Under the pieces are notes generated by a model. It was not told where the DNA came from. It saw only the letters and a list, made by a program, of their open reading frames with translations, and searched no databases. This document shows positions 1-64,000 of a stretch of 64,000 nt of DNA, one piece after another (positions within the stretch are counted from its first letter, which is position 1; the number at the start of each line of letters is the position of its first letter). The DNA is from Streptomyces sp. NBC_00250. GTDB taxonomy: Bacteria; Actinomycetota; Actinomycetes; Streptomycetales; Streptomycetaceae. The stretch covers positions 9,094,578-9,158,577 of the forward strand of contig NZ_CP108088.1 in NCBI RefSeq assembly GCF_036192275.1, read 5' to 3'. A program made the position numbers and the translations under genes.

Positions 1-143
1 ACGTTGACAGCGGGAAGGTCGCGGCATTGGATCCCTGACACAGGAAGATCACATTTGGCTTTTGATCTTCACTTCACATGCATGTGGGTCACATGTCATG
101 CCGGACCGTGCGCGTGCGCGCCCGGTGTAGCTGCGGGTGGGGA

Positions 144-3100
144 ATGAACGTGAGATCGGGGCGCGCTTGGCGTGCCCGTGGACGAGGGCGTGCGCTCGCC
201 CTTGCGGCGGCTGCCTTGCTTCTGACGAGTGTCACGCCGACGCTGACTGCCGGTCCCGCTTTGGCGGATGAAACTCCAGCGCTTGCCCTGACGGAGTCGG
301 AGCAGGCGTTGAAGGAGGCGGCGGATTCCGGGACCCGGGTGGAGGTGGTGGGAGAGCGGACGGAGCGGGATACCGTGTTCGCTAACCCTGACGGCGCCAC
401 CTTTACGCTGGAGTCGTCGATCGTCCCGGTCCGTGTGAACGCCGACAACGGGTGGGTGACGCCCGATGCGACGCTGGAGCGCCGCGAGGACGGCTCGATC
501 GGCCCGAAAGCCTCGGTGGTCGACGTCGCCTTCTCAGCTGGCGGCGCGGGCCAGGATCTGGTGACGGTAGGTCAGGACGGGCAGATGGTGTCCATGGGAT
601 GGCCAGGCAGCCTGCCTGCGCCGCGTCTCGACGGCCCGCGGGCCGTCTACGAGAATGTCCTGCCGGACGTGAACCTGATTCTGACCGCGACGGTCGAGGG
701 CTTCCAGCAGGTACTCGAGGTCGAGACTCCTGCGGCAGCCGCGCTTCCGGAGCTGAAGGAGATCGAATACGCCCTGAGCGCCGATGGCCTGAGCTTGCGT
801 GAGGGCCGCTTCGGCAGCATGGAGGCGCTGGACGGCAACGGACAGGTTGTCTTCCGCTCGCCGACCGCCCGCATGTGGAATTCGGCTGGTGACGACATCG
901 CCTCAGCCGCCTCGCCGACCGCCGGCTTGCAGCCGCAGAGCGTAGGCATGCTCGCCCTCGCCCCCGCTTCTGCGACGGAGGACCCCAGGGGCGAGGCGGA
1001 CGAGCTCGTGGCGCCCCCGGGGGAGGGCGATCCACTCGGGGGCCCCGGAACCGGCGACGAGTCAGCGGTTATGGAGGTCCAGCTTGGACAGGACTCGCTC
1101 ACCGTGACCCCGGACCCCGGCCTGATCGCGGCCACCGAGGCGGAGGACTTTCCCCTATACATCGACCCGTCTGTAGAGGTGGACCAGACCAAGCGCACGG
1201 TGCTGTCGTCCGACGGAGATGTCTTCTACGACTTCGCCAATGGCGAGAACGGCATGAGTGTCGGCAAGTGCGGCTCTGCCGTCATCAACGGAGTGTCGTA
1301 CTACTGCGGCAGCGGCTACGTGAACCGCATGTACTTTGAGTTTTCACCGTCTGCGCTCAGGGGCAAGCACGTCCTGGACGCCACCTTTCGCGTGACGGAG
1401 ACCTGGTCGTTCTCCTGCGACTCCCGCTGGGTGGACCTCAAGCGCACCGACTGGATCTCTTCCGCCTCCAAGTGGCCCGGCCCCACCCCCCGGGACCACA
1501 TGGGCGATCGTGATGTCTCAGCCGGTCGCGGCGACCTGTGTTCTCCTGCCCAGCCCCGCAAGCCGATCGAGTTCCACGACAACCCCGAAGAAACCGATGA
1601 AAACCTCGCTCCGACGGTCCGAGCCCTGGCTGATGGCACATACAACTCCCTCACCCTCATGCTCAGGGCGAAGGACGAGACGGACACGATCTCCTGGAAG
1701 CGGTTCAACAACGACGGCACGCTCGTGGCGACCTACATGAGCAAGCCAGCCGTACCGGGCGAGTATGGAGTGCTGAGCGGAGGCACGGTCCCGGTCTGCA
1801 ACAAGACCGAACAGGGCGCCACCATGATCTCGGACCCCACTCCCAGCCTGCTTGCAACGCCGCGCGCCGCTTCCGGCGCCGAGGCTCAGGCGATGCTGAG
1901 GGTCTACTACGACCTCGACTACAAGTCCGACGGCACATGGTACGACGCCCCGCCCCCGACAACCGGCTCTGTTGCGCCCACCGCAGGCCACGCCTCCTAC
2001 GTATCCTCCGCGAAGGACTTCCCAACACAGACAAAGAACTGGAACTCCCCACTCAAGGAGAACACCCTCTACCGCTACACCGCCTACACGCACTCCTTCA
2101 AGGACACCTCCTACACCAGCTGGCTCAGCAGCAGCGGCACTCCCTGGTGTTACTTCAGGGTGGACACCACCGCCCCTGAGCCTCCGGTAGTGAAGTTCAA
2201 TTCGGTGTACAAGGAGTGCCTCACCGGTGGCGCCTGTGAGGTGTGGGGCGGGCCGGGCAAGGCCGGGTCGTTTACCTTCACTTACGGTGAGGGTGACAGT
2301 GGCAGCACTAACACGCACTACATGTACCGTCTCTCCAGTAGCGTCGTATGGAGCGGCTGGAAGGCTGCGACGAACGGCTCGTACACCACAAACATTGCAC
2401 CGCCCACGTCAGGATCCTTCGTCCTAAATGTGATGAGCCAGGACTCTTTGGGGCGTACCGGCTACACGGCGGTGAAGTTCCTGGTCCAGGAAGGAGCGGG
2501 CCCGGTTGGCCGCTGGGACTTCCATGAGCCTTCAGGTGCGGCGCTTGATACTTCGACCAGCGACCCGGCGCTGAAGAACAACCTGACCCTTACTGCTTCA
2601 GGCGCGACGCGAAACGATCACGGTCGGCGCGGGGTAGTGACGGCTGCTGACAAAACGAAATCGCAGGACAAGGCGCTGGCTCTGACGAGATCGAGCCATG
2701 GCGCTGCTTCGTCCGCCAAGCGGGTGGTCGACACTCTGGGATCATTCACGGTGACTGCCTGGGCGCGGCTGGACTCGAATTCGAGCGTTGCAACGGTCCT
2801 TTCGCAGGACGGAACCATAAATGGCTCCTTCTACTTGGGGTACTGCACCGACTTGGACGACCAGGGGAAGGCGAATACCTGGTGCATCCGGCTGGCGGAC
2901 TCCGATAAGGCGGGATCTTACTTCTCGCAGCGAGTCAATGCTGACAATCCGCCGCAGTTCAACACGTGGACTCATTTGGGTGTCACGGTAGATACGACTG
3001 AGATGACGCTCAGGTTCTACGTCAATGGTGTTCTGCAGGGCACTGATGACCTCACGGTCAACAGGTGGGCTTCCAACGGTGGGTTCCAGGTGGGGCGGGC

Positions 3101-3941
3101 GAAGTACAGCAGTGGCTACTCGGAATACTTCTCCGGAGAAATCGATGAAGTAGCCGTTTGGCAGTGGGAGCTGACTCCAGAGAACATGAAGAAGGAGGCT
3201 GGCAGGCTGGACAGCAGCAACTGGGCCTACACCGAACTGGTGGCTCAGTACCAGCCCGATGGCGGCTCCGGTACGTCACTGACGGACAACAGCGGATACG
3301 GCAATACGCTGACCATGTCTTCGGCGAGTTCGCTAAACGGTACGAGCATCGTCTTGGATGGTGTGGATGATTCCGGATCGACCTCCCGGCCGCTGGTGGA
3401 TGACACCGGTTCCTTCACCGTTTCGACGACGGTGAAGGTGGACCGAGTGAAGGTGGATTCCATGCCTGACAATACGACGCATCTGCAAGTGCTGGGTCAG
3501 CAGACTGCCAATGGCTCTTCCTGGGGGATCTGGTTCCAGAAGACCGGAAAGATCCTCGAAGCGGTCGATGATCCTGAGGACGACCTGCCGCCGGTCGATG
3601 TGATGGTTCCGGCCGGGGTGTGGCACTTCGGGCGGCTGAATGCCGACGGCACTGTCGACGTCTCGGTGCGGAGCGAAAAGGCTATTGCTCTGGGGGATGA
3701 AGTGTCCCTGGTCGGTTCCTTCGACGCCATCACCCGAAACATCCGTCTCTTCCAGGGCGGCGACAGCAAGGCGCAGGGCGATGAGCTGGCGTACCAGACC
3801 GAGCTCGGCTCCGGCTTCACGGTAGGCAAGGCATGGAATGGCGCGGCATGGGGGCGCTTCCTGCCTGGCGAGATCCGCGACATCCGCGTATGGGCAGGTG
3901 CGATGACCACCGAGGCGCAGGTCGAAACCGTCGTCGGCTAG
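144..3941 (+). CDS. Secreted LamG (jellyroll) protein partnered with RHS toxin
   Basis: A secreted 1265-residue protein. I chose the ATG at 144 because GGTGGGG precedes it at proper spacing and it gives a clean Sec leader (Arg-rich start, then ALALAAAALLLTSV and a cleavage region near GPALADE); the frame stays open upstream to 78. The middle part is not assigned. Two concanavalin-A/LamG-like jellyroll domains lie near residues 785-1005 (starts VGRWDFHEPSG) and 1030-1264 (starts AQYQPDGG), each with the typical SFTV(T/S) strand followed by a W/F..G.IDEV or IRDIRVW strand. LamG proteins directly upstream of RHS proteins are common in actinobacteria and may help anchor or export the toxin; that role is inference. 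A hairpin separates it from the RHS gene, so the pair may be cotranscribed with attenuation. Confidence 0.85.
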   Translation: MNVRSGRAWRARGRGRALALAAAALLLTSVTPTLTAGPALADETPALALTESEQALKEAADSGTRVEVVGERTERDTVFANPDGATFTLESSIVPVRVNADNGWVTPDATLERREDGSIGPKASVVDVAFSAGGAGQDLVTVGQDGQMVSMGWPGSLPAPRLDGPRAVYENVLPDVNLILTATVEGFQQVLEVETPAAAALPELKEIEYALSADGLSLREGRFGSMEALDGNGQVVFRSPTARMWNSAGDDIASAASPTAGLQPQSVGMLALAPASATEDPRGEADELVAPPGEGDPLGGPGTGDESAVMEVQLGQDSLTVTPDPGLIAATEAEDFPLYIDPSVEVDQTKRTVLSSDGDVFYDFANGENGMSVGKCGSAVINGVSYYCGSGYVNRMYFEFSPSALRGKHVLDATFRVTETWSFSCDSRWVDLKRTDWISSASKWPGPTPRDHMGDRDVSAGRGDLCSPAQPRKPIEFHDNPEETDENLAPTVRALADGTYNSLTLMLRAKDETDTISWKRFNNDGTLVATYMSKPAVPGEYGVLSGGTVPVCNKTEQGATMISDPTPSLLATPRAASGAEAQAMLRVYYDLDYKSDGTWYDAPPPTTGSVAPTAGHASYVSSAKDFPTQTKNWNSPLKENTLYRYTAYTHSFKDTSYTSWLSSSGTPWCYFRVDTTAPEPPVVKFNSVYKECLTGGACEVWGGPGKAGSFTFTYGEGDSGSTNTHYMYRLSSSVVWSGWKAATNGSYTTNIAPPTSGSFVLNVMSQDSLGRTGYTAVKFLVQEGAGPVGRWDFHEPSGAALDTSTSDPALKNNLTLTASGATRNDHGRRGVVTAADKTKSQDKALALTRSSHGAASSAKRVVDTLGSFTVTAWARLDSNSSVATVLSQDGTINGSFYLGYCTDLDDQGKANTWCIRLADSDKAGSYFSQRVNADNPPQFNTWTHLGVTVDTTEMTLRFYVNGVLQGTDDLTVNRWASNGGFQVGRAKYSSGYSEYFSGEIDEVAVWQWELTPENMKKEAGRLDSSNWAYTELVAQYQPDGGSGTSLTDNSGYGNTLTMSSASSLNGTSIVLDGVDDSGSTSRPLVDDTGSFTVSTTVKVDRVKVDSMPDNTTHLQVLGQQTANGSSWGIWFQKTGKILEAVDDPEDDLPPVDVMVPAGVWHFGRLNADGTVDVSVRSEKAIALGDEVSLVGSFDAITRNIRLFQGGDSKAQGDELAYQTELGSGFTVGKAWNGAAWGRFLPGEIRDIRVWAGAMTTEAQVETVVG

Positions 3942-3970
3942 TCCCCCTTCGGCACCCCCAAACGGCGGCA

Positions 3971-4001
3971 TGGGGCGGAGGACGGGCCGGCCTCCGCCCC
4001 A
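3971..4001 (+). terminator. GC-rich hairpin between LamG and RHS genes
   Basis: An 11-bp perfect stem (TGGGGCGGAGG pairing with CCTCCGCCCCA) around a 9-nt loop lies 30 bases after the LamG stop. There is no U-run, as is usual in Streptomyces. It could terminate or attenuate transcription into the RHS gene. Confidence 0.55.
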
Positions 4002-4092
4002 CCCAGCCTGATTGTGTCTGCGCCGGTCCGTGTGCCGGCCCGGCATACACCTTTTGTTTCCTTCCTTTCGGATCGTGAGGAGTTACTTCGTC

Positions 4093-7000
4093 GTGTCCAG
4101 ACGTGTGCGTCTGCGGAGACGTCAAGGCGCCGTGGTTGGCGCCCTGACACTCGCCCTGTCCATACCCACCCCCCTGAATCCGCTGACACATGCCGCGGAT
4201 CTCCCAGGCCGTCCTGAGCTTCCGCCGTCCGCACCAGTGAAGGTGTATGCGGTCAAGGAACCAGGTGCGAAGAAGGAACGCGCTCAGGTCAGCCAGGAGA
4301 AGGCAGCCAACCGCGCGCTGTCTACTCAAGCCGAACGGGAGCGCGGCCACAGTAGATGGCCGAAGGCCCAGACCCGCATTGCGCCACTGCACAAGGCACC
4401 TACGTCCCACAGCAGCTACCTGGTGACCGTCCGCGGAGGCCAGGGCACCGAGCACACGCAGCTGGTCGAGCAGCCCGCGTCCGGCACGGCGACGGTGAAG
4501 GTCCTCGACCAGGCCACCGCCCGGGAAGCCGGTATCACTGGTGTGCTGTTCACCGTGGCGGCCCAGAAGCCCGGTGCGGCGGAAGTCGCGATCGACTACA
4601 GCTCTTTCGGCTCGGCTATCGGCGGTGCCTGGGCCACCCGTCTGGGTGTGCTGTCGCTGCCGGCCTGCGCGTTGACCACTCCGGCGAAAGCGGAGTGCCG
4701 TGAGGCCACGGCCATCATGTCGGACAACGACACCACGGCCCAGACCGTCACCGCCCCCCTGGACCACGTCGGGAACGCCCCGAGAGTCTTCGCTCTCGCG
4801 GCGACTACCACCGGAGGCTCGGACAAGGGATCGGGCGACTACAAGGCGACCCCGCTGTCCAGCTCCTCCTCTTGGGAAGCCGGGGGTTCCTCCGGCTCGT
4901 TCACCTGGTCCTACCCTCTCACCCTGCCACCTGCGGCTGCCGGGCCCGTGCCGTCCCTCGGTCTGTCCTACGATTCCGGCAGCATCGACGGCCGCACCGC
5001 GAACACCAACAACCAGGGTTCCCTGGTCGGTGAGGGCTTCGACCTGACCTCTTCGTACATCGAGCGCAAGTACGGCTCGTGCGACGACGACGGCCAGGAC
5101 GGCAAGAACGACCAGTGCTGGAAGTACGACAACGCCTCGCTCGTCCTCAACGGCAAGGCCACCGAACTCGTCAAGGATGACACCACCGGTCAGTGGCGCC
5201 TGAAGAACGACGACGCCTCCCAGGTCATCCACGCCACCGGCGCCGACAACGATGACGACGGCGACTCCAGCACGAACGGTGATGGCGCTGGCGAGTACTG
5301 GAAGGTCATCACTGGTGGCGGCACCACCTACACGTTCGGCCTGAACAAGCTCGAAGGTGCCGGCAGCGAGCGCACCAACTCGGTCTGGACCGTCCCCGTC
5401 TTCGGCGACGACTCCGGCGAACCCGGATACTCCGCCAGCACTACGTTCTCCGGCCGGGCCAAGAAGCAGGCGTGGCGCTGGAACCTGGACCTCGTCGAGG
5501 ACATCCACTCCAACGCCTCCACCTACTGGTACAAGGCCGACACCAACTACTACGCCAAGAACGGCGACAAGACCGACCTCGCTCCCTACACCCGTAGCGG
5601 CGCCCTCGAAGAGATCCGCTACGGCCAGCGCTCCGACACCCTGTTCACCGGCACCCCCTCCGGCAAGGTGACCTTCGGCTACGGCGAACGCTGCAAGGAC
5701 CTCGGCGGCGGCTGCGACTCCCTGACAGAGGACACGGCAAAGAACTGGCCCGACGTCCCCTTCGACTCGATCTGCACCGCGAGCGAGACCGAATGCAAGG
5801 CCACCGGCCCGGCATTCTTCACCCGCAAGCTGCTCAAGACCGTCGACACGTACATCTGGTCCACTGCCGCTGAGCCTGACGCCTTCAAGCCCGTCGACTC
5901 CTACACGCTGACCCACGACGTCTTCGACGGGCAGGACATCGGCAACAGCTCCGACCAGGTCTGGACTCTGACCGGCCTGAAGCGCACGGGCAAGAACGGC
6001 ACTGCGATCAGCCTGCCGACCATCGGCTTCACCTACCACCAGCGCCCCAACCGCGTCGACGGCGGCGCAGATGATGCCGTTCCGCTGACCCGACCGCGTG
6101 TCTCGACGATCACGTCCGAGACCGGCGCAATCACCACCGTCGCCTACTCCTCACCGGAGTGCGTCCGCGGCTCGAAGATGCCTGCTGCCGAGGACAACAA
6201 CAACCTCTCCTGCTACCCGGTGTACTGGCCCGTCAAAGGCGGTGATCCCGAGCTGGACTGGTTCCACAAGTACCGGGTCATCGCCGTCAACACCGCAGAC
6301 CCGGCCGGACTCAACCCCGCGGTGCAGAACGCCTACACCTACGAGGACCCCGCCTGGCACTACAACGACGACCCCTTCACCAAGGAGAAGCACCGCACCT
6401 GGTCATCGTGGCGCGGCTACCAGAAGGTGACCTCGTACACCGGAGCCGTCGGAGCCACCCGCTCCAAGACCGTCAGCGTCTACATGCAGGGCATGGACGG
6501 CGACCGCCTCAAGACCAAGGACGCCAGCGGCAACCCGCTGACCCGCACCGCCACCGTCACCGGAATCGACATCGACAACGTCTCCGGCAGCACCGGCGAC
6601 GAGGTGCTCATCGAGGACCTCGTCGACCGTGAACAGTACGCGGGCCAGCTCCGCCAGAAGATCACCTACGACAGCGCACTCGCCGTCAGCAACACGGTCA
6701 ACAACCTCTGGTACAAGCAGACCGCCAGCCAGCAGAAGTCCTACGCCAGCATCACAGCGGGCTACGTCCGCACAGCTCGGACATACGCCAACACCTACCT
6801 GACCGCCACCAAGAAGTGGCGCACAACCGTCAACACCCACACCTACGACGCCTACGGCATGGTCACGAACACTGAACACCACGGTGACTGGGCGATCGCA
6901 GGCGACGAGAACTGCACCCGCACCTGGTACGCACGCAACGACGCCAAGGGTCTGACCAACCTGGTCTCCCGCACCCGCTTGGTCGGCAAGGCGTGCAAGG

Positions 7001-10000
7001 TCACCGACGACCAGCTGAAGATGCCCACGGGCGTCACCCACAAGTTCACCACCACCGAGGCACCCGACCAGCGCGGCGACGTCCTGTCCGACACCGCCAC
7101 CGTCTACGACGACACCACCGCCACCAGCTGGACTGCCGACCAGACCCCGACCCTGGGCCTGGCGAACTGGACAGGCCGCGCCAAGGGTTACCCGGCCGCC
7201 GTCGCCGGCAGCACCGCCGACCGCAACCCCACCTGGCAGACCCTGGCAAAGGTCACCTACGACATCGCGACCGCCAAACTCGGCCGACCCCTGACAGTGG
7301 CCGACGCCAACGGCAAGACCACCACCACGACTTACTACCCGGCCAACAGCGGACCGGTGACCACCGTCGGCGTCACCAAGCCGACCCTCGCCAACAACCA
7401 GGCACACAAGACCTACACCTACTACGACCCTGCCCGAGGCTCGGTCACCCAGACGCTGGACGCCAACCTCAAGCGCACCGAGACCACCTACGACGCGCTC
7501 GGCCGCGTCACCTCCACCTGGGCCCCCGACCGCTCCAGGTCCGCGGGTGACATCGCCACCGCGACCTTCGGCTATGGCATCAACCAGACCAACGTGCCCT
7601 CTTGGACCTCGGTCGCCACCCTCAAGGCCGACGGCCAGAGCTACGACACCAGCTACAGCCTGTTCGACTCCCTCCTGCGCCCGCTCCAGACACAGACAGC
7701 GGCCCCCAACGGTGGCCGTATCCTCACCGACACCCGCTACGACGAGCGCGGCCTGGCCTACGAGACCTACGCCGACGTCTTCGACTCCACCAAGGCCCCC
7801 AGCAGCAGCTGGGAACGTGCCGAGTACGGTGGCGCACCCCGGCAGTACAACTTCGTGTTCGACGGCCTGGGCCGGCAGGTGAAGTCTGAGCTTCTCGTCA
7901 AGGGCAAGCCGAAGTTCAACCCGGTTGTCACCACCTACACCGGTGACTCGGTGGCTACCACCGCCCAGCTGGGTGGCACCGCCACCCGCACCATCACCGA
8001 CGTCCTGGGCCGCACCACCGAAACCCGCACCTACGCGGGCCCCCAGCCCAACGACACCGCCTACGGCGCGAGCACCGGAACTGCCTACACGTCCGTCAAG
8101 TACTCCTACTACGACGACGGCAAGCAGAAGCAGGTCACTGGCCCCGACAACGCCCAGTGGACCTATACCTACGACCTTCACGGTCGTCAGGACGCCGCCG
8201 GTGACCCTGACAAGGGCACTGCGGTCACGACCTACAACGATCTCGACCAGATAGCCACGACCAAGGACGCGGCCAACCGCGTCCTTGCCTACGGATACGA
8301 CGAGCTCGGCCGCAAGACCGGCATGTGGCAGACCAGCAAGAGCGACGTCAACCTCCTCGCGGAGTGGACCTACGACTCTCTCCTCAAGGGCCTGCCCGAC
8401 GCCGCCATCCGCTACACCGGCGGCAAGAACCAGACCGGCAGCAAGGCGTACACCAAGACGGTCACCGAGTACGACTCTCTGAGCCGGCCGACGACCACGA
8501 CCCTGTCCCTCCCGTCGGGCGACCCCCTGGTCACCTCCGGCGCCGTCACCGCCACCAGCACCGCAAAGGTCCACTACCGCCTCGACGGCACGGTCGGAAG
8601 CACCACTGAACCCGCAGGCGGCGGCCTCCCCAGCGAGATCATCAGCACCGATTACAACAGCTACGGTCTGCCCGTCGGCGTCACCGGCAACTCCGGCTAC
8701 CTCCTGGGTGTCTCCTACACCGACCTCGGTCAGGTCCAGCAGCTCACCCTCGGCACCTCCGCCGCCAACGGCATCAAGAAGATCTTCCTCACCAGTCTCT
8801 ACGAGGAAGGCACCGGTCGGCTCACCAGCGCCGACGTCGTCGACCAGACTCGAGGACGCGTCCGCGACGCCGCCTATACCTACGACCCCGTCGGTAACGT
8901 CACCTCGATCTTCGACCACCAGAGCACCGGCAACGGCGCCGACTTCCAGTGCTTTACCTACGACGGCCAGCGCCGCATGACCGAAGCCTGGACACCCAAG
9001 ACAGCCGACTGCACCGCCACCGGCCGCACCGTCGCCAACCTCGGCGGAGCCGCCCCCTACTGGACCACCTACACCTACAACGCAGCTGGCCAGCGGGCCA
9101 CGGAGAAGCAGAACACCGCAACCCCCACCACCCGCACCTACTGCTACGACACCACCCGCACCCACGCCCTGAAGGCCACTACCACCGACGGCAACTGCAG
9201 CGACGAAACCACCCGCTACACCTACGACGCTGCCGGCAACACCACAAGCCGCGTCGAAAAGGCAGGCAGCACCACCACGCAGTCCCTGGCCTGGACCGCC
9301 GAAGGCAAGCTCACCAAGCTCACCGAAGGATCGGCCACCACCGACTACCTCTACGACGCCGACGGCGAACTCCTCATCCGACGCGCCAACGGCACCACCG
9401 GTGAGACAGTCCTTTACCTCGGCGCTACCGAAGTCCACCTCAAGGGCACCAAGAAGTGGGCCAACCGCTACTACGCCGCAGCTGGCACCACCATCGCCCT
9501 ACGCACCAACGAAACCGGCACCGAAAAACTCCACTACCTCGCCAACGACCACCACGGCACCGGCAGCGTCACCATCTCCGGAGACGACACCCAAGCCCTC
9601 ACCAAGCGCTACACCACACCTTTCGGCGCTCCCAGAGGAACCAGCGTCGTCTGGCCCGACGACAAATCCTTCCTCGGCAAGCCCACCGACACCACAACAG
9701 GCCTCACCCACATCGGGGCCCGAGAATACGACCCCACTCTCGGCCAGTTCATCAGCGTCGACCCCCTTCTCGTGTTCGACGCCCCCGGATCGATGAACGG
9801 CTACAGCTACGCCGGCAACAACCCCGCGACCACGTCGGACCCCACGGGAACGTGCGCCGAACTCGACTGCCCGACTCGGCCCGGGGTCGGATACGAGAAC
9901 ACCACACCCGGAAAGAAGCCCGGCCCCCCGAAAAAGGATGGCACCAGCACTGCAAGCAGTGCTAATCCCGGAACTCCAGCCGCTGGAACACCTCGCTCTA

Positions 10001-11136
10001 GCGGAGGCAGTGGTGCCACAGGTGCAGACGCTGGCAACGGTACTGACGCGCAAACGTATGACACATCCTGGTCCACGCCCCTCGACCAGGCCGTTTACGG
10101 AACGCTCAGTAACCTCGCACATGCGACGTCTCTCTTCGGAGCTGTAGGCGGCGATGACGACTGTTGGGGTTCCGGCGGACCCGGCATGCCAGGCTGCGAC
10201 TACGGCGGAAATTACGACCAGTGGATGCTCGAGCAAGGCGTAGACACCTCCTCCGACTGGTACCAAGTTCCTGGGTTCATAGGCGAAATGATTGGCCACG
10301 GCAGAGCTGGCGGCGGACGCATCAATTTCCGCAGAGGCCTCCCAGTGAGCGGTCAATGCTTCCTCGCTGGAACGCTTGTCCTCATGGCCGACGGCAGCAC
10401 AAAGGAAATTCAGGAAGTTGAGGTCGGAGATGAAGTCCTAGCAACCGACCCCGAAACGGGTGAATCCGGCGCCAGGCCAGTCACTCAACTAATCCGCACC
10501 GAGGCGACAAAGCACCTCAACACGCTCTCCGTCGCCACCCCAGATGGAACGGAGACCCTCACAGCAACGGCTGAACACCCCTTCTGGTCAGCTTCGCAGC
10601 ACTCTTGGATTGCCGCCAAGGACCTAAAGCCGGGCATGACCCTGATCACCGACAAGGGTGAGACCATTGCCGTCACGGGGAACGCTCCCTCCATTAAGCA
10701 CGTAAAGACGTACAACTTCACCGTTGACGATCTGCACACGTACTATGTACTTGCAGGTAATACTCCGGTTCTGGTTCACAACACTTGCCTGAACTGGACA
10801 GCAGTCGTTGCGCGGAATGGTGAGACCCGAGTGGAGCATCTCACCAAGCATGAAGTTCCTCGCCCGGGCAAGGAGCAGCATGGCGTATTTTGGGATGAGA
10901 ATACCAAAACGGGCGACTCGTACGCGCTTACGAATGAAGCGTGGGGCCTGGTTCAGTCGCAACATATACGGTCGACGCCTGGTAATAATGGTGCGTCCGT
11001 ATATAGAGTACCCATGGGGCGAGTGGTGGGATATGAGGGTGGAAAGGCAGCCCAAGGTGTCGGAGAATCGATGAAATTCATCGAAATAATCACGAGGAAT
11101 GGTAATGAGCTCATCACGGCATACCCCGCAGGGTGA
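4093..11136 (+). CDS. RHS/YD-repeat polymorphic toxin with HINT and C-terminal nuclease-like tip
   Basis: A 2347-residue polymorphic toxin. I prefer the GTG at 4093 because GTGAGGAG lies 10 nt upstream and the frame then begins with an Arg-rich leader and a hydrophobic stretch (VVGALTLALSIPTPL). An SpvB-like N-terminal part (SLGLSYDSGSI, near residue 300) leads into many YD repeats (YDALGR, YDELGRKTG, YDAAGNTTS). The RHS core closes near residue 1880-1920 with GQFISVDPLL and YSYAGNNPA. A HINT (Hedgehog/intein-type) autoprocessing domain spans about 2089-2230, starting CFLAGTLVLM and ending TPVLVHN. The last 117 residues form the variable toxin tip: a HLTKHE segment, then a strand ending ELITAYPAG, which resembles BECR-fold (barnase/EndoU/colicin-type) ribonuclease toxins; that assignment is tentative. 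Processing at the HINT would free the tip. The downstream gene overlaps this stop codon, as expected for an immunity gene. Confidence 0.9.
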   Translation: MSRRVRLRRRQGAVVGALTLALSIPTPLNPLTHAADLPGRPELPPSAPVKVYAVKEPGAKKERAQVSQEKAANRALSTQAERERGHSRWPKAQTRIAPLHKAPTSHSSYLVTVRGGQGTEHTQLVEQPASGTATVKVLDQATAREAGITGVLFTVAAQKPGAAEVAIDYSSFGSAIGGAWATRLGVLSLPACALTTPAKAECREATAIMSDNDTTAQTVTAPLDHVGNAPRVFALAATTTGGSDKGSGDYKATPLSSSSSWEAGGSSGSFTWSYPLTLPPAAAGPVPSLGLSYDSGSIDGRTANTNNQGSLVGEGFDLTSSYIERKYGSCDDDGQDGKNDQCWKYDNASLVLNGKATELVKDDTTGQWRLKNDDASQVIHATGADNDDDGDSSTNGDGAGEYWKVITGGGTTYTFGLNKLEGAGSERTNSVWTVPVFGDDSGEPGYSASTTFSGRAKKQAWRWNLDLVEDIHSNASTYWYKADTNYYAKNGDKTDLAPYTRSGALEEIRYGQRSDTLFTGTPSGKVTFGYGERCKDLGGGCDSLTEDTAKNWPDVPFDSICTASETECKATGPAFFTRKLLKTVDTYIWSTAAEPDAFKPVDSYTLTHDVFDGQDIGNSSDQVWTLTGLKRTGKNGTAISLPTIGFTYHQRPNRVDGGADDAVPLTRPRVSTITSETGAITTVAYSSPECVRGSKMPAAEDNNNLSCYPVYWPVKGGDPELDWFHKYRVIAVNTADPAGLNPAVQNAYTYEDPAWHYNDDPFTKEKHRTWSSWRGYQKVTSYTGAVGATRSKTVSVYMQGMDGDRLKTKDASGNPLTRTATVTGIDIDNVSGSTGDEVLIEDLVDREQYAGQLRQKITYDSALAVSNTVNNLWYKQTASQQKSYASITAGYVRTARTYANTYLTATKKWRTTVNTHTYDAYGMVTNTEHHGDWAIAGDENCTRTWYARNDAKGLTNLVSRTRLVGKACKVTDDQLKMPTGVTHKFTTTEAPDQRGDVLSDTATVYDDTTATSWTADQTPTLGLANWTGRAKGYPAAVAGSTADRNPTWQTLAKVTYDIATAKLGRPLTVADANGKTTTTTYYPANSGPVTTVGVTKPTLANNQAHKTYTYYDPARGSVTQTLDANLKRTETTYDALGRVTSTWAPDRSRSAGDIATATFGYGINQTNVPSWTSVATLKADGQSYDTSYSLFDSLLRPLQTQTAAPNGGRILTDTRYDERGLAYETYADVFDSTKAPSSSWERAEYGGAPRQYNFVFDGLGRQVKSELLVKGKPKFNPVVTTYTGDSVATTAQLGGTATRTITDVLGRTTETRTYAGPQPNDTAYGASTGTAYTSVKYSYYDDGKQKQVTGPDNAQWTYTYDLHGRQDAAGDPDKGTAVTTYNDLDQIATTKDAANRVLAYGYDELGRKTGMWQTSKSDVNLLAEWTYDSLLKGLPDAAIRYTGGKNQTGSKAYTKTVTEYDSLSRPTTTTLSLPSGDPLVTSGAVTATSTAKVHYRLDGTVGSTTEPAGGGLPSEIISTDYNSYGLPVGVTGNSGYLLGVSYTDLGQVQQLTLGTSAANGIKKIFLTSLYEEGTGRLTSADVVDQTRGRVRDAAYTYDPVGNVTSIFDHQSTGNGADFQCFTYDGQRRMTEAWTPKTADCTATGRTVANLGGAAPYWTTYTYNAAGQRATEKQNTATPTTRTYCYDTTRTHALKATTTDGNCSDETTRYTYDAAGNTTSRVEKAGSTTTQSLAWTAEGKLTKLTEGSATTDYLYDADGELLIRRANGTTGETVLYLGATEVHLKGTKKWANRYYAAAGTTIALRTNETGTEKLHYLANDHHGTGSVTISGDDTQALTKRYTTPFGAPRGTSVVWPDDKSFLGKPTDTTTGLTHIGAREYDPTLGQFISVDPLLVFDAPGSMNGYSYAGNNPATTSDPTGTCAELDCPTRPGVGYENTTPGKKPGPPKKDGTSTASSANPGTPAAGTPRSSGGSGATGADAGNGTDAQTYDTSWSTPLDQAVYGTLSNLAHATSLFGAVGGDDDCWGSGGPGMPGCDYGGNYDQWMLEQGVDTSSDWYQVPGFIGEMIGHGRAGGGRINFRRGLPVSGQCFLAGTLVLMADGSTKEIQEVEVGDEVLATDPETGESGARPVTQLIRTEATKHLNTLSVATPDGTETLTATAEHPFWSASQHSWIAAKDLKPGMTLITDKGETIAVTGNAPSIKHVKTYNFTVDDLHTYYVLAGNTPVLVHNTCLNWTAVVARNGETRVEHLTKHEVPRPGKEQHGVFWDENTKTGDSYALTNEAWGLVQSQHIRSTPGNNGASVYRVPMGRVVGYEGGKAAQGVGESMKFIEIITRNGNELITAYPAG

Positions 11137-11377
11137 CAGTGAGTTCGTGTCGCGGCTTAGCTGTCAGCTATGCCGTAACGGACTTCTGCATTTCATGCTC
11201 AAGATGGATACGGATGACGTCTACTTCGAATGCGAAGAGTGTATGATGGGCTACATGTCCGTCTCGGGCGAGGTCGTGAGTGATTCATTCTGGGCTGATC
11301 AGGCTGAGTGGGAATGCCGATCGGCAACCCGAGCGGAAATCGCAGCTGCTGGGCTTGAATGGGCTGTTCGCCTTTAA
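11099..11377 (+). CDS. Small CxxC protein, candidate immunity protein
   Basis: An ORF of up to 92 residues that overlaps the end of the RHS toxin gene in another frame. The ATG at 11099 gives the longest form; GTG at 11147 (76 residues) would start just after the toxin stop. It contains CQLC and, 22 residues later, CEEC, a probable zinc ribbon, followed by an acidic/aromatic segment (DSFWADQAEWEC). Overlap with the toxin gene on the same strand is the classic position of a cognate immunity gene, so I infer that it neutralises the toxin tip. I do not recognise a named immunity family. Confidence 0.65.
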   Translation: MVMSSSRHTPQGDSEFVSRLSCQLCRNGLLHFMLKMDTDDVYFECEECMMGYMSVSGEVVSDSFWADQAEWECRSATRAEIAAAGLEWAVRL

Positions 11378-11398
11378 TGGGCATTAGCGGTCGCAGGT

Positions 11399-11438
11399 CA
11401 TGCGGGTGACGCTTCTCGTGGAAGCTGTCACCCGCATG
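11399..11438 (+). terminator. Strong hairpin after the toxin-immunity unit
   Basis: A 12-bp perfect stem (CATGCGGGTGAC with GTCACCCGCATG) is extended inward by GCTTC/GAAGC around a 5-nt loop, with one unpaired base on the 3' side. It starts 22 bases after the candidate immunity gene and probably ends the toxin transcript. Confidence 0.7.
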
Positions 11439-11439
11439 C

Positions 11440-11862
11440 CGTTCCAGGCCTCCGTGCTCGACCTGACAGTCAGGCCCGTCGACCAGCGAAGAAGTACGTG
11501 AGCCCTGAGCGGGAGTTCGTCCCCGCAGCCGCCCATGCCAAGCGGCCGGCCGCGGATGGGGAGACCCGCACAGCGCTGGCGACACTGCGCCCCTGTAGCG
11601 GCCCACACCTCGCGGTGCGCCTCCGGCGTCACCGGTCACGCCGCTGAGAAGTCCCCAACCGGAAGGCCCTGGCCCGCGTCGAGCACGCTTCGCCCGGATG
11701 GAGCATTCCAAGAGCTCCTCCGTGACTGCCACCACCGCGGCAACGGCCTCCACCACACGGTGCAGGCGGTCGCCCACAGGCACAGCCCCGCCCTCGCCCC
11801 ATGACCAGACTGGCCACCATCCCCGGCCTTGACCTGCCTGGACACGACCTCCTGCAAATGCT
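11440..11862. other. Gene-free stretch
   Basis: About 420 bases between the toxin-locus terminator and the HNH gene. Short open frames exist on both strands but none has a ribosome site, recognisable motif or consistent codon bias. It may be eroded coding DNA; I see no feature I can name. Confidence 0.5.
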
Positions 11863-12420
11863 TTAGTGCTCGGCCTTGGGGAATCCCTGTTCGTGCGCCT
11901 TGGTGATGGTGTCGTGGAAGACGCTCAGGGCGACGGTAGCGCTCCAGAAGCTCGACTGCCCGCGGTCGTAGCCCAGGTGGAAGAAGCGGTTCAGGAACCA
12001 CATCTGCCTGTCGTAGTCACACACTTCCGCGGTGACCTCTTCCAGGTGCTCCAGCCACCCAAGGGCTTCCTCGTGGCGTTCGAGATACAGGTCCCGCAGG
12101 CTGAGACCGCGGGCCCCGGCTCCGCTCCGGATCGTCCCGTCACCCCGCCACTCACCCGCCATGGATGTCATGAGGTGCCAGACCACGGGGTCGCGCTTCC
12201 GCTTCTTGTTGTTGCAGCGCTGGCAGGCCGGCACGAGGTTGTTCAGGTCGTCCAACCCGCCATCCGCGAACGGTATGAGGTGGTCCATACTCTCCGCCTC
12301 GCGCGAACAGTAGACGCACGTGCCACCATGCGCGCTCAGAACGCACATGGACTCCCAGATCATGAATGAGCGGCGGCGTCTTTTCTTGGGCTGCTCCGGC
12401 AGGAAGCTGCGTCGCGGCAC
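11863..12420 (-). CDS. HNH endonuclease domain protein
   Basis: A 185-residue HNH-family protein. The GTG at 12420 is chosen because GGAAGGA lies 6 nt upstream; the longer open frame would have to run through a perfect hairpin at 12467-12502. The HNH core has CVYC, then SMDHLIPFADGGLDDLNNLV and PACQRCNNKKRKRDP: the DH and N positions that bind metal are present and two CxxC pairs would hold a structural zinc. The C-terminal ~90 residues are helical and unassigned. A host or mobile-element nuclease are both possible; no partner gene or terminase is nearby. Confidence 0.8.
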   Translation of the reverse strand: MPRRSFLPEQPKKRRRRSFMIWESMCVLSAHGGTCVYCSREAESMDHLIPFADGGLDDLNNLVPACQRCNNKKRKRDPVVWHLMTSMAGEWRGDGTIRSGAGARGLSLRDLYLERHEEALGWLEHLEEVTAEVCDYDRQMWFLNRFFHLGYDRGQSSFWSATVALSVFHDTITKAHEQGFPKAEH

Positions 12421-12466
12421 TTTCAGTCCTTCCAAGTCCCGTCCGACCACTCTCGGACGAGGGGCG

Positions 12467-12502
12467 AGGAGCGCCCCTGCACGATCATGCAGGGGCGCTC
12501 CT
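12467..12502. terminator. Perfect inverted repeat upstream of HNH gene
   Basis: A 15-bp stem (AGGAGCGCCCCTGCA with its exact complement) flanks a 6-nt loop. It lies 47 bases upstream of the chosen HNH start, so it may be a terminator for transcription coming from the right or a 5'-leader structure. Confidence 0.55.
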
Positions 12503-12603
12503 TCGGTATTGCGTTGGGGCTCACTCGCCGCACCGTGAGCCCCGCTACTACGGCAGCTCCGGCCCGGAGAACGACTGGGAGACCACATACGGGAAGCCGC
12601 CGC

Positions 12604-12988
12604 ACCGCGGTGCCGTTGCCTGAGGACGTCGTCAGCCTCGTCTCCCGGCTCCGTGAGCGGCTGGAGGAGGTCGAGGATGACGATCCCCTGAACGCGCTGC
12701 GGATCGTGGGCGAGCCGAGGGATCCCTCACCAACAGTGGCCCGACCCCGAGCAGACGCCCAGACTGGAGGAGATCCACGCCAACCTGGTCGACCGCCTCT
12801 AGGAGGCCAAGGAACAGGGCTGGCTCGGTGAAGTCGCCGCGATCGAAGCCAGCCTCGCCGCCGCCGAACAGAAGCTCGCCGCCATGCGCGACCTCGCGGC
12901 CCGGCACACCACCGTCCACCTGGGCATGCCCGACTTCCGCACCACCGCCAGCAGGCTCACTCCCGACCCGGCCGGGGAGAACGCATGA
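12604..12988 (+). pseudogene. Frameshifted 3' end of an integrase/recombinase-like gene
   Basis: The segment reads PLPEDVVSLVSRLRERLEEV and DPLNALRIVGE in one frame. After a shift near 12715-12735 it reads QQWPDPEQTPRLEEIHANL in another, hits an in-frame TAG near 12800, and continues EAKEQGWLGEVAAIEASL to a TGA at 12986. The coiled-coil '..EAKEQGWLGEV..' tail resembles the C-terminus of actinobacterial site-specific integrases; the catalytic part is absent. Two disruptions and no 5' end make this a remnant. The family assignment is from memory of the motif. Confidence 0.55.
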
Positions 12989-13072
12989 CCGATTCCCAGG
13001 ACGGGCGACGAGGCTGCGACTGCTAAAGGGGTGCGGCCCTGGCCACGAGGCCAGAGGGTCCGCCGGACTCAG

Positions 13073-13759
13073 CTACCCCGACTCCGCTTCCAGGCCCCGG
13101 GCGATCAGCCGACGCAGCGTTCTCCTGCGGGTGTCAAAGAAGTCCCTCTTGGCGTCATCAACACGGGCGAGGAGATCCTCCGAGAGCCGCAGCTCGACTC
13201 GGGGTTGCTTCCACGGCCGGCCGGGGCCTCCGCGCTGGTTTCCATGCTTCCGGCCCATATACCAGCGACGTACAGGCCCCGGGAGGGGGCTGTGCCACCA
13301 GCGGTGAAGCAGGTCCAACCTGGCCAGCGTGATGAAGTCGTCCAGCGCAGACAGGAACAGGACATCGTCGTCGCGTGAGAGATCTGTGCCGAACTCTCGC
13401 TCCAGATCCGGACGTTCGGCTCCCTCCATCTCGATGTCGTCGACCCACCGCGCCCACATCCCCATTGCACCAGGATCGGCAACCATTGCAACCCGCTGGA
13501 ACAGAGCCTCGGCGGCCTCGCGGACAGTCCTGTCGGCGCGCAGCTTGATGGCCTGCAATGTGGCCCACACCTCGGCCATCGCCTCGCGATCGTGCGTGGC
13601 CACAGCTTGACTGCATGCCTGAACGAACCGGTCGTAGACGCCGGCGCGGTCCTCGCGGCGGCCATGCCTGACGACCGTGATCGGACTCGACGCCGCACGG
13701 GTCGCACTGACGAGCTGCGTGAGGGCCCGACCTGATAGCCCACTCACCGGATCGGTCAT
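13073..13759 (-). CDS. Hypothetical protein with C-terminal ribbon-helix-helix-like segment
   Basis: An intact 228-residue protein starting at ATG 13759. The N-terminal and central parts (residues 10-170) are helical and not recognised. The last ~40 residues (RVELRLSEDLLARVDDAKRD, then RRRTLRRLIARGLEA) have the strand-helix-helix pattern of ribbon-helix-helix DNA-binding or antitoxin-like proteins, preceded by a basic linker (GRKHGNQRGGPGRPWKQP). A DNA-binding or plasmid/mobile-element role is inferred. A 48-bp perfect palindrome lies just upstream (13805-13852) and could be its operator, but no experiment or homologue supports this. Confidence 0.65.
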   Translation of the reverse strand: MTDPVSGLSGRALTQLVSATRAASSPITVVRHGRREDRAGVYDRFVQACSQAVATHDREAMAEVWATLQAIKLRADRTVREAAEALFQRVAMVADPGAMGMWARWVDDIEMEGAERPDLEREFGTDLSRDDDVLFLSALDDFITLARLDLLHRWWHSPLPGPVRRWYMGRKHGNQRGGPGRPWKQPRVELRLSEDLLARVDDAKRDFFDTRRRTLRRLIARGLEAESG

Positions 13760-13804
13760 GACCGGGACTATAGCGGGGACCCGGGCCCTTTATTAGTGCC
13801 ACAG

Positions 13805-13852
13805 GTTGGGGCGCCCGCGACACGCCCATGGGCGTGTCGCGGGCGCCCCAAC
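13805..13852. repeat. 48-bp perfect palindrome
   Basis: Two 24-base arms, the left starting GTTGGGGCGCCCGCG and the centre CCCATGGG, are exact reverse complements with no spacer. It lies 46 bases upstream of the ribbon-helix-helix-like gene and 75 bases before a Tn3 transposase remnant. It could be a bidirectional terminator, an operator, or two transposon ends brought together by deletion. Confidence 0.9.
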
Positions 13853-13926
13853 TCTTTCAGAGCTACTTTCCGTGATGACGACGGTGCCGAAACGGATCCA
13901 CCGTCATACTGCGCTAGTTCGGATAA

Positions 13927-14188
13927 GACCAGCTCGCCGTCCTCGGACTCGTCCTCAACGCCGTCGTGCTGTGGAACACCCGTTACCGGGACGCTGCCGT
14001 TGCCCAGCTGCGGGCCGAGGGCCACGACATCAAGGACGAGGACATGGCCCGCTTCCCCGCTGAAGAACTCGCGCATCAACTTCCTGGGCCGTGACCTGTT
14101 CAGAATTGCCGCCAGCGGGCTCGCCCAGGGCCTGCGGCCCCTGCGCGACCCGGATGAGGCCGACCCCGCGGACGAGGACGAGGGCTGA
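13927..14188 (+). pseudogene. C-terminal fragment of Tn3-family transposase
   Basis: DQLAVLGLVLNAVVLWNTRY followed by DAAVAQLRAEGHDIKDEDMA is the hallmark end of the Tn3-family DDE domain. The frame then shifts near 14055 to SPLKNSRINFLGRDLF, the expected continuation (SPL..N.NFLGRY.F in the family), and runs to TGA 14188 with an acidic tail. The N-terminal ~850 residues are missing, so this is only debris of a Tn3-type transposon. Confidence 0.85.
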
Positions 14189-14255
14189 TCCGCAGTGTCC
14201 CGCGCAGGGCGCCCTCTCCCCCCGGCCTGTCACAGGCGGCCAGTAGCCTCTCGCC

Positions 14256-14903
14256 ATGCAGACAGCGCTGATGATCTACGACGGCTCCGCACCGGCCGAT
14301 TCCGACGTCCCGCGTACCGGGGGCGTGCCGCTTGCTCCTGCCGGATTCGCCTGGCCCCTGTGCGGCTGCGGGGGACTGCTTCAGTTCTTCGCTCATCTCC
14401 CCGTCGAGGGCGGTGTCCTGTCGGTGTTCCTGTGCCAGAACGACCCTGGGGCGTGTGAGTTCTGGGACGCGAGCTCCGGCGCGAACAGGGTCTATCTGTT
14501 TCCCCGGGAGGAACTGCGGCCGGTAGCCGTACCCGAGGCGGGGCTGACGCTGCTGCCCGCCACCTCGGCCATCCGCATCCACGTCGTGACGATCGACCCC
14601 GAAGATGCCTGCGACGAGGAAGGGATCGAGCCTGATGCCTACGACCTTGCCCGCTCGGGATGGAAGCGGGAACCCGAGGAACGATTCGGGAAGCAGCGCG
14701 AAGTGCTTGGGTCACTGGGAGGTAGCCCCTCCTACCTTGAGGACGACCGCCTGCCCGTGTGCCCCTCCTGTACCGGCACCATGGAGTTCGCGGCACATCT
14801 GGAGGAGGGGATATCCCGGGAGACCGCGATGAACCTCGGCGGTCAGCTGGGATACGTCTTCGTCTGCCGCCCTTGTCGCGAGGGAGCCTTCCTCACGGAC
14901 TGA
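14256..14903 (+). CDS. DUF1963/YwqG-like hypothetical protein
   Basis: A 215-residue soluble protein. The start (RTGGVPLAPAGFAWPLCGCG, then GLLQFFAHLP) matches the G-x-P-x-x-P-x-x-x-WP pattern of YwqG-type proteins of unknown biochemical role. A second half has CPSC and, 45 residues later, CRPC, suggesting a bound zinc. ATG 14256 lacks a clear ribosome site. The gene starts 67 bases after the Tn3 fragment, so promoter sequence may have been lost; the reading frame itself is intact. Confidence 0.7.
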   Translation: MQTALMIYDGSAPADSDVPRTGGVPLAPAGFAWPLCGCGGLLQFFAHLPVEGGVLSVFLCQNDPGACEFWDASSGANRVYLFPREELRPVAVPEAGLTLLPATSAIRIHVVTIDPEDACDEEGIEPDAYDLARSGWKREPEERFGKQREVLGSLGGSPSYLEDDRLPVCPSCTGTMEFAAHLEEGISRETAMNLGGQLGYVFVCRPCREGAFLTD

Positions 14904-15296
14904 GGGCCACCTGCGAGGGGTACTGACGGTGACGCTGTCGCCGGTTCGAGATGCCGCAGAGCGCCTCTGGGGCGGAGGCTGCCGCCCGTGCGCGGCGTTG
15001 CGCCAGAGGGGCGGGGTGTCTTTGTCCGCGAGAACGGGCTCTGGCGCAACTTCTATGAACTCGTACCGGCCTCGACCGTGGCCTGCCTCGGAGTGAGCCG
15101 TTGACCTGCCGGTTCTTCAGGGCAGCCGGCCTCCGTCGCCAAGCGGCGGGTCGCCTCCACGGAAGTTGAGCCAGAACCCGAGAAGTAACAGCGGCCCGCG
15201 CCTGCCTCAGGGCTGAACGGCGCGGACGTGTCCGGCTGAGAGAAGGAGTTCGTACAGTAGGCAGCAGTCGGAGCAGAGCGTCGCGACCAGGGTTCC
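14904..15296. other. Gene-free stretch
   Basis: About 390 bases between the DUF1963-like gene and a broken phosphotransferase. No frame carries a recognisable domain or good start signal. It may contain eroded coding DNA but I cannot name any feature. Confidence 0.45.
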
Positions 15297-16110
15297 GCCG
15301 CACTCATCGAAGCCGTGTGCGACGACCTGATTGCGGCAGCCACCCAGACCGGCCGCACCAGCCCCTTGTCGGCATGTAACCCCGCGCTCTACGCCGGCGG
15401 CCGTGTCGACATCTGGTACCTGCGGCACGACCTCACGGTCACCGACACTCACACCGGCGACCGGATTCCCGTCGGGGCCCTCACCCGCTACACCGCAATA
15501 GTCAACGGCACCGTACTGCCCCTGGACATACCCGCTGCCCTCAACGCCGCCCGAGCGGCGCTGCACCCCGACAGCCGGTGGCCCTCAGCGATCACCCAGG
15601 GCGACCCGACCGAACCCAACATCGCCACCAGCGCCGCCGGCGCGTGCTGGCTCGACTTCGAGTACGCCGGCCGCAACACTCTGGCCGGCGAGGCCGCCAA
15701 CCTCCCGTGGTATCTCCTCGCGTTCGGAGGCTGGCTCGTGCCCACCTACCAGCCCGACGTCGACGCCCGCACCCTGCACCTGCCCCCGGCCGCCACCCCC
15801 ACCGCCGAGCACGCCGAACAATCCACCCACCACCGCAGACTCGACCTGCACGCACCTGGCCGACCGGCCCAGGCCGCCACACCGCCCTCACCCGACTCCT
15901 CGCCCGCCTCGCCACCGACCTCGGCGACGCCGCCGGACTGCCTCCCGGCCACCAGCTCGGATCACTGCGTCCATGTCTGACCCTGCGAATCCTTGGCGTG
16001 ATCCCGCCCCACCCGCTCACCACCCATGACCTGCTCCTCGTTCTGGCCAACTCGCCGAATCTCAATACCTCCAGGACGGAGGCTTGTTCACCCACGCCGA
16101 CCCCCTGCTC
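15297..16110 (+). pseudogene. Frameshifted phosphotransferase-family gene
   Basis: Reads ALIEAVCDDLIAA and CNPALYAGGRVDIWYLRHDL in one frame, with ITQGDPTEPNIA and CWLDFEYAGRNTLAGEAAN, the catalytic/metal-binding HGD..P.N and DFE..G pattern of the APH/choline-kinase fold (with Q in place of H). Near 15835 the sense passes to a second frame (TALTRLLARLATDLGDAAGL, LGSLRPCLTLRILGVIPPHP) and near 16060 to a third (LQDGGLFTHADPLLAL). At least two shifts, no clear start, and Q at the catalytic position mark it as decayed. Confidence 0.65.
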
Positions 16111-16136
16111 GCTCTCACCACATCCCCAGAGCGCCC

Positions 16137-16562
16137 GTGCCCCCCCCCCAGATCGAGCTCCCTCTCGCGGCCAGGCCACTTCAAGGACGCGTCGCGCTCG
16201 TCACCGGCGCGGCGACCGGGATCGGTGCCGCCACCGCCAAAGCACTCGCCGCAGCCGGTGCCACCGTTGCCGCCAGTCACTTCGCCCATATCGGCGAGGC
16301 CCGCACCGTCCTGGAAGAAGTCCGCCGCCTGGGCACGGACGGCATCGAGGTCAGCGCCGACCTCACCGACCCGGAAGCGGCCATGATGACCAGTCAGGTC
16401 ACCAACGAGATCGGTCCGGTGTACACCCTCGTCAACAACGCCGGCGCCTACCCGCGCATGACCTGGGAACAGACCGACAAGGACGCCTGGGTCCGTGTGC
16501 GTCGCCCTGCGTCGTCGGGTTTGACCGATGGCTGCCGGCCGGCTGTCCGGTCGATCAGCTGA
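16137..16562 (+). pseudogene. Truncated short-chain dehydrogenase/reductase
   Basis: From GTG 16137 the frame shows the Rossmann signature VALVTGAATGIGAATAKALA and the NNAGAYPRMTWEQTDKDAW stretch, so cofactor-binding and NNAG motifs of classical SDRs are present. Similarity stops at about residue 120, before the catalytic YxxxK helix, and the frame continues into unrelated sequence to 16562. About 130 C-terminal residues are missing. A run of ten C at the start codon region is a possible error or slippage site. Nonfunctional as an oxidoreductase. Confidence 0.8.
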
Positions 16563-16593
16563 CTTCCGATCAAGGGTGTCCTAGTGTCATGTC

Positions 16594-18480
16594 GTGGACA
16601 CGCTGTCGCCTGAGGACCCCTCACGCATTGGGCCGTACTGGTTAATCGGCCGTCTCGGAGCCGGTGGCATGGGGCGGGTGTACTTGGCCCGTTCCGAGGG
16701 CGGACGAACCGTGGCCATCAAAGTGGTGCACGACGGCTTCGCGCACAGTCCCGAGTTTCGGCGTCGATTCACCCAGGAGGTCGAGTCTGCGCGCAAGGTC
16801 GGCGGGACTTGGACCGCCCCTGTCCTCGACGCTGACACCGCGGGCCCGACGCCGTGGGTCGCTACCGGCTACGTCCTGGGGCTCGACCTGCACGCCGTGG
16901 TGTCGCGCGAGTACGGGCCACTGCCCGTGGCATCTGTCCTCGCTCTCGCCAACGGGCTTGCCCGGGCCCTCCGCGACATCCACGGGGCTGGCCTGGTCCA
17001 CCGCGATTTGAAGCCGTCCAACATTCTGCTCACTGCCGATGGGCCACGTGTCATCGACTTCGGCATCGCGCGCGCCCTTGAGACACCCGTCGACGGCTTC
17101 CTTACCCGGACCGGTGCCGTGATCGGCTCGCCGGGCTTCATGTCGCCAGAGCAGGTCCGGGGCGAGCGGCGCCTCACCCCAGCCTCGGACGTCTTCTGCC
17201 TGGGCGCGGTTCTCCACTACGCCTCCACCGGCCGGACTCCGTTCGGCACCCTGGACAGCGGGGCCCATGCGCTGATGTTCCGCATCGCCGAGGAGGAGGC
17301 AGACCTCACCGGTCTTCCCTCCCCGTTGATCGAACTGGTCCGGGACTGTCTGCACAAGGACCCTCAGCACAGGCCCACGACGGACGAGATCGCCGCTCAA
17401 TCCGAGCTGTATTCCCCCGATGCCCGACCTCCCTGGCTTCCTGCCGAACTGCTCACCCGACTCGGTTCCCAGGCGGACCGTCTCCTGAACCAGGACGTCC
17501 CAGGAGTGGTGACCACGTCGGTGACGGCGCCGCAAGGGAAGGCCGTGCCCGAGGCGGACGAAGACGTGGAACCAGACAGGGAGCCAGAGGCTGGACCGGG
17601 ACCGGAGCCAAGGGACGGGAGGACGCCCGAGGAGGCGGCCCGACGTCCCCCCATACCGAAGCGATGGCAGAGAAGGCTCGCGCTTATCACAGGACTGCTC
17701 GTCCTCGCCGGCGCAGGCGCGATACTCACTCCGCTGCTGGACAAGGAAGGCAAGGCAGGGACTGGCGACAAGAATCCGGGACAGACAGCCTCGGTCACGC
17801 CCTCCGCCCTCAACAGCTCCGGCTTCGTGGGTTCCTGGTCGGGCGAAGTCACCGACGATGCCAAGAAGGACGGGATCCGGTTCGTCAGCTTCACGATTCA
17901 CAAGGGTGACCCGTCGACCGGTCACAGCGCGGACTTCATCCTGCAGTACCCCGAGCGGGTCTGCCTGGGACTCGTCCGCGACATGGGCGTCAAGGACCGT
18001 CGCGCGGTCGTGATGCACAGGAATCTTGACTCGACCGACGGGGACCAGGGCCCGTCCTGCTCCCCGGACACCCAGACACTCACGCTCAGGGACGACGTAC
18101 TGGAGTGGCGCGCCGGAAACTCCACTGCCCTCCTGCGCAGGGACGCCTCAGCAGATCTGGACGGAGGGGCCCAGCGAGCGTACGTGGGTTCGTGGTCGAC
18201 TTCGGACACCACCCCGTCGCTGCGTCTTGAGATCGTCAATCTCAAGACGGGAGCGGAGATTGTGTTCTCCGCGGGCAAAATGCCCAGAGACTGCTACGTG
18301 TCGGCCATCGTCACCGTGGTTACCCGGGACCGGCTCTTCGGCGCGGTCTCGGTGCCTACCCAACCGGACATGGGTATCTGTCACGGCCACAGCACCTTCG
18401 ACATCCGTCCCGCGGGGAAGGACCGTCTGCGGATCCTTACCCAGCGGGGCGTGCCCTACATCTTCACCCGCACCGGGTAG
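16594..18480 (+). CDS. Membrane Hanks-type Ser/Thr protein kinase with extracytoplasmic sensor
   Basis: A 628-residue PknB-like kinase read from GTG 16594. Residues 15-265 are the kinase: glycine loop LGAGGMGRVY (21-30), Lys43 in AIKVV, HRDLKPSN (137-143), DFG (155-157) and GSPGFMSPE (178-186), so all catalytic elements are intact. A Pro/Glu-rich linker (310-355) precedes one membrane helix (about 361-382, LALITGLLVLAGAGAIL). The C-terminal ~240 residues would lie outside the cell and form two similar units, each starting near VGSW(S)G/T (residues ~412 and ~532), perhaps a duplicated ligand-binding beta domain. Its substrate is unknown. No clear ribosome site is seen and the gene directly follows SDR debris. 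Confidence 0.9.
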   Translation: MDTLSPEDPSRIGPYWLIGRLGAGGMGRVYLARSEGGRTVAIKVVHDGFAHSPEFRRRFTQEVESARKVGGTWTAPVLDADTAGPTPWVATGYVLGLDLHAVVSREYGPLPVASVLALANGLARALRDIHGAGLVHRDLKPSNILLTADGPRVIDFGIARALETPVDGFLTRTGAVIGSPGFMSPEQVRGERRLTPASDVFCLGAVLHYASTGRTPFGTLDSGAHALMFRIAEEEADLTGLPSPLIELVRDCLHKDPQHRPTTDEIAAQSELYSPDARPPWLPAELLTRLGSQADRLLNQDVPGVVTTSVTAPQGKAVPEADEDVEPDREPEAGPGPEPRDGRTPEEAARRPPIPKRWQRRLALITGLLVLAGAGAILTPLLDKEGKAGTGDKNPGQTASVTPSALNSSGFVGSWSGEVTDDAKKDGIRFVSFTIHKGDPSTGHSADFILQYPERVCLGLVRDMGVKDRRAVVMHRNLDSTDGDQGPSCSPDTQTLTLRDDVLEWRAGNSTALLRRDASADLDGGAQRAYVGSWSTSDTTPSLRLEIVNLKTGAEIVFSAGKMPRDCYVSAIVTVVTRDRLFGAVSVPTQPDMGICHGHSTFDIRPAGKDRLRILTQRGVPYIFTRTG

Positions 18481-18574
18481 TAGGCAGTGTCCTGGCGATC
18501 ACGCGGGAGCCAGATGACGAGAGTGCGGCTGTCACTTGCTGCTTCCGCGCGATGGCCGCCGCGTGTGCGACCGG

Positions 18575-18885
18575 CCATTTCACGCCGGGCCAGGCAAGGG
18601 CGTCTACTGTATGTACGGCGGTGAACACGACGCCCTCGGAGAACCGGAGGCTGGCAGCGCGCGTGCCTGTTCCGGGAACCTGGCGCTCGGCTGCGAGCGC
18701 GGCCACAGGGGACAATGCGGCTCGCGGCCTGCCGGAGGCGCGCTGGACGCGCTTGACACGGAGGCCGGCGCGGAAGCGGCCTGTGCGCAGGTCGTCGACG
18801 AAGGCCGACACGGTCGGCGGAAGCGGCGGCGCTGCTCCGGGGTGAGGCGGTCCAGGTCGGTGGTGAAGCGGGGCAGGGCCTAGTA
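18575..18885 (-). pseudogene. Remnant of RelE/ParE-like toxin gene
   Basis: On the minus strand the DNA reads ALPRFTTDLDRLTPEQRRRF, then after a shift VSAFVDDLRTGRFRAGLRVK and RVQRASG. This resembles the start of small actinobacterial RelE/ParE-fold proteins (F..D...L....R..F.......DL..G.FR..LRVK..). Beyond about 18725 the expected strands cannot be followed in any frame. With a shift and a lost C-terminus it should be inactive. No antitoxin gene is visible beside it. The assignment rests on a short pattern. Confidence 0.4.
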
Positions 18886-18914
18886 CGTGGGCACGTGAAC
18901 TCCTCCGGGAAGCA

Positions 18915-18938
18915 CGAAACCCCCGGCCGGGGGCTTCG
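18915..18938. terminator. Hairpin with CCCCCGGCCGGGGG core
   Basis: The arms are near-perfect complements (CGAAACCCCC and GGGGGCTTCG around GGCC). It lies in a gene-poor stretch between the kinase and the zinc-ribbon gene and could terminate transcription from either side. Confidence 0.5.
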
Positions 18939-19102
18939 ATTGGCTGTTCGTGTTGAAGGGCGTCGGTGACGTGGTGTGCTCAGCGGTGGGTGGTTGGGGC
19001 AGGCGCGCGCTGCGGTGCGCTCGATGACGGTGATTCGGCTGGAATGGAACTACGGGGCGGGCGGGGCTCGTGGGGGTGGGGCGCAGCATTCGCACGGCAT
19101 CG

Positions 19103-19297
19103 TCAGGTGTCGCCGTAGTGCTCCCGCATCACCTCCACCCACTGTTCGGGCCGGGTCGCCTGGCAGCCGGAGCATCGGCGCCTGGTGACGCGCTCGGCGA
19201 CGGGTAAGTCGGACTGCGCAGAGCGCACCTGGAGCAGGTCCAAGAGCAGCGGTGCGTGGCAGAGGGGGCAGGGCTCGCCGTACCTGGTGTTGTTCAT
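19103..19297 (-). CDS. Small zinc-ribbon hypothetical protein
   Basis: A 64-residue protein starting at ATG 19297 (MNNTRYGEPCPLC). Two CxxC pairs (CPLC and CSGC, 36 residues apart) suggest a zinc ribbon; RRRCSGCQATRPEQWVEVM closes it. An in-frame start six codons upstream (19315) is possible. No ribosome site is obvious. Function unknown; such small ribbons are frequent in Streptomyces. Confidence 0.55.
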   Translation of the reverse strand: MNNTRYGEPCPLCHAPLLLDLLQVRSAQSDLPVAERVTRRRCSGCQATRPEQWVEVMREHYGDT

Positions 19298-19435
19298 GCG
19301 GGGGAGAGTGCACACACGCGTGGCCTACCGTCTCGGGCTGCCGGGACGGCCCGCCTGACGGGCGCTCCGAGAAAAACCTAATGATGGCTTTCCGCCCGAC
19401 GGGAAGGACCCCGGATCGCGCTTCTCCGCAAGTCA

Positions 19436-20790
19436 TTGGGCGGTTTCCATGACCCGGTGATCAGCAAAGAGGACTTTCGTCCGGGAGGCGGGGTGCGTTA
19501 CCTGTTCCGCGGCGTGATGGTCGGCGACGGCCGGCGCCCTGCGGGCAAGTCGCTGCGCGCCGCTCAGGAGGAGGCCGGCGTCCCGCCCGGTGTGTGGAAG
19601 GGCCAGGGTCTGGCCGCGGTCGGCCTCACGGCTGGGGACGTGGTGACCGAGCGGCAGGCCGAACTCCTCCTCGGCGAGGGCCGGCACCCGGACGCCGACG
19701 GGATCGAGCGGGCCCTCATGGAGGAGGTCTCGGCCCGGCTCGGGTGGGCGTGGGAGCCGCGGGACGTGACGCCCGGCCGCCGCCCGGTCATGGAGATCGC
19801 AGGGATCGACCGACGGCTCATCGGCTGGCAGTCCACCCGCCGCCAGCAGATCGAGGACGCACTCCCCGTCCTCACGGCCAAGTACGAGGACCGTCAGGGG
19901 CACCCACCGGGGGAGCGGGCCGCCTACGCGCTTGCCTGCCAGGCCACCGACCAGACCCGCCGGCCCAAGCACAAGGAACTACGGTCGCTGCCCGAGCTGC
20001 GCGCCGCCTGGCGGGACTCGGCGGCCCGAGCGTACGGAGCCGACGTCGTGGCACGGCTGGCGGAGCGCGCCCGAGCAGCGGCCGCAGCGATATGGGTGCG
20101 GGTGCGCCCGATTGTCGACATCACCTGGCCGCCGCCGGGACCATCGCCGTGGTCTACGTGATGCGCGGCGCCTTCAACCGCCATCACCTCCTCGCCGAGG
20201 CCCGCCGTCACCTCTCCTACGCCCTGCGCGGCCGCCCCCACCAGCATGGCCTGGACGAGCAGATCGTCCAGACGGCCATCGACGCGTACACCCGCTCGGT
20301 CGGCCGGGGCTGGATGATGACCGCCGACCTGCGCGCCCTCTACCCGCGCGACACCGAGGACCAGGCCGTGCTGCGCCCCCTGACCCGCAACCGGTCCGCC
20401 ACCCCGTACCAGCGAACCCGCCTCGCCGCCGGCGCCCTCACCGCCCGGGTCCACGCCGTACGCCGCGCGGACCGCCTGCACTCCCCGACCCGGCCGCGCA
20501 CCGTCGCCGTGCTGACCACCCCGAGACCCAACCTGCGCCCGGGGCGGGCGGAGCGGAGGGCCGGTCGGGACCGCGAGCCGACGACGGACGTCGCCGCGGT
20601 GGAGCAGACCCGCCGGACGCTGGAGGCCGCCGCCGAGATGGCTGCCCGACTCCAGGCCGGGATCCGGGAACGAGCCGCCGCCTGCCGCCCCTTGCTCCAG
20701 CCCGCCCCGGCGACGGCCCCACCGCCGCACGCCCAGCATCCCGTCCAGCCCCCGCCGGGCCGGGCCACACCCACCGGAGGAATCTCATGA
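19436..20790 (+). pseudogene. Decayed MobF/TrwC-type relaxase
   Basis: The first frame (19436-20161) has YLFRG and PPGVWKGQGLAAVGLTAGDV, the conserved PPG.W.G.GA..LGL segment of MobF relaxases. It then jumps to RPVMEIAGIDRRLIGWQSTR and RPKHKELRSLPELRAAWRD, found much later in such proteins, so a large internal part (including the His triad and probably the helicase) is gone. Near 20120 the sense shifts frame to VVYVMRGAFNRHHLLAEARR and RGWMMTADLRALYP, ending at TGA 20790. The break may also be read as two ORFs joined at TGATG (20159-20163). Either way it cannot nick an oriT. It marks a former conjugative element. Confidence 0.65.
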
Positions 20791-21038
20791 CCACCACACC
20801 ATCGCCGGACCCGAGGATCGAAGCCGTCGCTGCCCGGCTGAAGGAGGCCGTCCAGGAGCGCGCCGAGGCGCTCGGGCCGCCGCCGGTCTGGCAACCGATC
20901 TGGAAGCGGCCCCGCAAGCCGAAGACCATCAAGGTGAAGAAGGAGGAGCTGGCCAAGCAGAGCAAGCGCCTCAAGGCCGTTGGGATGCGCCGCTTCTACG
21001 GTTCCCAGGCGTGCCGACCCCGGCCCCGACAGAACTGA
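20787..21038 (+). CDS. Small basic protein downstream of relaxase remnant
   Basis: An 83-residue protein that begins at an ATGA overlap with the end of the relaxase frame and has GGAGGA at ideal spacing. Residues 46-75 are Lys/Arg-rich (KRPRKPKTIKVKKEELAKQ). The overlap suggests that it was translationally coupled to the relaxase and is an accessory or nucleic-acid-binding part of the mobilisation module. Function unknown; the gene is intact although its partner is broken. Confidence 0.6.
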   Translation: MTTTPSPDPRIEAVAARLKEAVQERAEALGPPPVWQPIWKRPRKPKTIKVKKEELAKQSKRLKAVGMRRFYGSQACRPRPRQN

Positions 21039-21130
21039 ATAGGCGGCGCCGCGGCCCGCCGCGATGCCCGCGCCCTGTCCCGGATGCGGCACTCGGACGC
21101 CTGGTTGTGGTGACGATCACCGGGCATCGT

Positions 21131-21214
21131 CTACTCAGTGGACCGCCCGATGCCGACACTGAGTAGAGCCCACTGAGTGGACTCCACCCAGTGGGCGCCA
21201 CTTTACTCAGTGGG
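21131..21214. repeat. Cluster of ACTCAGTGG direct and inverted repeats
   Basis: CTACTCAGTG (21131-21140) is mirrored by CACTGAGTAG (21157-21166). A self-complementary CCACTGAGTGG follows at 21170-21180 and TACTCAGTGGG at 21204-21214. They lie between two convergent genes, overlapping the STAND stop codon. Best guess is a bidirectional terminator; a binding-site array is also possible. Confidence 0.65.
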
Positions 21215-24200
21215 TTCCACCGGGTGTGTGCTGTCCGGGGGGCCCAACGCCGAGCGGGAGGCGGCGGCGAGATCGGCAGCTTCAAGAGTGTCGGGGTGGT
21301 TGGGTCCGAGAGTGCGCGTGCGGTCGGACAGCACCTGCTCCCTCAAGCGCAGGGCCTCTTCGTGCCGGCCGAGGAGCGTGTGGGTGATGGCGAGGCTGCT
21401 CCTGGCGTCAATCGTGTCTGGGTGGTCGGGGCCCAGTTGCCGCTCGTGCGTGGTGAGGACCCGCTCCTCCAGAGCGAGGGCATCTTCGTACCTGCCGAGC
21501 GCGCACAGCGAATTGGCCAGGGCCATCAGGACCAAGACGGTTTCGGAGTGTTCCGGCCCATGGACGCGCTCGCTCGCGCCGAGCATGAACGCCAGCACGC
21601 GCGCGGCGTCTGAATGACGGTCCGCACTGCCGTACGCCACAGACAGCTGGAGCTTGGCGGCGAGGGTCTGCGGATGATCAGCACCCAGTGCTCGCTCGCG
21701 GTCGACCGCTGACTGCTCCGCGACGGCGATGGCCTCGTCGGTGTGCCCGGTATCCATTTGGGCGACGAGGAGGCAGCAGCGGTAGTTGGCAGTCAGAGGG
21801 TGGTCGGGGCCGAGGACACGCTCGCCGTCTGCAACCAGAGATTCCAGCAGGCGGAGGCCTTCCTCGGCTCTGCCGATATCGAGGTGAACGAGAGCGAGTC
21901 CTCCTCGGGCGTCGAGGGTGTCGGGGTGCTCGGGCCCCAGGGCCTGTTCGCAGACGGCGATCGCCGTCGCGAGGAGGGGGAGTGCGTCCTCGTGCCGGCC
22001 GACTGCTTGGTAGGAGTAAGCCAGGTTGTTTCGGGCCAGGCCGGTAGCGGGGTGATCGGGACCGAATATACGTTCACGGTCACTCAGGACGCGTTCGCCG
22101 AGGCTGATGGCCTCCTCATAGCGGCCGACCGCGCAGTAGTGCTGCGCGAGATTCCCGCGAGCGCTGAGGGTGTCAGGGTGATCGCGGCCTCGAAGACGTT
22201 CGGCGTCGGTCACCGATTGCTGGTGCAGTCGTAAGGCGTCCTCGTTGCGATCGGTACGGTCGTAGAGGGCTGCGAGACTCAGCCGGCTCTGGAGGGTATG
22301 GGGGTGCTCCGGGCCCAGCGTGCGCTCAAGAGCGGCGGCCACCGTCGTGATCAGCCCAAGTGCTTCCTCGCGCCGCTCCATCTTGGCGTAGACGGTCGCG
22401 AGGCTTCCCCGGACCGTCAGGGTCGTGGGATGGTCGGGCCCCAGGACCCGTTCGCTCTCGGACATCGCCTGCTCCCCCAGCGAAAGGGCGATGTCGTAGT
22501 GGCCGAGCTGGCCGTGGTGTTGGGCAACACCAGCATGTGCGATGAGCGTGTACGGGTGCTTGGGTCCGAGGATCCTCTCGCAGTCGGCGAGGAGCGCCTC
22601 GGCGACGTGCAACGCGTCGTGGTAGCGCCCGAGGGCCTCGTAGATCTGGGAAAGGTCGAGCCGGGAGAGGAGGGCGTCCGGGTGATCGGTGCCCAGCAGC
22701 TGTTCGCGCTCGGCCAGTACTTGCTCTGCCAGGAGGAGGGCGTCACCGTGGAGACCGAGTTCGCGGTAGACGTGGGCGAGGTTGGCACGGGCGCGCAAGG
22801 TCTCGGGGTGGTGCTCGCCCAGGAGGCGCTGCCGCTGGGCCACCACATGGAGGCCTAGCTCTCTGGCTTCCTCGTGGCGGCCGAGTTCCGCATAGGAAAC
22901 GACGAGGTTGGACTGGGCATTGAGGGTGTCGGGGTGGTCGGGGCCCAGCAGCTGTGCGCGTGCAATGAGGACCTGTTGCCTGATGCGGAAGGCCTCCTCG
23001 TACTGACCGAGCGCACCGTGAGTGGAGGCGACGTGCAACAGGGTGCCCAGAGTCTTTGGGTGGTCGCCTCCCAGGAGGCGCTGTTGGGCATCGGCGACCA
23101 GCTGGTTGAGGCGGTGGGCGTCCTGCGGCCGTCCGAGCATCCGGTAGGAGGAGGCGAGGTTGCCGCGGGCCTCGTGGGTATCGAGGTGGTCGCCTCCCAG
23201 GAGGCGCTCACGGACGGCCAGTACGTGCTCATCCAGGCGACGGGCCTCCTCGTACCTGCCGAGTTGCCGGAAACTCGAGCCGACCTCGGCCTGCGCGCGG
23301 AGGGTGTCCGGGTGGTCACCTCCCAGGAACCGTTCACGGGAGGCGAGTACCCGCTCGCTCAGGCGCAGTGCCTCCTCGTACGTGCCCAGTACCCGGTACG
23401 TACGTGCCAGCTCCGCAAGGGCGGTGAGCGTGTCGGAATGGTCAGCGCCGAGTGACTCTTCGGCCTGAGGGACCACCTCCTGCCAGTAGACGCGCGCGGC
23501 ATGCGTGAGGCCGTTGTCGAGCAAGCTCCGTCCGGCACGGAAGACGAGCGCACGGGTGTTGTCCCGCCAGGGCTCGCTTGCATCCGTGCGGGCGAGGGTA
23601 GCGGTGTTGGCCCGCAGGACTGCCGCCAGGGCGTGCTCCCGCTGATCGGGGTCAGGCCAGATACTCAGCAGGCCGTCAGCGGCGGCCGACACGGCCGAGG
23701 ACGCCGGTTCGGAGCCTGGGGCGGGGCCCGCTTCGCGAACGGCGCGGGCTGTCAGGGAGTGGATGCCCACGTGGAGATGCTCCCTGTGGGCGCTGTAGTT
23801 GATCAGGGCGTAGCGGTGTAGGACCAGGAGGGCCGAGCGCACCTCGTCTGGTGTCGGCGTACTCTCCGCCGATGCCGCGGGCTGACGGTGCCGGGCGAGG
23901 TGGTCGAGGACCGCTGGCGCGGACCAGAGCGCCTCCGGGTGGCCGGCAGGGTCCAGCAGCGCGGCGAGTTCGAGGACGAGCCGGACCAACCCGTCCGGAC
24001 TCGCGGTCGTGGCCGCGTCCAGGGAGAGCAGCAGAGCCGCGCCGACGTGGCGGCCGTACCCCTCGGTGTCGGCCCAGACCGGCAGGAGTTCGTCGAGCCC
24101 ACGCGTGCGGTCGCGCAGCCGTCGTAGGTAGGCGCCGCCAGACAGCTGTTCGTTGATGAGGTATGCGGCGGCGTGCCCGATGGCAAGGGGCAGATGCCCG

Positions 24201-25030
24201 AGGTCTTCCGCCAGCTCCTGCGCCGAGCCGTCCAGCAGGTGGCCGACGCCTTCGGCCCCCAGACGCTGCTCCAGGTAGGCGGCCGCCTCGGTGCCGCTGA
24301 AGACGCCGATGTCGATCCGAGCCCGGCCTTGACCGGTCAGCCGCACGTCCTTGAGCCGCGAGGTGGCCAGCACACGGCCGATACCGGGGCGTCCCGGAGG
24401 CCACCAAGGAGCGACCGCGCCCGGATCGGCGACATCGTCGAGCACGACCAGCCAGGTACGGCTGGTGGCAGCCAGCCACCCCAGAAAGGCCCGGGCGTCC
24501 TGCTCGGAGTCCTCGCCCAGCGCGCCCGGCGCCTGGACGAGCACTGCGGCTTGTGCGTAGAGGCTGACGACCTGCTGCACATCGGCGGCCGGAACCCACA
24601 GCACCAACTCGGTGCCATCCAGTACCGCCTCGTGAACGTACGCGGCAGCCAGCTGGGACTTGCCCACGCCTCCGGGACCGGAGAGCACCTGCGCCAGGAC
24701 AGGCGTCTTCCCCGCCCCCCGGACGCTGTCGATCTCCGCCCGCAGACCGCTCCGGGGCTGGAACGCCGAGGCAAGCAGGGGCGGCGTGCCGATGCGCATC
24801 GGCCAGACGGGTTCCGGCCGGGAGGGCTGGTGGATGGTGACGCTGCTGTGCGGACCGAGGGCGCTGGCGACGATGTCCCGACCGGCGGCGACGCTTCCAC
24901 CGCTGGCCTGGACGAACGCGGCCGCCATGACCTCCAGCGTGGGCGCTGGGTCGTCCGCGGAATCCTCTGGTGCTGGTGCTGGTGCTGGTGCTGGTGCTGC
25001 ATTGCGGCGGCGCGGCCAGAGAGGACTCAT
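21203..25030 (-). CDS. STAND (NB-ARC-type) NTPase with about 18 TPRs and N-terminal shared motif
   Basis: A 1275-residue NLR-like protein starting at ATG 25030. Residues 11-20 are an Ala-Pro run. Residues 43-64 (GGSVAAGRDIVASALGPHSS) form a glycine-rich motif that recurs twice in the upstream membrane protein. The NTPase has Walker A GPGGVGKS (118-125), Walker B TWLVVLDDV (192-200) and a later GHLPLAIGHAAAYL (GxP-type) helix, followed by an ARC/winged-helix-like region. From about residue 490 come some 18 TPRs of 42 residues, each with LG..HP.TL, as in kinesin-light-chain-type repeats. In known bacterial NLR-like proteins the repeats sense a ligand, ATP drives assembly and the N-terminal motif templates an effector. 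Here the separate membrane protein is the likely effector; this is inference. Confidence 0.9.
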   Translation of the reverse strand: MSPLWPRRRNAAPAPAPAPAPEDSADDPAPTLEVMAAAFVQASGGSVAAGRDIVASALGPHSSVTIHQPSRPEPVWPMRIGTPPLLASAFQPRSGLRAEIDSVRGAGKTPVLAQVLSGPGGVGKSQLAAAYVHEAVLDGTELVLWVPAADVQQVVSLYAQAAVLVQAPGALGEDSEQDARAFLGWLAATSRTWLVVLDDVADPGAVAPWWPPGRPGIGRVLATSRLKDVRLTGQGRARIDIGVFSGTEAAAYLEQRLGAEGVGHLLDGSAQELAEDLGHLPLAIGHAAAYLINEQLSGGAYLRRLRDRTRGLDELLPVWADTEGYGRHVGAALLLSLDAATTASPDGLVRLVLELAALLDPAGHPEALWSAPAVLDHLARHRQPAASAESTPTPDEVRSALLVLHRYALINYSAHREHLHVGIHSLTARAVREAGPAPGSEPASSAVSAAADGLLSIWPDPDQREHALAAVLRANTATLARTDASEPWRDNTRALVFRAGRSLLDNGLTHAARVYWQEVVPQAEESLGADHSDTLTALAELARTYRVLGTYEEALRLSERVLASRERFLGGDHPDTLRAQAEVGSSFRQLGRYEEARRLDEHVLAVRERLLGGDHLDTHEARGNLASSYRMLGRPQDAHRLNQLVADAQQRLLGGDHPKTLGTLLHVASTHGALGQYEEAFRIRQQVLIARAQLLGPDHPDTLNAQSNLVVSYAELGRHEEARELGLHVVAQRQRLLGEHHPETLRARANLAHVYRELGLHGDALLLAEQVLAEREQLLGTDHPDALLSRLDLSQIYEALGRYHDALHVAEALLADCERILGPKHPYTLIAHAGVAQHHGQLGHYDIALSLGEQAMSESERVLGPDHPTTLTVRGSLATVYAKMERREEALGLITTVAAALERTLGPEHPHTLQSRLSLAALYDRTDRNEDALRLHQQSVTDAERLRGRDHPDTLSARGNLAQHYCAVGRYEEAISLGERVLSDRERIFGPDHPATGLARNNLAYSYQAVGRHEDALPLLATAIAVCEQALGPEHPDTLDARGGLALVHLDIGRAEEGLRLLESLVADGERVLGPDHPLTANYRCCLLVAQMDTGHTDEAIAVAEQSAVDRERALGADHPQTLAAKLQLSVAYGSADRHSDAARVLAFMLGASERVHGPEHSETVLVLMALANSLCALGRYEDALALEERVLTTHERQLGPDHPDTIDARSSLAITHTLLGRHEEALRLREQVLSDRTRTLGPNHPDTLEAADLAAASRSALGPPDSTHPVEPTE

Positions 25031-25349
25031 CAGGCTGCGCCTTCGCCCACCAGGGCGTGCCCGCAGACACCGTCGCGGTCCTGTGCGGCGGCGAAGGTCG
25101 CCGTACCGCGCGCTAAGGCCGACACCACAGAAGACATCCCGACCGACCCTCGCCCCCCAACGCGCCCTCCTCCTGGACCGGATTGCCCGCACGGAGCCCG
25201 GCCGGCAGCCTCCTCGCCCACGTCAATCCGCACTGGCACAGATTCTTCTCCCCCACGTCGGCACGCGTACATACAGTCAGGGCTCCGCAGGAGCGGCATC
25301 TCCACAGCCGACGGCGAAGCGTTCCAGCGCCCGGACACCAGCTCCGGTC

Positions 25350-25790
25350 TCACTGGACTTGGCTCCCTTCTCCAAGCGCGCTGCCGGTGATGTCCCCGCC
25401 GGCAGCGATGCCTCCGGGCTCAGCTGTCACGCTCGGGGTAGGCGCCACTGCCCCGTCCGCAGGGGCCGCTGTGCTTGCCGGTGGCGGTTGGGCGCTCACA
25501 CGGGAATTCGATCCCAACGCGCTGCCGGTGATGTTCCCGCCGACGGCGATCCCACCTGTGCCGGCTTGCACGCTGTATCCGGCTGAAGGCGTGTCCCGAC
25601 GGTTCAGGGAGGCCACCGCGATGACGAGACCAGCGCATGCGAGGACCGCGCCGATGATGCTGGCGATTCTGTCGCCGGTGTCGAGGTCCACCGCGATGAC
25701 GACGACCAGCAGGCCTGTGGTGACGAGCGCGGCCACCACAACTGCCGCCCATACGGCCTTCCGTGCCCCGCCCGACGGTCCCGCCATCAT
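25350..25790 (-). CDS. Two-helix membrane protein with two copies of the STAND-linked motif
   Basis: A 146-residue protein starting at ATG 25790 (GGGGGAC upstream). Residues 12-34 and 42-61 are membrane helices; the rest is a Pro/Ala-rich tail carrying two copies of a motif: GGIAVGGNITGSALGSNSRV (79-98) and GGIAAGGDITGSALGEGSQV (126-145). The STAND protein next door has GGSVAAGRDIVASALGPHSS near its N-terminus. Shared short Gly-rich motifs between an NLR and its adjacent effector are the signature of amyloid-type (HET-s/BASS-like) signalling pairs. I infer that this protein is a membrane-perturbing or anchoring partner. The genes run the same way, separated by about 320 bases. Confidence 0.75.
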   Translation of the reverse strand: MMAGPSGGARKAVWAAVVVAALVTTGLLVVVIAVDLDTGDRIASIIGAVLACAGLVIAVASLNRRDTPSAGYSVQAGTGGIAVGGNITGSALGSNSRVSAQPPPASTAAPADGAVAPTPSVTAEPGGIAAGGDITGSALGEGSQVQ

Positions 25791-25890
25791 GTCCCCCGTC
25801 CGTCCCGCCCCCGCCGCCCTGTGGCTTGGGGGCGGCGGCCCTGACTGCTACTCATACGTAGGCTAGACGCTGACCGACTTCGCGTCTCCG

Positions 25891-26130
25891 GTAAGCGCCA
25901 GGGATCCCGGTCCGGTTCACGGAGAGGCTGACCCGCCCGGAGAACCGGCACGACAAGCTCACGCGAGACAACCTCCTGGATCTGGAGGACCACCACCTGG
26001 TGAGGATCGAATCGGTCCAGGAAGATCAGCGACAGGTGTGGGTGCTCACCAGGAGGGGACACGGCGAGGCGAAGAAGCTGCTGGAGCCGAAGGGGATACG
26101 GGTGGCGGTGCGGCGGAAGTACACGACGCT
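25891..26130 (+). pseudogene. Fragment of a winged-helix/replication-relaxation-like protein
   Basis: One frame reads ENRHDKLTRDNLLDLEDHHL then VRIESVQEDQRQVWVLTRRG and HGEAKKLL, a winged-helix-like pattern seen in replication-relaxation (Replic_Relax) or PadR-type proteins. There is no convincing start and near 26130 the frame runs straight into an unrelated secreted-protein sequence, so this looks like a fusion by deletion. Family assignment uncertain. Confidence 0.4.
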
Positions 26131-26430
26131 CGACGAGCTGTCGAAAATCGAGAACAACCTGGCCGGGATGCGGCAGTCCGGCATCGTCATCCGGGGCGAG
26201 CTCGGGCACAGCGGCACTGAGGTGACGACGCTCGACCTGACCCCCAAGACCCCAGAGGCCACAGTGGCCACCTGCGTGGACCTGTCCACCTACGAGCGGT
26301 ACGACACCCGGGCGAAGAAGATGATCCCCCTGCCCCCGTCTCAGCCCGTGCGTTACCTGATGACGATCCACACGGAGAAGTGGCCCACAGGCGGGATCGT
26401 GACCGACCTTCAGCAGGAAGGGGTGCGCAC
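26130..26430 (+). pseudogene. 5'-truncated Streptomyces secreted hypothetical protein
   Basis: TTLDELSKIENNLAGMRQSG, then VIRGELGHSGTEVTTLDLTP and PVRYLMTIHTEKWPTGGIVT, ending VRTC, matches a small secreted/lipoprotein family I recall from conserved Streptomyces membrane clusters, where the protein normally stops after RTC and overlaps the next start. Here the signal peptide is missing (fused to the preceding fragment) and the stop codon is lost (TGG instead of TGA). Confidence 0.55.
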
Positions 26431-26745
26431 GTGCTGGTGCGACGGACGGCGGCAGCTGCTGGCGTGCTCCTGGCGATCGGCGTTGCCGCGCCGGCCGCCA
26501 GGCGGAAGGGCCGGACGGCGGGGTGTGCAAGGGCGGGGACATCTACGTCTCGGTGTGCGCCGAGGACGGGACGCTCTCCGGCGGCTCCTCTGGCTCCTCG
26601 GGCTCGACCACTCCGGCCGGCACTGGCACCAGCTCGTCAGGCGGCGGCTCGGCGCCGCCGTGCACGTACGAGAAGCTCGACCCCCAGCCACCGCCGGAGA
26701 ATCGGCCCCGTCACACGGCAGGTGCTTCCAGGTCAGTCCCGTCAT
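26431..26745 (+). pseudogene. Frameshifted secreted Cys-containing protein
   Basis: GTG 26431 opens a signal peptide (VLVRRTAAAAGVLLAIGVAA), then the sense moves to another frame near 26510 (GVCKGGDIYVSVCAEDGTLS, a Gly/Ser/Thr linker, PPCTYEKLDPQPPPENRP). It normally follows the preceding gene. Truncated at about 26710, where the next gene on the opposite strand ends. Confidence 0.5.
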
Positions 26746-27214
26746 AGAACCGGAATCCCAAGGCGTGAACGAGCGCGACGACTAAGTCCTCCGCCAGCGG
26801 ATCACACTCAGCCACCAGGGCAGCCCTGAGCGCCACCGGGTCCGGCTGAAGGCCAGCCCCTCGAGCCCAGGCCTCAGCTCGCTCGCCTACTTCGGCCGAA
26901 TCACCGATCCACTCACCGGGCAGACCGTAATCCCGCGCCATCTCCGGGGACAAAGCACATTGCCATGACAGGCCATCGGGACTCGCTGCCTGAACCGTCA
27001 CGAAGTCGCTGTCGACCACATGCGCAACCAGCACAGAAGCACGAGTCTCGTCGACTATCGAAGAGTCCGGATCCGTGACAGGGCACGCTTGCAGGATCTG
27101 CCACCCGCCATCACGCGCCCACCACAACGGCATACAGTCCGAGGCCCGCATCGCCGCCAGTTCTGTCAGTGGCCGGCTGGCTCGCGCGACGATGAAAGAC
27201 CCCGAGAACCCCAT
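26711..27214 (-). CDS. Hypothetical protein (167 aa)
   Basis: An intact acidic soluble protein starting at ATG 27214 (MGFSGSFIVARASRPLTELA). No catalytic motif is visible. The composition (many Trp, Asp and Glu, e.g. WWARDGGWQI and VAECDPLAEDLVVALVHALG) fits widespread Streptomyces hypothetical proteins, some of which behave as immunity-like proteins; that link is only a guess. Its 3' end abuts the broken secreted gene. Confidence 0.65.
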   Translation of the reverse strand: MGFSGSFIVARASRPLTELAAMRASDCMPLWWARDGGWQILQACPVTDPDSSIVDETRASVLVAHVVDSDFVTVQAASPDGLSWQCALSPEMARDYGLPGEWIGDSAEVGERAEAWARGAGLQPDPVALRAALVAECDPLAEDLVVALVHALGFRFYDGTDLEAPAV

Positions 27215-27438
27215 GACCGGGAACCATAGCCGCGGTCACTGACATCGTCGATTACCCGGCCAAGGCTGCGTGACAGGCCACACGCACGCCGGGAGAGGGT
27301 CAGCTGGGGTTCGCGGAAAACGGGCCTTCAGGGCACCGGAACCGGGCCTGTGCCGGGACTGCCGCGAGGACCGGCAGTGCGAGCGCCGCCTGAGGCGCGA
27401 ACCGCTGCGGCCCGGGAGTCGTCCTGAGGTGTATGAGC

Positions 27439-27897
27439 ATGAACACCATCAACGCGTTACGGCACACCGCGCGCTGGGCCGGTGTTGTGGCCCTCGTTAC
27501 GACGCTCCTGACGGGCACCGCCACGGCGGCGACCGCCGCGCCCGCGTCCCCTGCCGTCGCCGATGGCCTCAAGCCGGGCGACACCTTCGCCTACCCGAAC
27601 TACATCCTCCAGCTGGACGGCACGTCCGTCGAAGCCCTCAAGGAGGTCACGGTCAGCGGGGAGCAGACCCTGACCATCGTCCGAGGCCCCAACTACCTGA
27701 GCCACGCGGTCACCCGCTGGGTCGACGACGCTATCGCCGGGCGCGAGGGACGGCTTAAGACGGCGACGATCCTCTGCATCGACTACGGCGGCAACGTCGC
27801 CCGGCGGTTCACCTTCGTCGGAGCGTTCGTCACACGCATCGACTACACCCCGGGCGGCATGGAATCCCTCACCGTCCGCTACTTCTACGACTACTAG
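27439..27897 (+). CDS. Secreted tail-tube-like protein
   Basis: Two ATGs (27433, 27439) are possible; I prefer 27439 because GAGG is then 9 nt upstream. The first ~40 residues are a Sec signal peptide (ALVTTLLTGTATAATAAPAS). The mature part (YILQLDGTSVEALKEVTVSG, a GRLKTATILCIDYGGNVARR stretch, FTFVGAFVTRIDYTPGG and ESLTVRYFYDY) follows the strand order of gp19/Hcp-type phage tail-tube proteins (V..DG......EV.G, G.I.L.D..G..V.R....A.....Y, .E...E.). A tail-tube fold with a signal peptide is unusual, since tube proteins assemble in the cytoplasm. Family similarity is judged by eye. Confidence 0.65.
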   Translation: MNTINALRHTARWAGVVALVTTLLTGTATAATAAPASPAVADGLKPGDTFAYPNYILQLDGTSVEALKEVTVSGEQTLTIVRGPNYLSHAVTRWVDDAIAGREGRLKTATILCIDYGGNVARRFTFVGAFVTRIDYTPGGMESLTVRYFYDY

Positions 27898-28181
27898 CCG
27901 ATCAGCTTCGTGTAGTCGGCGGCGGAGAGCAGGTCGTCGGTCGACGCCCCTGCCGCCAGCCTGATCTTGAACAGCCAGGTGATGTACGGGGCGTTGTTGA
28001 CGTCCTTGGGGGTGTCGGCCGCGTCCGCGTTGACCGCGACGATCTCGCCGGTCAGCGGCGAGTAGATGTCGGACGCGGCCGTCACCGATTCCACGACGCC
28101 GATCGCGTCATCGGCCTTGACCTGCGGGAACTGCGCACCGTCCCCCGGCAGCTCGAAACTCGTATGCGCTAGCGAACGCAC
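27894..28181 (-). pseudogene. N-terminally truncated GcvH-like fragment lacking the lipoyl lysine
   Basis: The minus strand reads DDAIGVVESVTAASDIYSPL, TGEIVAVNADAADTPKDVNN and YITWLFKIRLAAGAS, clearly the C-terminal two thirds of a glycine-cleavage H protein (ESVKAASDIY.P..GEIV.VN). Lipoylation needs the K in ESVKAASD; here it is T (ACG for AAG), so the protein cannot carry lipoate. The N-terminal ~35 residues are replaced by unrelated sequence. The variant looks more like proteobacterial than Streptomyces GcvH. No glycine-cleavage partners are nearby. Confidence 0.75.
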
Positions 28182-28265
28182 AGCAAGATCGTTCTCGCCG
28201 GGAGTTCCTGCACCTCAACTACTCACACCTGGTGCAGCGGCTGCACCGAGAATGATCATGCTGGA

Positions 28266-28332
28266 TGACCACTGACCACTGACCACTGACCACTGACCAC
28301 TGACCACTGACCACTGACCACTGACCACTGAC
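28266..28332. repeat. Heptamer tandem repeat (TGACCAC), about 9.6 units
   Basis: Sixty-seven bases of perfect TGACCAC repetition. On the other strand it reads GTGGTCA and would encode a VVSGQWS repeat, which the truncated minus-strand gene runs into. It is low in GC for this genome. Spacers are absent, so it is not CRISPR. Confidence 0.95.
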
Positions 28333-28335
28333 CTC

Positions 28336-28472
28336 GTCGAGTCGCCTCCGACGGGATAGACCCAGCCCTCAGACAGCTGCCGACGCACGTACAGGCGCCC
28401 CACGACCTCCTGCTCACCGTCGGGCAGCAGCACCCGGATCGGCACCGGCTCAAACCCCTCGGAGGACGTCAC
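28336..28472 (-). pseudogene. 5' fragment of a small hypothetical gene cut by the heptamer repeat
   Basis: From 28472 the minus strand reads MTSSEGFEPVPIRVLLPDGE, QEVVGRLYVRRQLSEGWVYP and VGGDSTR with good coding bias, then enters the heptamer repeat (VVSGQWS) and stops. About 45 genuine residues remain. Function unknown. Confidence 0.5.
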
Positions 28473-28495
28473 ACGCCCACCGTAGAAGGCGCCGT

Positions 28496-28615
28496 CCCGC
28501 CGGCCACGGCCACGTCACTCAGGTCGTCCTCGGTGCAGGCCTCGGCGACGGCCGCTACACCCAGCGTGTGTCGGAAGTCGAGCCCGCCGAGGTGGCGATC
28601 CTGGTGTGTGACTAG
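28496..28615 (+). pseudogene. 3' fragment of a small hypothetical gene
   Basis: A frame without a start reads GHGHVTQVVLGAGLGDGRYT, then QRVSEVEPAEVAILVCD and TAG at 28613. Coding-like but truncated at its 5' side. It lies 10 bases before the next gene. Confidence 0.35.
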
Positions 28616-28625
28616 AGTCAGAGGC

Positions 28626-29021
28626 ATGGCAACACCAGTGCTTCAAGCAGTTGAGTCGAACGGGACGACCTGGGATGACGCCTCTGAGGAGCAGCTGCAC
28701 GACCTGCTAGCTGACATGAGTCTCGGATCACGATTTGTCGTCGTGCGGCGGCTTGATCTGGAGCCTGCAGATCAGCACTACATGCAGGTCTATCTCAATG
28801 ACGACCTTAGCTATCAGGTGGAATACCGTGAGGGAGGGCCGGACAGGCACTTCCAGACATGGGTACCCCGCGGGCACGGGGTCTTCGCAGTGGAACCTGT
28901 GGCTGAGGTGCTGCAGGGTTGGGCCTGCGGGCGACCTGGCTGGCGTGACACTCTTTCTTGGGTTCCGTGGTCACCTGCAGAGTCGTGCGCCCGTCACCAC
29001 CCCCTCACAGCCACTCGTTGA
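28626..29021 (+). CDS. Hypothetical protein, immunity-like
   Basis: A 131-residue acidic protein from ATG 28626 (MATPVLQAVESNGTTWDDAS). Conserved-looking features are RFVVVRRLD, HYMQVYLNDDLSYQVEYREG and GPDRHFQTWVP, then WACGRPGWRD.LSWVPW. I recall similar small proteins in Streptomyces; their size, acidity and context next to IS debris fit orphan immunity proteins, but no toxin is adjacent. The C-terminal ~10 residues run into the IS5 remnant and may not be original. Confidence 0.6.
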   Translation: MATPVLQAVESNGTTWDDASEEQLHDLLADMSLGSRFVVVRRLDLEPADQHYMQVYLNDDLSYQVEYREGGPDRHFQTWVPRGHGVFAVEPVAEVLQGWACGRPGWRDTLSWVPWSPAESCARHHPLTATR

Positions 29022-29335
29022 TAGCTGCGACCAGAACAGTCGCTCCATAGCGGACGGCTAGTTTGTCGTACTCGCGGCCACGGCTTGGTGCCTTTGAGGC
29101 GGTTGATGCCGCACTCGACCGCGTGCCTGGCCTTGTAGTCTTCCGGATCGAATTTCGGTGGACGGCCGCCGTGGAAGCCGCGGCACTTACGGTTGCGCAC
29201 CTGGTCGGCCTTGTCCGGGATGGTGCAGCGGATCCCGCGGCGGCGCAGGTAGGTCCGGTTCCGACGGGAGGCGTACGCCTTGTCAGCCCCCACCCGATCG
29301 GGACGGACGCGCGGCTTGGCGGTCAAGAACATCGC
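29005..29335 (-). pseudogene. IS5-family transposase C-terminal remnant
   Basis: Reads RVRPDRVGADKAYASRRNRT, YLRRRGIRCTIPDKADQ, GGRPPKFDPEDYKARHAVEC and GINRLKG, the C-terminal part of an IS5/IS427-type DDE transposase (D..Y.S, then R..VE..I.RLK). A 1-nt deletion near 29080 shifts the end (expected YDKLAVRYGATVLVAAINEW appears in the next frame). The N-terminal half and both ends of the element are missing. Confidence 0.85.
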
Positions 29336-29336
29336 T

Positions 29337-29477
29337 GTCCAGCGAACCGAGATCACTCCGGAGGAGCTCGCCACACTCAGGCAGGTCATCAAGGATGCAC
29401 AACCCCCATCTGGAGAGCCGGAACACCTATATACACGGGCGGGCGTGGGCGAGGTGAACGGCAACCTTTGGCGATGA
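29337..29477 (+). pseudogene. 5'-truncated small ORF joined to IS5 remnant
   Basis: VKNIAVQRTEITPEELATLR, then QVIKDAQPPSGEPEHLYTRA and GVGEVNGNLWR, ends at TGA 29477. It has coding bias but no start; its 5' end is cut at the IS5 junction. It overlaps the following start by ATGA, so the two were probably coupled. Confidence 0.45.
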
Positions 29478-29641
29478 ACCGAAGGCCAAGGAGCGGGTTC
29501 CGCACCAGGCCGCTTGCCGTGGCCGACTTGGAGACTCTCTCGGCCGAACTGCAAGCCTTGGCCAACCGCACCGTGGAGTGGACATACGCGGTCTTGCAGA
29601 AGACGCACGCACACATCTCCAAAGCCGACGACGATGAGTAG
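29474..29641 (+). CDS. Small hypothetical protein coupled to upstream ORF
   Basis: A 55-residue protein (MNRRPRSGFRTRPLAVADLE, then TLSAELQALANRTVEWTYAV and LQKTHAHISKADDDE). The ATG overlaps the previous stop (ATGA) and GAGGTGA lies upstream within the preceding ORF. Mostly helical and basic then acidic. Function unknown. Confidence 0.5.
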   Translation: MNRRPRSGFRTRPLAVADLETLSAELQALANRTVEWTYAVLQKTHAHISKADDDE

Positions 29642-29688
29642 CCCGGCAAACCTGCAAGCCCGCCATATCCGCCCAGCGTGTTCGCCAC

Positions 29689-29737
29689 GAACCCACGGGT
29701 CCGTCACCGAAAGTGGCGGCATCGGACCCGCGGGTTC
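29689..29737. repeat. Hairpin repeat, copy 1
   Basis: GAACCCACGGGTCC pairs with GGACCCGCGGGTTC across a 21-nt loop. The whole element, including the preceding CCCAGCGTGTTCGCC, recurs 1.1 kb away at 30788-30836 with several changes in the loop. Possibly a terminator family or a small repeated element. Confidence 0.7.
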
Positions 29738-29843
29738 CCGCTGAAGAACCTTCAGTTTCCGCGAACTCACGGGGATCACGGCCCGGAGCTCCCGTCTCTG
29801 CCCCGGCCGCAAGATAGCCGTCAGAGATAGGGGCGTCGGGTCA

Positions 29844-30425
29844 CTACAACTGGTCCCGGTCCCCCTCAGCAACGCCTGAGTACCTCAGCAACGATTGGTA
29901 TGCCGCCTGGACTACGGGCTCCGGTTCTGGGAGGGACTCCCCCCGCTGGTATGCCCCCAAGCACTCCAGTGCGTCGCTGCAGATATCCCTGTCGCGCCCG
30001 TGGCTGGCTTCAGCCGACGTTTCTGTGGGGAGGCTGTAGATCATCCTGATGTCCATCCAGATGCGCCGTCGTAGGGGACGGTCAGGAACTCGCAGCATCG
30101 TGATCTCGATTCGCTCGCGGCGATCCTGCATGCGATGGAAGCGTTTGACCTTCTTCTGCGGGGATAGGGTCTCCGATCTCCAGAAGGCGCTTGGATATGT
30201 GTGCCGGGTGTCCTCCGCGGGCCATTCGTAGCTGCCCACTTTTAGGCGGATGTCCTTCTGGATCTCCATGAACTCGGACATAGCCTGCTCGATGGCCGCC
30301 TGAGCCGCCTCTGTCCGTGCAGCCTTTACCTGCTGATGTTGCTCCCAGACCGTGCCGGCGAAGGTCGTGGCCCCGCCTACGAGAGCACCGCCCAGGGCGA
30401 AGAGTCCTGCCGTCAGATCGCTCAT
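29844..30425 (-). CDS. Membrane-anchored hypothetical protein
   Basis: A 193-residue protein from ATG 30425 (AGGACG upstream; an earlier in-frame start at 30476 is less likely). Residues 2-24 (SDLTAGLFALGGALVGGATT) form one membrane helix, followed by a helical coiled-coil region (EQHQQVKAARTEAAQAAIEQ) and a cytoplasmic basic domain. This is a common Streptomyces architecture without known function. Confidence 0.65.
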   Translation of the reverse strand: MSDLTAGLFALGGALVGGATTFAGTVWEQHQQVKAARTEAAQAAIEQAMSEFMEIQKDIRLKVGSYEWPAEDTRHTYPSAFWRSETLSPQKKVKRFHRMQDRRERIEITMLRVPDRPLRRRIWMDIRMIYSLPTETSAEASHGRDRDICSDALECLGAYQRGESLPEPEPVVQAAYQSLLRYSGVAEGDRDQL

Positions 30426-30850
30426 GAGCTGCGTCCTGTGGCTGACCGCAGCGTGGCTTCGGCCTGGCCTGGCCACCGGCCAGGATGACGGTCACGGTAC
30501 GACGGCGATACGGCGGCCGTGGGGGGCTGGTACTCGGGTCTGTCTGATGGGGTGGGCAAGGGCTTGAAAACGGCGGCAACACCAAACTGGTTCACCATGA
30601 CCATCACGCTCAAGTGGGCCTCCGGCGGCTGGACGTTGCGCGAGCTTCGTGATTCACACAGCACAGCGCGCTTGGTTGTCCACCTTGCGCCTCGACACCA
30701 CCCTGGCGGCTTTCCGGGGGAGAAGGACACCCGGATGCATCCGGGATCGGAGGTAGGAGTCCTGAGCCGACCCAGCGTGTTCGCCGTGAACCCGCGGGTC
30801 CATCCCCGCAAATGTCGGCACTGGATCCTCGGGTTCCCGCTGTCAGTGCA
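30426..30850. other. Gene-free stretch containing hairpin repeat copy 2
   Basis: About 420 bases without a convincing gene. The only feature I see is the second hairpin repeat (30788-30836). Confidence 0.5.
30788..30836. repeat. Hairpin repeat, copy 2
   Basis: GAACCCGCGGGTCC and GGATCCTCGGGTTC flank a 21-nt loop, with CCCAGCGTGTTCGCC directly before it, as in copy 1 at 29689. Spacing and orientation are the same. Confidence 0.7.
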
Positions 30851-31066
30851 CCGATGCGCGGACAGGACGCCACCCTGGAGCGGCTCCGCGTCGACTGACA
30901 ACTCGAAGAAGCCCTGACCCACGGGCCCGACCCGCTTCACCTCGCCGAGGTGTTCGGGCTCGACGAGAAGACCGCCATGCGTTACGCGGACTCGGCCCGG
31001 CGCCTCCTGGAAGCCAGTGCCGAATCGTGGAGCGTCGTGCCAGCATCGGCGGATGATCAACGCTGA
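30848..31066 (+). pseudogene. C-terminal remnant of an integrase/recombinase
   Basis: The frame reads DATLERLRVD, TGA (probably from CGA), QLEEALTHGPDPLHLAEVFG, LDEKTAMRYADSARRLLEAS, ending at TGA 31064. The pattern 'P..LA..FGLDEKTA.RYA..AR.LLE' is one I know from the C-termini of Streptomyces tyrosine-type integrase/recombinase proteins. No catalytic residues remain. Its last bases overlap the next gene's start. Confidence 0.6.
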
Positions 31067-31469
31067 GGACCTGGTCGGCAGGCACCTGCTGAAGGTGACG
31101 ACGTCCTGGCACCACTACAAAAAGACCGAACCCTCCCTCCTGCACATGTGGCTGCACATGGACGGCCTTGGCCCCGTTCGGTTCCACACGCCGGACGACG
31201 GGTTGTTCCTGGAGATCGATCAGCCTCACGGCCCCTACGACATGGACGAGTACGGTCACACCACGGTCGAGGACGACCTGCCCAGCTTCCCCATGGCCCG
31301 GTTCGTCGGCCAGCGAATCCTCTCCGCCCGGGAGATCCGCTACCGGCGCGGTAACTACGACTTCGCCATCGGCATCACCGTCCAGTTTCCCGACGGCACC
31401 ATGCACATCCTCAACCTCGCGGACGAGATCGTCCTGGCCCATGATCAGCACCTGGGTCCGGTTGAGTGA
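31053..31469 (+). CDS. Hypothetical protein (138 aa)
   Basis: Begins MINAEDLVGRHLLKVTTSWH and contains DGLFLEIDQPHGPYDMDEYG and GITVQFPDGTMHILNLADEI. Soluble, beta-rich and acidic, with good third-position GC. No recognised motif. Its start overlaps the integrase remnant, so the native promoter may be lost. Similar small proteins occur as orphan immunity-like genes in Streptomyces; no partner is seen. Confidence 0.6.
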   Translation: MINAEDLVGRHLLKVTTSWHHYKKTEPSLLHMWLHMDGLGPVRFHTPDDGLFLEIDQPHGPYDMDEYGHTTVEDDLPSFPMARFVGQRILSAREIRYRRGNYDFAIGITVQFPDGTMHILNLADEIVLAHDQHLGPVE

Positions 31470-31470
31470 T

Positions 31471-31800
31471 GGGCGACGTGTGAGTTGCAGTGGTTTGCGA
31501 CGGTGTCCTGCACTGGATGTGGGACGTGTTGTTGCTGGTCGTGGGTCTGTGCGGGGTGTTGTAGGTGTCGTTCTTTGGGTGAAGGTCGGTGTCGTTTCCT
31601 GTCGCCGGTCGGTGAGTCTGCACAGTCGCTGTGTTCCTGACCTGGTGTTGTGCAGGTTGGTTGAGCGGGTTTGTGGCTGGGTGGCTCAATGAATCTGCGT
31701 AGTGTCGGGATGCTTTCTCCGTCTGACCTGAGATGTTTCCGATCCTGGATGTGGTTGTGCAGGTTGGTTGGGGACTGCGCAGTTTCGCTGGTTGTTGGTA
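31471..31800. repeat. Diverged intergenic repeat, copy A
   Basis: The stretch starting GGGCGACGTGTGAGTTGCAG resembles 53629-53770 over about 150 bases (shared blocks GACGTGTG.GTTGCAGTGG, TGGTGAAGGT or GGGTGAAGGT, TTGTCGTTT or GTGTCGTTT). Both copies lie next to GCAGGTTGGTTGA-type words (31651 and 31760 here, 53600 there). The plus strand is unusually G+T-rich. It looks noncoding. Confidence 0.6.
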
Positions 31801-32216
31801 TGTGGCTAGTCCCTCGACGGCACCGACCACCAAAGCCACAAGGAAAACAGGGCAGTGGCTACGTAGGTCACAACGGAGAGCGTTTGTCTCTGGAGACGGA
31901 GAGCACCTGCCGGTCGTTGGCGTGTGGAATGTCGCTGAGAGATAGGAGCGGCGGGGCGGAGTGGAGGCTAGGTGGACCCGTCTTGGGGGAATCACGCGCC
32001 CCCAGCGGCCGCCGGGAGGGCCCTGGTGGAGCCGATTCTGTTCAGGGAGCCCGAGGAATCCCGCGTAGGCCTGCCCCCAGCGAGCGGCCGGACTTCGTGG
32101 TACTCGCCCTGGCTCTTCGGGGTGATCTGGAAGGGCCGGAGCGGCAGAGTTGAAGAGGTGCTCGCCGACTTCGAGCCAGGAGGCCCCGCGTAGACAAAGC
32201 CAAAGTCCCCGCGTCA
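31801..32216. other. Gene-free stretch
   Basis: About 410 bases without a supported gene. A short plus-strand frame near 32090-32190 (SGRTSWYSPWLFGVIWKGRS) has some coding character and may be a remnant. Confidence 0.4.
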
Positions 32217-32244
32217 GCAAGTAGTTGCTACTCTGGCAAGTAGA
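32217..32244. promoter_or_regulatory. Direct GCAAGTAG repeats upstream of membrane protein/regulator pair
   Basis: GCAAGTAG occurs at 32217-32224 and 32237-32244, with an inverted CTACT between them, 50-75 bases before the membrane-protein start. The AT-rich words in a GC-rich genome suggest an operator for the winged-helix regulator encoded two genes downstream. Confidence 0.45.
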
Positions 32245-32293
32245 TGCCGGGGTAGACATAGGGATGCCCCGGCGACGACGGGAGGGGTTTGGC

Positions 32294-32710
32294 ATGCGCG
32301 AACAGGCCGATGCGGCCGCAGCGTTGAAGGGGATTGCGCGGATCGAGGCGACCGCGCGGGGGCGAAGCGGCTGGTACGCCGGCTACCTGTGGTTCTTCGC
32401 CGTCTGGCAGCTTGGCCTGGTTCCCGCCGTGCTGCTGTGGCACGGACCGACGGGGACACTGGTCAGCACACTGGCGAATGCCCTCGTGGTCATGGGGCTG
32501 TCCCTGTTCGCCGCGCGGCAGCCTGTAGTTCCGCGCGGCTACGGCGGCCGGCACCTCAGAGTGATCGGCGCCTGGGCGGTGGCCTACGGCTTGGCCCTCG
32601 CGCTCGGCTTCACGGTCTTCGTGGACAGTGTCGCCTTCGCGGCCGTGGCTGCCCTCGCGTGCGCGCTGCCGGCCTCTGCGGCAGCCTGGCGGGAGGCGCG
32701 CGCCGTATGA
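32294..32710 (+). CDS. Small polytopic membrane protein
   Basis: A 138-residue protein from ATG 32294 (GGGAGGGG 6 nt upstream). After a short cytoplasmic helix there are four hydrophobic helices (YLWFFAVWQLGLVPAVLLW, TLANALVVMGLSLFAA, VIGAWAVAYGLALALGFTVF, AFAAVAALACALPASAAA). Its stop overlaps the start of the winged-helix regulator (ATGA), so both are translated together. Such membrane protein/regulator couples are common in Streptomyces; the cargo or signal is unknown. Confidence 0.75.
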   Translation: MREQADAAAALKGIARIEATARGRSGWYAGYLWFFAVWQLGLVPAVLLWHGPTGTLVSTLANALVVMGLSLFAARQPVVPRGYGGRHLRVIGAWAVAYGLALALGFTVFVDSVAFAAVAALACALPASAAAWREARAV

Positions 32711-33039
32711 CGCAGGGAGCCCTGGAGGGGGCAGGACGGGGCCCTCACCCGCGGCACGCACTCGCACCCCTTCTGGCCTCGGCTGTGCGTCTGTCGATCG
32801 TCGCAGCCCTCGCTGCCGTGGAGAAGGCCGAGTTCGCCTACGTGCGGGATCTGGTGGAGATCACCGACTCCGCGTTGTCGAAACAGGTCTCGCGCCTGGA
32901 AGAAGTGGGCTGGGTGACGGTCGAGAAGGGGCAGGTCGGACGCCGGCCGCGGACCTGGCTGCGTCTGACTGAGGATGGAGCAACTGCTTACCGGCGCCAC
33001 CTCGCCGCGCTCACGGCGATCGCGGGTCCACTGCGCTGA
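32707..33039 (+). CDS. Winged-helix transcriptional regulator
   Basis: A 110-residue DNA-binding protein. The wHTH spans most of it: LASAVRLSIVAALAAVEKAE, FAYVRDLVEITDSALSKQVS (recognition helix) and RLEEVGWVTVEKGQVGRRPR (wing), ending LRLTEDGATAYRRHLAALTA. This is the MarR/ArsR-like 'LSKQVSRLEE' architecture of small actinobacterial regulators. Coupled by ATGA to the membrane protein, it probably controls this operon through the GCAAGTAG repeats upstream. A strong terminator follows. Confidence 0.85.
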   Translation: MTQGALEGAGRGPHPRHALAPLLASAVRLSIVAALAAVEKAEFAYVRDLVEITDSALSKQVSRLEEVGWVTVEKGQVGRRPRTWLRLTEDGATAYRRHLAALTAIAGPLR

Positions 33040-33047
33040 TACGGGCG

Positions 33048-33086
33048 GGACGGACGGCTGGCCACATTGTGGCCAGCCGTCCGTCC
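33048..33086 (+). terminator. Strong rho-independent-like hairpin
   Basis: GGACGGACGGCTGGCCACA pairs perfectly with TGTGGCCAGCCGTCCGTCC around a minimal loop, 9 bases after the regulator's stop. Very stable; ends the two-gene operon. Confidence 0.8.
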
Positions 33087-33392
33087 GAGCCTTGACGGCG
33101 GTAGACCGCTCGTCACGAAAAGTCCGCCTACCGTCGAATGCTGCATGAACCTGCACAGCACGAAACTCGCCTTGAGGCAAGCACCGGAGCGCTGCTAGAA
33201 CTCGGCAACACGATTCTGATGGGGCGAAGTCTGCTCTCCCTGTTCAGCAACATGCGCTCTCGCTTCGCGGCGATGAAGCCAGACATGCCGAACTGGGTTC
33301 CTCGACCCGTCGTACAACCTTGAACGGCTGTTGTGAGTCATGTGGGTGTGGCGCAGGGACGCCGCACCCACAGCACGTTCGGGAGAATCCCC

Positions 33393-35651
33393 TTGAAGCA
33401 TTCCAGCCCGGCCGGCAAGCGGCTCACCGTGGCCGTCACCGTCGCTCTCGCGGTCACCGGCGGCGGTCTGACCTCCGGCCCGGCGCTGGCCTCGGTGCCT
33501 TCCGCCCTCATGGTCACCGCGGACGACGCACCGTCCGCCCCCGCCGTCATCGACCCGGCATCGGCGCTGCGCGGCTGGGGGCCTTCCGGGTTCCTCAGCC
33601 GCGTAGGTGAGTCGAACGAGGTGCCCACCTATCGGTGGACGCGGTACGCGGATGGCGTCACGACCACGCTGCCGGCGACGACGACCTACTACCGTGCCTC
33701 GGTGGGCGGTGACGTCGTCGTGCGGCCGGAGGGCACCACGTACCACCTGTACGACATGGCGGCGGGCGGCGAGCCCGTCTCGATCGACACCGCGTCGCTC
33801 GGCGCCTCGGCGACGCTCAGCTGGGTCGCGGACCGCACGCTCGTGATGCGGACGGACGACGGCTCCGGCCGCACCACGCTGCACCTCGTGTCCAAGCCGC
33901 AGGGCGAGGTCGTGGACCTTGTGGTCACCGGCCTCCCGGCGGACGCAAAGGTCGCTTTCTCCTCGCTCGCCGCGCCCGGCCTCCTCGCCGTCAGCTACAC
34001 CGGCACAGTGCGCGGTGTCGCCGGGAAGCGGCTCGCCGTCGTGGACCTCGCGGAGGGGAGGGTCGTCGATGACCGGCCGGTTCCGGTGATCGACCCCTTG
34101 TCCGGGATCGCGGTCTCCGCTACCCACGTGGCCTGGGTGGAGCGGCCCTCTGAGGGGGAGACCGTCGTAGTGACGGCCCGCCGAGGCTCGGACGCTGCCC
34201 CGCACCGCATGACGCACCGCGGGCAGGACAGGGGAGTCTCTGTCTTCCTGCTGGGCGGCTGGGTCCTGTTCGGCGTGCCCGGCGGGTCCACCGCCCAGGG
34301 CCCGAACCCGCTTCACGCGCTGCAGGCTGTCCCCGTGGACGGCGGCACGAGACCCTTCGTCCTGCTCGACAGCCTGGTGACCGGTTACGGAACACCAGAC
34401 ACCCTGCTCGTCCAGGGCGGGACGGACGCCCAGGGCGAGGGCGTGTACCGGATCGTCCTCGGCTCGGACGGCAAGCCCCTTGCCACCCGGCTCGCGACCA
34501 CTGGTCTGCGGACCACGCTCGGAGTGGTGGAGGAGTCCGTCCCGGCCGTCGCCGACTTCAGCGCGCCCGGATCCACCGTTCGCTTCGACTGGTACCTCGG
34601 GCGGGGCAGGGCCGTGGCCGAGCTCGTGATCATCGAATACGCGACCAACCACACCTGGTCGCAGCGCGTCCACGTGGAGGACCGACTTTCTTCCGACCGG
34701 TTCGGCCGCGTCACCCTCGACTGGAACGGCCTCTCCAACAGCCAGCTCTCCGCCCCCAGCGGCTCCTACATCTGGAGGCTGACAGCATCGCCGTTCAACG
34801 GCATCGGCCCGGTGCTGCAGCGGACCGGCACCCTCAAGGTCACGAACAAGGCCGTCCAGCACGACTACTCGGGCAGCGCCTTCCCCGACTTGCTCGTCCG
34901 GAACGCGAACGGCGATCTGCACTCGTACGACACCCGCCAAGTCCTCTTCGACCCCGGCTACGGGTACCAATGGGACGGGACCTATCGGGGCCGCGGCTGG
35001 AACGCCTACGACCGGATCCTCGCCACCGGCAACCTGGACTCCACCCCGCACTCCGACCTCGTCGCCCGTGACCGGACGGGCGTCCTCTGGTTCTACTCGA
35101 ACGAGGGCGGCACGCTGGCCAAACGGACCTCGATCGGTGGTGGCTGGAACGCCTACGACGAACTTGCGGCCGGTTCCGACCTGACCGGCGACGGCCGGCC
35201 CGATCTCGTCGCCACCGACCGCTCCGGTGTCCTATGGCTCTACAAGGCCACCGGCTCGGCAAACAAGCCGTTCACAGCGCGCAAGCGGATCGGCGGCGGC
35301 TGGGACGCCTACAACAACGTCACCGCCCCCGGCAACCTCGGCGGCGGGACGACCGGCGACCTCCTCGCCCGCGACAAGGACGGCGTCCTCTGGCTGTACC
35401 TCGGCAAGGGCGACGGCACCTTCGCGCCGCGCACAAAGATCGGTGCGGGCTGGGGCCGCATGGAACACCTCGTCCCCATCGGTGACTTCGGCCGCGACGG
35501 GCGCCCCGACCTCCTGACCTCCCAAATCGACCGCGACGGCCGTACCGTATTCCTCCGCTACAAGGGCACCGGCAACTGGCGCGCACCTTTCGAGAAGGCC
35601 GTGACGACGCCCGTGGACCCGCTGCTCTACGGCTTCGACCTTCTCTCCTGA
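33393..35651 (+). CDS. Secreted FG-GAP/VCBS-repeat protein, paralogue 1
   Basis: A 752-residue secreted protein. TTG 33393 is chosen because it follows GGGAG, gives the leader KHSSPAGKRLTVAVTVALAV and mirrors the starts of its neighbours (KH at positions 2-3, GGGAG.AATCCCC). Residues ~50-390 form a beta-rich domain of unknown role; ~396-486 resemble a FlgD Ig-like domain (YIWRLTASPFNGIGPVLQRT); from ~490 to the end are FG-GAP repeats (DLTGDGRPDLVATDRSGVLW, LYLGKGDGTFAPRTKIGAGW). FG-GAP folds are extracellular beta-propellers that bind calcium and ligands or carbohydrates. It is the first of a four-gene tandem array on the same strand, arisen by duplication. Confidence 0.85.
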   Translation: MKHSSPAGKRLTVAVTVALAVTGGGLTSGPALASVPSALMVTADDAPSAPAVIDPASALRGWGPSGFLSRVGESNEVPTYRWTRYADGVTTTLPATTTYYRASVGGDVVVRPEGTTYHLYDMAAGGEPVSIDTASLGASATLSWVADRTLVMRTDDGSGRTTLHLVSKPQGEVVDLVVTGLPADAKVAFSSLAAPGLLAVSYTGTVRGVAGKRLAVVDLAEGRVVDDRPVPVIDPLSGIAVSATHVAWVERPSEGETVVVTARRGSDAAPHRMTHRGQDRGVSVFLLGGWVLFGVPGGSTAQGPNPLHALQAVPVDGGTRPFVLLDSLVTGYGTPDTLLVQGGTDAQGEGVYRIVLGSDGKPLATRLATTGLRTTLGVVEESVPAVADFSAPGSTVRFDWYLGRGRAVAELVIIEYATNHTWSQRVHVEDRLSSDRFGRVTLDWNGLSNSQLSAPSGSYIWRLTASPFNGIGPVLQRTGTLKVTNKAVQHDYSGSAFPDLLVRNANGDLHSYDTRQVLFDPGYGYQWDGTYRGRGWNAYDRILATGNLDSTPHSDLVARDRTGVLWFYSNEGGTLAKRTSIGGGWNAYDELAAGSDLTGDGRPDLVATDRSGVLWLYKATGSANKPFTARKRIGGGWDAYNNVTAPGNLGGGTTGDLLARDKDGVLWLYLGKGDGTFAPRTKIGAGWGRMEHLVPIGDFGRDGRPDLLTSQIDRDGRTVFLRYKGTGNWRAPFEKAVTTPVDPLLYGFDLLS

Positions 35652-35985
35652 TCCGCAGTCACCTCCGGCATCCTTCCCGACGCCGATTCCGAGGTGCTGC
35701 TCCAGGCGGTGGCCGAAGCAGTCTTCCCGTACCCATCCCCCGACGGTCGCCGCCGTGAGAACGATGGAGACGGAGAGGGCGGGCCGGCCGACACTGCAGC
35801 CCCGATCCGGGCCCGCTCGTCCACCGCGGGCCGGGCCGGTGGCAGACCCTCCTCGGCCCAGTCGAGTACGCGTCCGCGGACTGCACGGCTTGTCCGCACG
35901 ACATCCACTGATCTGCATCCGTTCGCCGGTTCCGCGGGCTTGCCGATGACCTCACCCTCCTCAGAACTTGGAGAGAACCACCCCC
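35652..35985. other. Spacer between FG-GAP paralogues 1 and 2
   Basis: About 330 bases with no supported gene. It may hold a promoter for paralogue 2; GGAGAGAA lies at 35970 before its GTG. Confidence 0.5.
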
Positions 35986-38247
35986 GTGAAGCACCACAGA
36001 CGCATCACCCGGCGTTACCTCAGCACCTCCGTCGCCATCGCCCTCGCGGTGACGACCGGGGCACTGACGGCTCCGGCGGTCGCCGCCGGGCAGCCGGCGC
36101 CGCCCGCCACCGCCCAGGAATCGGCGGACGAGCAGGCACCGCTCGACATCCCGGCCGACTCGAAACTGCTCAGCGCGGGTCCGACCGGAATGCTGACCAG
36201 CACGGGTTGGCAGGCGGACACAGCCGTGTACCGCTGGACGCCTCACAGGGGTGGCGCCACCGTCACGCTCCCCGCCGGGCCCAAGTGGGGTAGCACGGGC
36301 ACGGACCTCGTCGCATCCAAGAGCGGGGACGTGTACACGCTCACTGACATGAGTGGGGAGTCGGATCCGGTCGTCATCGACGTATCGGGGCTCGGCACTC
36401 CCGGCGAGCCCTACCACCTGCGACGGGTCATCGGCACGACGTTGCTGATGAGCGACTACACGAACGCCCGGTGGACGCATCACCTGGTGTCCGTGGTGGA
36501 CGGCCGGACCGTCGACCGCCCGGTCGCGGAGCCGATCGGCCGGTTCGACTACGGCCTGCACGATGCCGGGCCAGGGCGCATCGTCCTCAGCTACGTGGTG
36601 TCCGGGACGGGCTCGTCCACGCGGCGGTTCTGCGTGGTGGACGCGACGACCGGCGAGGTGACCGAGAACTACGAGGCGAGCTCTGGCTCGGAGGGTGTCG
36701 GTTCGGTCGCGCGAACCGCGAACCACCTTGCGTGGATCGCGTGGGGCGAGACTCCGATGCTGAGGTACATGCTCCGGGGCACGCAGGACGTCGAGCGGAT
36801 ACCGCTGACGACCACGGGCGAGGCGAGCGGTGTCGAGGTCCGCCTGCTCGGCGACTGGGCGCTGTACGCCCGGCCCGGCGGGGGCACGGCCTACACGGGC
36901 GCCGACCCCCTCCACGCGCTCACCGCCAGCTCCCTGACGACCGGTGAGACGTTCAAGGTCCTGGACCACGTGTCGTCGACCGCCTACGACCAGGAGGGGA
37001 ACCTGCTCGTCCTCGGAGGCATCCTCACACAGGGCGAGGGCCTGTACCGGATCGCCCCCGATGCGGCCACCGGCAAGCCCGCCGCCACCCTCGTACGCGG
37101 CTCCGGCCGGCCGACCGCCCTGGTCGTGGAGGCGGAGACCCTGCCGCCGACCGGCACCGTCGACTTCGACCGCGCGGGCGGGCAGCTGACGGCCGGCATG
37201 ACGCTCAGCCGCCCCAACGCGGACATGACCCTGAAGCTGACGCACACCGCCTCGGGCCGGACCGCCGAACCATACACGTACTGGCCGGGCGGAGACCTGA
37301 GCCGGCCCACCGCCACCTGGAACGGGCGTTTCGGCGACGGGTACCCGGCCTACGACGGCGCCTACACCTGGACGCTGACGGCCACACCCTCCAACGGCAT
37401 CGGTCCGGCGATCGAACGTAAGGGAACCTTCACGCTCACCCGTTCCCCCCGGCCGCGCGATTTCGACGGCAACGCCGCCCCGGACGTTCTGATCCGAGAG
37501 TTCGGTTTCCTCTCCTCGTACGACGCCCGGCAGATCCTCGGCCTGGGAAGCTGGGAGGACGCGGACGAGACGCGGATCGGTCGCGGCTGGAACGCGTACG
37601 ACCGGATCACCCCCACCGGCGACCTCGGCGGCACCCGTCACGGCGACCTCGTCGCCCGCGACGGCGCCGGTGTCCTCTGGTCTTACGCAGGCCGGGCCGA
37701 CGCCAGGGCTCCGTTCGGCACCCGCGTCCGGATCGGCGGTGGATGGCAGGCGTACGACAAGCTTGCCGGCGGCTCCGATCTCACCGGCGACGGGCGGAAC
37801 GACCTCCTCGCCACCGACAAGACCGGCGTCCTGTGGCTCTACCCCGGCACCGGCAGCACCACCAAGCCCTTCGCCACGCGCAAGAAGATCGGCAGCGGCT
37901 GGGGCGCCTACAACCAGCTCACCGCCACCGGGAACCTGGCCGGCGGCCCGGTCGGAGATCTCGTCGCCCGCGACAGGGCCGGAGTGCTCTGGCTCTACCT
38001 CGGCAAGGGCGACGGCACCTTCGCGCCCCGCACGCGGATCGGCGGCGGCTGGGGGGCGTTCAAGAGCGTCGTCGGCGTCGGCGACGCGGACGGCGACGGC
38101 CGCAACGACCTACTTGCGCACGAGGACGTCGTCGGCCAGTACCCGCTGTTCCACATCTACCCGGGCACGGGTCAGTGGAAGGCACCACTCGGATCGCGGG
38201 AGACCTCCGTTCCCCGGTACGAGAACTGGGACGGCGACGTCTTCTGA
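35986..38247 (+). CDS. Secreted FG-GAP/VCBS-repeat protein, paralogue 2
   Basis: A 753-residue paralogue of the preceding gene. GTG 35986 (GGAGAGAA 8-9 nt upstream) opens KHHRRITRRYLSTSVAIALA with cleavage near PAVAAG. Middle domain, FlgD-like Ig segment (YTWTLTATPSNGIGPAIERK) and four C-terminal FG-GAP units (DLTGDGRNDLLATDKTGVLW; LYLGKGDGTFAPRTRIGGGW) are in the same order as in paralogue 1. Divergence is greatest in the middle domain, which may set ligand specificity. The next paralogue starts 52 bases downstream, so the two may share a transcript. Confidence 0.85.
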   Translation: MKHHRRITRRYLSTSVAIALAVTTGALTAPAVAAGQPAPPATAQESADEQAPLDIPADSKLLSAGPTGMLTSTGWQADTAVYRWTPHRGGATVTLPAGPKWGSTGTDLVASKSGDVYTLTDMSGESDPVVIDVSGLGTPGEPYHLRRVIGTTLLMSDYTNARWTHHLVSVVDGRTVDRPVAEPIGRFDYGLHDAGPGRIVLSYVVSGTGSSTRRFCVVDATTGEVTENYEASSGSEGVGSVARTANHLAWIAWGETPMLRYMLRGTQDVERIPLTTTGEASGVEVRLLGDWALYARPGGGTAYTGADPLHALTASSLTTGETFKVLDHVSSTAYDQEGNLLVLGGILTQGEGLYRIAPDAATGKPAATLVRGSGRPTALVVEAETLPPTGTVDFDRAGGQLTAGMTLSRPNADMTLKLTHTASGRTAEPYTYWPGGDLSRPTATWNGRFGDGYPAYDGAYTWTLTATPSNGIGPAIERKGTFTLTRSPRPRDFDGNAAPDVLIREFGFLSSYDARQILGLGSWEDADETRIGRGWNAYDRITPTGDLGGTRHGDLVARDGAGVLWSYAGRADARAPFGTRVRIGGGWQAYDKLAGGSDLTGDGRNDLLATDKTGVLWLYPGTGSTTKPFATRKKIGSGWGAYNQLTATGNLAGGPVGDLVARDRAGVLWLYLGKGDGTFAPRTRIGGGWGAFKSVVGVGDADGDGRNDLLAHEDVVGQYPLFHIYPGTGQWKAPLGSRETSVPRYENWDGDVF

Positions 38248-38299
38248 CAGCCCGTCCCGTACCCCTGCTCCCGCACGCACTTCAGAAGGAGTCCCCCCT

Positions 38300-40582
38300 G
38301 TGAACCGTCAGGGACCCGCCCACTCACGCCGGCTCGCCATGGTCGCCGCCGTCGTCCTCAGCGTCACCGCCGGCAGTCTTGTCGCCCCGGCGGTCGCAGC
38401 CGCCCCGGCCGTGCGGACAGCGCCGGCCGCGCCGGCCCCCGATCCCACGACGGCCTTCTCCGTCCCGGCCGGCACCACCGTCCTCTCCAGCGGCCCGAGC
38501 GGATTCCTCACCTCCCACCCGCAGGGCACGGCCATCACCCATACCTGGGTACGGCACGACGGCACCCCGATCCCGCTGCCCGCGGGGCGGTATGAAGGGA
38601 ACCAGGGCACGGACCTCGTCGTCCGGATCGACGGGCCGCGGCATACCTACCTCGACCTGGCGTCCGGCGCGGCCCGAGAGGTCCTCTCCTACAGCACTGC
38701 GGAACTCGCTGGTACCCCCGTGCCCGTGCTCCACCAGGGCACCAGGCTCGTCGTCCGTACGTTTCCGACCTCGACCACCGGTGCCGAGCTGCACATCATC
38801 GGCAAGGACGCCGAAGGCCGCACCACGGACGTGCCCGTGCCCGGGGTGCCCGCAGACGAGATCGTCGGGATCGAGAACGCTGGGCCCGACACCTTCCTCG
38901 TCCGCTCCTACTCCACCGTGGGCGGGGTATGGAGCCAGAGGCTCGCCGTCGTCGACGTGGCCTCGGCGTCGGTGGGGGAGACATACGACCACATCTACGG
39001 CAGGGTTACGCCGCTGCCCGCCGCCGTGTCGGCGACCCACGTGGCGTGGTTGGAACCGGAGAACCACCCTTACCCCACGGTCCTGGGTACGGCGCGGCGG
39101 GGCCATTCCGGCATGGCCCGCACCGACCTGCCGGCCCCGGCTGCCCCGGAGACGAACAGCACCATGACCGTGCGCATCGTCGGCGACTGGGCCGTGTACG
39201 CCGCGCTCGGCGGAGGAACCGCTCCGCGCACCGAGACCCTGCACCAGGTGACGGCCCGCTCGCTGACCTCCGGTGAGACGATCCCGCTTCTCGCGCACGC
39301 CTCGGCCCTGGTCGCCGCCCCGGACGGCTCGCTCCTCGCCTCCGGCGGCACACTCGACCGGGGCGAGGGCGTGTACCGGATCTCGCCTGGCACGAACGAC
39401 GAAACCCCGCCCACCGTCTCGCTCCTGGCCACGGCCGGCGCCCCGACCGCCCTCGCCGTCACCACCGAGGACGCCCCGGCCGGAACGGTGGACCTGGACC
39501 GCGCGGGCGGCACGCTGAAGCCCTCATGGACGCTGAACCGGCACAACGCCGAGGCCCGCCTGGTCATCAGACACACCGCTTCGGGCCGCGTGTGGACCTC
39601 CCCGGCCCTGGCTCCCCGGACGCCCGCTCAGCCGTTCACCTTTACCTGGAACGGCTCCTTCGACGGCAAGTACCCAGCGTTCAACGGCGCCTACACCTGG
39701 ACACTGACGGCGAAGCCCGCCAACGGCATCGGACCCACTCTCGTCCGCACCGGCTCCTTCACCCTCACCCGGGCGGCCCGGCCGCACGACTTCGACGACA
39801 ACGGCAGCCCCGACGTGCTCGTCCGTGACGCACAGGGCCGCCTGGCACTGTACGAGGGCCGCCAGTACCTCTCGCAGCCCTACCGGGAGAGCGACCCGCC
39901 GTCCCTGCCGCCGACACTGCTCGGCACCGGGTGGAACGCGTACGACCGCATCACCGCCACCGGCGACCTCGGCGGCGCCCGCCACGGCGACCTCTTGGCC
40001 CGCGACACGACCGGCGTCCTCTGGCTCCACCAGGGCAATGGCAAGGGCCTCGCACCCCGCGTCCGGATCGGCGGCGGCTGGCAGGTCTACGACCAGCTGG
40101 CGGCCGGCCCCGACCTGACCGGCGACGGGCGGAACGACCTCCTCGCCACCGACAAGACCGGCGTCCTGTGGCTCTACCCCGGCACCGGCAGCGCCACCAA
40201 GCCATTCGCCACCCGCAAGAAGATCGGCACGGGCTGGGGCGTCTACAACAAGCTCATCGTCCCCGGGAACCTCGGCGGCGCCGCCCACGGCGACCTCCTC
40301 GCCCGCGACAGGAGCGGCGTCCTCTGGCAGTACCTCGGCAAGGGCAACGGCACCTTCGCACCCCGCACTCGGGTCGGTCCCGGCTGGAACGGGTTCTCGG
40401 CTCTGATCGGCATCGGCGACGAGTTCCCGCGCGACGGCATCGCAGACCTGGCCGGCATGTACTCGGGATCGGTCTGGCGTTTGTACGGCGGCACGGGGGA
40501 CTGGCGCGCCCCCTTCACCTACCCGCAGGACGCCGGGGCGCTCGTCCCTCTGCCATACGCCCGTCCCTCCGACGTCTACTGA
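38300..40582 (+). CDS. Secreted FG-GAP/VCBS-repeat protein, paralogue 3
   Basis: A 760-residue paralogue. GTG 38300 follows GAAGGAG at good spacing and starts NRQGPAHSRRLAMVAAVVLS, with cleavage near APAVAAAP. Same order: beta-rich domain, FlgD-like Ig (YTWTLTAKPANGIGPTLVRT), FG-GAP repeats (DLTGDGRNDLLATDKTGVLW is identical to paralogue 2). The C-terminal part is closest to paralogue 2, suggesting recent duplication or gene conversion there while the N-terminal parts diverged. Confidence 0.85.
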   Translation: MNRQGPAHSRRLAMVAAVVLSVTAGSLVAPAVAAAPAVRTAPAAPAPDPTTAFSVPAGTTVLSSGPSGFLTSHPQGTAITHTWVRHDGTPIPLPAGRYEGNQGTDLVVRIDGPRHTYLDLASGAAREVLSYSTAELAGTPVPVLHQGTRLVVRTFPTSTTGAELHIIGKDAEGRTTDVPVPGVPADEIVGIENAGPDTFLVRSYSTVGGVWSQRLAVVDVASASVGETYDHIYGRVTPLPAAVSATHVAWLEPENHPYPTVLGTARRGHSGMARTDLPAPAAPETNSTMTVRIVGDWAVYAALGGGTAPRTETLHQVTARSLTSGETIPLLAHASALVAAPDGSLLASGGTLDRGEGVYRISPGTNDETPPTVSLLATAGAPTALAVTTEDAPAGTVDLDRAGGTLKPSWTLNRHNAEARLVIRHTASGRVWTSPALAPRTPAQPFTFTWNGSFDGKYPAFNGAYTWTLTAKPANGIGPTLVRTGSFTLTRAARPHDFDDNGSPDVLVRDAQGRLALYEGRQYLSQPYRESDPPSLPPTLLGTGWNAYDRITATGDLGGARHGDLLARDTTGVLWLHQGNGKGLAPRVRIGGGWQVYDQLAAGPDLTGDGRNDLLATDKTGVLWLYPGTGSATKPFATRKKIGTGWGVYNKLIVPGNLGGAAHGDLLARDRSGVLWQYLGKGNGTFAPRTRVGPGWNGFSALIGIGDEFPRDGIADLAGMYSGSVWRLYGGTGDWRAPFTYPQDAGALVPLPYARPSDVY

Positions 40583-40726
40583 CCCTGCCTCCTTGTGAGC
40601 CCTGAGACCTGGCCGCGGACGGACTAAGTTCCGGTCGGGGAGAGACTGTACAACCATGAACGGCCTTCGGAAGTCCTGTGGTCGGGGCGCGCGGACGCCT
40701 CAACCATAGTTTCGGGAGGAATCCCC
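40583..40726. other. Spacer before paralogue 4
   Basis: No gene seen. GGGAGGAATCCCC directly before 40727 matches the leader of paralogue 1, showing that the promoter/ribosome-site region was duplicated along with the gene. Confidence 0.5.
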
Positions 40727-41895
<1,169 letters not shown>

Positions 41896-41925
<30 letters not shown>

Positions 41926-42468
41926 CGGCCGGATGTCACCCTGGCGCCGCTCGCGGTGACGCGCTACGGCGTCGTTGTTGGCGCAGCGCACGGAGCAGTA
42001 GGCGCGTCGGCCGTTGCGGGAGGTGTCGACGAATGCCAGCCCACAGTCGTGGCGCGTGCAGCGCCCCAGCCGTTCGGCGCTGGCGGAGCACACGACGTAG
42101 GCGAGTCCGGCTGCTGTGACGGCTCGGATATGCGCGGCTGCGTCAGCGCCAGTGGCGCTGTAGTGCAGGTGGGGTCGGCCGTCGTGCAGGGAGATGCGGG
42201 GACTGCTGGAGGCTTCGGCGAGAAGTGTGTTGACTGCCTGGCACCGCTCTGCGAGGTCCTGTCGCCCGAAACAGCAAGCCAGGCGCCGGCTCCATGTCCA
42301 GATCGTCTCGGCCTGCGCGGCGGTGAGCGTGCGGTGCACCACGCCGTGCGTGGCGAGTAGTGGTTCCAAGTACTCGGGGGGTGGTGGCGCGGTCAGGTTG
42401 ACCAGGTCCGCGGCCAGCCGGGCGGCTTCCCCGCCGTAATGGTTGAGGGTCTCCTTCGACGAATCCAT
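41896..42468 (-). CDS. CGNR/ABATE-type zinc-finger regulator
   Basis: A 190-residue protein from ATG 42468 (GGGAAAGG upstream). The N-terminal ~125 residues match the ABATE-like stress-sensor domain in length and pattern (NHYGGEAARLAADLVNLTAP; WTWSRRLACCF). The C-terminus has the CGNR zinc finger RLGRCTRHDCGLAFVDTSRN then RRAYCSVRCANNDAVARHRE, with C..C and C..C ligands. CGNR proteins are putative one-component transcriptional regulators. The 3' end overlaps the FG-GAP pseudogene tail by 30 bases on the other strand. Target unknown. Confidence 0.85.
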
Positions 42469-42515
42469 CGCCTTTCCCGTCACCCGAAGTGACAAGCAGC
42501 TGACCCTGGGACTGC

Positions 42516-43130
42516 CTACCAGTGCAACGTGACACTGCCGTCGGCGTTGATCTCCTCGCGCACCGTCTCGACGTAATGCTTCCACGCAGGTATCTCTGCT
42601 TCGGCAGTCGTACGGAGCCAGTCGGTGAAGGACGCGTAACTGCGGACGGGAACGTCTGCGTGCTCGCCTTCGGAGTATGACCAGACCTCGGGATCAGGTC
42701 CGGTGCCTCGCATGAACTCGAACTGATAGCCCTGGTGCATGAAGAAGACGCGGTCGGTGGGCTCGAAGAGCAAGGGCGATTCGTTCTCTTCGAGGAGCTC
42801 GCGGGCAGCCGTCCCCAGGCCCAGGACGCGGGGGTGGTAGACGTCCTCCCCCTGCATGAAACGCCCGGCGCCACCGCCGATCAGGGAAAGGAACTCTCGG
42901 TAGGCATCTGCCATCGGAGCCTGTTGATCACACTCGACAGCCAGGACGACCTCGGCAGGCAGGCCCTGAAGCTGCTCGGACCGGGCTGTGGTGCCGTCGG
43001 TGATCGCGTCGACCACAGCCCGGACCCGCTGCTTCGGCGTCAGCAGGCCAGGCTCATTTGATGACGCTGGCCACTGCTCTGTCGACAATGGAACCGCTGG
43101 GTTCTCGTCTCGGCGTCGCTTCCACCACAT
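42516..43130 (-). CDS. SMI1/KNR4 (SUKH)-like protein
   Basis: A 204-residue protein starting at ATG 43130 (MWWKRRRDENPAVPLSTEQW). The C-terminal half shows the SUKH pattern: DRVFFMHQGYQFEFMRGTGP, DPEVWSYSEGEHADVPVRSY and ASFTDWLRTTAEAEIPAWKH. SUKH proteins are frequent immunity proteins against polymorphic toxins. The toxin partner is not adjacent; it may be the RHS protein 32 kb away or one outside the window. Alternatively it is a housekeeping SUKH protein. Confidence 0.75.
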   Translation of the reverse strand: MWWKRRRDENPAVPLSTEQWPASSNEPGLLTPKQRVRAVVDAITDGTTARSEQLQGLPAEVVLAVECDQQAPMADAYREFLSLIGGGAGRFMQGEDVYHPRVLGLGTAARELLEENESPLLFEPTDRVFFMHQGYQFEFMRGTGPDPEVWSYSEGEHADVPVRSYASFTDWLRTTAEAEIPAWKHYVETVREEINADGSVTLHW

Positions 43131-43309
43131 CTGGCACCCCCACCCTCGCCGTGATCGAGAGCTTACGTGTGCTCCGATCCGGCCCCGATTCCGAGCACTG
43201 CACTGGCGCGGTCGCCACCCTCGGCTTGACGGCTTAACTGCATGAGGGTGTCTTTCCCACGCGATCGCCGAGGGAAGAGGCCACGGGCTGGCTGGCCGGG
43301 CCGCCAGGG

Positions 43310-43534
43310 GTGGGCAGTGCGCCGGTCGCCGTGCACCGGCCGTCGCAGTCCGGCGGCCGCCGGGTCACCCTGCACCGGCACGACCAGGACGAGATCCTGG
43401 GCCTGGCGCACTCCGACCACGACCTGGTCGTCTTCCTGGAAGCAGGTGGAGTGACCGACCCGGACAGGGTGCTGGACGATCCGCGCTGGGTGGAGTGGCG
43501 CGGGGGCCGGCCCCATCAGTGGAGCGCCGAGTGA
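43310..43534 (+). CDS. Small hypothetical protein, probably 5'-truncated
   Basis: From GTG 43310 it reads GSAPVAVHRPSQSGGRRVTL, then HRHDQDEILGLAHSDHDLVV and FLEAGGVTDPDRVLDDPRWV. The frame is open back to 43238 (EEATGWLAGPPGV) without a start, so the N-terminus may be lost. Codon bias is good. Function unknown. The right tail of the window (about 63480-63665) contains a degraded inverted copy of this segment. Confidence 0.5.
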   Translation: MGSAPVAVHRPSQSGGRRVTLHRHDQDEILGLAHSDHDLVVFLEAGGVTDPDRVLDDPRWVEWRGGRPHQWSAE

Positions 43535-43613
43535 GCGAAAGCCCCGCAGAGCCGCGGAGAGGGCCGAGGGGCCTGGCCGGGCGGGCAGGGCCCTCGAGCG
43601 CGCTTGCCGTCGA

Positions 43614-44012
43614 TCACCCTTTGAGGTTGCCCTTGCCGTAGGAGGGGACGTCCGCGACGGCCTCGGGCGCCGGGATGACGTCGACAGCCACTAGAGTGCG
43701 CTGGCCGTCCTCGTCCACGTCGCCTGCTCCTTGTTGCCAGCGGAACTCCGTCGCGTGCACGATCTCGACTTCGGTCAGGAACAGTGGCTCTACTTGGGTC
43801 TTTCGGTCGCCCTCACGGAACATCGCGTCGACGAGGACCCAGGCGAGCAGCGGATAGACCTTAGGTTCTTCGTACGTCTCCGTCCCGCCCTTGAGCTGCG
43901 ATACCTGGGTGCCAACGAACCATCCCTCAGGCGCGGGAATGAGGGAAAGGACCTTTCCGCCGTAGCGTTCTCCGTTCAAGTGGTCCACTACTGGGTCGCG
44001 GTCTTCAAGCAT
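43614..44012 (-). CDS. Hypothetical protein (132 aa)
   Basis: Starts at ATG 44012 with GGGAG just upstream. Acidic and beta-rich (GWFVGTQVSQLKGGTETYEE; VEPLFLTEVEIVHATEFRWQ) and ends with a basic tail. Size and acidity again fit a lone immunity-type protein but no family is recognised. Confidence 0.6.
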   Translation of the reverse strand: MLEDRDPVVDHLNGERYGGKVLSLIPAPEGWFVGTQVSQLKGGTETYEEPKVYPLLAWVLVDAMFREGDRKTQVEPLFLTEVEIVHATEFRWQQGAGDVDEDGQRTLVAVDVIPAPEAVADVPSYGKGNLKG

Positions 44013-44344
44013 CCGATCTCCCGAGCTCGATTGGCATGAGGCTGTGAAATGACCGTACGACCAAGGAGCTCTGCCGGTCTGGGAGTTCGAGCAGGTCTCA
44101 CGACATACACGAGCCGGCGGCGTTGACTGCAGAGAAGCTCGCCGGAACGTCGCTCCCTGAGCCTGTGGTGAGTAGCGTCAGCGGCACCACCACAGCCTCG
44201 CCCGCTTACCGCCACGCTCACCACTGGGCCTTACCAAGGACTGCCCCGCACTGCTCTGACCTACGGGGCAGTATTTGGGGCAGCGCGTGGGTCACTCCCG
44301 CGGAGCAAGGGGAACGATGGCGGAACCTGAGGTACACCAGAACC

Positions 44345-44458
44345 ATGAAGGCCCAAGAAGCGTTCTGCGTGCGATGCGGCGGCGCAGACACCCGAGTTAC
44401 CCGCCTCGACCAGACCAGCGCGGAAGGCACCTGCTTCCGCTGCGACAAGCCCTTCTGA
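44345..44458 (+). CDS. 37-aa zinc-ribbon microprotein
   Basis: MKAQEAFCVRCGGADTRVTR then LDQTSAEGTCFRCDKPF. Two CxxC pairs 19 residues apart would bind one zinc. A weak GAGG lies about 10 nt upstream. Small free zinc ribbons of this kind are common in actinobacteria; function unknown. Confidence 0.55.
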   Translation: MKAQEAFCVRCGGADTRVTRLDQTSAEGTCFRCDKPF

Positions 44459-44781
44459 CTTTGTTGTCGAGAGCCAGAAGCGTTTGTTGGTCAGCACCGA
44501 GAACGGCCCTTCGTCGGGAGTAGGCGTGTTGCCGAGTTCTGAAAGCGCGTTGGTGCTTGCGTCCGGCCATCACCTGTGCATGAGGGTCCTTCCGGGCATG
44601 ACAAGGCGGTCAGGCGTCTGGGCCGGTTGGTATTCGGTCTCGGGCTGACACGGCGAGCGGGTTCCGCACCGCCGGCTCCGGGACTCCGCGACACACACCA
44701 CAAGGGCCCGGACTGCTGTCTTCCGTGCCGACCAGTGCCTACGATCGACGACGCAGAGCGGTCCTGGGGGAGGGAGACGCG
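44459..44781. other. Gene-free stretch
   Basis: About 320 bases with no convincing ORF or RNA. Probably holds the promoter of the following membrane-protein gene. Confidence 0.5.
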
Positions 44782-45660
44782 ATGTCAGGGTCGGGGCCAT
44801 GGCGCCACTCCGAGGCAGTCCCGCCACCTCCGCATGTCGGCTGGCGGCCGGCACCGCTGCCGTTCCCGGCTCCGGGTGTGATCCTGCTTGATGCCTTCCG
44901 GGTCCTGGGCAGAGCTTGGTTCCCCCTGCTGGTGGCCCTGTTGCTGTGCGAGTTGGCGGTTTTCGCGGCAGTCATTGCCACCGCTCTCAGCATCTGGGGC
45001 TTCCTGGGCGCTCCCGACCTGTTTGCACCCGCCTCTGGTCCGGTCCGTTTGACAGACCAGCTCCTGATCTTCTTGCTTCCCTGCGCCCTGGGGATCTGGC
45101 TGGTCCAGGGCACGGTGGGCTCGCTGGCGGCCACTTTGGCCCACTTGGACGCGAGGGGAAGGCGGGTCACCGTGTGGGGGCTCCTGAGGGCAAGCGCGCC
45201 CCGGGTACCGGGCACGGTGGGCTGCTATGCGCTGACCTGCCTTCTGTGCCCCGTGCTGGTCAGTCCTTTCGCGCCGCTGCTGGTCTGGCCGTGGGTGCTG
45301 TACTCGCTCGCCCCGTCGATCATGGCCCACGACCGAGTCGGCATGTTTCAGGCCCTGAGCCGCGCAAAGGACCTGGTCAAAGGGGCGTGGCGGCCTGTGA
45401 TTTCAACGATGGCGCTCGCGGCACTGGTCACATTCGGCATGGACCTGGCAGTGGGCTACCTGCCTGTCGCTTCGATGGTGAACGGGACCAGAGGCGACGA
45501 AGGAGCAACGGCCGTCACCTTGCTCCTCGGCGTCATGATCGGGGCCATCAGCGTCTTCATCTGGGTCCTGATGCTCCAGTTTGCCTTCATGCACCTGGTC
45601 GGCGACCGGATCTGCGCAGCCTTACGGGATCGCCGCGCCACCCTGGCCCAAAGCCTGTGA
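44782..45660 (+). CDS. Polytopic membrane protein
   Basis: A 292-residue integral membrane protein from ATG 44782 (GGGAGGGAG upstream). After a Pro-rich cytoplasmic start there are about six helices (FPLLVALLLCELAVFAAVIA, QLLIFLLPCALGIWLVQGTV, VGCYALTCLLCPVLVSPFAP, VISTMALAALVTFGMDLAVG, VTLLLGVMIGAISVFIWVLM). The APSIMAHDRVGMFQALSRAK loop with 'ALSRA..LVKG.WR' is shared with the DUF7847/glycerophosphodiesterase membrane-domain type of actinobacterial proteins. Role unknown. Confidence 0.75.
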   Translation: MSGSGPWRHSEAVPPPPHVGWRPAPLPFPAPGVILLDAFRVLGRAWFPLLVALLLCELAVFAAVIATALSIWGFLGAPDLFAPASGPVRLTDQLLIFLLPCALGIWLVQGTVGSLAATLAHLDARGRRVTVWGLLRASAPRVPGTVGCYALTCLLCPVLVSPFAPLLVWPWVLYSLAPSIMAHDRVGMFQALSRAKDLVKGAWRPVISTMALAALVTFGMDLAVGYLPVASMVNGTRGDEGATAVTLLLGVMIGAISVFIWVLMLQFAFMHLVGDRICAALRDRRATLAQSL

Positions 45661-45760
45661 CACGAGACCTTCCCCCATCGCGGTAGCTGGACAGGCCAGT
45701 TCCGAGGTGCCCGGCCGAAGCGACCCCTCGCCTCGACAGGCGCTACTGGTTTTCACCAAC

Positions 45761-47405
45761 ATGGCATACCGAATTGATCACCGAGCGTTCTCGGAAGTCG
45801 CTGACAAGCGTTCTCGATATCGGGGCAACGTGCGGCCGCAGCTGGAAGAGCTGCTGTTCGGGTCGGTGGAGAACATGTCGGTGGAGTCGGTCCACGTGAC
45901 TGACGCTGTCGTCAGAGTGGAGGCCCGGTCCACGGCCAGGCGGTCGGCCTGTCCGGACTGCGGGTGCTGGTCGAGTCGAATACACGGCTCTTACCTGCGG
46001 TTTCCCCGCGATCTACCCACGTCGGGCAAGCTCGTCGTCATGTCGTTGCGGGTGCACCGGTTCGTCTGCGCGGAGGGCTCCTGCCCGCGCAAGACGTTTG
46101 CCGAGCAGGTGCCCGGCCTCACCCGTCGATCCGCTCGCCGGACGGCACGGCTGCGATCGACGCTCGTCTCGGTCGGTCTCGCGCTCGCGGGACGGGCCGG
46201 CGCCCGGATGTCGGACGCCTTCGGAGTCCGAGTCAGCCGAAACACCCTGCTGAGGTTGATCGCCTCGCTGCCCGATCCGCCCACCGCCGCTCCCCGCGTG
46301 CTCGGCGTCGACGAATACGCTCAGCGCAAGGGCCGGATCTACGGAACCGTACTCGTCGACGTCGAGACACGCCGGCCGGTGGACCTCCTGCCGGACCGGG
46401 AGGCGGGCACCCTCGCGGCCTGGCTGTCCGAATGGCCCGGGATCGAGATCATCTGCCGGGACCGGGCCCTCTTCTACGCCGAGGGCGCCACCCGCGGCGC
46501 CCCTCAAGCCCTCCGGGTCGCCGACCGATGGCACCTCTGGCACAACCTCGGCGAAGCCGCCGAGAAGTGCGTCTACCGGCACCGCGCCTGCCTCCGGCCT
46601 GCACCTGAGTCACCGGAGGAGCCAACCCAGGCGCTGGAGTCGCCCGCGGCCTCGCCGTGGCCAACGGGCCACCGGTTCGCCGAACGCACCCGCGCCAAGC
46701 ACGCCACCGTCCACGCCCAGCTGACCGCCGGCCATAGCAAGCGGTCCATCGCCCGGCAGCTCGGCATGGGCCTCAACACCGTCCTCCGCTTCTCCCGCGC
46801 CACCGAGCCGGAGCAACTGTTCACCGGAAAGTGGCAAAGCCGCCCCACCAAGCTCGACGCCTACAAGCCCTACGTCGACCAGCGATGGCAGGAAGGCTGC
46901 ACCAACGCCTGGAAACTGTGGGAGGAGATCAAGGCACAGGGCTCCCCGGACGGCTACGGCAACGTCCGCGCCTACGTCAGCCGGAACCTACGCGCCAAGC
47001 CCCAGCCGGTCGGCCCCCGGCCGCCAACCGCCCGCACCGTCACCCGCTGGATTCTCACCCACCCCGACGCCCTGGTCGAGAGCGACCGGCTCCAGCTCAA
47101 GGCCGTGCTGGCCAACTGCCCCGAACTGGACGCACTCGCCGAGCATGTGCGCTCCTTCGCGCACATGCTCACCCAGCTGCAAGGCCACCAACTGTCGAAG
47201 CGGCAGCCGCCGCCGACCTGCCCGGCCTCCAGCGATTCGCCCGGCATCTGGAGCGCGACCTCGACGCCGTCACTGCCAGACTCTCGCAGCCGTGGAATTC
47301 CGGGGTCGTCGAAGGCCATGTCAACCGGATCAAGATGCTGAAGCGCCAGATGTTCGGCCGCGCCGGCTTCGAACTCCTCCGCAAGCGGGTCCTGCTCTAC
47401 TCCTG
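45761..47405 (+). pseudogene. ISL3-family transposase with C-terminal frameshift
   Basis: Starts at ATG 45761 or, more typically for the family, GTG 45830. The zinc-finger region (ACPDCGCWSSRIHGSYLRFP; CAEGSCPRKTF), the DDE aspartates (VLGVDEYAQRKGRIYGT; IICRDRALFYAEGA) and an HTH are intact. Near 47200 an indel moves the end to another frame, where ADLPGLQRFARHLERDLDAV and SGVVEGHVNRIKMLKRQMFG (catalytic Glu in VEGH) continue. Beyond 47405 similarity ends and the right inverted repeat is not seen. About 500 of 550 residues remain; inactive as it stands unless the indel is a sequencing error. Confidence 0.88.
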
Positions 47406-47415
47406 CGCTTGCCGT

Positions 47416-47739
47416 TCAGCCTTCGGCGTCCGGCGAAGGTGGTTCGTTCTCGGCGGCGAGGGTGACTTGGGCGGTCCATGACCAAGGCTCCTGGGGCGGA
47501 TCCCAGCTCACCTCGACGTCGGTGTCGTGGAAGTCGCGCGCAAGTTCCGTCACCATCACCGCCGCAGCGGCCCGCGCGTCTTGCGGGTCGGTGTTGATCG
47601 GCACGTCCAGCCGCCCGCAGAGATTTCCGCTTTCGGTGAGGACGCTGGTGCGCCACCCCTCCAGCGTCGCAAACAGGAAGATCCCCTTCGGAACGCCCCA
47701 GGCGGGCCGCTTCTTCTTCTCCTTGCTGCGTCTCACCAT
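47416..47739 (-). CDS. Hypothetical protein (107 aa)
   Basis: Starts at ATG 47739 with a Lys-rich stretch (VRRSKEKKKRPAWGVPKGIF), then FATLEGWRTSVLTESGNLCG and SWDPPQEPWSWTAQVTLAAE. Beta-rich and soluble with good coding bias. It directly abuts the ISL3 remnant, whose insertion may have cut neighbouring regulatory DNA. No family recognised. Confidence 0.55.
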   Translation of the reverse strand: MVRRSKEKKKRPAWGVPKGIFLFATLEGWRTSVLTESGNLCGRLDVPINTDPQDARAAAAVMVTELARDFHDTDVEVSWDPPQEPWSWTAQVTLAAENEPPSPDAEG

Positions 47740-47842
47740 GCCGCCTATCCAACATCGTCGAGTTCATGGTGATGAGTCTGGGTGGAGGATCAACCGCCGC
47801 GGCACGGTTTGGTGCCTGCCTTGCACGGCAAGCTGAAATCCT

Positions 47843-48088
47843 TCAGGACAGATCGTCGATGAGCCCGAAGCCCTCCGGGAACTCCTCCAGGAACTTACGG
47901 CGAGCGGGGTTGGTCTCGGCAGCTGCCATCTCCCCGAGCAGGGCGATCAGCTCCTGCTGCTGATCACTCGACAGCATGCTGACCACGTGCGCGACGCCCT
48001 CCATCACCTTGACCGCGTCGTCCTGATCCATCTGCTCGTCTTCGCTGCCGTCGATGAACCACAGGACATCGACCAAAGCCTCGGCCAA
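47843..48088 (-). CDS. Small acidic helical protein
   Basis: An 81-residue protein starting ATG 48088 (MAEALVDVLWFIDGSEDEQM), entirely helical and acidic (LSSDQQQELIALLGEMAAAE). The good frame continues upstream of the ATG, so a longer original start is possible, but that DNA now overlaps the Nudix gene on the other strand. Function unknown. Confidence 0.55.
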   Translation of the reverse strand: MAEALVDVLWFIDGSEDEQMDQDDAVKVMEGVAHVVSMLSSDQQQELIALLGEMAAAETNPARRKFLEEFPEGFGLIDDLS

Positions 48089-48105
48089 GGCACGAGTCAG
48101 GGACG

Positions 48106-48582
48106 GGCGCGCTCATCTTCAACGGCGACGAGATCGCCCTCATCAAACGGGTCAAGAGCGGCACCGAGCAGTACACCGTGCCCGGCGGCAACGTCGATCC
48201 AGGCGAACCCATTCCGACCGCCCTCGCCCGCGAGCTGAGGGAAGAGCTCAACCTCGACGTCGACCAGGCCGACGCCGCCCCCCCCCGCTTCACATGGCTG
48301 CTCGACGCCATGGTCAGCCGCCCCGGAAGCACACCGCCCCGCAAACTCCACCTGGTCTTCCGCCTGAGCATCAGCGACCACGTCCGCCAGGCCTTGAGCC
48401 CGACAGAACACGACGACACCGCCGGCGCCGGTGAACTGGTCTGGATCCGCTGGCAGGAGGCCAAGGACAAGGCCCTCTTCCCGCCCGTGCCCGTCGCGGA
48501 CCTCACCACTCCAGCAGCCGGCCTCGACGCTGGCGCCGCTCTCCTGCCCGGGCTCAACGACTCCAACTACCACTGGATCTGA
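48106..48582 (+). CDS. Nudix hydrolase domain protein, 5' end uncertain
   Basis: The frame reads TGALIFNGDEIALIKRVKSG and then the Nudix box GNVDPGEPIPTALARELREE followed by LNL: G-x5-E-x7-REL-x-EE, with N instead of the usual G near the end. These residues bind Mg2+ and a nucleoside-diphosphate-linked substrate. The C-terminal part (FTWLLDAMVSRPGSTPPRKL; AGELVWIRWQEAKDKALFPP) is complete. No clear start codon is found in frame; GTG 48178 lies inside the Nudix fold, and the upstream DNA overlaps the preceding gene, so the N-terminus is probably lost. Substrate unknown. Confidence 0.7.
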   Translation, partial: GALIFNGDEIALIKRVKSGTEQYTVPGGNVDPGEPIPTALARELREELNLDVDQADAAPPRFTWLLDAMVSRPGSTPPRKLHLVFRLSISDHVRQALSPTEHDDTAGAGELVWIRWQEAKDKALFPPVPVADLTTPAAGLDAGAALLPGLNDSNYHWI

Positions 48583-48764
48583 TCCGGACCGGGGCGCAGC
48601 GACGTGGCACGTGTACGACAGGGCGCAGCGACGGCCAGGGCGCGCGGTATCGGCCGACGGATGCATCGGGCGCGGCGGAGACCCGGATCGGGGCGGGCCG
48701 GGCTCCAGGATCGACGCCTCTGCAGCCTTCGCTTCTTATGGCGTGATCATTCGTTGAGCCGTGC

Positions 48765-48911
48765 ATGACGGATCTCATCGAGCGGCTGGTGCCGGACGGG
48801 TTGTGGGTGTTGTTCCGGCGGGTGGTGCCGCCGACGGTGGTGGTACGTCCGCAGGGTGGTGGCCGGCGTCGGGCGGGTGACCGGCCCGGCCGGATCGTGC
48901 TGATGATCTGA
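48765..48911 (+). pseudogene. N-terminal fragment of IS5-family transposase
   Basis: MTDLIERLVPDGLWVLFRRV then VPPTVVVRPQGGGRRRAGDR is the standard start of IS5-family transposases in Streptomyces ('L.ERLVPDGLW.LF.R..P'). It breaks off after 49 codons. The other half is not contiguous; a C-terminal IS5 fragment lies at 50022. Confidence 0.8.
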
Positions 48912-49010
48912 CGGTCGGGACGAGAAAAGGTGCGCGGTTTCGGACAACCCTGGGGGGCTTTCGCAGGTAGGAAGGGTGAGAACGAAACAGACGCAGGGGG
49001 GAACCCGATC

Positions 49011-49886
49011 ATGTTCGAACGACGCAGGCCCGGGCTGAAGGCGGCGCTCGTCGCCACCGCCGTCGCGGCGGCGACGGCCACCGGGGCGGGCTCCGCCGTC
49101 GCCGCGCAGGCCGCCGACCCGGTGGTGGCGCCCGCCTTCCACCTGTACGGCGTCCACAAGCAGACCCACGAGCTGTGGGAGTGGTACCCCCGAGGACCGC
49201 TCCTCTTCACCGATGGGCCCGACATCTCCGGGCCCGAGTCGGGCGATCAATCGGACCTCGCCGACCTCATCACCGTCGACAACGCCAACCACGGCAGGAT
49301 GGGCGACGGCTGGTGGACCCTCTACAAGAACGGCCGGCTGGACTTCACCGGCTATGTCGACGACCAGTGGCATGGGCCGAAGAACGTCGGCCGGGGCTGG
49401 GACATCTACCGCACGGTCCTCTCGCCCGGCACCCTCGGCGGAGCCAAGGAGGCCGACCTGATCGGCCTCGACAGAGCCGGCGTGCTGCGGAGCTACCTGG
49501 GCTACCCGGACGGCCGCCTCACCACCCGCATGCGGGTCGGCGGCGGCTGGGGCCAGTACACCGAGCTGGCCGGCCAGGGCGATCTGACCGGTGACGGCAG
49601 GGCCGACATCACCGCCCGCGACAAGGCCGGCGTCCTCTGGCTCTACAAGGGCACGGGCGACTACAAGGCGCCGTTCGCGGGCCGTACGAGGATCGGCGGC
49701 GGGTGGAACGTCTACGACCGGCTGCTGTCCCTCGGCGACAGCGACGCCGACGGCAAGGTGGACCTGCTGGCCCGGAAGACGACGGGCGAGCTGCTCCGGT
49801 ACTCGGGCACGGGTAACGCGGCGCGGCCGTTCACGGCGCCGGTGCAGATCAAGGATAGCCACATGAAGGAGTACAACCTCCTCTAG
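49011..49886 (+). CDS. Short secreted FG-GAP/VCBS-repeat protein
   Basis: A 291-residue secreted protein from ATG 49011 (GGGGGGAA upstream). The leader is MFERRRPGLKAALVATAVAA with cleavage near AAQAADP. The rest is FG-GAP repeats (FHLYGVHKQTHELWEWYP; DLTGDGRADITARDKAGVLW; LYKGTGDYKAPFAGRTRIGG). It lacks the Ig-like and middle domains of the array at 33-42 kb, so it is a minimal propeller-like relative. It sits between two IS5 fragments, suggesting transposon-assisted movement. Confidence 0.8.
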   Translation: MFERRRPGLKAALVATAVAAATATGAGSAVAAQAADPVVAPAFHLYGVHKQTHELWEWYPRGPLLFTDGPDISGPESGDQSDLADLITVDNANHGRMGDGWWTLYKNGRLDFTGYVDDQWHGPKNVGRGWDIYRTVLSPGTLGGAKEADLIGLDRAGVLRSYLGYPDGRLTTRMRVGGGWGQYTELAGQGDLTGDGRADITARDKAGVLWLYKGTGDYKAPFAGRTRIGGGWNVYDRLLSLGDSDADGKVDLLARKTTGELLRYSGTGNAARPFTAPVQIKDSHMKEYNLL

Positions 49887-50021
49887 ACGTAAGGCACTTC
49901 GTCCCAGGCGGCCCCGTTCCCGGCATTTCGGGTCCGGGGTCGCCCCCTGTCGGGGCCCGCCGTCTGTCACAAGTCCTGGTCTCTGGTGTGACCTCACCGA
50001 GGACGAGGAGGACACCTCTCC

Positions 50022-50335
50022 TTGGTCGACCGGCCCGCTGATCGGCGAGGCCAGTGGTCCGCTGATCTACTTCCCCATCGCCTGCGCAAGCGCGGACTCC
50101 GGGCGGTCATCCCCGTTCCGGCCGATCAACGCGGCCACCGGCTGCGGCGCGGCAGCCGAGGCGGCAGACCATCCGCCTTCGACCGTGAGGCATACAAGCA
50201 GTGCAACACCGTCGAACGCTGTATCAACCGCTTGAAACAGTGGCGGGGCATCGCCACCCGCTACAAGCAGACCGCAGCCATCTACCTGGCCGGACTCTAC
50301 GTCGCCAGCATCTTTCTTTGGTCTGCCAGGCCATC
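50022..50335 (+). pseudogene. C-terminal fragment of IS5-family transposase
   Basis: RLRKRGLRAVIPVPADQRGH, then GRPSAFDREAYKQCNTVERC and INRLKQWRGIATRYKQTAAI with YLAGLYVASIFLW are the end of an IS5-type DDE transposase (catalytic Glu in TVERCINRLK). No start and no N-terminal half; the end runs into the neighbouring gene's 3' region. Confidence 0.85.
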
Positions 50336-50338
50336 GAC

Positions 50339-51085
50339 TCAGGAGCAGGAGCGAACCGCATCGTCCCAGGCACCAGGGCTGCGGTAGTTGTTCTTGTGCC
50401 CTGCGGCAAGTACGTGGCGCAGTTCGGCAAGGTGCTGGGTGCTCGTGGGGAGATCCAGCCGGCTGAGGAAGGTCAGTGCGGCAGCCGGCTCCAGGTCGCC
50501 GTAGACGTCGTGGAAGCTCGCCAGCAGGCCGCGGAAGACGGCCGGGTGCAGGGCAGGAAGCCGCATGGCGGTGCGGTACGTCAGCTCCTTCACCGTCCAG
50601 CTCACCGGTCCCGAACACTCCAGAACCCGACGGGCTCGGCGGAGCAGGGCCTCCGATCGCTCGGCCACCACCCGGTCGATGTCGTTACCGAGAACCTCGG
50701 CGAAGGCCGTCGCGTACGTGGCGTGGTCCTCAAACCAGTCCACCCACAGCGAGTAGGTGACGGCCTCGGCGTCCAGGTCCGCCTCCAGCCGCTGACGGTA
50801 GCCGTCCCACAGCACTTCGGCCGGCAGGGGACCCTCCGCACTCGCATTCGCGAACCGGATCTCGCACGTGACCCAGTACTCGTCGAGGAGGTCCAGCAGC
50901 CCGAACGCCAACCGCACCTGGTCGGCTGCATCCAGGTCTTCGGCGAACACATCACCGGCCCAGGAGTGCGCCACCTGGTTGGCGGTGAGCAACGCGTCCG
51001 GCTTCTCGTCGCTCACCCACCCGTCGCGCACCTGGCTGACGCCCTGATCAGCCAGCCAACGCCGCGCTGCCTCCTCGGCTTGCAT
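50339..51085 (-). CDS. Hypothetical protein (248 aa)
   Basis: From ATG 51085 (MQAEEAARRWLADQGVSQVR), with GTGGAG upstream. Mostly helical, acidic and Trp/Tyr-rich (LAFGLLDLLDEYWVTCEIRF; VTYSLWVDWFEDHATYATAF). No motif is recognised. The last ~10 residues run into the IS5 fragment, so the native C-terminus may be lost. Confidence 0.6.
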   Translation of the reverse strand: MQAEEAARRWLADQGVSQVRDGWVSDEKPDALLTANQVAHSWAGDVFAEDLDAADQVRLAFGLLDLLDEYWVTCEIRFANASAEGPLPAEVLWDGYRQRLEADLDAEAVTYSLWVDWFEDHATYATAFAEVLGNDIDRVVAERSEALLRRARRVLECSGPVSWTVKELTYRTAMRLPALHPAVFRGLLASFHDVYGDLEPAAALTFLSRLDLPTSTQHLAELRHVLAAGHKNNYRSPGAWDDAVRSCS

Positions 51086-51220
51086 CTCCACTCGGGAAGT
51101 ATGACCGGGCCATCGCCGGCCTCGTCTCCGACCGCAACACCACCGCCTTGCCACGACCTCGATCAGGCAAACACGTCTCCACCGCTATCACGCCCCAGCT
51201 CGTAAGCCGACGTCCGTGAT

Positions 51221-53371
51221 TCATGCGACGTTCCAGACGCTCAGTCGGTCGAGGAAGGATGCTGCCAGCATCGTGCCGTCCGGGCTGTACGCCACGCTGG
51301 ACGCCATGTTCCTCTCGGCTACGGGGGGAGGCACCTCGTGGAGTTCCCGCGTGGCGACGTCCCAGATTTTCAACCCCTTTCCGGTGGCACCGGCGAGGGT
51401 CTTGCCGTCGCGGCTGAACGCGACCTGAGAGATGAACCAGTCGAAGTTGCTGCTCCCGCCGTTGAAGGAGAGGGCGCCGATCCTGGACCGGAAGTCCGTG
51501 TTCCACAGCAGCACCCTCTCATCGGCGGTGGCGCTCGCCAGCATCGTGCCGTCCGGGCTGTAGGCGAGGCCCTCGAATTTGTCGTCCGTGGTGATGGAGT
51601 TCGTGATCTTGCGGTTGGAGACATCCCAGAAGCGGATGATCCCAGCCTCGTTGCAGGCCGCCAGCGTTCCGCCGTCCGCGGTGAACACCAGGCCGGTGTG
51701 CGCCTTGCCTTGGTTGTTCGTGCGGGCGACGGGGTCGATGAGGGTGGTGATCCGGGTGTGGTCGGCGGCGTCCCACAGGGTGATGGTGCCCTTGGCGTTG
51801 GCGCAGGCAAGGATTGAGCCGTCGGGGGCGAACGCCAGGCGCTGCACGGTGAGCGGGTCGTACGCGGTGTCCGTCAGACGGGCGATCGGCTTGCCCGAGG
51901 CGACGTCCCACAGGGTGGTGGCTCTGTCCTCGGCCGCGGCGAGCACGGTGCCGTCCGCGCTGAACGCCACATCCTGGATCCCCTCATACGTCACCTTCCT
52001 GCGATCGTTGAAGGTCGCGGTCCGCTTCAGGCCGATGCTGTCCCACAGCGTGACGGCACCGTCGCCCGCACCGACGGCGATGACCGAATTGTCCGGGGCG
52101 AACACCAGGCACTGCACGGCGCCGGCATGCTTGAGCGAGACCCGGGGACCATAGAGGGTGCCTGGGCGTCGTGTGGGGGACGGGCGACTCTTGCTCCCGG
52201 CCGGTTTCGTACCCGGCGTCGCGGAGCTGCCCTTGTCCTCCGTGGCGCCTCGGCCGTCGAACAGCTTCCACCCGACAGGTACGGCGGCGGCAGCCGCGAT
52301 CCCCGCGCCGATCAGCAGTGTTCGGCGACTCGGGCGGGAGCTCGATGCGCCGGCGGGCGGCGGCTGGTCGGGGCCATCGGCCGGAGACCGCGGTTCTGCC
52401 GGCGGGAGGGACGGCCCCACGGAAGTACGGACGATGGTCGTCGCGTCGGCTGCGGCGACCAGCGTATCCCCGGCCGACATGCCCAGATACCGCGCCACCT
52501 CAGCTTGCTGAGCGTCGATCAGCGCGTGCACCGCGGGCGGCCAGGGGCACCCGGAACCGACTTCGCCGCTCCTGATGGACGCCAGAACTTCCGCCGCCGC
52601 GGGACGCGCATCCGGGTGCTTGGCGAGGCACGGAGCGATGATGTCCCGCAGCCTGCTCGGGAGAGCACCGAGGTCGGGCTCCTTGTGCACGACGTTGTAC
52701 AGCGTCTGCGGCGTGGAGTTACCTGCGAACGGGCTCGTACCGGTGTAGGCCAGCAACAGCATCGTGCCGAACGAGAACATGTCGCTGGCCGGCGTGATCC
52801 GCCTGCCCTCCGCCTGCTCGGGCGACATGAACCCCGGCGAGCCGACCAACCAGCCAGTGTGCGTGATCTCGCTGCCGCCGTCACTGTCGGTGGCCCGCGC
52901 GATGCCGAAGTCGATGACCCGGCACCCGTCCGCGGTCAGCAGGACATTGGACGGCTTCAGGTCGCGGTGGATCAACCGCGCACCATGGACGTCGACCAGG
53001 GCTGCCAGAAGCCCCGCGGCCAACTGCAGCACCGCCTGAAGAGGCAGCGCTCCCGAGGCATCCAGGACCTCGCTCAGCGACGGCCCCGGCACGAACACGG
53101 ACGCCAGCCAGGGGAGTTCCGCATCCGCATCGGCATCGATCACCGCCGCGGTGTGTAAGCCGGACACCCGTCGGGAAGCCTCGACCTCGCGGCGGAACCG
53201 CGCCCGGAAGCCCTCGTCCTCCACCAACTGCGCGCGCACCACCTTGACCGCGACGACCTGCCCATCGCGGGTGCCGCCCAGCAACACCCGCCCCATCCCG
53301 CCCCGGCCGAGCTCGGCCACCACCCGGTACGGACCGACCTCCGGTCCATCCGACGCCTCCAGCGGCTTCAC
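51221..53371 (-). CDS. Ser/Thr protein kinase with WD40-like C-terminal repeats
   Basis: A 716-residue kinase from GTG 53371 (GGGGAGGG upstream). The kinase domain has LGRGGMGRVLLGG (21-33), Lys43, HRDLKPSN (135-142), DFG (154-156) and SPGFMSPEQ (178-186). After a Pro/Ser-rich linker one membrane helix (about 351-370, TLLIGAGIAAAAAVPVGW) leads to about six or seven WD40-like repeats outside the membrane (LVFAPDNSVIAVGAGDGAVT; LVFTADGGTLAACNEAGIIR; LAYSPDGTMLASATADERVL). WD repeats usually mediate protein contacts, so it may sense or scaffold partners. A degraded inverted copy of this gene occupies about 56400-57640 in the tail. Confidence 0.9.
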   Translation of the reverse strand: MKPLEASDGPEVGPYRVVAELGRGGMGRVLLGGTRDGQVVAVKVVRAQLVEDEGFRARFRREVEASRRVSGLHTAAVIDADADAELPWLASVFVPGPSLSEVLDASGALPLQAVLQLAAGLLAALVDVHGARLIHRDLKPSNVLLTADGCRVIDFGIARATDSDGGSEITHTGWLVGSPGFMSPEQAEGRRITPASDMFSFGTMLLLAYTGTSPFAGNSTPQTLYNVVHKEPDLGALPSRLRDIIAPCLAKHPDARPAAAEVLASIRSGEVGSGCPWPPAVHALIDAQQAEVARYLGMSAGDTLVAAADATTIVRTSVGPSLPPAEPRSPADGPDQPPPAGASSSRPSRRTLLIGAGIAAAAAVPVGWKLFDGRGATEDKGSSATPGTKPAGSKSRPSPTRRPGTLYGPRVSLKHAGAVQCLVFAPDNSVIAVGAGDGAVTLWDSIGLKRTATFNDRRKVTYEGIQDVAFSADGTVLAAAEDRATTLWDVASGKPIARLTDTAYDPLTVQRLAFAPDGSILACANAKGTITLWDAADHTRITTLIDPVARTNNQGKAHTGLVFTADGGTLAACNEAGIIRFWDVSNRKITNSITTDDKFEGLAYSPDGTMLASATADERVLLWNTDFRSRIGALSFNGGSSNFDWFISQVAFSRDGKTLAGATGKGLKIWDVATRELHEVPPPVAERNMASSVAYSPDGTMLAASFLDRLSVWNVA

Positions 53372-53595
53372 TGGCCCTCCCCGGTCAGAAAACGCTTCCA
53401 CGCGACGTCCGTGCCGCGTAGATCGCTGCTTACATCCTTCCCCACCACCACCCTGTGGAACGGATCATCCGTACAACCACACCGGTTGTGAACCAGGTCT
53501 GTAGGCCGTGTCTCTTCACACCTGGTGTTCGTCTCCGGGGCGGTCCGTGCGTGTAGCAGGGGTCTGACCTGTGGGTTTCTGGTTGCGGGCGTGCC

Positions 53596-53846
53596 TGCGC
53601 AGGTTGGTTGAGTACACCGCAAGTTGATGGGTGACGTGTGGGTTGCAGTGGAGTGCGTCAGCTGTCTGCACCGGGTGTGAGAGGTGTTTGTGCTGGTCGG
53701 GGGGCGTGGTCGGGGGCGTGGGGTGTCGTTTTGCTGGTGAAGGTTGTTGTCGTTTGCCAGTGAGGTTTTGTTGTCGTGTGTGTAGGCGTGTGAGGGGGTA
53801 GGTGGCCTGGTGTTCAGGCGACCGGTTGCGGTTGGTTGGGGTTGCT
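53596..53846. repeat. Diverged intergenic repeat, copy B
   Basis: Counterpart of 31471-31800: GCAGGTTGGTTGA (53600) followed by GGGTGACGTGTGGGTTGCAG and G+T-rich DNA, ending GGTTGGTTGGGGTTGC next to the helical-protein remnant's stop. Noncoding; may be a conserved 3' region of the mobile gene whose end survives at 53847. Confidence 0.6.
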
Positions 53847-54037
53847 ACTGCGGCGGGAGTTCAGGGAAGGACGCGATCTCGGCTTTGAGAGTCCGCCATG
53901 CTGCTCGTTGCCGTTGTTGTGTTTCGTTCCGGTCGGCGATGGCTTTCAGGGTGGCGATCCGCTGGTCGATTCGGTAGGCGCGGAACGGGTCGGACGGCCT
54001 GAGCTGGTCGAGGCGGCGGGTTGCTGGGTACTGCTAC
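53847..54037 (-). pseudogene. C-terminal remnant of a helical, mobile-element-type protein
   Basis: With no start codon, the minus strand reads RRLDQLRPSDPFRAYRIDQR, then IATLKAIADRNETQQRQRAA and WRTLKAEIASFPELPPQ ending in TAG at 53847. It is a coherent amphipathic helical tail, cut by a stop 7 codons upstream. I believe it belongs to a plasmid/mobile-element protein but cannot name the family. Confidence 0.5.
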
Positions 54038-54470
54038 TCGGTGGCTCTTCTTCAGTGGTTTGGTGTATTGGCTGCAGTTGGGCGTCGACCCCTGTGACCT
54101 GCAGCTTTGTTGGCGAGAGGGCCGGGTGACTGAAGCCTTGGTGACGATCCTGAGCTGGAGGTTGGCGCCGAAGCACAAGTGAACCTCGCGCCGAGTAGCA
54201 GGCATAGGGACCCTCGCCAGTCTCTATCCGGCTACCCTTTTGAAGCAGCCTGGGTTTCTCGCAGCTCCCTCACTTCCACCCCTGCTGTAAGCCGCGCTCA
54301 GGGCCGGTGGCGGAGCGCGGGTTCCGCAGTGGCTGCCCTCTCCTGTGACTGCGGGCTTCCACAGGACCAACACCCCGGTCTACGCTGGTAGTTGTCTGCT
54401 TTCTCCGACGGGGGGAGGGACGTCCCGCCCCGAAAGGGACGGGCCGCCCCTCGAACAAAGGAGGACAGAC

Positions 54471-54599
54471 ATGAGTGATGACCGGAAGTCATCTCGCCGG
54501 AGTCGACTGGCTGCGGAGATGGCGAAGCGACTTGCTGTGGCACTGAGCGCTCGCGCTTTGTGGTCAGTGATCGTGGAGCTGATGCGCGGCGAGAGCTGA
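54471..54599 (+). CDS. 42-aa basic ORF next to the telomere
   Basis: MSDDRKSSRRSRLAAEMAKR then LAVALSARALWSVIVELMRG ES. AAAGGAGG precedes the ATG at perfect spacing, and a terminator-like hairpin follows. A basic N-terminus and an amphipathic helix could bind nucleic acid or membrane. It is the last gene before the hairpin array, and such position suggests, but does not show, a role at the end of the replicon. Confidence 0.65.
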   Translation: MSDDRKSSRRSRLAAEMAKRLAVALSARALWSVIVELMRGES

Positions 54600-54604
54600 T
54601 CCCG

Positions 54605-54646
54605 GAGAAGGCGGGTCCTGTACCCCCGCGCAGGCTCCGCCTTCTC
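54605..54646 (+). terminator. Hairpin after the 42-aa ORF
   Basis: GAGAAGGCGG pairs exactly with CCGCCTTCTC; an inner CCTG/CAGG extends the stem. It lies 6 bases after the stop codon and probably ends its transcript. Confidence 0.65.
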
Positions 54647-54784
54647 ATACCGGCCGGAACGACGATCCGCACACAGCCGACCACCCTAGGCACCCTCCCC
54701 GTAGCCGGCTACCCGCGCCAGCGGGCTGGTCCTGGAGGCGAAGCCGGAAGGAGCAGGGCGGGGGAGCGAAGCGGACCCGCCCAA

Positions 54785-54981
54785 CGGGCCAAAGGCCCGG
54801 ACCCCGTGAAACGGGGTCACCCAGGCTCGCGAAGCGAGCCGTTCGGGTGGAGCGAAGCGAAACCCGAACCCGTCCGGAGCGAAGCGAAGGACCCCGGCCC
54901 GAAGGGCCGGCCCTGGCTCGGCGAAGCCGAGCCCCGCCGAGCGCAGCGAGGCGGTTCGCTGGCACATTGCGCAGCAATGTG
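54785..54981. other. Telomere-like array of hairpins with GAA/GCA loops
   Basis: Seven or more inverted repeats follow each other: CGGGCC-AAA-GGCCCG (54785), ACCCCGT-GAA-ACGGGGT (54801), GGCTCGC-GAA-GCGAGCC (54824), GTTCGGGT..ACCCGAAC (54841), CCGGCCC-GAA-GGGCCGG (54894), GGCTCGGC-GAA-GCCGAGCC (54915), CACATTGC-GCA-GCAATGTG (54963). GNA trinucleotide loops are the hallmark of Streptomyces telomere 3' overhangs, and the last hairpin with its flanks (read inward: ACCACATTGCTGCGCAATGT) resembles palindrome II of the archetypal telomere. A further GGCTCGC-GCA-GCGAGCC is at 55011. The terminal protein would attach to the 5' end, located at about 54990-55100. Confidence 0.75.
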
Positions 54982-55261
54982 GTCCCGCCCTAAACACGCC
55001 CCCTCTTTGAGGCTCGCGCAGCGAGCCCTCCCCACCCGCAACCCGGACCGCCGCGTCCGGGGTTGCATGGCTTCTGCGCGGGCGCGCAGAGGGGTGTGTT
55101 TGTTAGCACGTGTGTGGCCGGGCGCACCTCGCGCTCGGCCCGGCTCACGCCAGCTCCCAGCAGCTCGCGGAGGCTGAGGCCGTTTCGTCCCCAGCCCCGG
55201 TCGCGCCCTGTCTCCACCGCCTCAAACCGGCCCACGAGCGCCGGGTGGCCGGGAGCCTAGG

Positions 55262-55335
55262 GAGTCTGAGGCAGGATCACCCGCTTGACCAGGAGGCGGA
55301 GCCTGCAGTGAGCCGAGATCGCGCCGCACTCCAGC
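55262..55335 (+). repeat. Alu-like segment (right arm)
   Basis: GTCTGAGGCAGGATCACCCG, then AGGAGGCGGAGCCTGCAGTG and AGCCGAGATCGCGCCGCACTC follow the primate AluY right arm with small gaps. A more diverged piece of the left arm precedes it at about 55115-55190. Bacterial genomes do not carry this element; it indicates human DNA. Confidence 0.85.
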
Positions 55336-57273
55336 TCCCGGGTACCCCGGGCACCACAAGCGCGACGCTAGGCCTGCTGCAGCTGAAATGCGCAGTGGCG
55401 CCCGGCGCCATCACTCACTATCTGTACTCTTGCTGGGAGCGATCCGCCCGTCTCCACCCCCATCGGAAGCGGAGCAGGCGCCTCGCGCTGTGGGCCTCTG
55501 AAGCCACTCCGCCGACGGCATGGCCGGACGGCGGGGTCACCAACAACACTCGGCAATGCATGTACCATCGCCGACCCCGGGGATCAAACCTTATCGCCCT
55601 CTGGCCGCTTGCGGGTGACGCCCAACTACATCTCCCCGCAGGCCGAGCCGCCGGTGGCAACGGCGACCCGCCTCGATCGCCAGATCGACCAACCGAATCA
55701 CCGAACGACACGGCTGCAACTCAAACATTGCCAACCCCAACCAACGACCGATTGTTTTATAACCACCCTGCGCACCACGTTTAAAAACCTCGCTATTCAC
55801 CGACGAAAACGACACCGCCGCCCCCATTCCGGCACAAACACCGGGCAACCCCGACCTCAACACATCACCACCGCGACCCTTCGGCAACACCGCTTTGCTG
55901 GAATCAGATTTTGCCGGGACCTCCGGGGTTTCGACACCGAATTGAAGCTGATGCGATCCTACAGTGATGAGGAGACAAGCAACGTCTGACGACAAAACGG
56001 GGGGCTAGTTTTCTTCGAAGGGCCGCTCCAGCTTCTGAAACGTGGGATGGTTGGAGTTTCATGTAGGTGGTCGTGGAAACTCGGCAAATGGAAGTGAAGC
56101 GCTGTCTACCACCGTGGTACGGATAGTATTAGCAATTCCGGGTCAGTACTCGCATTCAGGCGCGGCTCCACCGCGGTTCCCGACCGGGTGACCGGCTTGC
56201 AACGTCGTTGCCTGAATAGGATTACAGGAGCCACCATTTTGGCCGACAATCCGTATTCATTGCCGAGATAGCTGAGCTCCTGAATGCGGGAAGCACTACC
56301 TCTTCAGGCAGGCCGCGCAGTTAACCACGGGGCGGCACCCTGATCATCCATATTGGGGGCCCCGGTCCACCTCGACTGGCTATCCACATCACCAACGTGG
56401 AGTGCTTGGTCATCGACACTTCGGCATCGCGCAGACCAGTGACATCGCCGTCCACCTGGCGGTCCCCTCGCCCAGCGCAGGCGGAGGCCAGTGCAGGGCC
56501 AGCGACTGCTGGTTCGGCGCGCAGCGTCTTCTTCGGCTCGTTCGCGACGAACGGCACCGTGGTGCAGGCTCTCCAGGCGAGCTGCGGACGCATCGCTCGC
56601 TGGTCTCCCGGGTGCAGCTCGGCGCGGCGTGCATGAACGTGGACGAGACCTTTTCGGCCGCCGCGGTGCCTTGTCGGCGCTCAACCCAACTGGTGGCAAC
56701 CATCTATCGCCAGCTCTGGTCGCCGCGGCCGGCGCGGCGACCATCGTCCGCACTACGGGGCCGTCCGCCACCCGGCCGGTCTCCAGCCGATGGCCCCGAC
56801 CAGCGCACCGCCACCCGGCCCTCCTTCCCGCCCCGAGTCGCCGAGTACCACGGCGCAGGCCGCCACGTCGAGGCTTCGGCCGAGCACGGACAGGGCCGCG
56901 ACGCCGAGCCGTGCCGGGGCGTCGCGGTCCTACACGACGCCCAGGCTTTTCTATGATCCCCACATCTCGCTCCATTGTGCGCGACGCCATTAACGTGGTC
57001 GCCCCGGACAATTCGATTAAATAGCCGTCGACGTGCGGCATTGTGCGCGAGACATCGGTGGACCGACTCAACGATCCTCGGAAAAATTGACATGAGATCC
57101 AGATGACCGTTCAGCACTTGGTTGGTACCGTGCTCGCCGCGGCCGAGACGAGCACCACCGGGACCTCGGGAACACCATTATCGTGCGCCTTCGCCCCGGC
57201 AATCGCCTGCGCCACCGAAACCTCTACAATGAAGTTGCCGACCACACCCACCACCCTCGTCGACCCACCCAGT

Positions 57274-57525
57274 AACCAAGGCAAGGCGCACACCGGCCTG
57301 GTGTTCACCGCGGACGGCGGAACGCTGGCGGCCTGCAACGAGGCTGGGATCATCCGCTTCTGGGATGTCTCCAACCGCAAGATCACGAACTCCATCACCA
57401 CGGACGACAAATTCGAGGGCCTCGCCTACAGCCCGGACGGCACGATGCTGGCGAGCGCCACCGCCGATGAGAGGGTGCTGCTGTGGAACACGGACTTCCG
57501 GTCCAGGATCGACGCCCTCTCCCTC
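57274..57525 (+). repeat. Near-identical inverted copy of WD40 kinase segment
   Basis: About 252 bases encode GKAHTGLVFTADGGTLAACN through LASATADERVLLWNTDFRSR, differing from the reverse complement of 51463-51714 at only a few positions. The flanks on both sides are degraded versions of the same gene. The clean block in noisy surroundings suggests local correction by short reads rather than a functional second gene. Confidence 0.9.
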
Positions 57526-58164
57526 AACGACGCAGCTGTGGCCTCCTCGGGCGCGTTCAACTGTCTCGCCGGCCTCCTGAAAGGGGTTGAAAACGGGACG
57601 TCGTCTCCCGCCATGGGCAGTGCTCCCCGTAGCCGAGGTTATGGCGTCCAGCATCGGGCACGGTAACATCACAATCAGCATCCTGGACTCATAGCCCAGT
57701 CCGCAGCACAGCCTGACAGCAGTGAGACCCCGTGTTTTGACAATCCGGGACCAAATTAACAGAACAGTGTCTTGATCAAACAACCCAATCCTGAGTCTTA
57801 AACCCAGTAACACAACTGATCAGACGTCAGCAGGAACACGCTAGCGTGGTGAACGACGGCATTACTCACACCGATAACACAGGAAACGGCAATCGCCAGA
57901 CTAGTTGGCACTTTCAAGTGCGACAACTCGGAAAGACCTCCTCATTCAAGTCTACATCTCGTCAATCTCTACATGCCGGAAAAATATGAATCAACCCCGA
58001 CAAGCGCTCGGAGCCGTCACACCACTCCCGCTTCGGGGGCGGAACCCCGGCCGAGACCACGCCGACGACACTCGCGAGATCGACCGGGTGAGCAACCGAC
58101 GATCGAAACCCCCCCCCCCCACCAATTCGGGACCCGGTCGGGGCGGTTTTGACGAAGGCTTGTT

Positions 58165-58571
58165 TTTGTACCACACCTGCCGGACGATCTCAAACTCCTG
58201 ACCTTGTGAGCTTCCACCCGCGTCTCGGCGTCCTGGAGGACTGCCATGAGCCTGCGCCACCGCGCCCGGCTGGATCACCTTGCCGGAGCACATTGCCAGG
58301 CGCAGGCTGGCCCTGCCGGCCTCGTGCAACCTGGGTTCTGACATGGAACAGGCTCCTTCACCGGTCAAGGTGAGCACCACGAGCATTTTAAGAGCTGCTG
58401 ACGACTGCATCCAGCCAAACCAGATGACTTACCATTCTGCGAATGACCCGCCATTTCAAGCCGGTGTCCCATTTGGCAATCTCACAGCCTGCAGTCAGAG
58501 CTGTGATTGCACCTCACTACACCTGCAGGTCAACCGAGACGGGATGACAAAAAAAAAAAAAAAAAAAAAAA
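58165..58571. repeat. Alu-like segments ending in a poly-A run
   Basis: 58178-58280 reads as antisense Alu (GATCTCAAACTCCTGACCTT ... CACCGCGCCCGGCT). About 58490-58571 reads as the sense right end (CTGCAGTCAGAGCTGTGATT, GCACCTCACTACACC) followed by 23 A. Human contamination is the simplest source. Confidence 0.8.
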
Positions 58572-61500
58572 CGGAAGTGGGTCGACGGACCTGTCGCCGA
58601 TCCCGCTTGAACCCTCATCCAAGGAGATTTGTCCTCGTCCTCCCGTGAAGATCCTGGACAGACGGAGCAGGCGGTGACCCCCGGGCCCAGCTCTGCCCGC
58701 GGAGACACAGACCGCCCTTGCCCTCTGGGAGGAGGTTGGCGCCCGCCACTCATGGCCTCCTGCCACCGGCGCCGTGAACGGCCGCCGCAGACCACCCGTG
58801 CCCCGAGTACGGGCAGCTCGCCCGTCAGCCAGCTGGGCTCCACTGCCCCCCACGTCCGGCGTCCTCCTCGAGGGGCAGCAACCCGGTCCACCCGCCTCTC
58901 CCGTATCCTCATTCCCACGGCCACGAACGCGCATCGCCCATGCCCCGCTGAAAACCCGGGACACCGACATGCGGGCCTGATGATCCGGCCCCTGCCGTCA
59001 CCGGTCACTTCAGCCGGCCAGCTCCGGTGTGGCCCCCGGCTGCCTCGACCCCCACCGGCGTAGCGAGTGAACTGACCTTCCACAACACTCGGCTCTGTCC
59101 GAAGACCGAATTCCGGGCCTCCCGCCTTCCGCCAGCCTTGGCGGGACCGTACATTATCAACAACCGACACTGATCGCCGGTAGTCAACATGGGAATCGGC
59201 GTCACCTCTACCGTGGTGTCGACGATGATGAAGGTCGACATGATCACCCGGCTCGGGCGGGATGTTACATCGATGAGCGATCAGTACCACTCCCACATCG
59301 TCATGAACACCACCCTTGTGACGGCGCCGGCTGCGGCGGCGAATTCCCCCGGTAAGTCTGCCACGACGCTTGGCGGCACCCGGGCTTCATCATTCAACAT
59401 GTCGAGGTTCCCCCCTGCGTACATTTCATTCTCACCCTTAGCGTCAAGCCGCTTTTCACGGCGGAAATGTCAACACCGGCCACCTACAAGACATCCCCAC
59501 CACCGTCGGCCACCGTTAGCCTGCAATATCCTTCCAACCCCGCCGTCATGCGGCGCCAACGAATGATCACGCCACTTAAGCACGAAGCAGAAGGCGTCGG
59601 AATCTGGGCCCGCCCCGATCAGGTCCGCCGCCCTTCTCCGTCGGCCACCGCGCCCTGGCCGGCCCTCGCCCCGTGTCATGCCCTCGCCTTGTCCGAAGAT
59701 CGAATGGCCAGTTGAGTCGTTGAACTTGGAAGGCGGCGCCAGCGTCGAAGGCGGCTTTTTCGCTTAGTGAGGTCCACGACCCAGCCCGTGACTCACCGAG
59801 ATTTGAACCGGACCACCCGCCGTCCGGGCACCAGGCACGGCGGGCCGCCAATTCGGGCATGAAAGACCAGTGAGTTTGCAGCATTCTTCCGGGAGACGAC
59901 GGTGACGTGAGCCGAAACGGGGGGACCCCAGCCCGTCCGAAACTCTAACCATAAACAAAGTCGAGATGAGTTCGCCTAGTCCGACGTTGCCACCACAGCC
60001 AGCCTACTCGGTGTATCACCGGCCGACACAGTGAACTCAAAATTGACGCACCGTCTGACTTTCGACCTTTGACCGAAAGACCCCCGGTCGATGTCATAAT
60101 GTGGAACGGCAGCAGGCAGGCAGGTGGATCAGAGTTTGACAAACCGATGAACGTCTGTCTTATGCTGTCAGTGATCAGCCGAGGATAAGCCTAGCTCGAG
60201 GTGGCGGCAAACCAACCCCGCTCGCCGTTCTGGAGGGGTTCCCGGGCTCATCCGGTGACCGAAGACTTTGCATCAGACGACACCAAACCCGATGCCACCC
60301 AGCAATTGATCCTCCACCATGAACTCGACAGTGAGCCGGCTCGCATGATTAGTTGGGAGAAGCCGGCCTGGGGAGCAGGGGATCTTCCTGTTCTGGAAGG
60401 GGTGGCCTCAAGCTGTCACCGAAAACGGAGAATGGACGACGAACATCAACACCGCCCCGCCAAGCGCACCTTCGCAGCGGCGATGTGACGGAAGCACCGC
60501 GCGACACCACGACACCGACATCGAACAACGGATCCCAATCAGACCGCCGTCACCTCGCACGAACGGCCGCCGGACCGAGCTGAACGCTGCTTGCAGAGTA
60601 AACCCACTGCGGGGCCGAAGCGGCGCAGCATCTGGCGTACATCTTGATCGGTGCAATGGCCTCGACGACTGCGCATCCGGAAGTCTGTCAGGTCATGCCG
60701 GGCAGTCGCGCAGGCCAGGTCGGCGTACTCGATTGACCTGACGCTACGGCTGGTGGTATTGGCGCGGTACATGCTCGGTGCGTCAATTCGAGACGGTGGT
60801 AGCGCAGCGGCCGGGTCATCTCACCTCACCCGAAGTCGAGATGGTGGAAGAACGGCGATTGACGATGCCGGAAGGTTAACCGGGGGCCGACCGGCTGGGG
60901 TGGCGCGGCGGCTGACCAGGCGCGGACGTTGGCACCGTCAGGAGACCCTGTGCGTCTCCTCCCACGGTTTCCAGGCGTTGTGCAACGCTTCCCGTCGCTG
61001 GTCACGTACGTCGAGCTGATGAGCTTCCGGTGAACGCGCCCGTCGGCGGCAGGCCCTGTTGGACGCGGCCAGCCTGCGATGAACCCGCACATGGCCACGT
61101 CTGTGCACAGGCTCGGCGCCCGTGGCCACAGCGAACCTGGTGTCCAGCACCTGGTCCCCGGCTCCTGGCTGAGCAGCCGAGAAGGCGGCCGTTGCCTTCT
61201 CGGCGGCTTCGCCGACCAGAGGTACCGATCGGCATTGGGCTGAGGGCGCCGCGGGTGGCCGCCCTCGGCCCGGTCCCGGCAGATGATCTCATCCCCAGCC
61301 GACCTCGGACAGCCGAGCGCCTCCCCGGTTTCGGCGAGTCCGCCGGCCGGCCTCTCGACACGGTGGATCCGGCCCCTTGAACTTCGCGCCCGCGCGGGGT
61401 GGCGGAACTCGGTAACCCCTCAGCACGGGGCTGTTTCGGTGACCTGGACCGAAGATCCGGCGGCCGTCCCGCGGCGCCGAACATCACCGATGCCGGCGGC

Positions 61501-62310
61501 GCAGGTCGACGAACCGGGTACTGCTCGTAGGCGTCTAGCGCGGGCGAGCCGGTGCGCCACCGCAGGCGACAGTACCAGCCCGACGAGGTAGATCACGAAG
61601 CCGATTAGAGCCGAATGTCGGTCGACTCCGCCCCAGTCCGGACGGAGCCGACCGCGGCGCCATGGACCTTGACGACGGCGTCCGGTATCACGTTCGACAT
61701 GTCCACCGACTTGGCAGCGCTCTTCCCTTGCGGCCACGTATCGAGAACGCTTGTCGAAGGCGACTCCGAGCGCTCGACGATCAATTCCGATGCCATGACG
61801 GTGCTTCCGAACCGAAGTCTCGGCACCTCGGGATTCTTCCTTCCATTACCGCGATGAAGGTCTCATCTGTGGCGACGTCCATGGGCAAGGTCCATGTGGG
61901 GCATGGCGAGCATCCGTGGGCGCTGATGACTGATCCGCCGGGGCGGTACTCGTCATGACCCGTTCACCAACGTACGGCGTGGCCACTGCTGTCCATGCTG
62001 TGACCATGCCCTCAATCTGAACACACCCAGGCCAGGTCCTTTGCTGCAACTCAAGAGACCAATGCATCGATCTCGGAGGCCCATGATCGTGAGACTGTGG
62101 CCACAGCACCACGATGTAGCAACACGGCACGAAGACCTGACAGGCGGACACAAACAGGTCAGCATAGCACTTGCTAGGAAACCCACTGTTGAACCCACTC
62201 CTGCGACAGAAGTGAATTCAAGGCGCCAGCACGAAGCCCTGTGCCTCGTTATCCAGGGCAGGAAGCAAAATCAGGTGATGCAATCAAGCAATGCTCAGAA
62301 GACATTTTAG

Positions 62311-62375
62311 CTGGGCGAGACGGTGGCTCATGCCTGTAATACGCTTGGCTGAGGCAGGAGAATTTCAAACCCAGG
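62311..62375 (+). repeat. Alu-like segment (left arm start)
   Basis: TGGGCGAGACGGTGGCTCATGC then CTGTAAT, followed by GGCTGAGGCAGGAGAATTTC and AACCCAGG. These are landmark words of the Alu left and right arms joined by a deletion. A short A-run at about 62490 is nearby. Confidence 0.8.
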
Positions 62376-64000
62376 ACCGGAGGCATCAGCGGAGATCACA
62401 CCCGAAGACCCACGGCTGGCGGCGAAGTACGATTTCCAGGTAACCAGCCGACACGACATCCCCCGGGACCGAAATGCCGATCGTGAACTGATAAAAAAAA
62501 AAACCGGTCGAGACGTTGTAGTGATGCGCCGGTGCCGAACCCCGCCATGTCATCCCGTGATACCAACCGGCGGGCTGTTGCACATGCTTGGAGGACATGC
62601 ACGAATTGGCCGAATATCCTCATCTCTCGACGACACCGACCGAAGGAACCGTTCTCGCCGACTTCCAATGAGCATGCCAACCTATCGACAGTCAGAGAAG
62701 CTGATGAGCTGAGCCGCCTTCCGCCCACGGTCGCAGTTGCTCAGTGGTACGCGCCACTCTTCGCTCCTCAAAGTGGACACCTCATGTGCAATTATTCAGG
62801 CCTCGTTTGCTCCGAGATGACACCCACGCTGCCCTGCCCACCCAGGTCAGGCGTCTGGTGGGAGCAGTGATGACATTGTTAGCTGAGACGGGGCTCAGTG
62901 GTGCCATGAGCACCCACTCCTCGAAGGCCTCCGGGAAGCATTCCGGCGGCTTCCCCACGTCCCCGGCACCGCCGGCCGGGCCGCCATGTGAGGACCTATC
63001 GAACTCCCCGGCAGGCTGATCCGCCGGTGTTCTGGCCTACCATGCCAATCAGCTCCGGGAGATCCGGATAGCTGTGACCGAGCAGACCCCGCGAACGGGC
63101 TGGAGGTCCTTCCCTCATTCCGCCTCGTCGTTGGCACCCCGAAGTCACAGGGCGGTGAAGGCACGAGAACCCCAAGATCCGCTGCTGCGGTCCTCATCGG
63201 CTGATGTTCTGAGGCGACAGCGAAGCCGAAACTGTTCCCTGACCGAAAGTCCGAATCGATACACGGCATCCCTCTGGCGGCCGGCGGCGGGCGGGCAACC
63301 AGCTCTGTGGCTGACGTCATCCCCGTAGTCGCGACGTCCCCTCCCGAGCAGAATTTAATAAAAAGGTGACGGCAAGCGCTCGAGCCCTGCCCGCCCGCTC
63401 GGCCTCTCGCGGCTCTGGAGCTCGCTCGGCGCCCTGAGCTTACCACTCCGGCGCCGTCGTCCGGCGCCTGATCCGAATCCGGTCCTCCGCAAACGGGAAG
63501 ACGACAGGTCGTCTGTCGGAGTTGCCAGGCCAAGGATCCTCGTCCTGTCGTGCTGTGCAGGTGACCGGGGCCGCCGGACGGCGAGCCGGCCCGGCGACGA
63601 CACGCCCCCACCCTAACGGCCAGCCGGCCACGGCTTCTTCCATACCCTCATGCAGTTAAGCCGTCAGGGGGTGTCGACCTCCTCAGAGGCCACGACAACC
63701 ATCGAGACCCCAGACCTCGGGCCTCCACACTTCGAAAATGACAGAGCGGCACTTGCCGTCCAACATTCCATTGATCCGGCCGAGCTGTGGCATCTCAAAT
63801 GAGCCCTGGCCCCTGCCCGACACCAGGCTGCAGGTCAGGCTGTGGTCGACGTCCTCGGCTGGCCCGGTCGAGCAACTCAGGGCACGCACGAACGGCAATC
63901 GAGCAGGCGATCAACAGGCTCAGATGCCTACCAGCCACCACGGTCGACGTGGCCTCGAAGCGTTTCATGCGGTCACCCCGTCGATGGGGATAATCGAAAA

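Follow-up and report, generated by a model that had tools for sequence, protein, structure and literature searches.

The genome of Streptomyces sp. NBC_00250 comprises 9,270,399 bases in two contigs, and the stretch analysed here (the window, 64,000 nucleotides, C1:9094578-9158577) extends to the final base of the chromosome contig C1, which has 9,158,577 bases. Towards the left, the window holds a 2,374-aa ORF (4012-11136) with a pretoxin HINT domain near the C-terminus, which looks like a polymorphic-toxin-type protein; a strong strand skew is seen at 6-10 kb. It is followed by a 1,329-aa ORF (21203-25192) with many tetratricopeptide repeats and by three overlapping long ORFs (33333-40582) with FG-GAP-like repeats. 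The regions 33333-42000 and 49426-49774 contain a family of related stretches with 65-80% identity, and palindromes lie at 13805-13852 (perfect, 48 bases) and 33048-33086 (near-perfect, 39 bases). The right part of the window is formed by an arm, a telomere-type sequence at its outer end and a tail. When 42810-52810 of the arm was compared with plasmid records, 57 of the 59 matching records were from Streptomyces. The coordinates are collected in Table 1.

Table 1. Features of the right part of the window; Alu scores refer to a human Alu consensus, and "arm" to the bases of the source arm.
Feature	Coordinates	Strand	Evidence
Source arm (template of the noisy reverse-complement tail)	42810..55051	+	Global alignment; self-BLAST
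Intact protein-kinase and WD40 gene in the arm; the tail holds broken pieces only	51221..53401	-	Pfam PF00069 and PF00400, 726 aa
Telomere-type sequence with many small hairpins	54712..55051	+	89-90% identity to C1:116-434 and C2:109-429; fold
Mirror axis	55052..55052	.	Inverted repeat 55038-55051 / 55053-55066, 1-nt spacer; global alignment
Mirror tail, very probably an artefact: the second, noisy half of a fold-back long read	55053..64000	-	7,358 matches, 998 mismatches, 1,100 deletion and 324 insertion events versus arm
Possible Alu-like stretch	55130..55180	+	Score 22; underlying arm 10; alone not above nulls
Alu-like stretch	55235..55335	+	Score 53; bases fitting both arm and Alu: 64; arm alone: 19; Alu alone: 17; neither: 1
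Perfect island, read as polishing patch	57274..57511	-	238/238 identical to 51478-51715
Alu-like stretch	58179..58270	-	Score 40; bases fitting both: 52; arm alone: 17; Alu alone: 18; neither: 5
Possible Alu-like stretch with A-run	58486..58555	+	Score 22; underlying arm 9; alone not above nulls
Alu-like stretch	62307..62432	+	Score 34; bases fitting both: 76; arm alone: 21; Alu alone: 19; neither: 10

The tail (8,948 bases) reproduces the arm (12,242 bases) as its reverse complement, collinear but noisy. Self-BLAST of the window (E up to 1e-3) gave 14 minus-strand matches pairing 43.2-52.5 kb with 56.7-63.7 kb; 13 of them were in strictly inverted order, and the other one (51264-51292 with 57452-57424) fell off the diagonal because 51264-51292 repeats 51537-51565. 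A global alignment anchored at the axis, which covered every base of the tail on the full length of the arm, scored 2972 for the tail against the reverse-complemented arm. As controls, the arm in its own orientation scored -741, the arm reversed without complementing scored -849, and four shuffles in 12-base blocks gave values from -795 to -818. The initial annotation had described the right 9 kb or so as a mirror image of the preceding 12 kb or so, and both analyses bear this out. The inverted order of its anchors was confirmed too; the anchor at 53.8 kb is collinear in the global alignment, yet it is absent among the self-BLAST matches. The axis does lie at telomere-type sequence, as had been proposed for some telomere-like hairpins, at 55052 and not at 54990, and the shortening, put at about 25%, amounts to 26.9%.

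The deletions removed 3,886 bases, and 908 of the 1,100 events were of 1-5 bases; the insertions added 592 bases. Overall, 60% of the arm bases were recovered in the tail. In the mirrored kinase gene, with the island excluded, the mismatch rates across the three codon positions were 0.125, 0.137, and 0.131. The GC content was 0.629 in the tail versus 0.677 in the arm. Two A-runs of at least 9 bases were found in the tail, and there was no A-run of at least 6 in the preceding 55,052 bases. The ungapped identity, computed in 250-base bins with the axis set at 55040, was 0.82-0.85 in the first five bins and 0.80-0.93 later, reaching 0.99 in the bin of the island. We read the divergence of the tail as read error rather than mutation.

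The tail had also been described as corrupted over its whole length, and this does not hold at the island, whose 238 bases are identical to 51715-51478. The second-longest exact run between tail and arm has 24 bases, and corrupted sequence abuts the island on both sides. We infer that the island is a patch polished with accurate reads. Five tail ORFs were scanned against Pfam: four gave no match, and the fifth (57103-57666) matched WD40/beta-propeller models only, because of the island that it overlaps. These results agree with the earlier warning that gene calls from the tail would be spurious. The same-species genome G004 gave merely scattered matches of 65-94% to the arm, so it was unusable as an independent reference.

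Regarding the sequence before the axis, its DNA fold beats shuffles (z -4.98), and the 118 bases at its outer end, 54934-55051, share 96% identity with C2:111595-111712. The similarity to the other ends of the genome stops at 55051, adjoining the GCA loop of the hairpin GGACCGC-GCA-GCGGGCC; the axis thus takes the place of a loop that those ends carry. The other three replicon ends have the axis-type sequence 108-115 nt from their tips and finish at telomere tips, with no such mirror. Here the outermost 108-115 nt are missing on both sides of the axis and, therefore, the true right tip is not in the record. With 54860-55051 as the query, a match at E up to 1e-3 was found in 32 of 199 genomes of the genus. 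At E up to 1e-15 there were 21 matches, and in 17 of them the distance to a contig end was at most 451 bases. The remaining four comprise the match of the window itself, which is 8,949 bases away from the end, two matches that stand head to head in one contig (G078:C380) and an inner site in another genome (G012). Being common to the other ends and located at contig ends, the sequence before the axis can be assigned, by similarity and position, to the Streptomyces-type telomeres.

Some arrangements of telomere-type sequence were observed apart from the tail. At their left ends, the chromosome (C1, 1-2407) and the linear contig C2 (1-2402; 111,822 bases in all) share 99.7% identity in an alignment of 2,407 columns, and the chromosome right end has only the 340-base telomere core in common with them, a sign of end exchange between replicons. 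In the 22,910-base contig G078:C380, the two telomere-type sequences stand head to head (stretch L055, 8554-9115) as a palindrome of 599 columns with 78% identity, which is either an end-to-end fusion or an assembly join. In G012 (C1 8433273-8436372), telomere-type sequence is located about 0.6 Mb inside a 9,034,319-base contig, with every copy in the same orientation, possibly in a fused replicon.

Three stretches of the tail, of about 90-130 bases, align with the human Alu, a primate SINE. Against its consensus they score 53, 40, and 34, where the arm segments beneath them have 15, 13, and 18. All three stretches top every null run: the best scores are 20-25 in six stretches of 8,948 bases taken elsewhere in the window (the arm included), 27 in 100 order-3 Markov copies of the tail and 30 in 150 noisy copies simulated from the arm. 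From the side of the Alu, the reversed consensus scores 24 on the tail and 60 Markov Alus score at most 26. The sum of the three scores is 127, versus a best of 70 in the simulated noisy copies (0 of 150). The best BLAST piece against Alu has 34 bases with 97% identity (E 1.6e-11). The two stretches with score 22 were dropped as evidence since the nulls reach 20-30. Rfam (E up to 10, 54400-64000) gave three matches (E 0.44, 4.1, and 8.2), far under the gathering scores, and no SRP/Alu family.

The first Alu-like stretch (query 55235-55345) was also searched in 788 genome searches, which scored few candidates per genome in partly overlapping genus and phylum samples with the own genome included. 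Matches appeared in 8 other genomes of 392 (genus) and in 7 others of 396 (phylum); none was above 48.2 bits, so we read them as chance, and no strong match was found in these searches outside the own genome. Within the own genome, a second match to this query was not found. An Alu-derived 22-letter pattern had a sole match among genome contigs, from which records near the window's genome are possibly left out; it lies in a Polyangiaceae MAG (L090) with one 22-base Alu match, no other above 12 bases and no fold-back, and it is read as chance. No Alu match at E up to 1e-3 appeared in 55 end stretches of other genomes. The Alu-like tail is one case only, and no report of Alu hallucination by basecallers was found among the top-ranked literature matches, where "alu" also matched many other words.

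The mirror tail is not a real feature. We assign a probability of about 0.95 to its being the second half of a fold-back long read (template, then complement) left beyond the telomere at the contig end, most likely from Oxford Nanopore. The initial annotation had favoured such a read with a low-quality complement. This reading accounts for the inverted order and the shortening, for errors that are mostly deletions and carry no codon-position signal, and for the abrupt island and the position at the contig end. Neither the Alu-like text nor the loss of the telomere tip had been noted in that annotation. In nanopore reads of inverted duplicates, the quality drops at the junction and bases are missed and wrong; the low-quality part scales with the preceding one yet is consistently shorter, and re-pairing beyond the pore, which speeds the strand, has been proposed as the cause (Spealman, Burrell and Gresham 2020, PMC7229812). 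The tail shows the same inverted order and a shorter, error-rich second half that begins at the junction. Unlike the cases in that report, it lies at the telomere of a bacterium and has become part of an assembled chromosome, and the Alu-like text seen here is not mentioned in the accessible part of PMC7229812. It also resembles the fold-back artefacts of the Breakinator paper (BMC Genomics 2026, PMC12870357), near-palindromic long reads with no adapter between the halves, which are present throughout ONT library types; they are described there for reads, whereas here the structure is in a contig and at a telomere. The accessible parts of PMC9453081 and PMC9045324 hold nothing on fold-back ends. 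No noisy mirror chain was found in the 55 end stretches of other genomes, 54 of which reach the contig end (L058 stops 96 bases short), where tails above about 10 kb would be missed in stretches of 20 kb; noisy mirror tails are therefore not common in the sample, a point against the fold-back read. Isolated inverted matches of at least 60 bases occurred in 13 of the 55, mostly as single palindromes, with the head-to-head telomeres of L055 among them.

Platform, polishing and the cause of the fold-back we infer, and the course of events may have been as follows. One strand would have been read outwards along the + strand, turning about 110 nt inside the telomere tip and continuing along the complement. 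The second half would then have been pulled too fast as it re-paired with the half that had already left the pore, and it is proposed that bases were missed and miscalled because of this speed. The far side would have been covered by too few reads for consensus or short-read polishing, save for the one 238-base patch. In the poor signal, a neural basecaller trained partly on human DNA may have fallen back on a remembered Alu. The turn of the strand could be due to a 3'-end snap-back at a telomere hairpin in library preparation, to a real fold-back molecule or to both strands passing successively.

Other origins of the tail were weighed against the fold-back read. Insertions prevail among the raw errors of PacBio, which are similar on the two passes, and here one half has shrunk by 27%, with runs of missed bases; a PacBio subread chimera from a missed adapter is thus very improbable, even though it would have the same mirror geometry and PacBio data contain fold-backs too (PMC12870357). 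A real inverted duplication of the chromosome arm at its terminus, since decayed by mutation, would suit an axis that sits at the telomere and a genus in which inverted repeats and rearrangements are usual at the ends (PMC11260486). However, substitutions with traces of codon constraint and few indels would be expected of it, and the deletion events exceed the mismatches (1,100 versus 998), the mismatches run alike through the codon positions, the kinase gene of the arm is intact and a perfect island stands amid a recovery of about 60%; nor is human Alu-like text expected from decay. The terminal inverted repeats of Streptomyces are likewise inverted repeats at a chromosome end, but they join opposite replicon ends (PMC11260486), and this mirror is corrupted and stands on one side of one end. 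Such a duplication is, in our opinion, hardly credible. It is unlikely, but less so, that the molecule was real in the cells, either with its right end in a fold-back or hairpin form or as an inverted dimer, and that only the letters of the second half are noise. The published nanopore noise occurs when the molecule is truly an inverted duplicate (PMC7229812), and the hairpin-ended linear plasmids of Rhizobiaceae are likewise read into the other strand (PMC13293297). The position of the axis at the loop of a telomere hairpin is in line with this, although the coincidence weighs little because the region has many hairpin loops. On the other side, terminal proteins are reported to cap the telomeres of Streptomyces (PMC11260486), fold-back reads arise also as library artefacts (PMC12870357), and the mirror is present at only one of the four ends of the genome. 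The Rhizobiaceae plasmids have numerous reads at their closed ends and a protelomerase gene (PMC13293297), whereas the turn at this one end is 108-115 nt short of a Streptomyces-type telomere tip. The loss of these nucleotides on both sides of the axis is not what a plain read-through of a closed hairpin end would give, and it counts against the favoured fold-back read as well.

For the Alu-like text, the alternative is human DNA joined or mixed into the read or the polishing. Human DNA is a common contaminant and Alu is its commonest repeat. Nevertheless, the three stretches take the place of collinear arm bases (tail/arm length ratios 0.70, 1.00, and 0.73) and are therefore not inserted human DNA. 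No contiguous extra copy of Alu was found; bases that fit only the arm and bases that fit only Alu are mixed (19/17, 17/18, and 21/19, where the arm alignment was free to gap and the arm-fitting numbers are generous). Unlike a genuine human Alu, there is no full copy and no human flank, and the letters are blended with those of the bacterial arm. Together with the lack of a second match to 55235-55345 in the own genome, this makes contamination rather improbable. Since the stretches replace arm bases instead of being inserted, the text is probably a hallucination of a neural basecaller (compare PMC6591954, 2019), in which a memorised human Alu was blended with the true bases under degraded signal.

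It follows for this organism that the last 9 kb of the chromosome record should not be annotated and that the record is without its real right telomere tip. If the reading of the Alu-like text is true, what a basecaller writes under poor signal is in part guessed from its training and can resemble the sequence of another species, and in an assembled bacterial chromosome such text could be mistaken for contamination or horizontal transfer. In that case it would bear on screens for human contamination, on claims of horizontal transfer and on the trust given to low-quality read ends.
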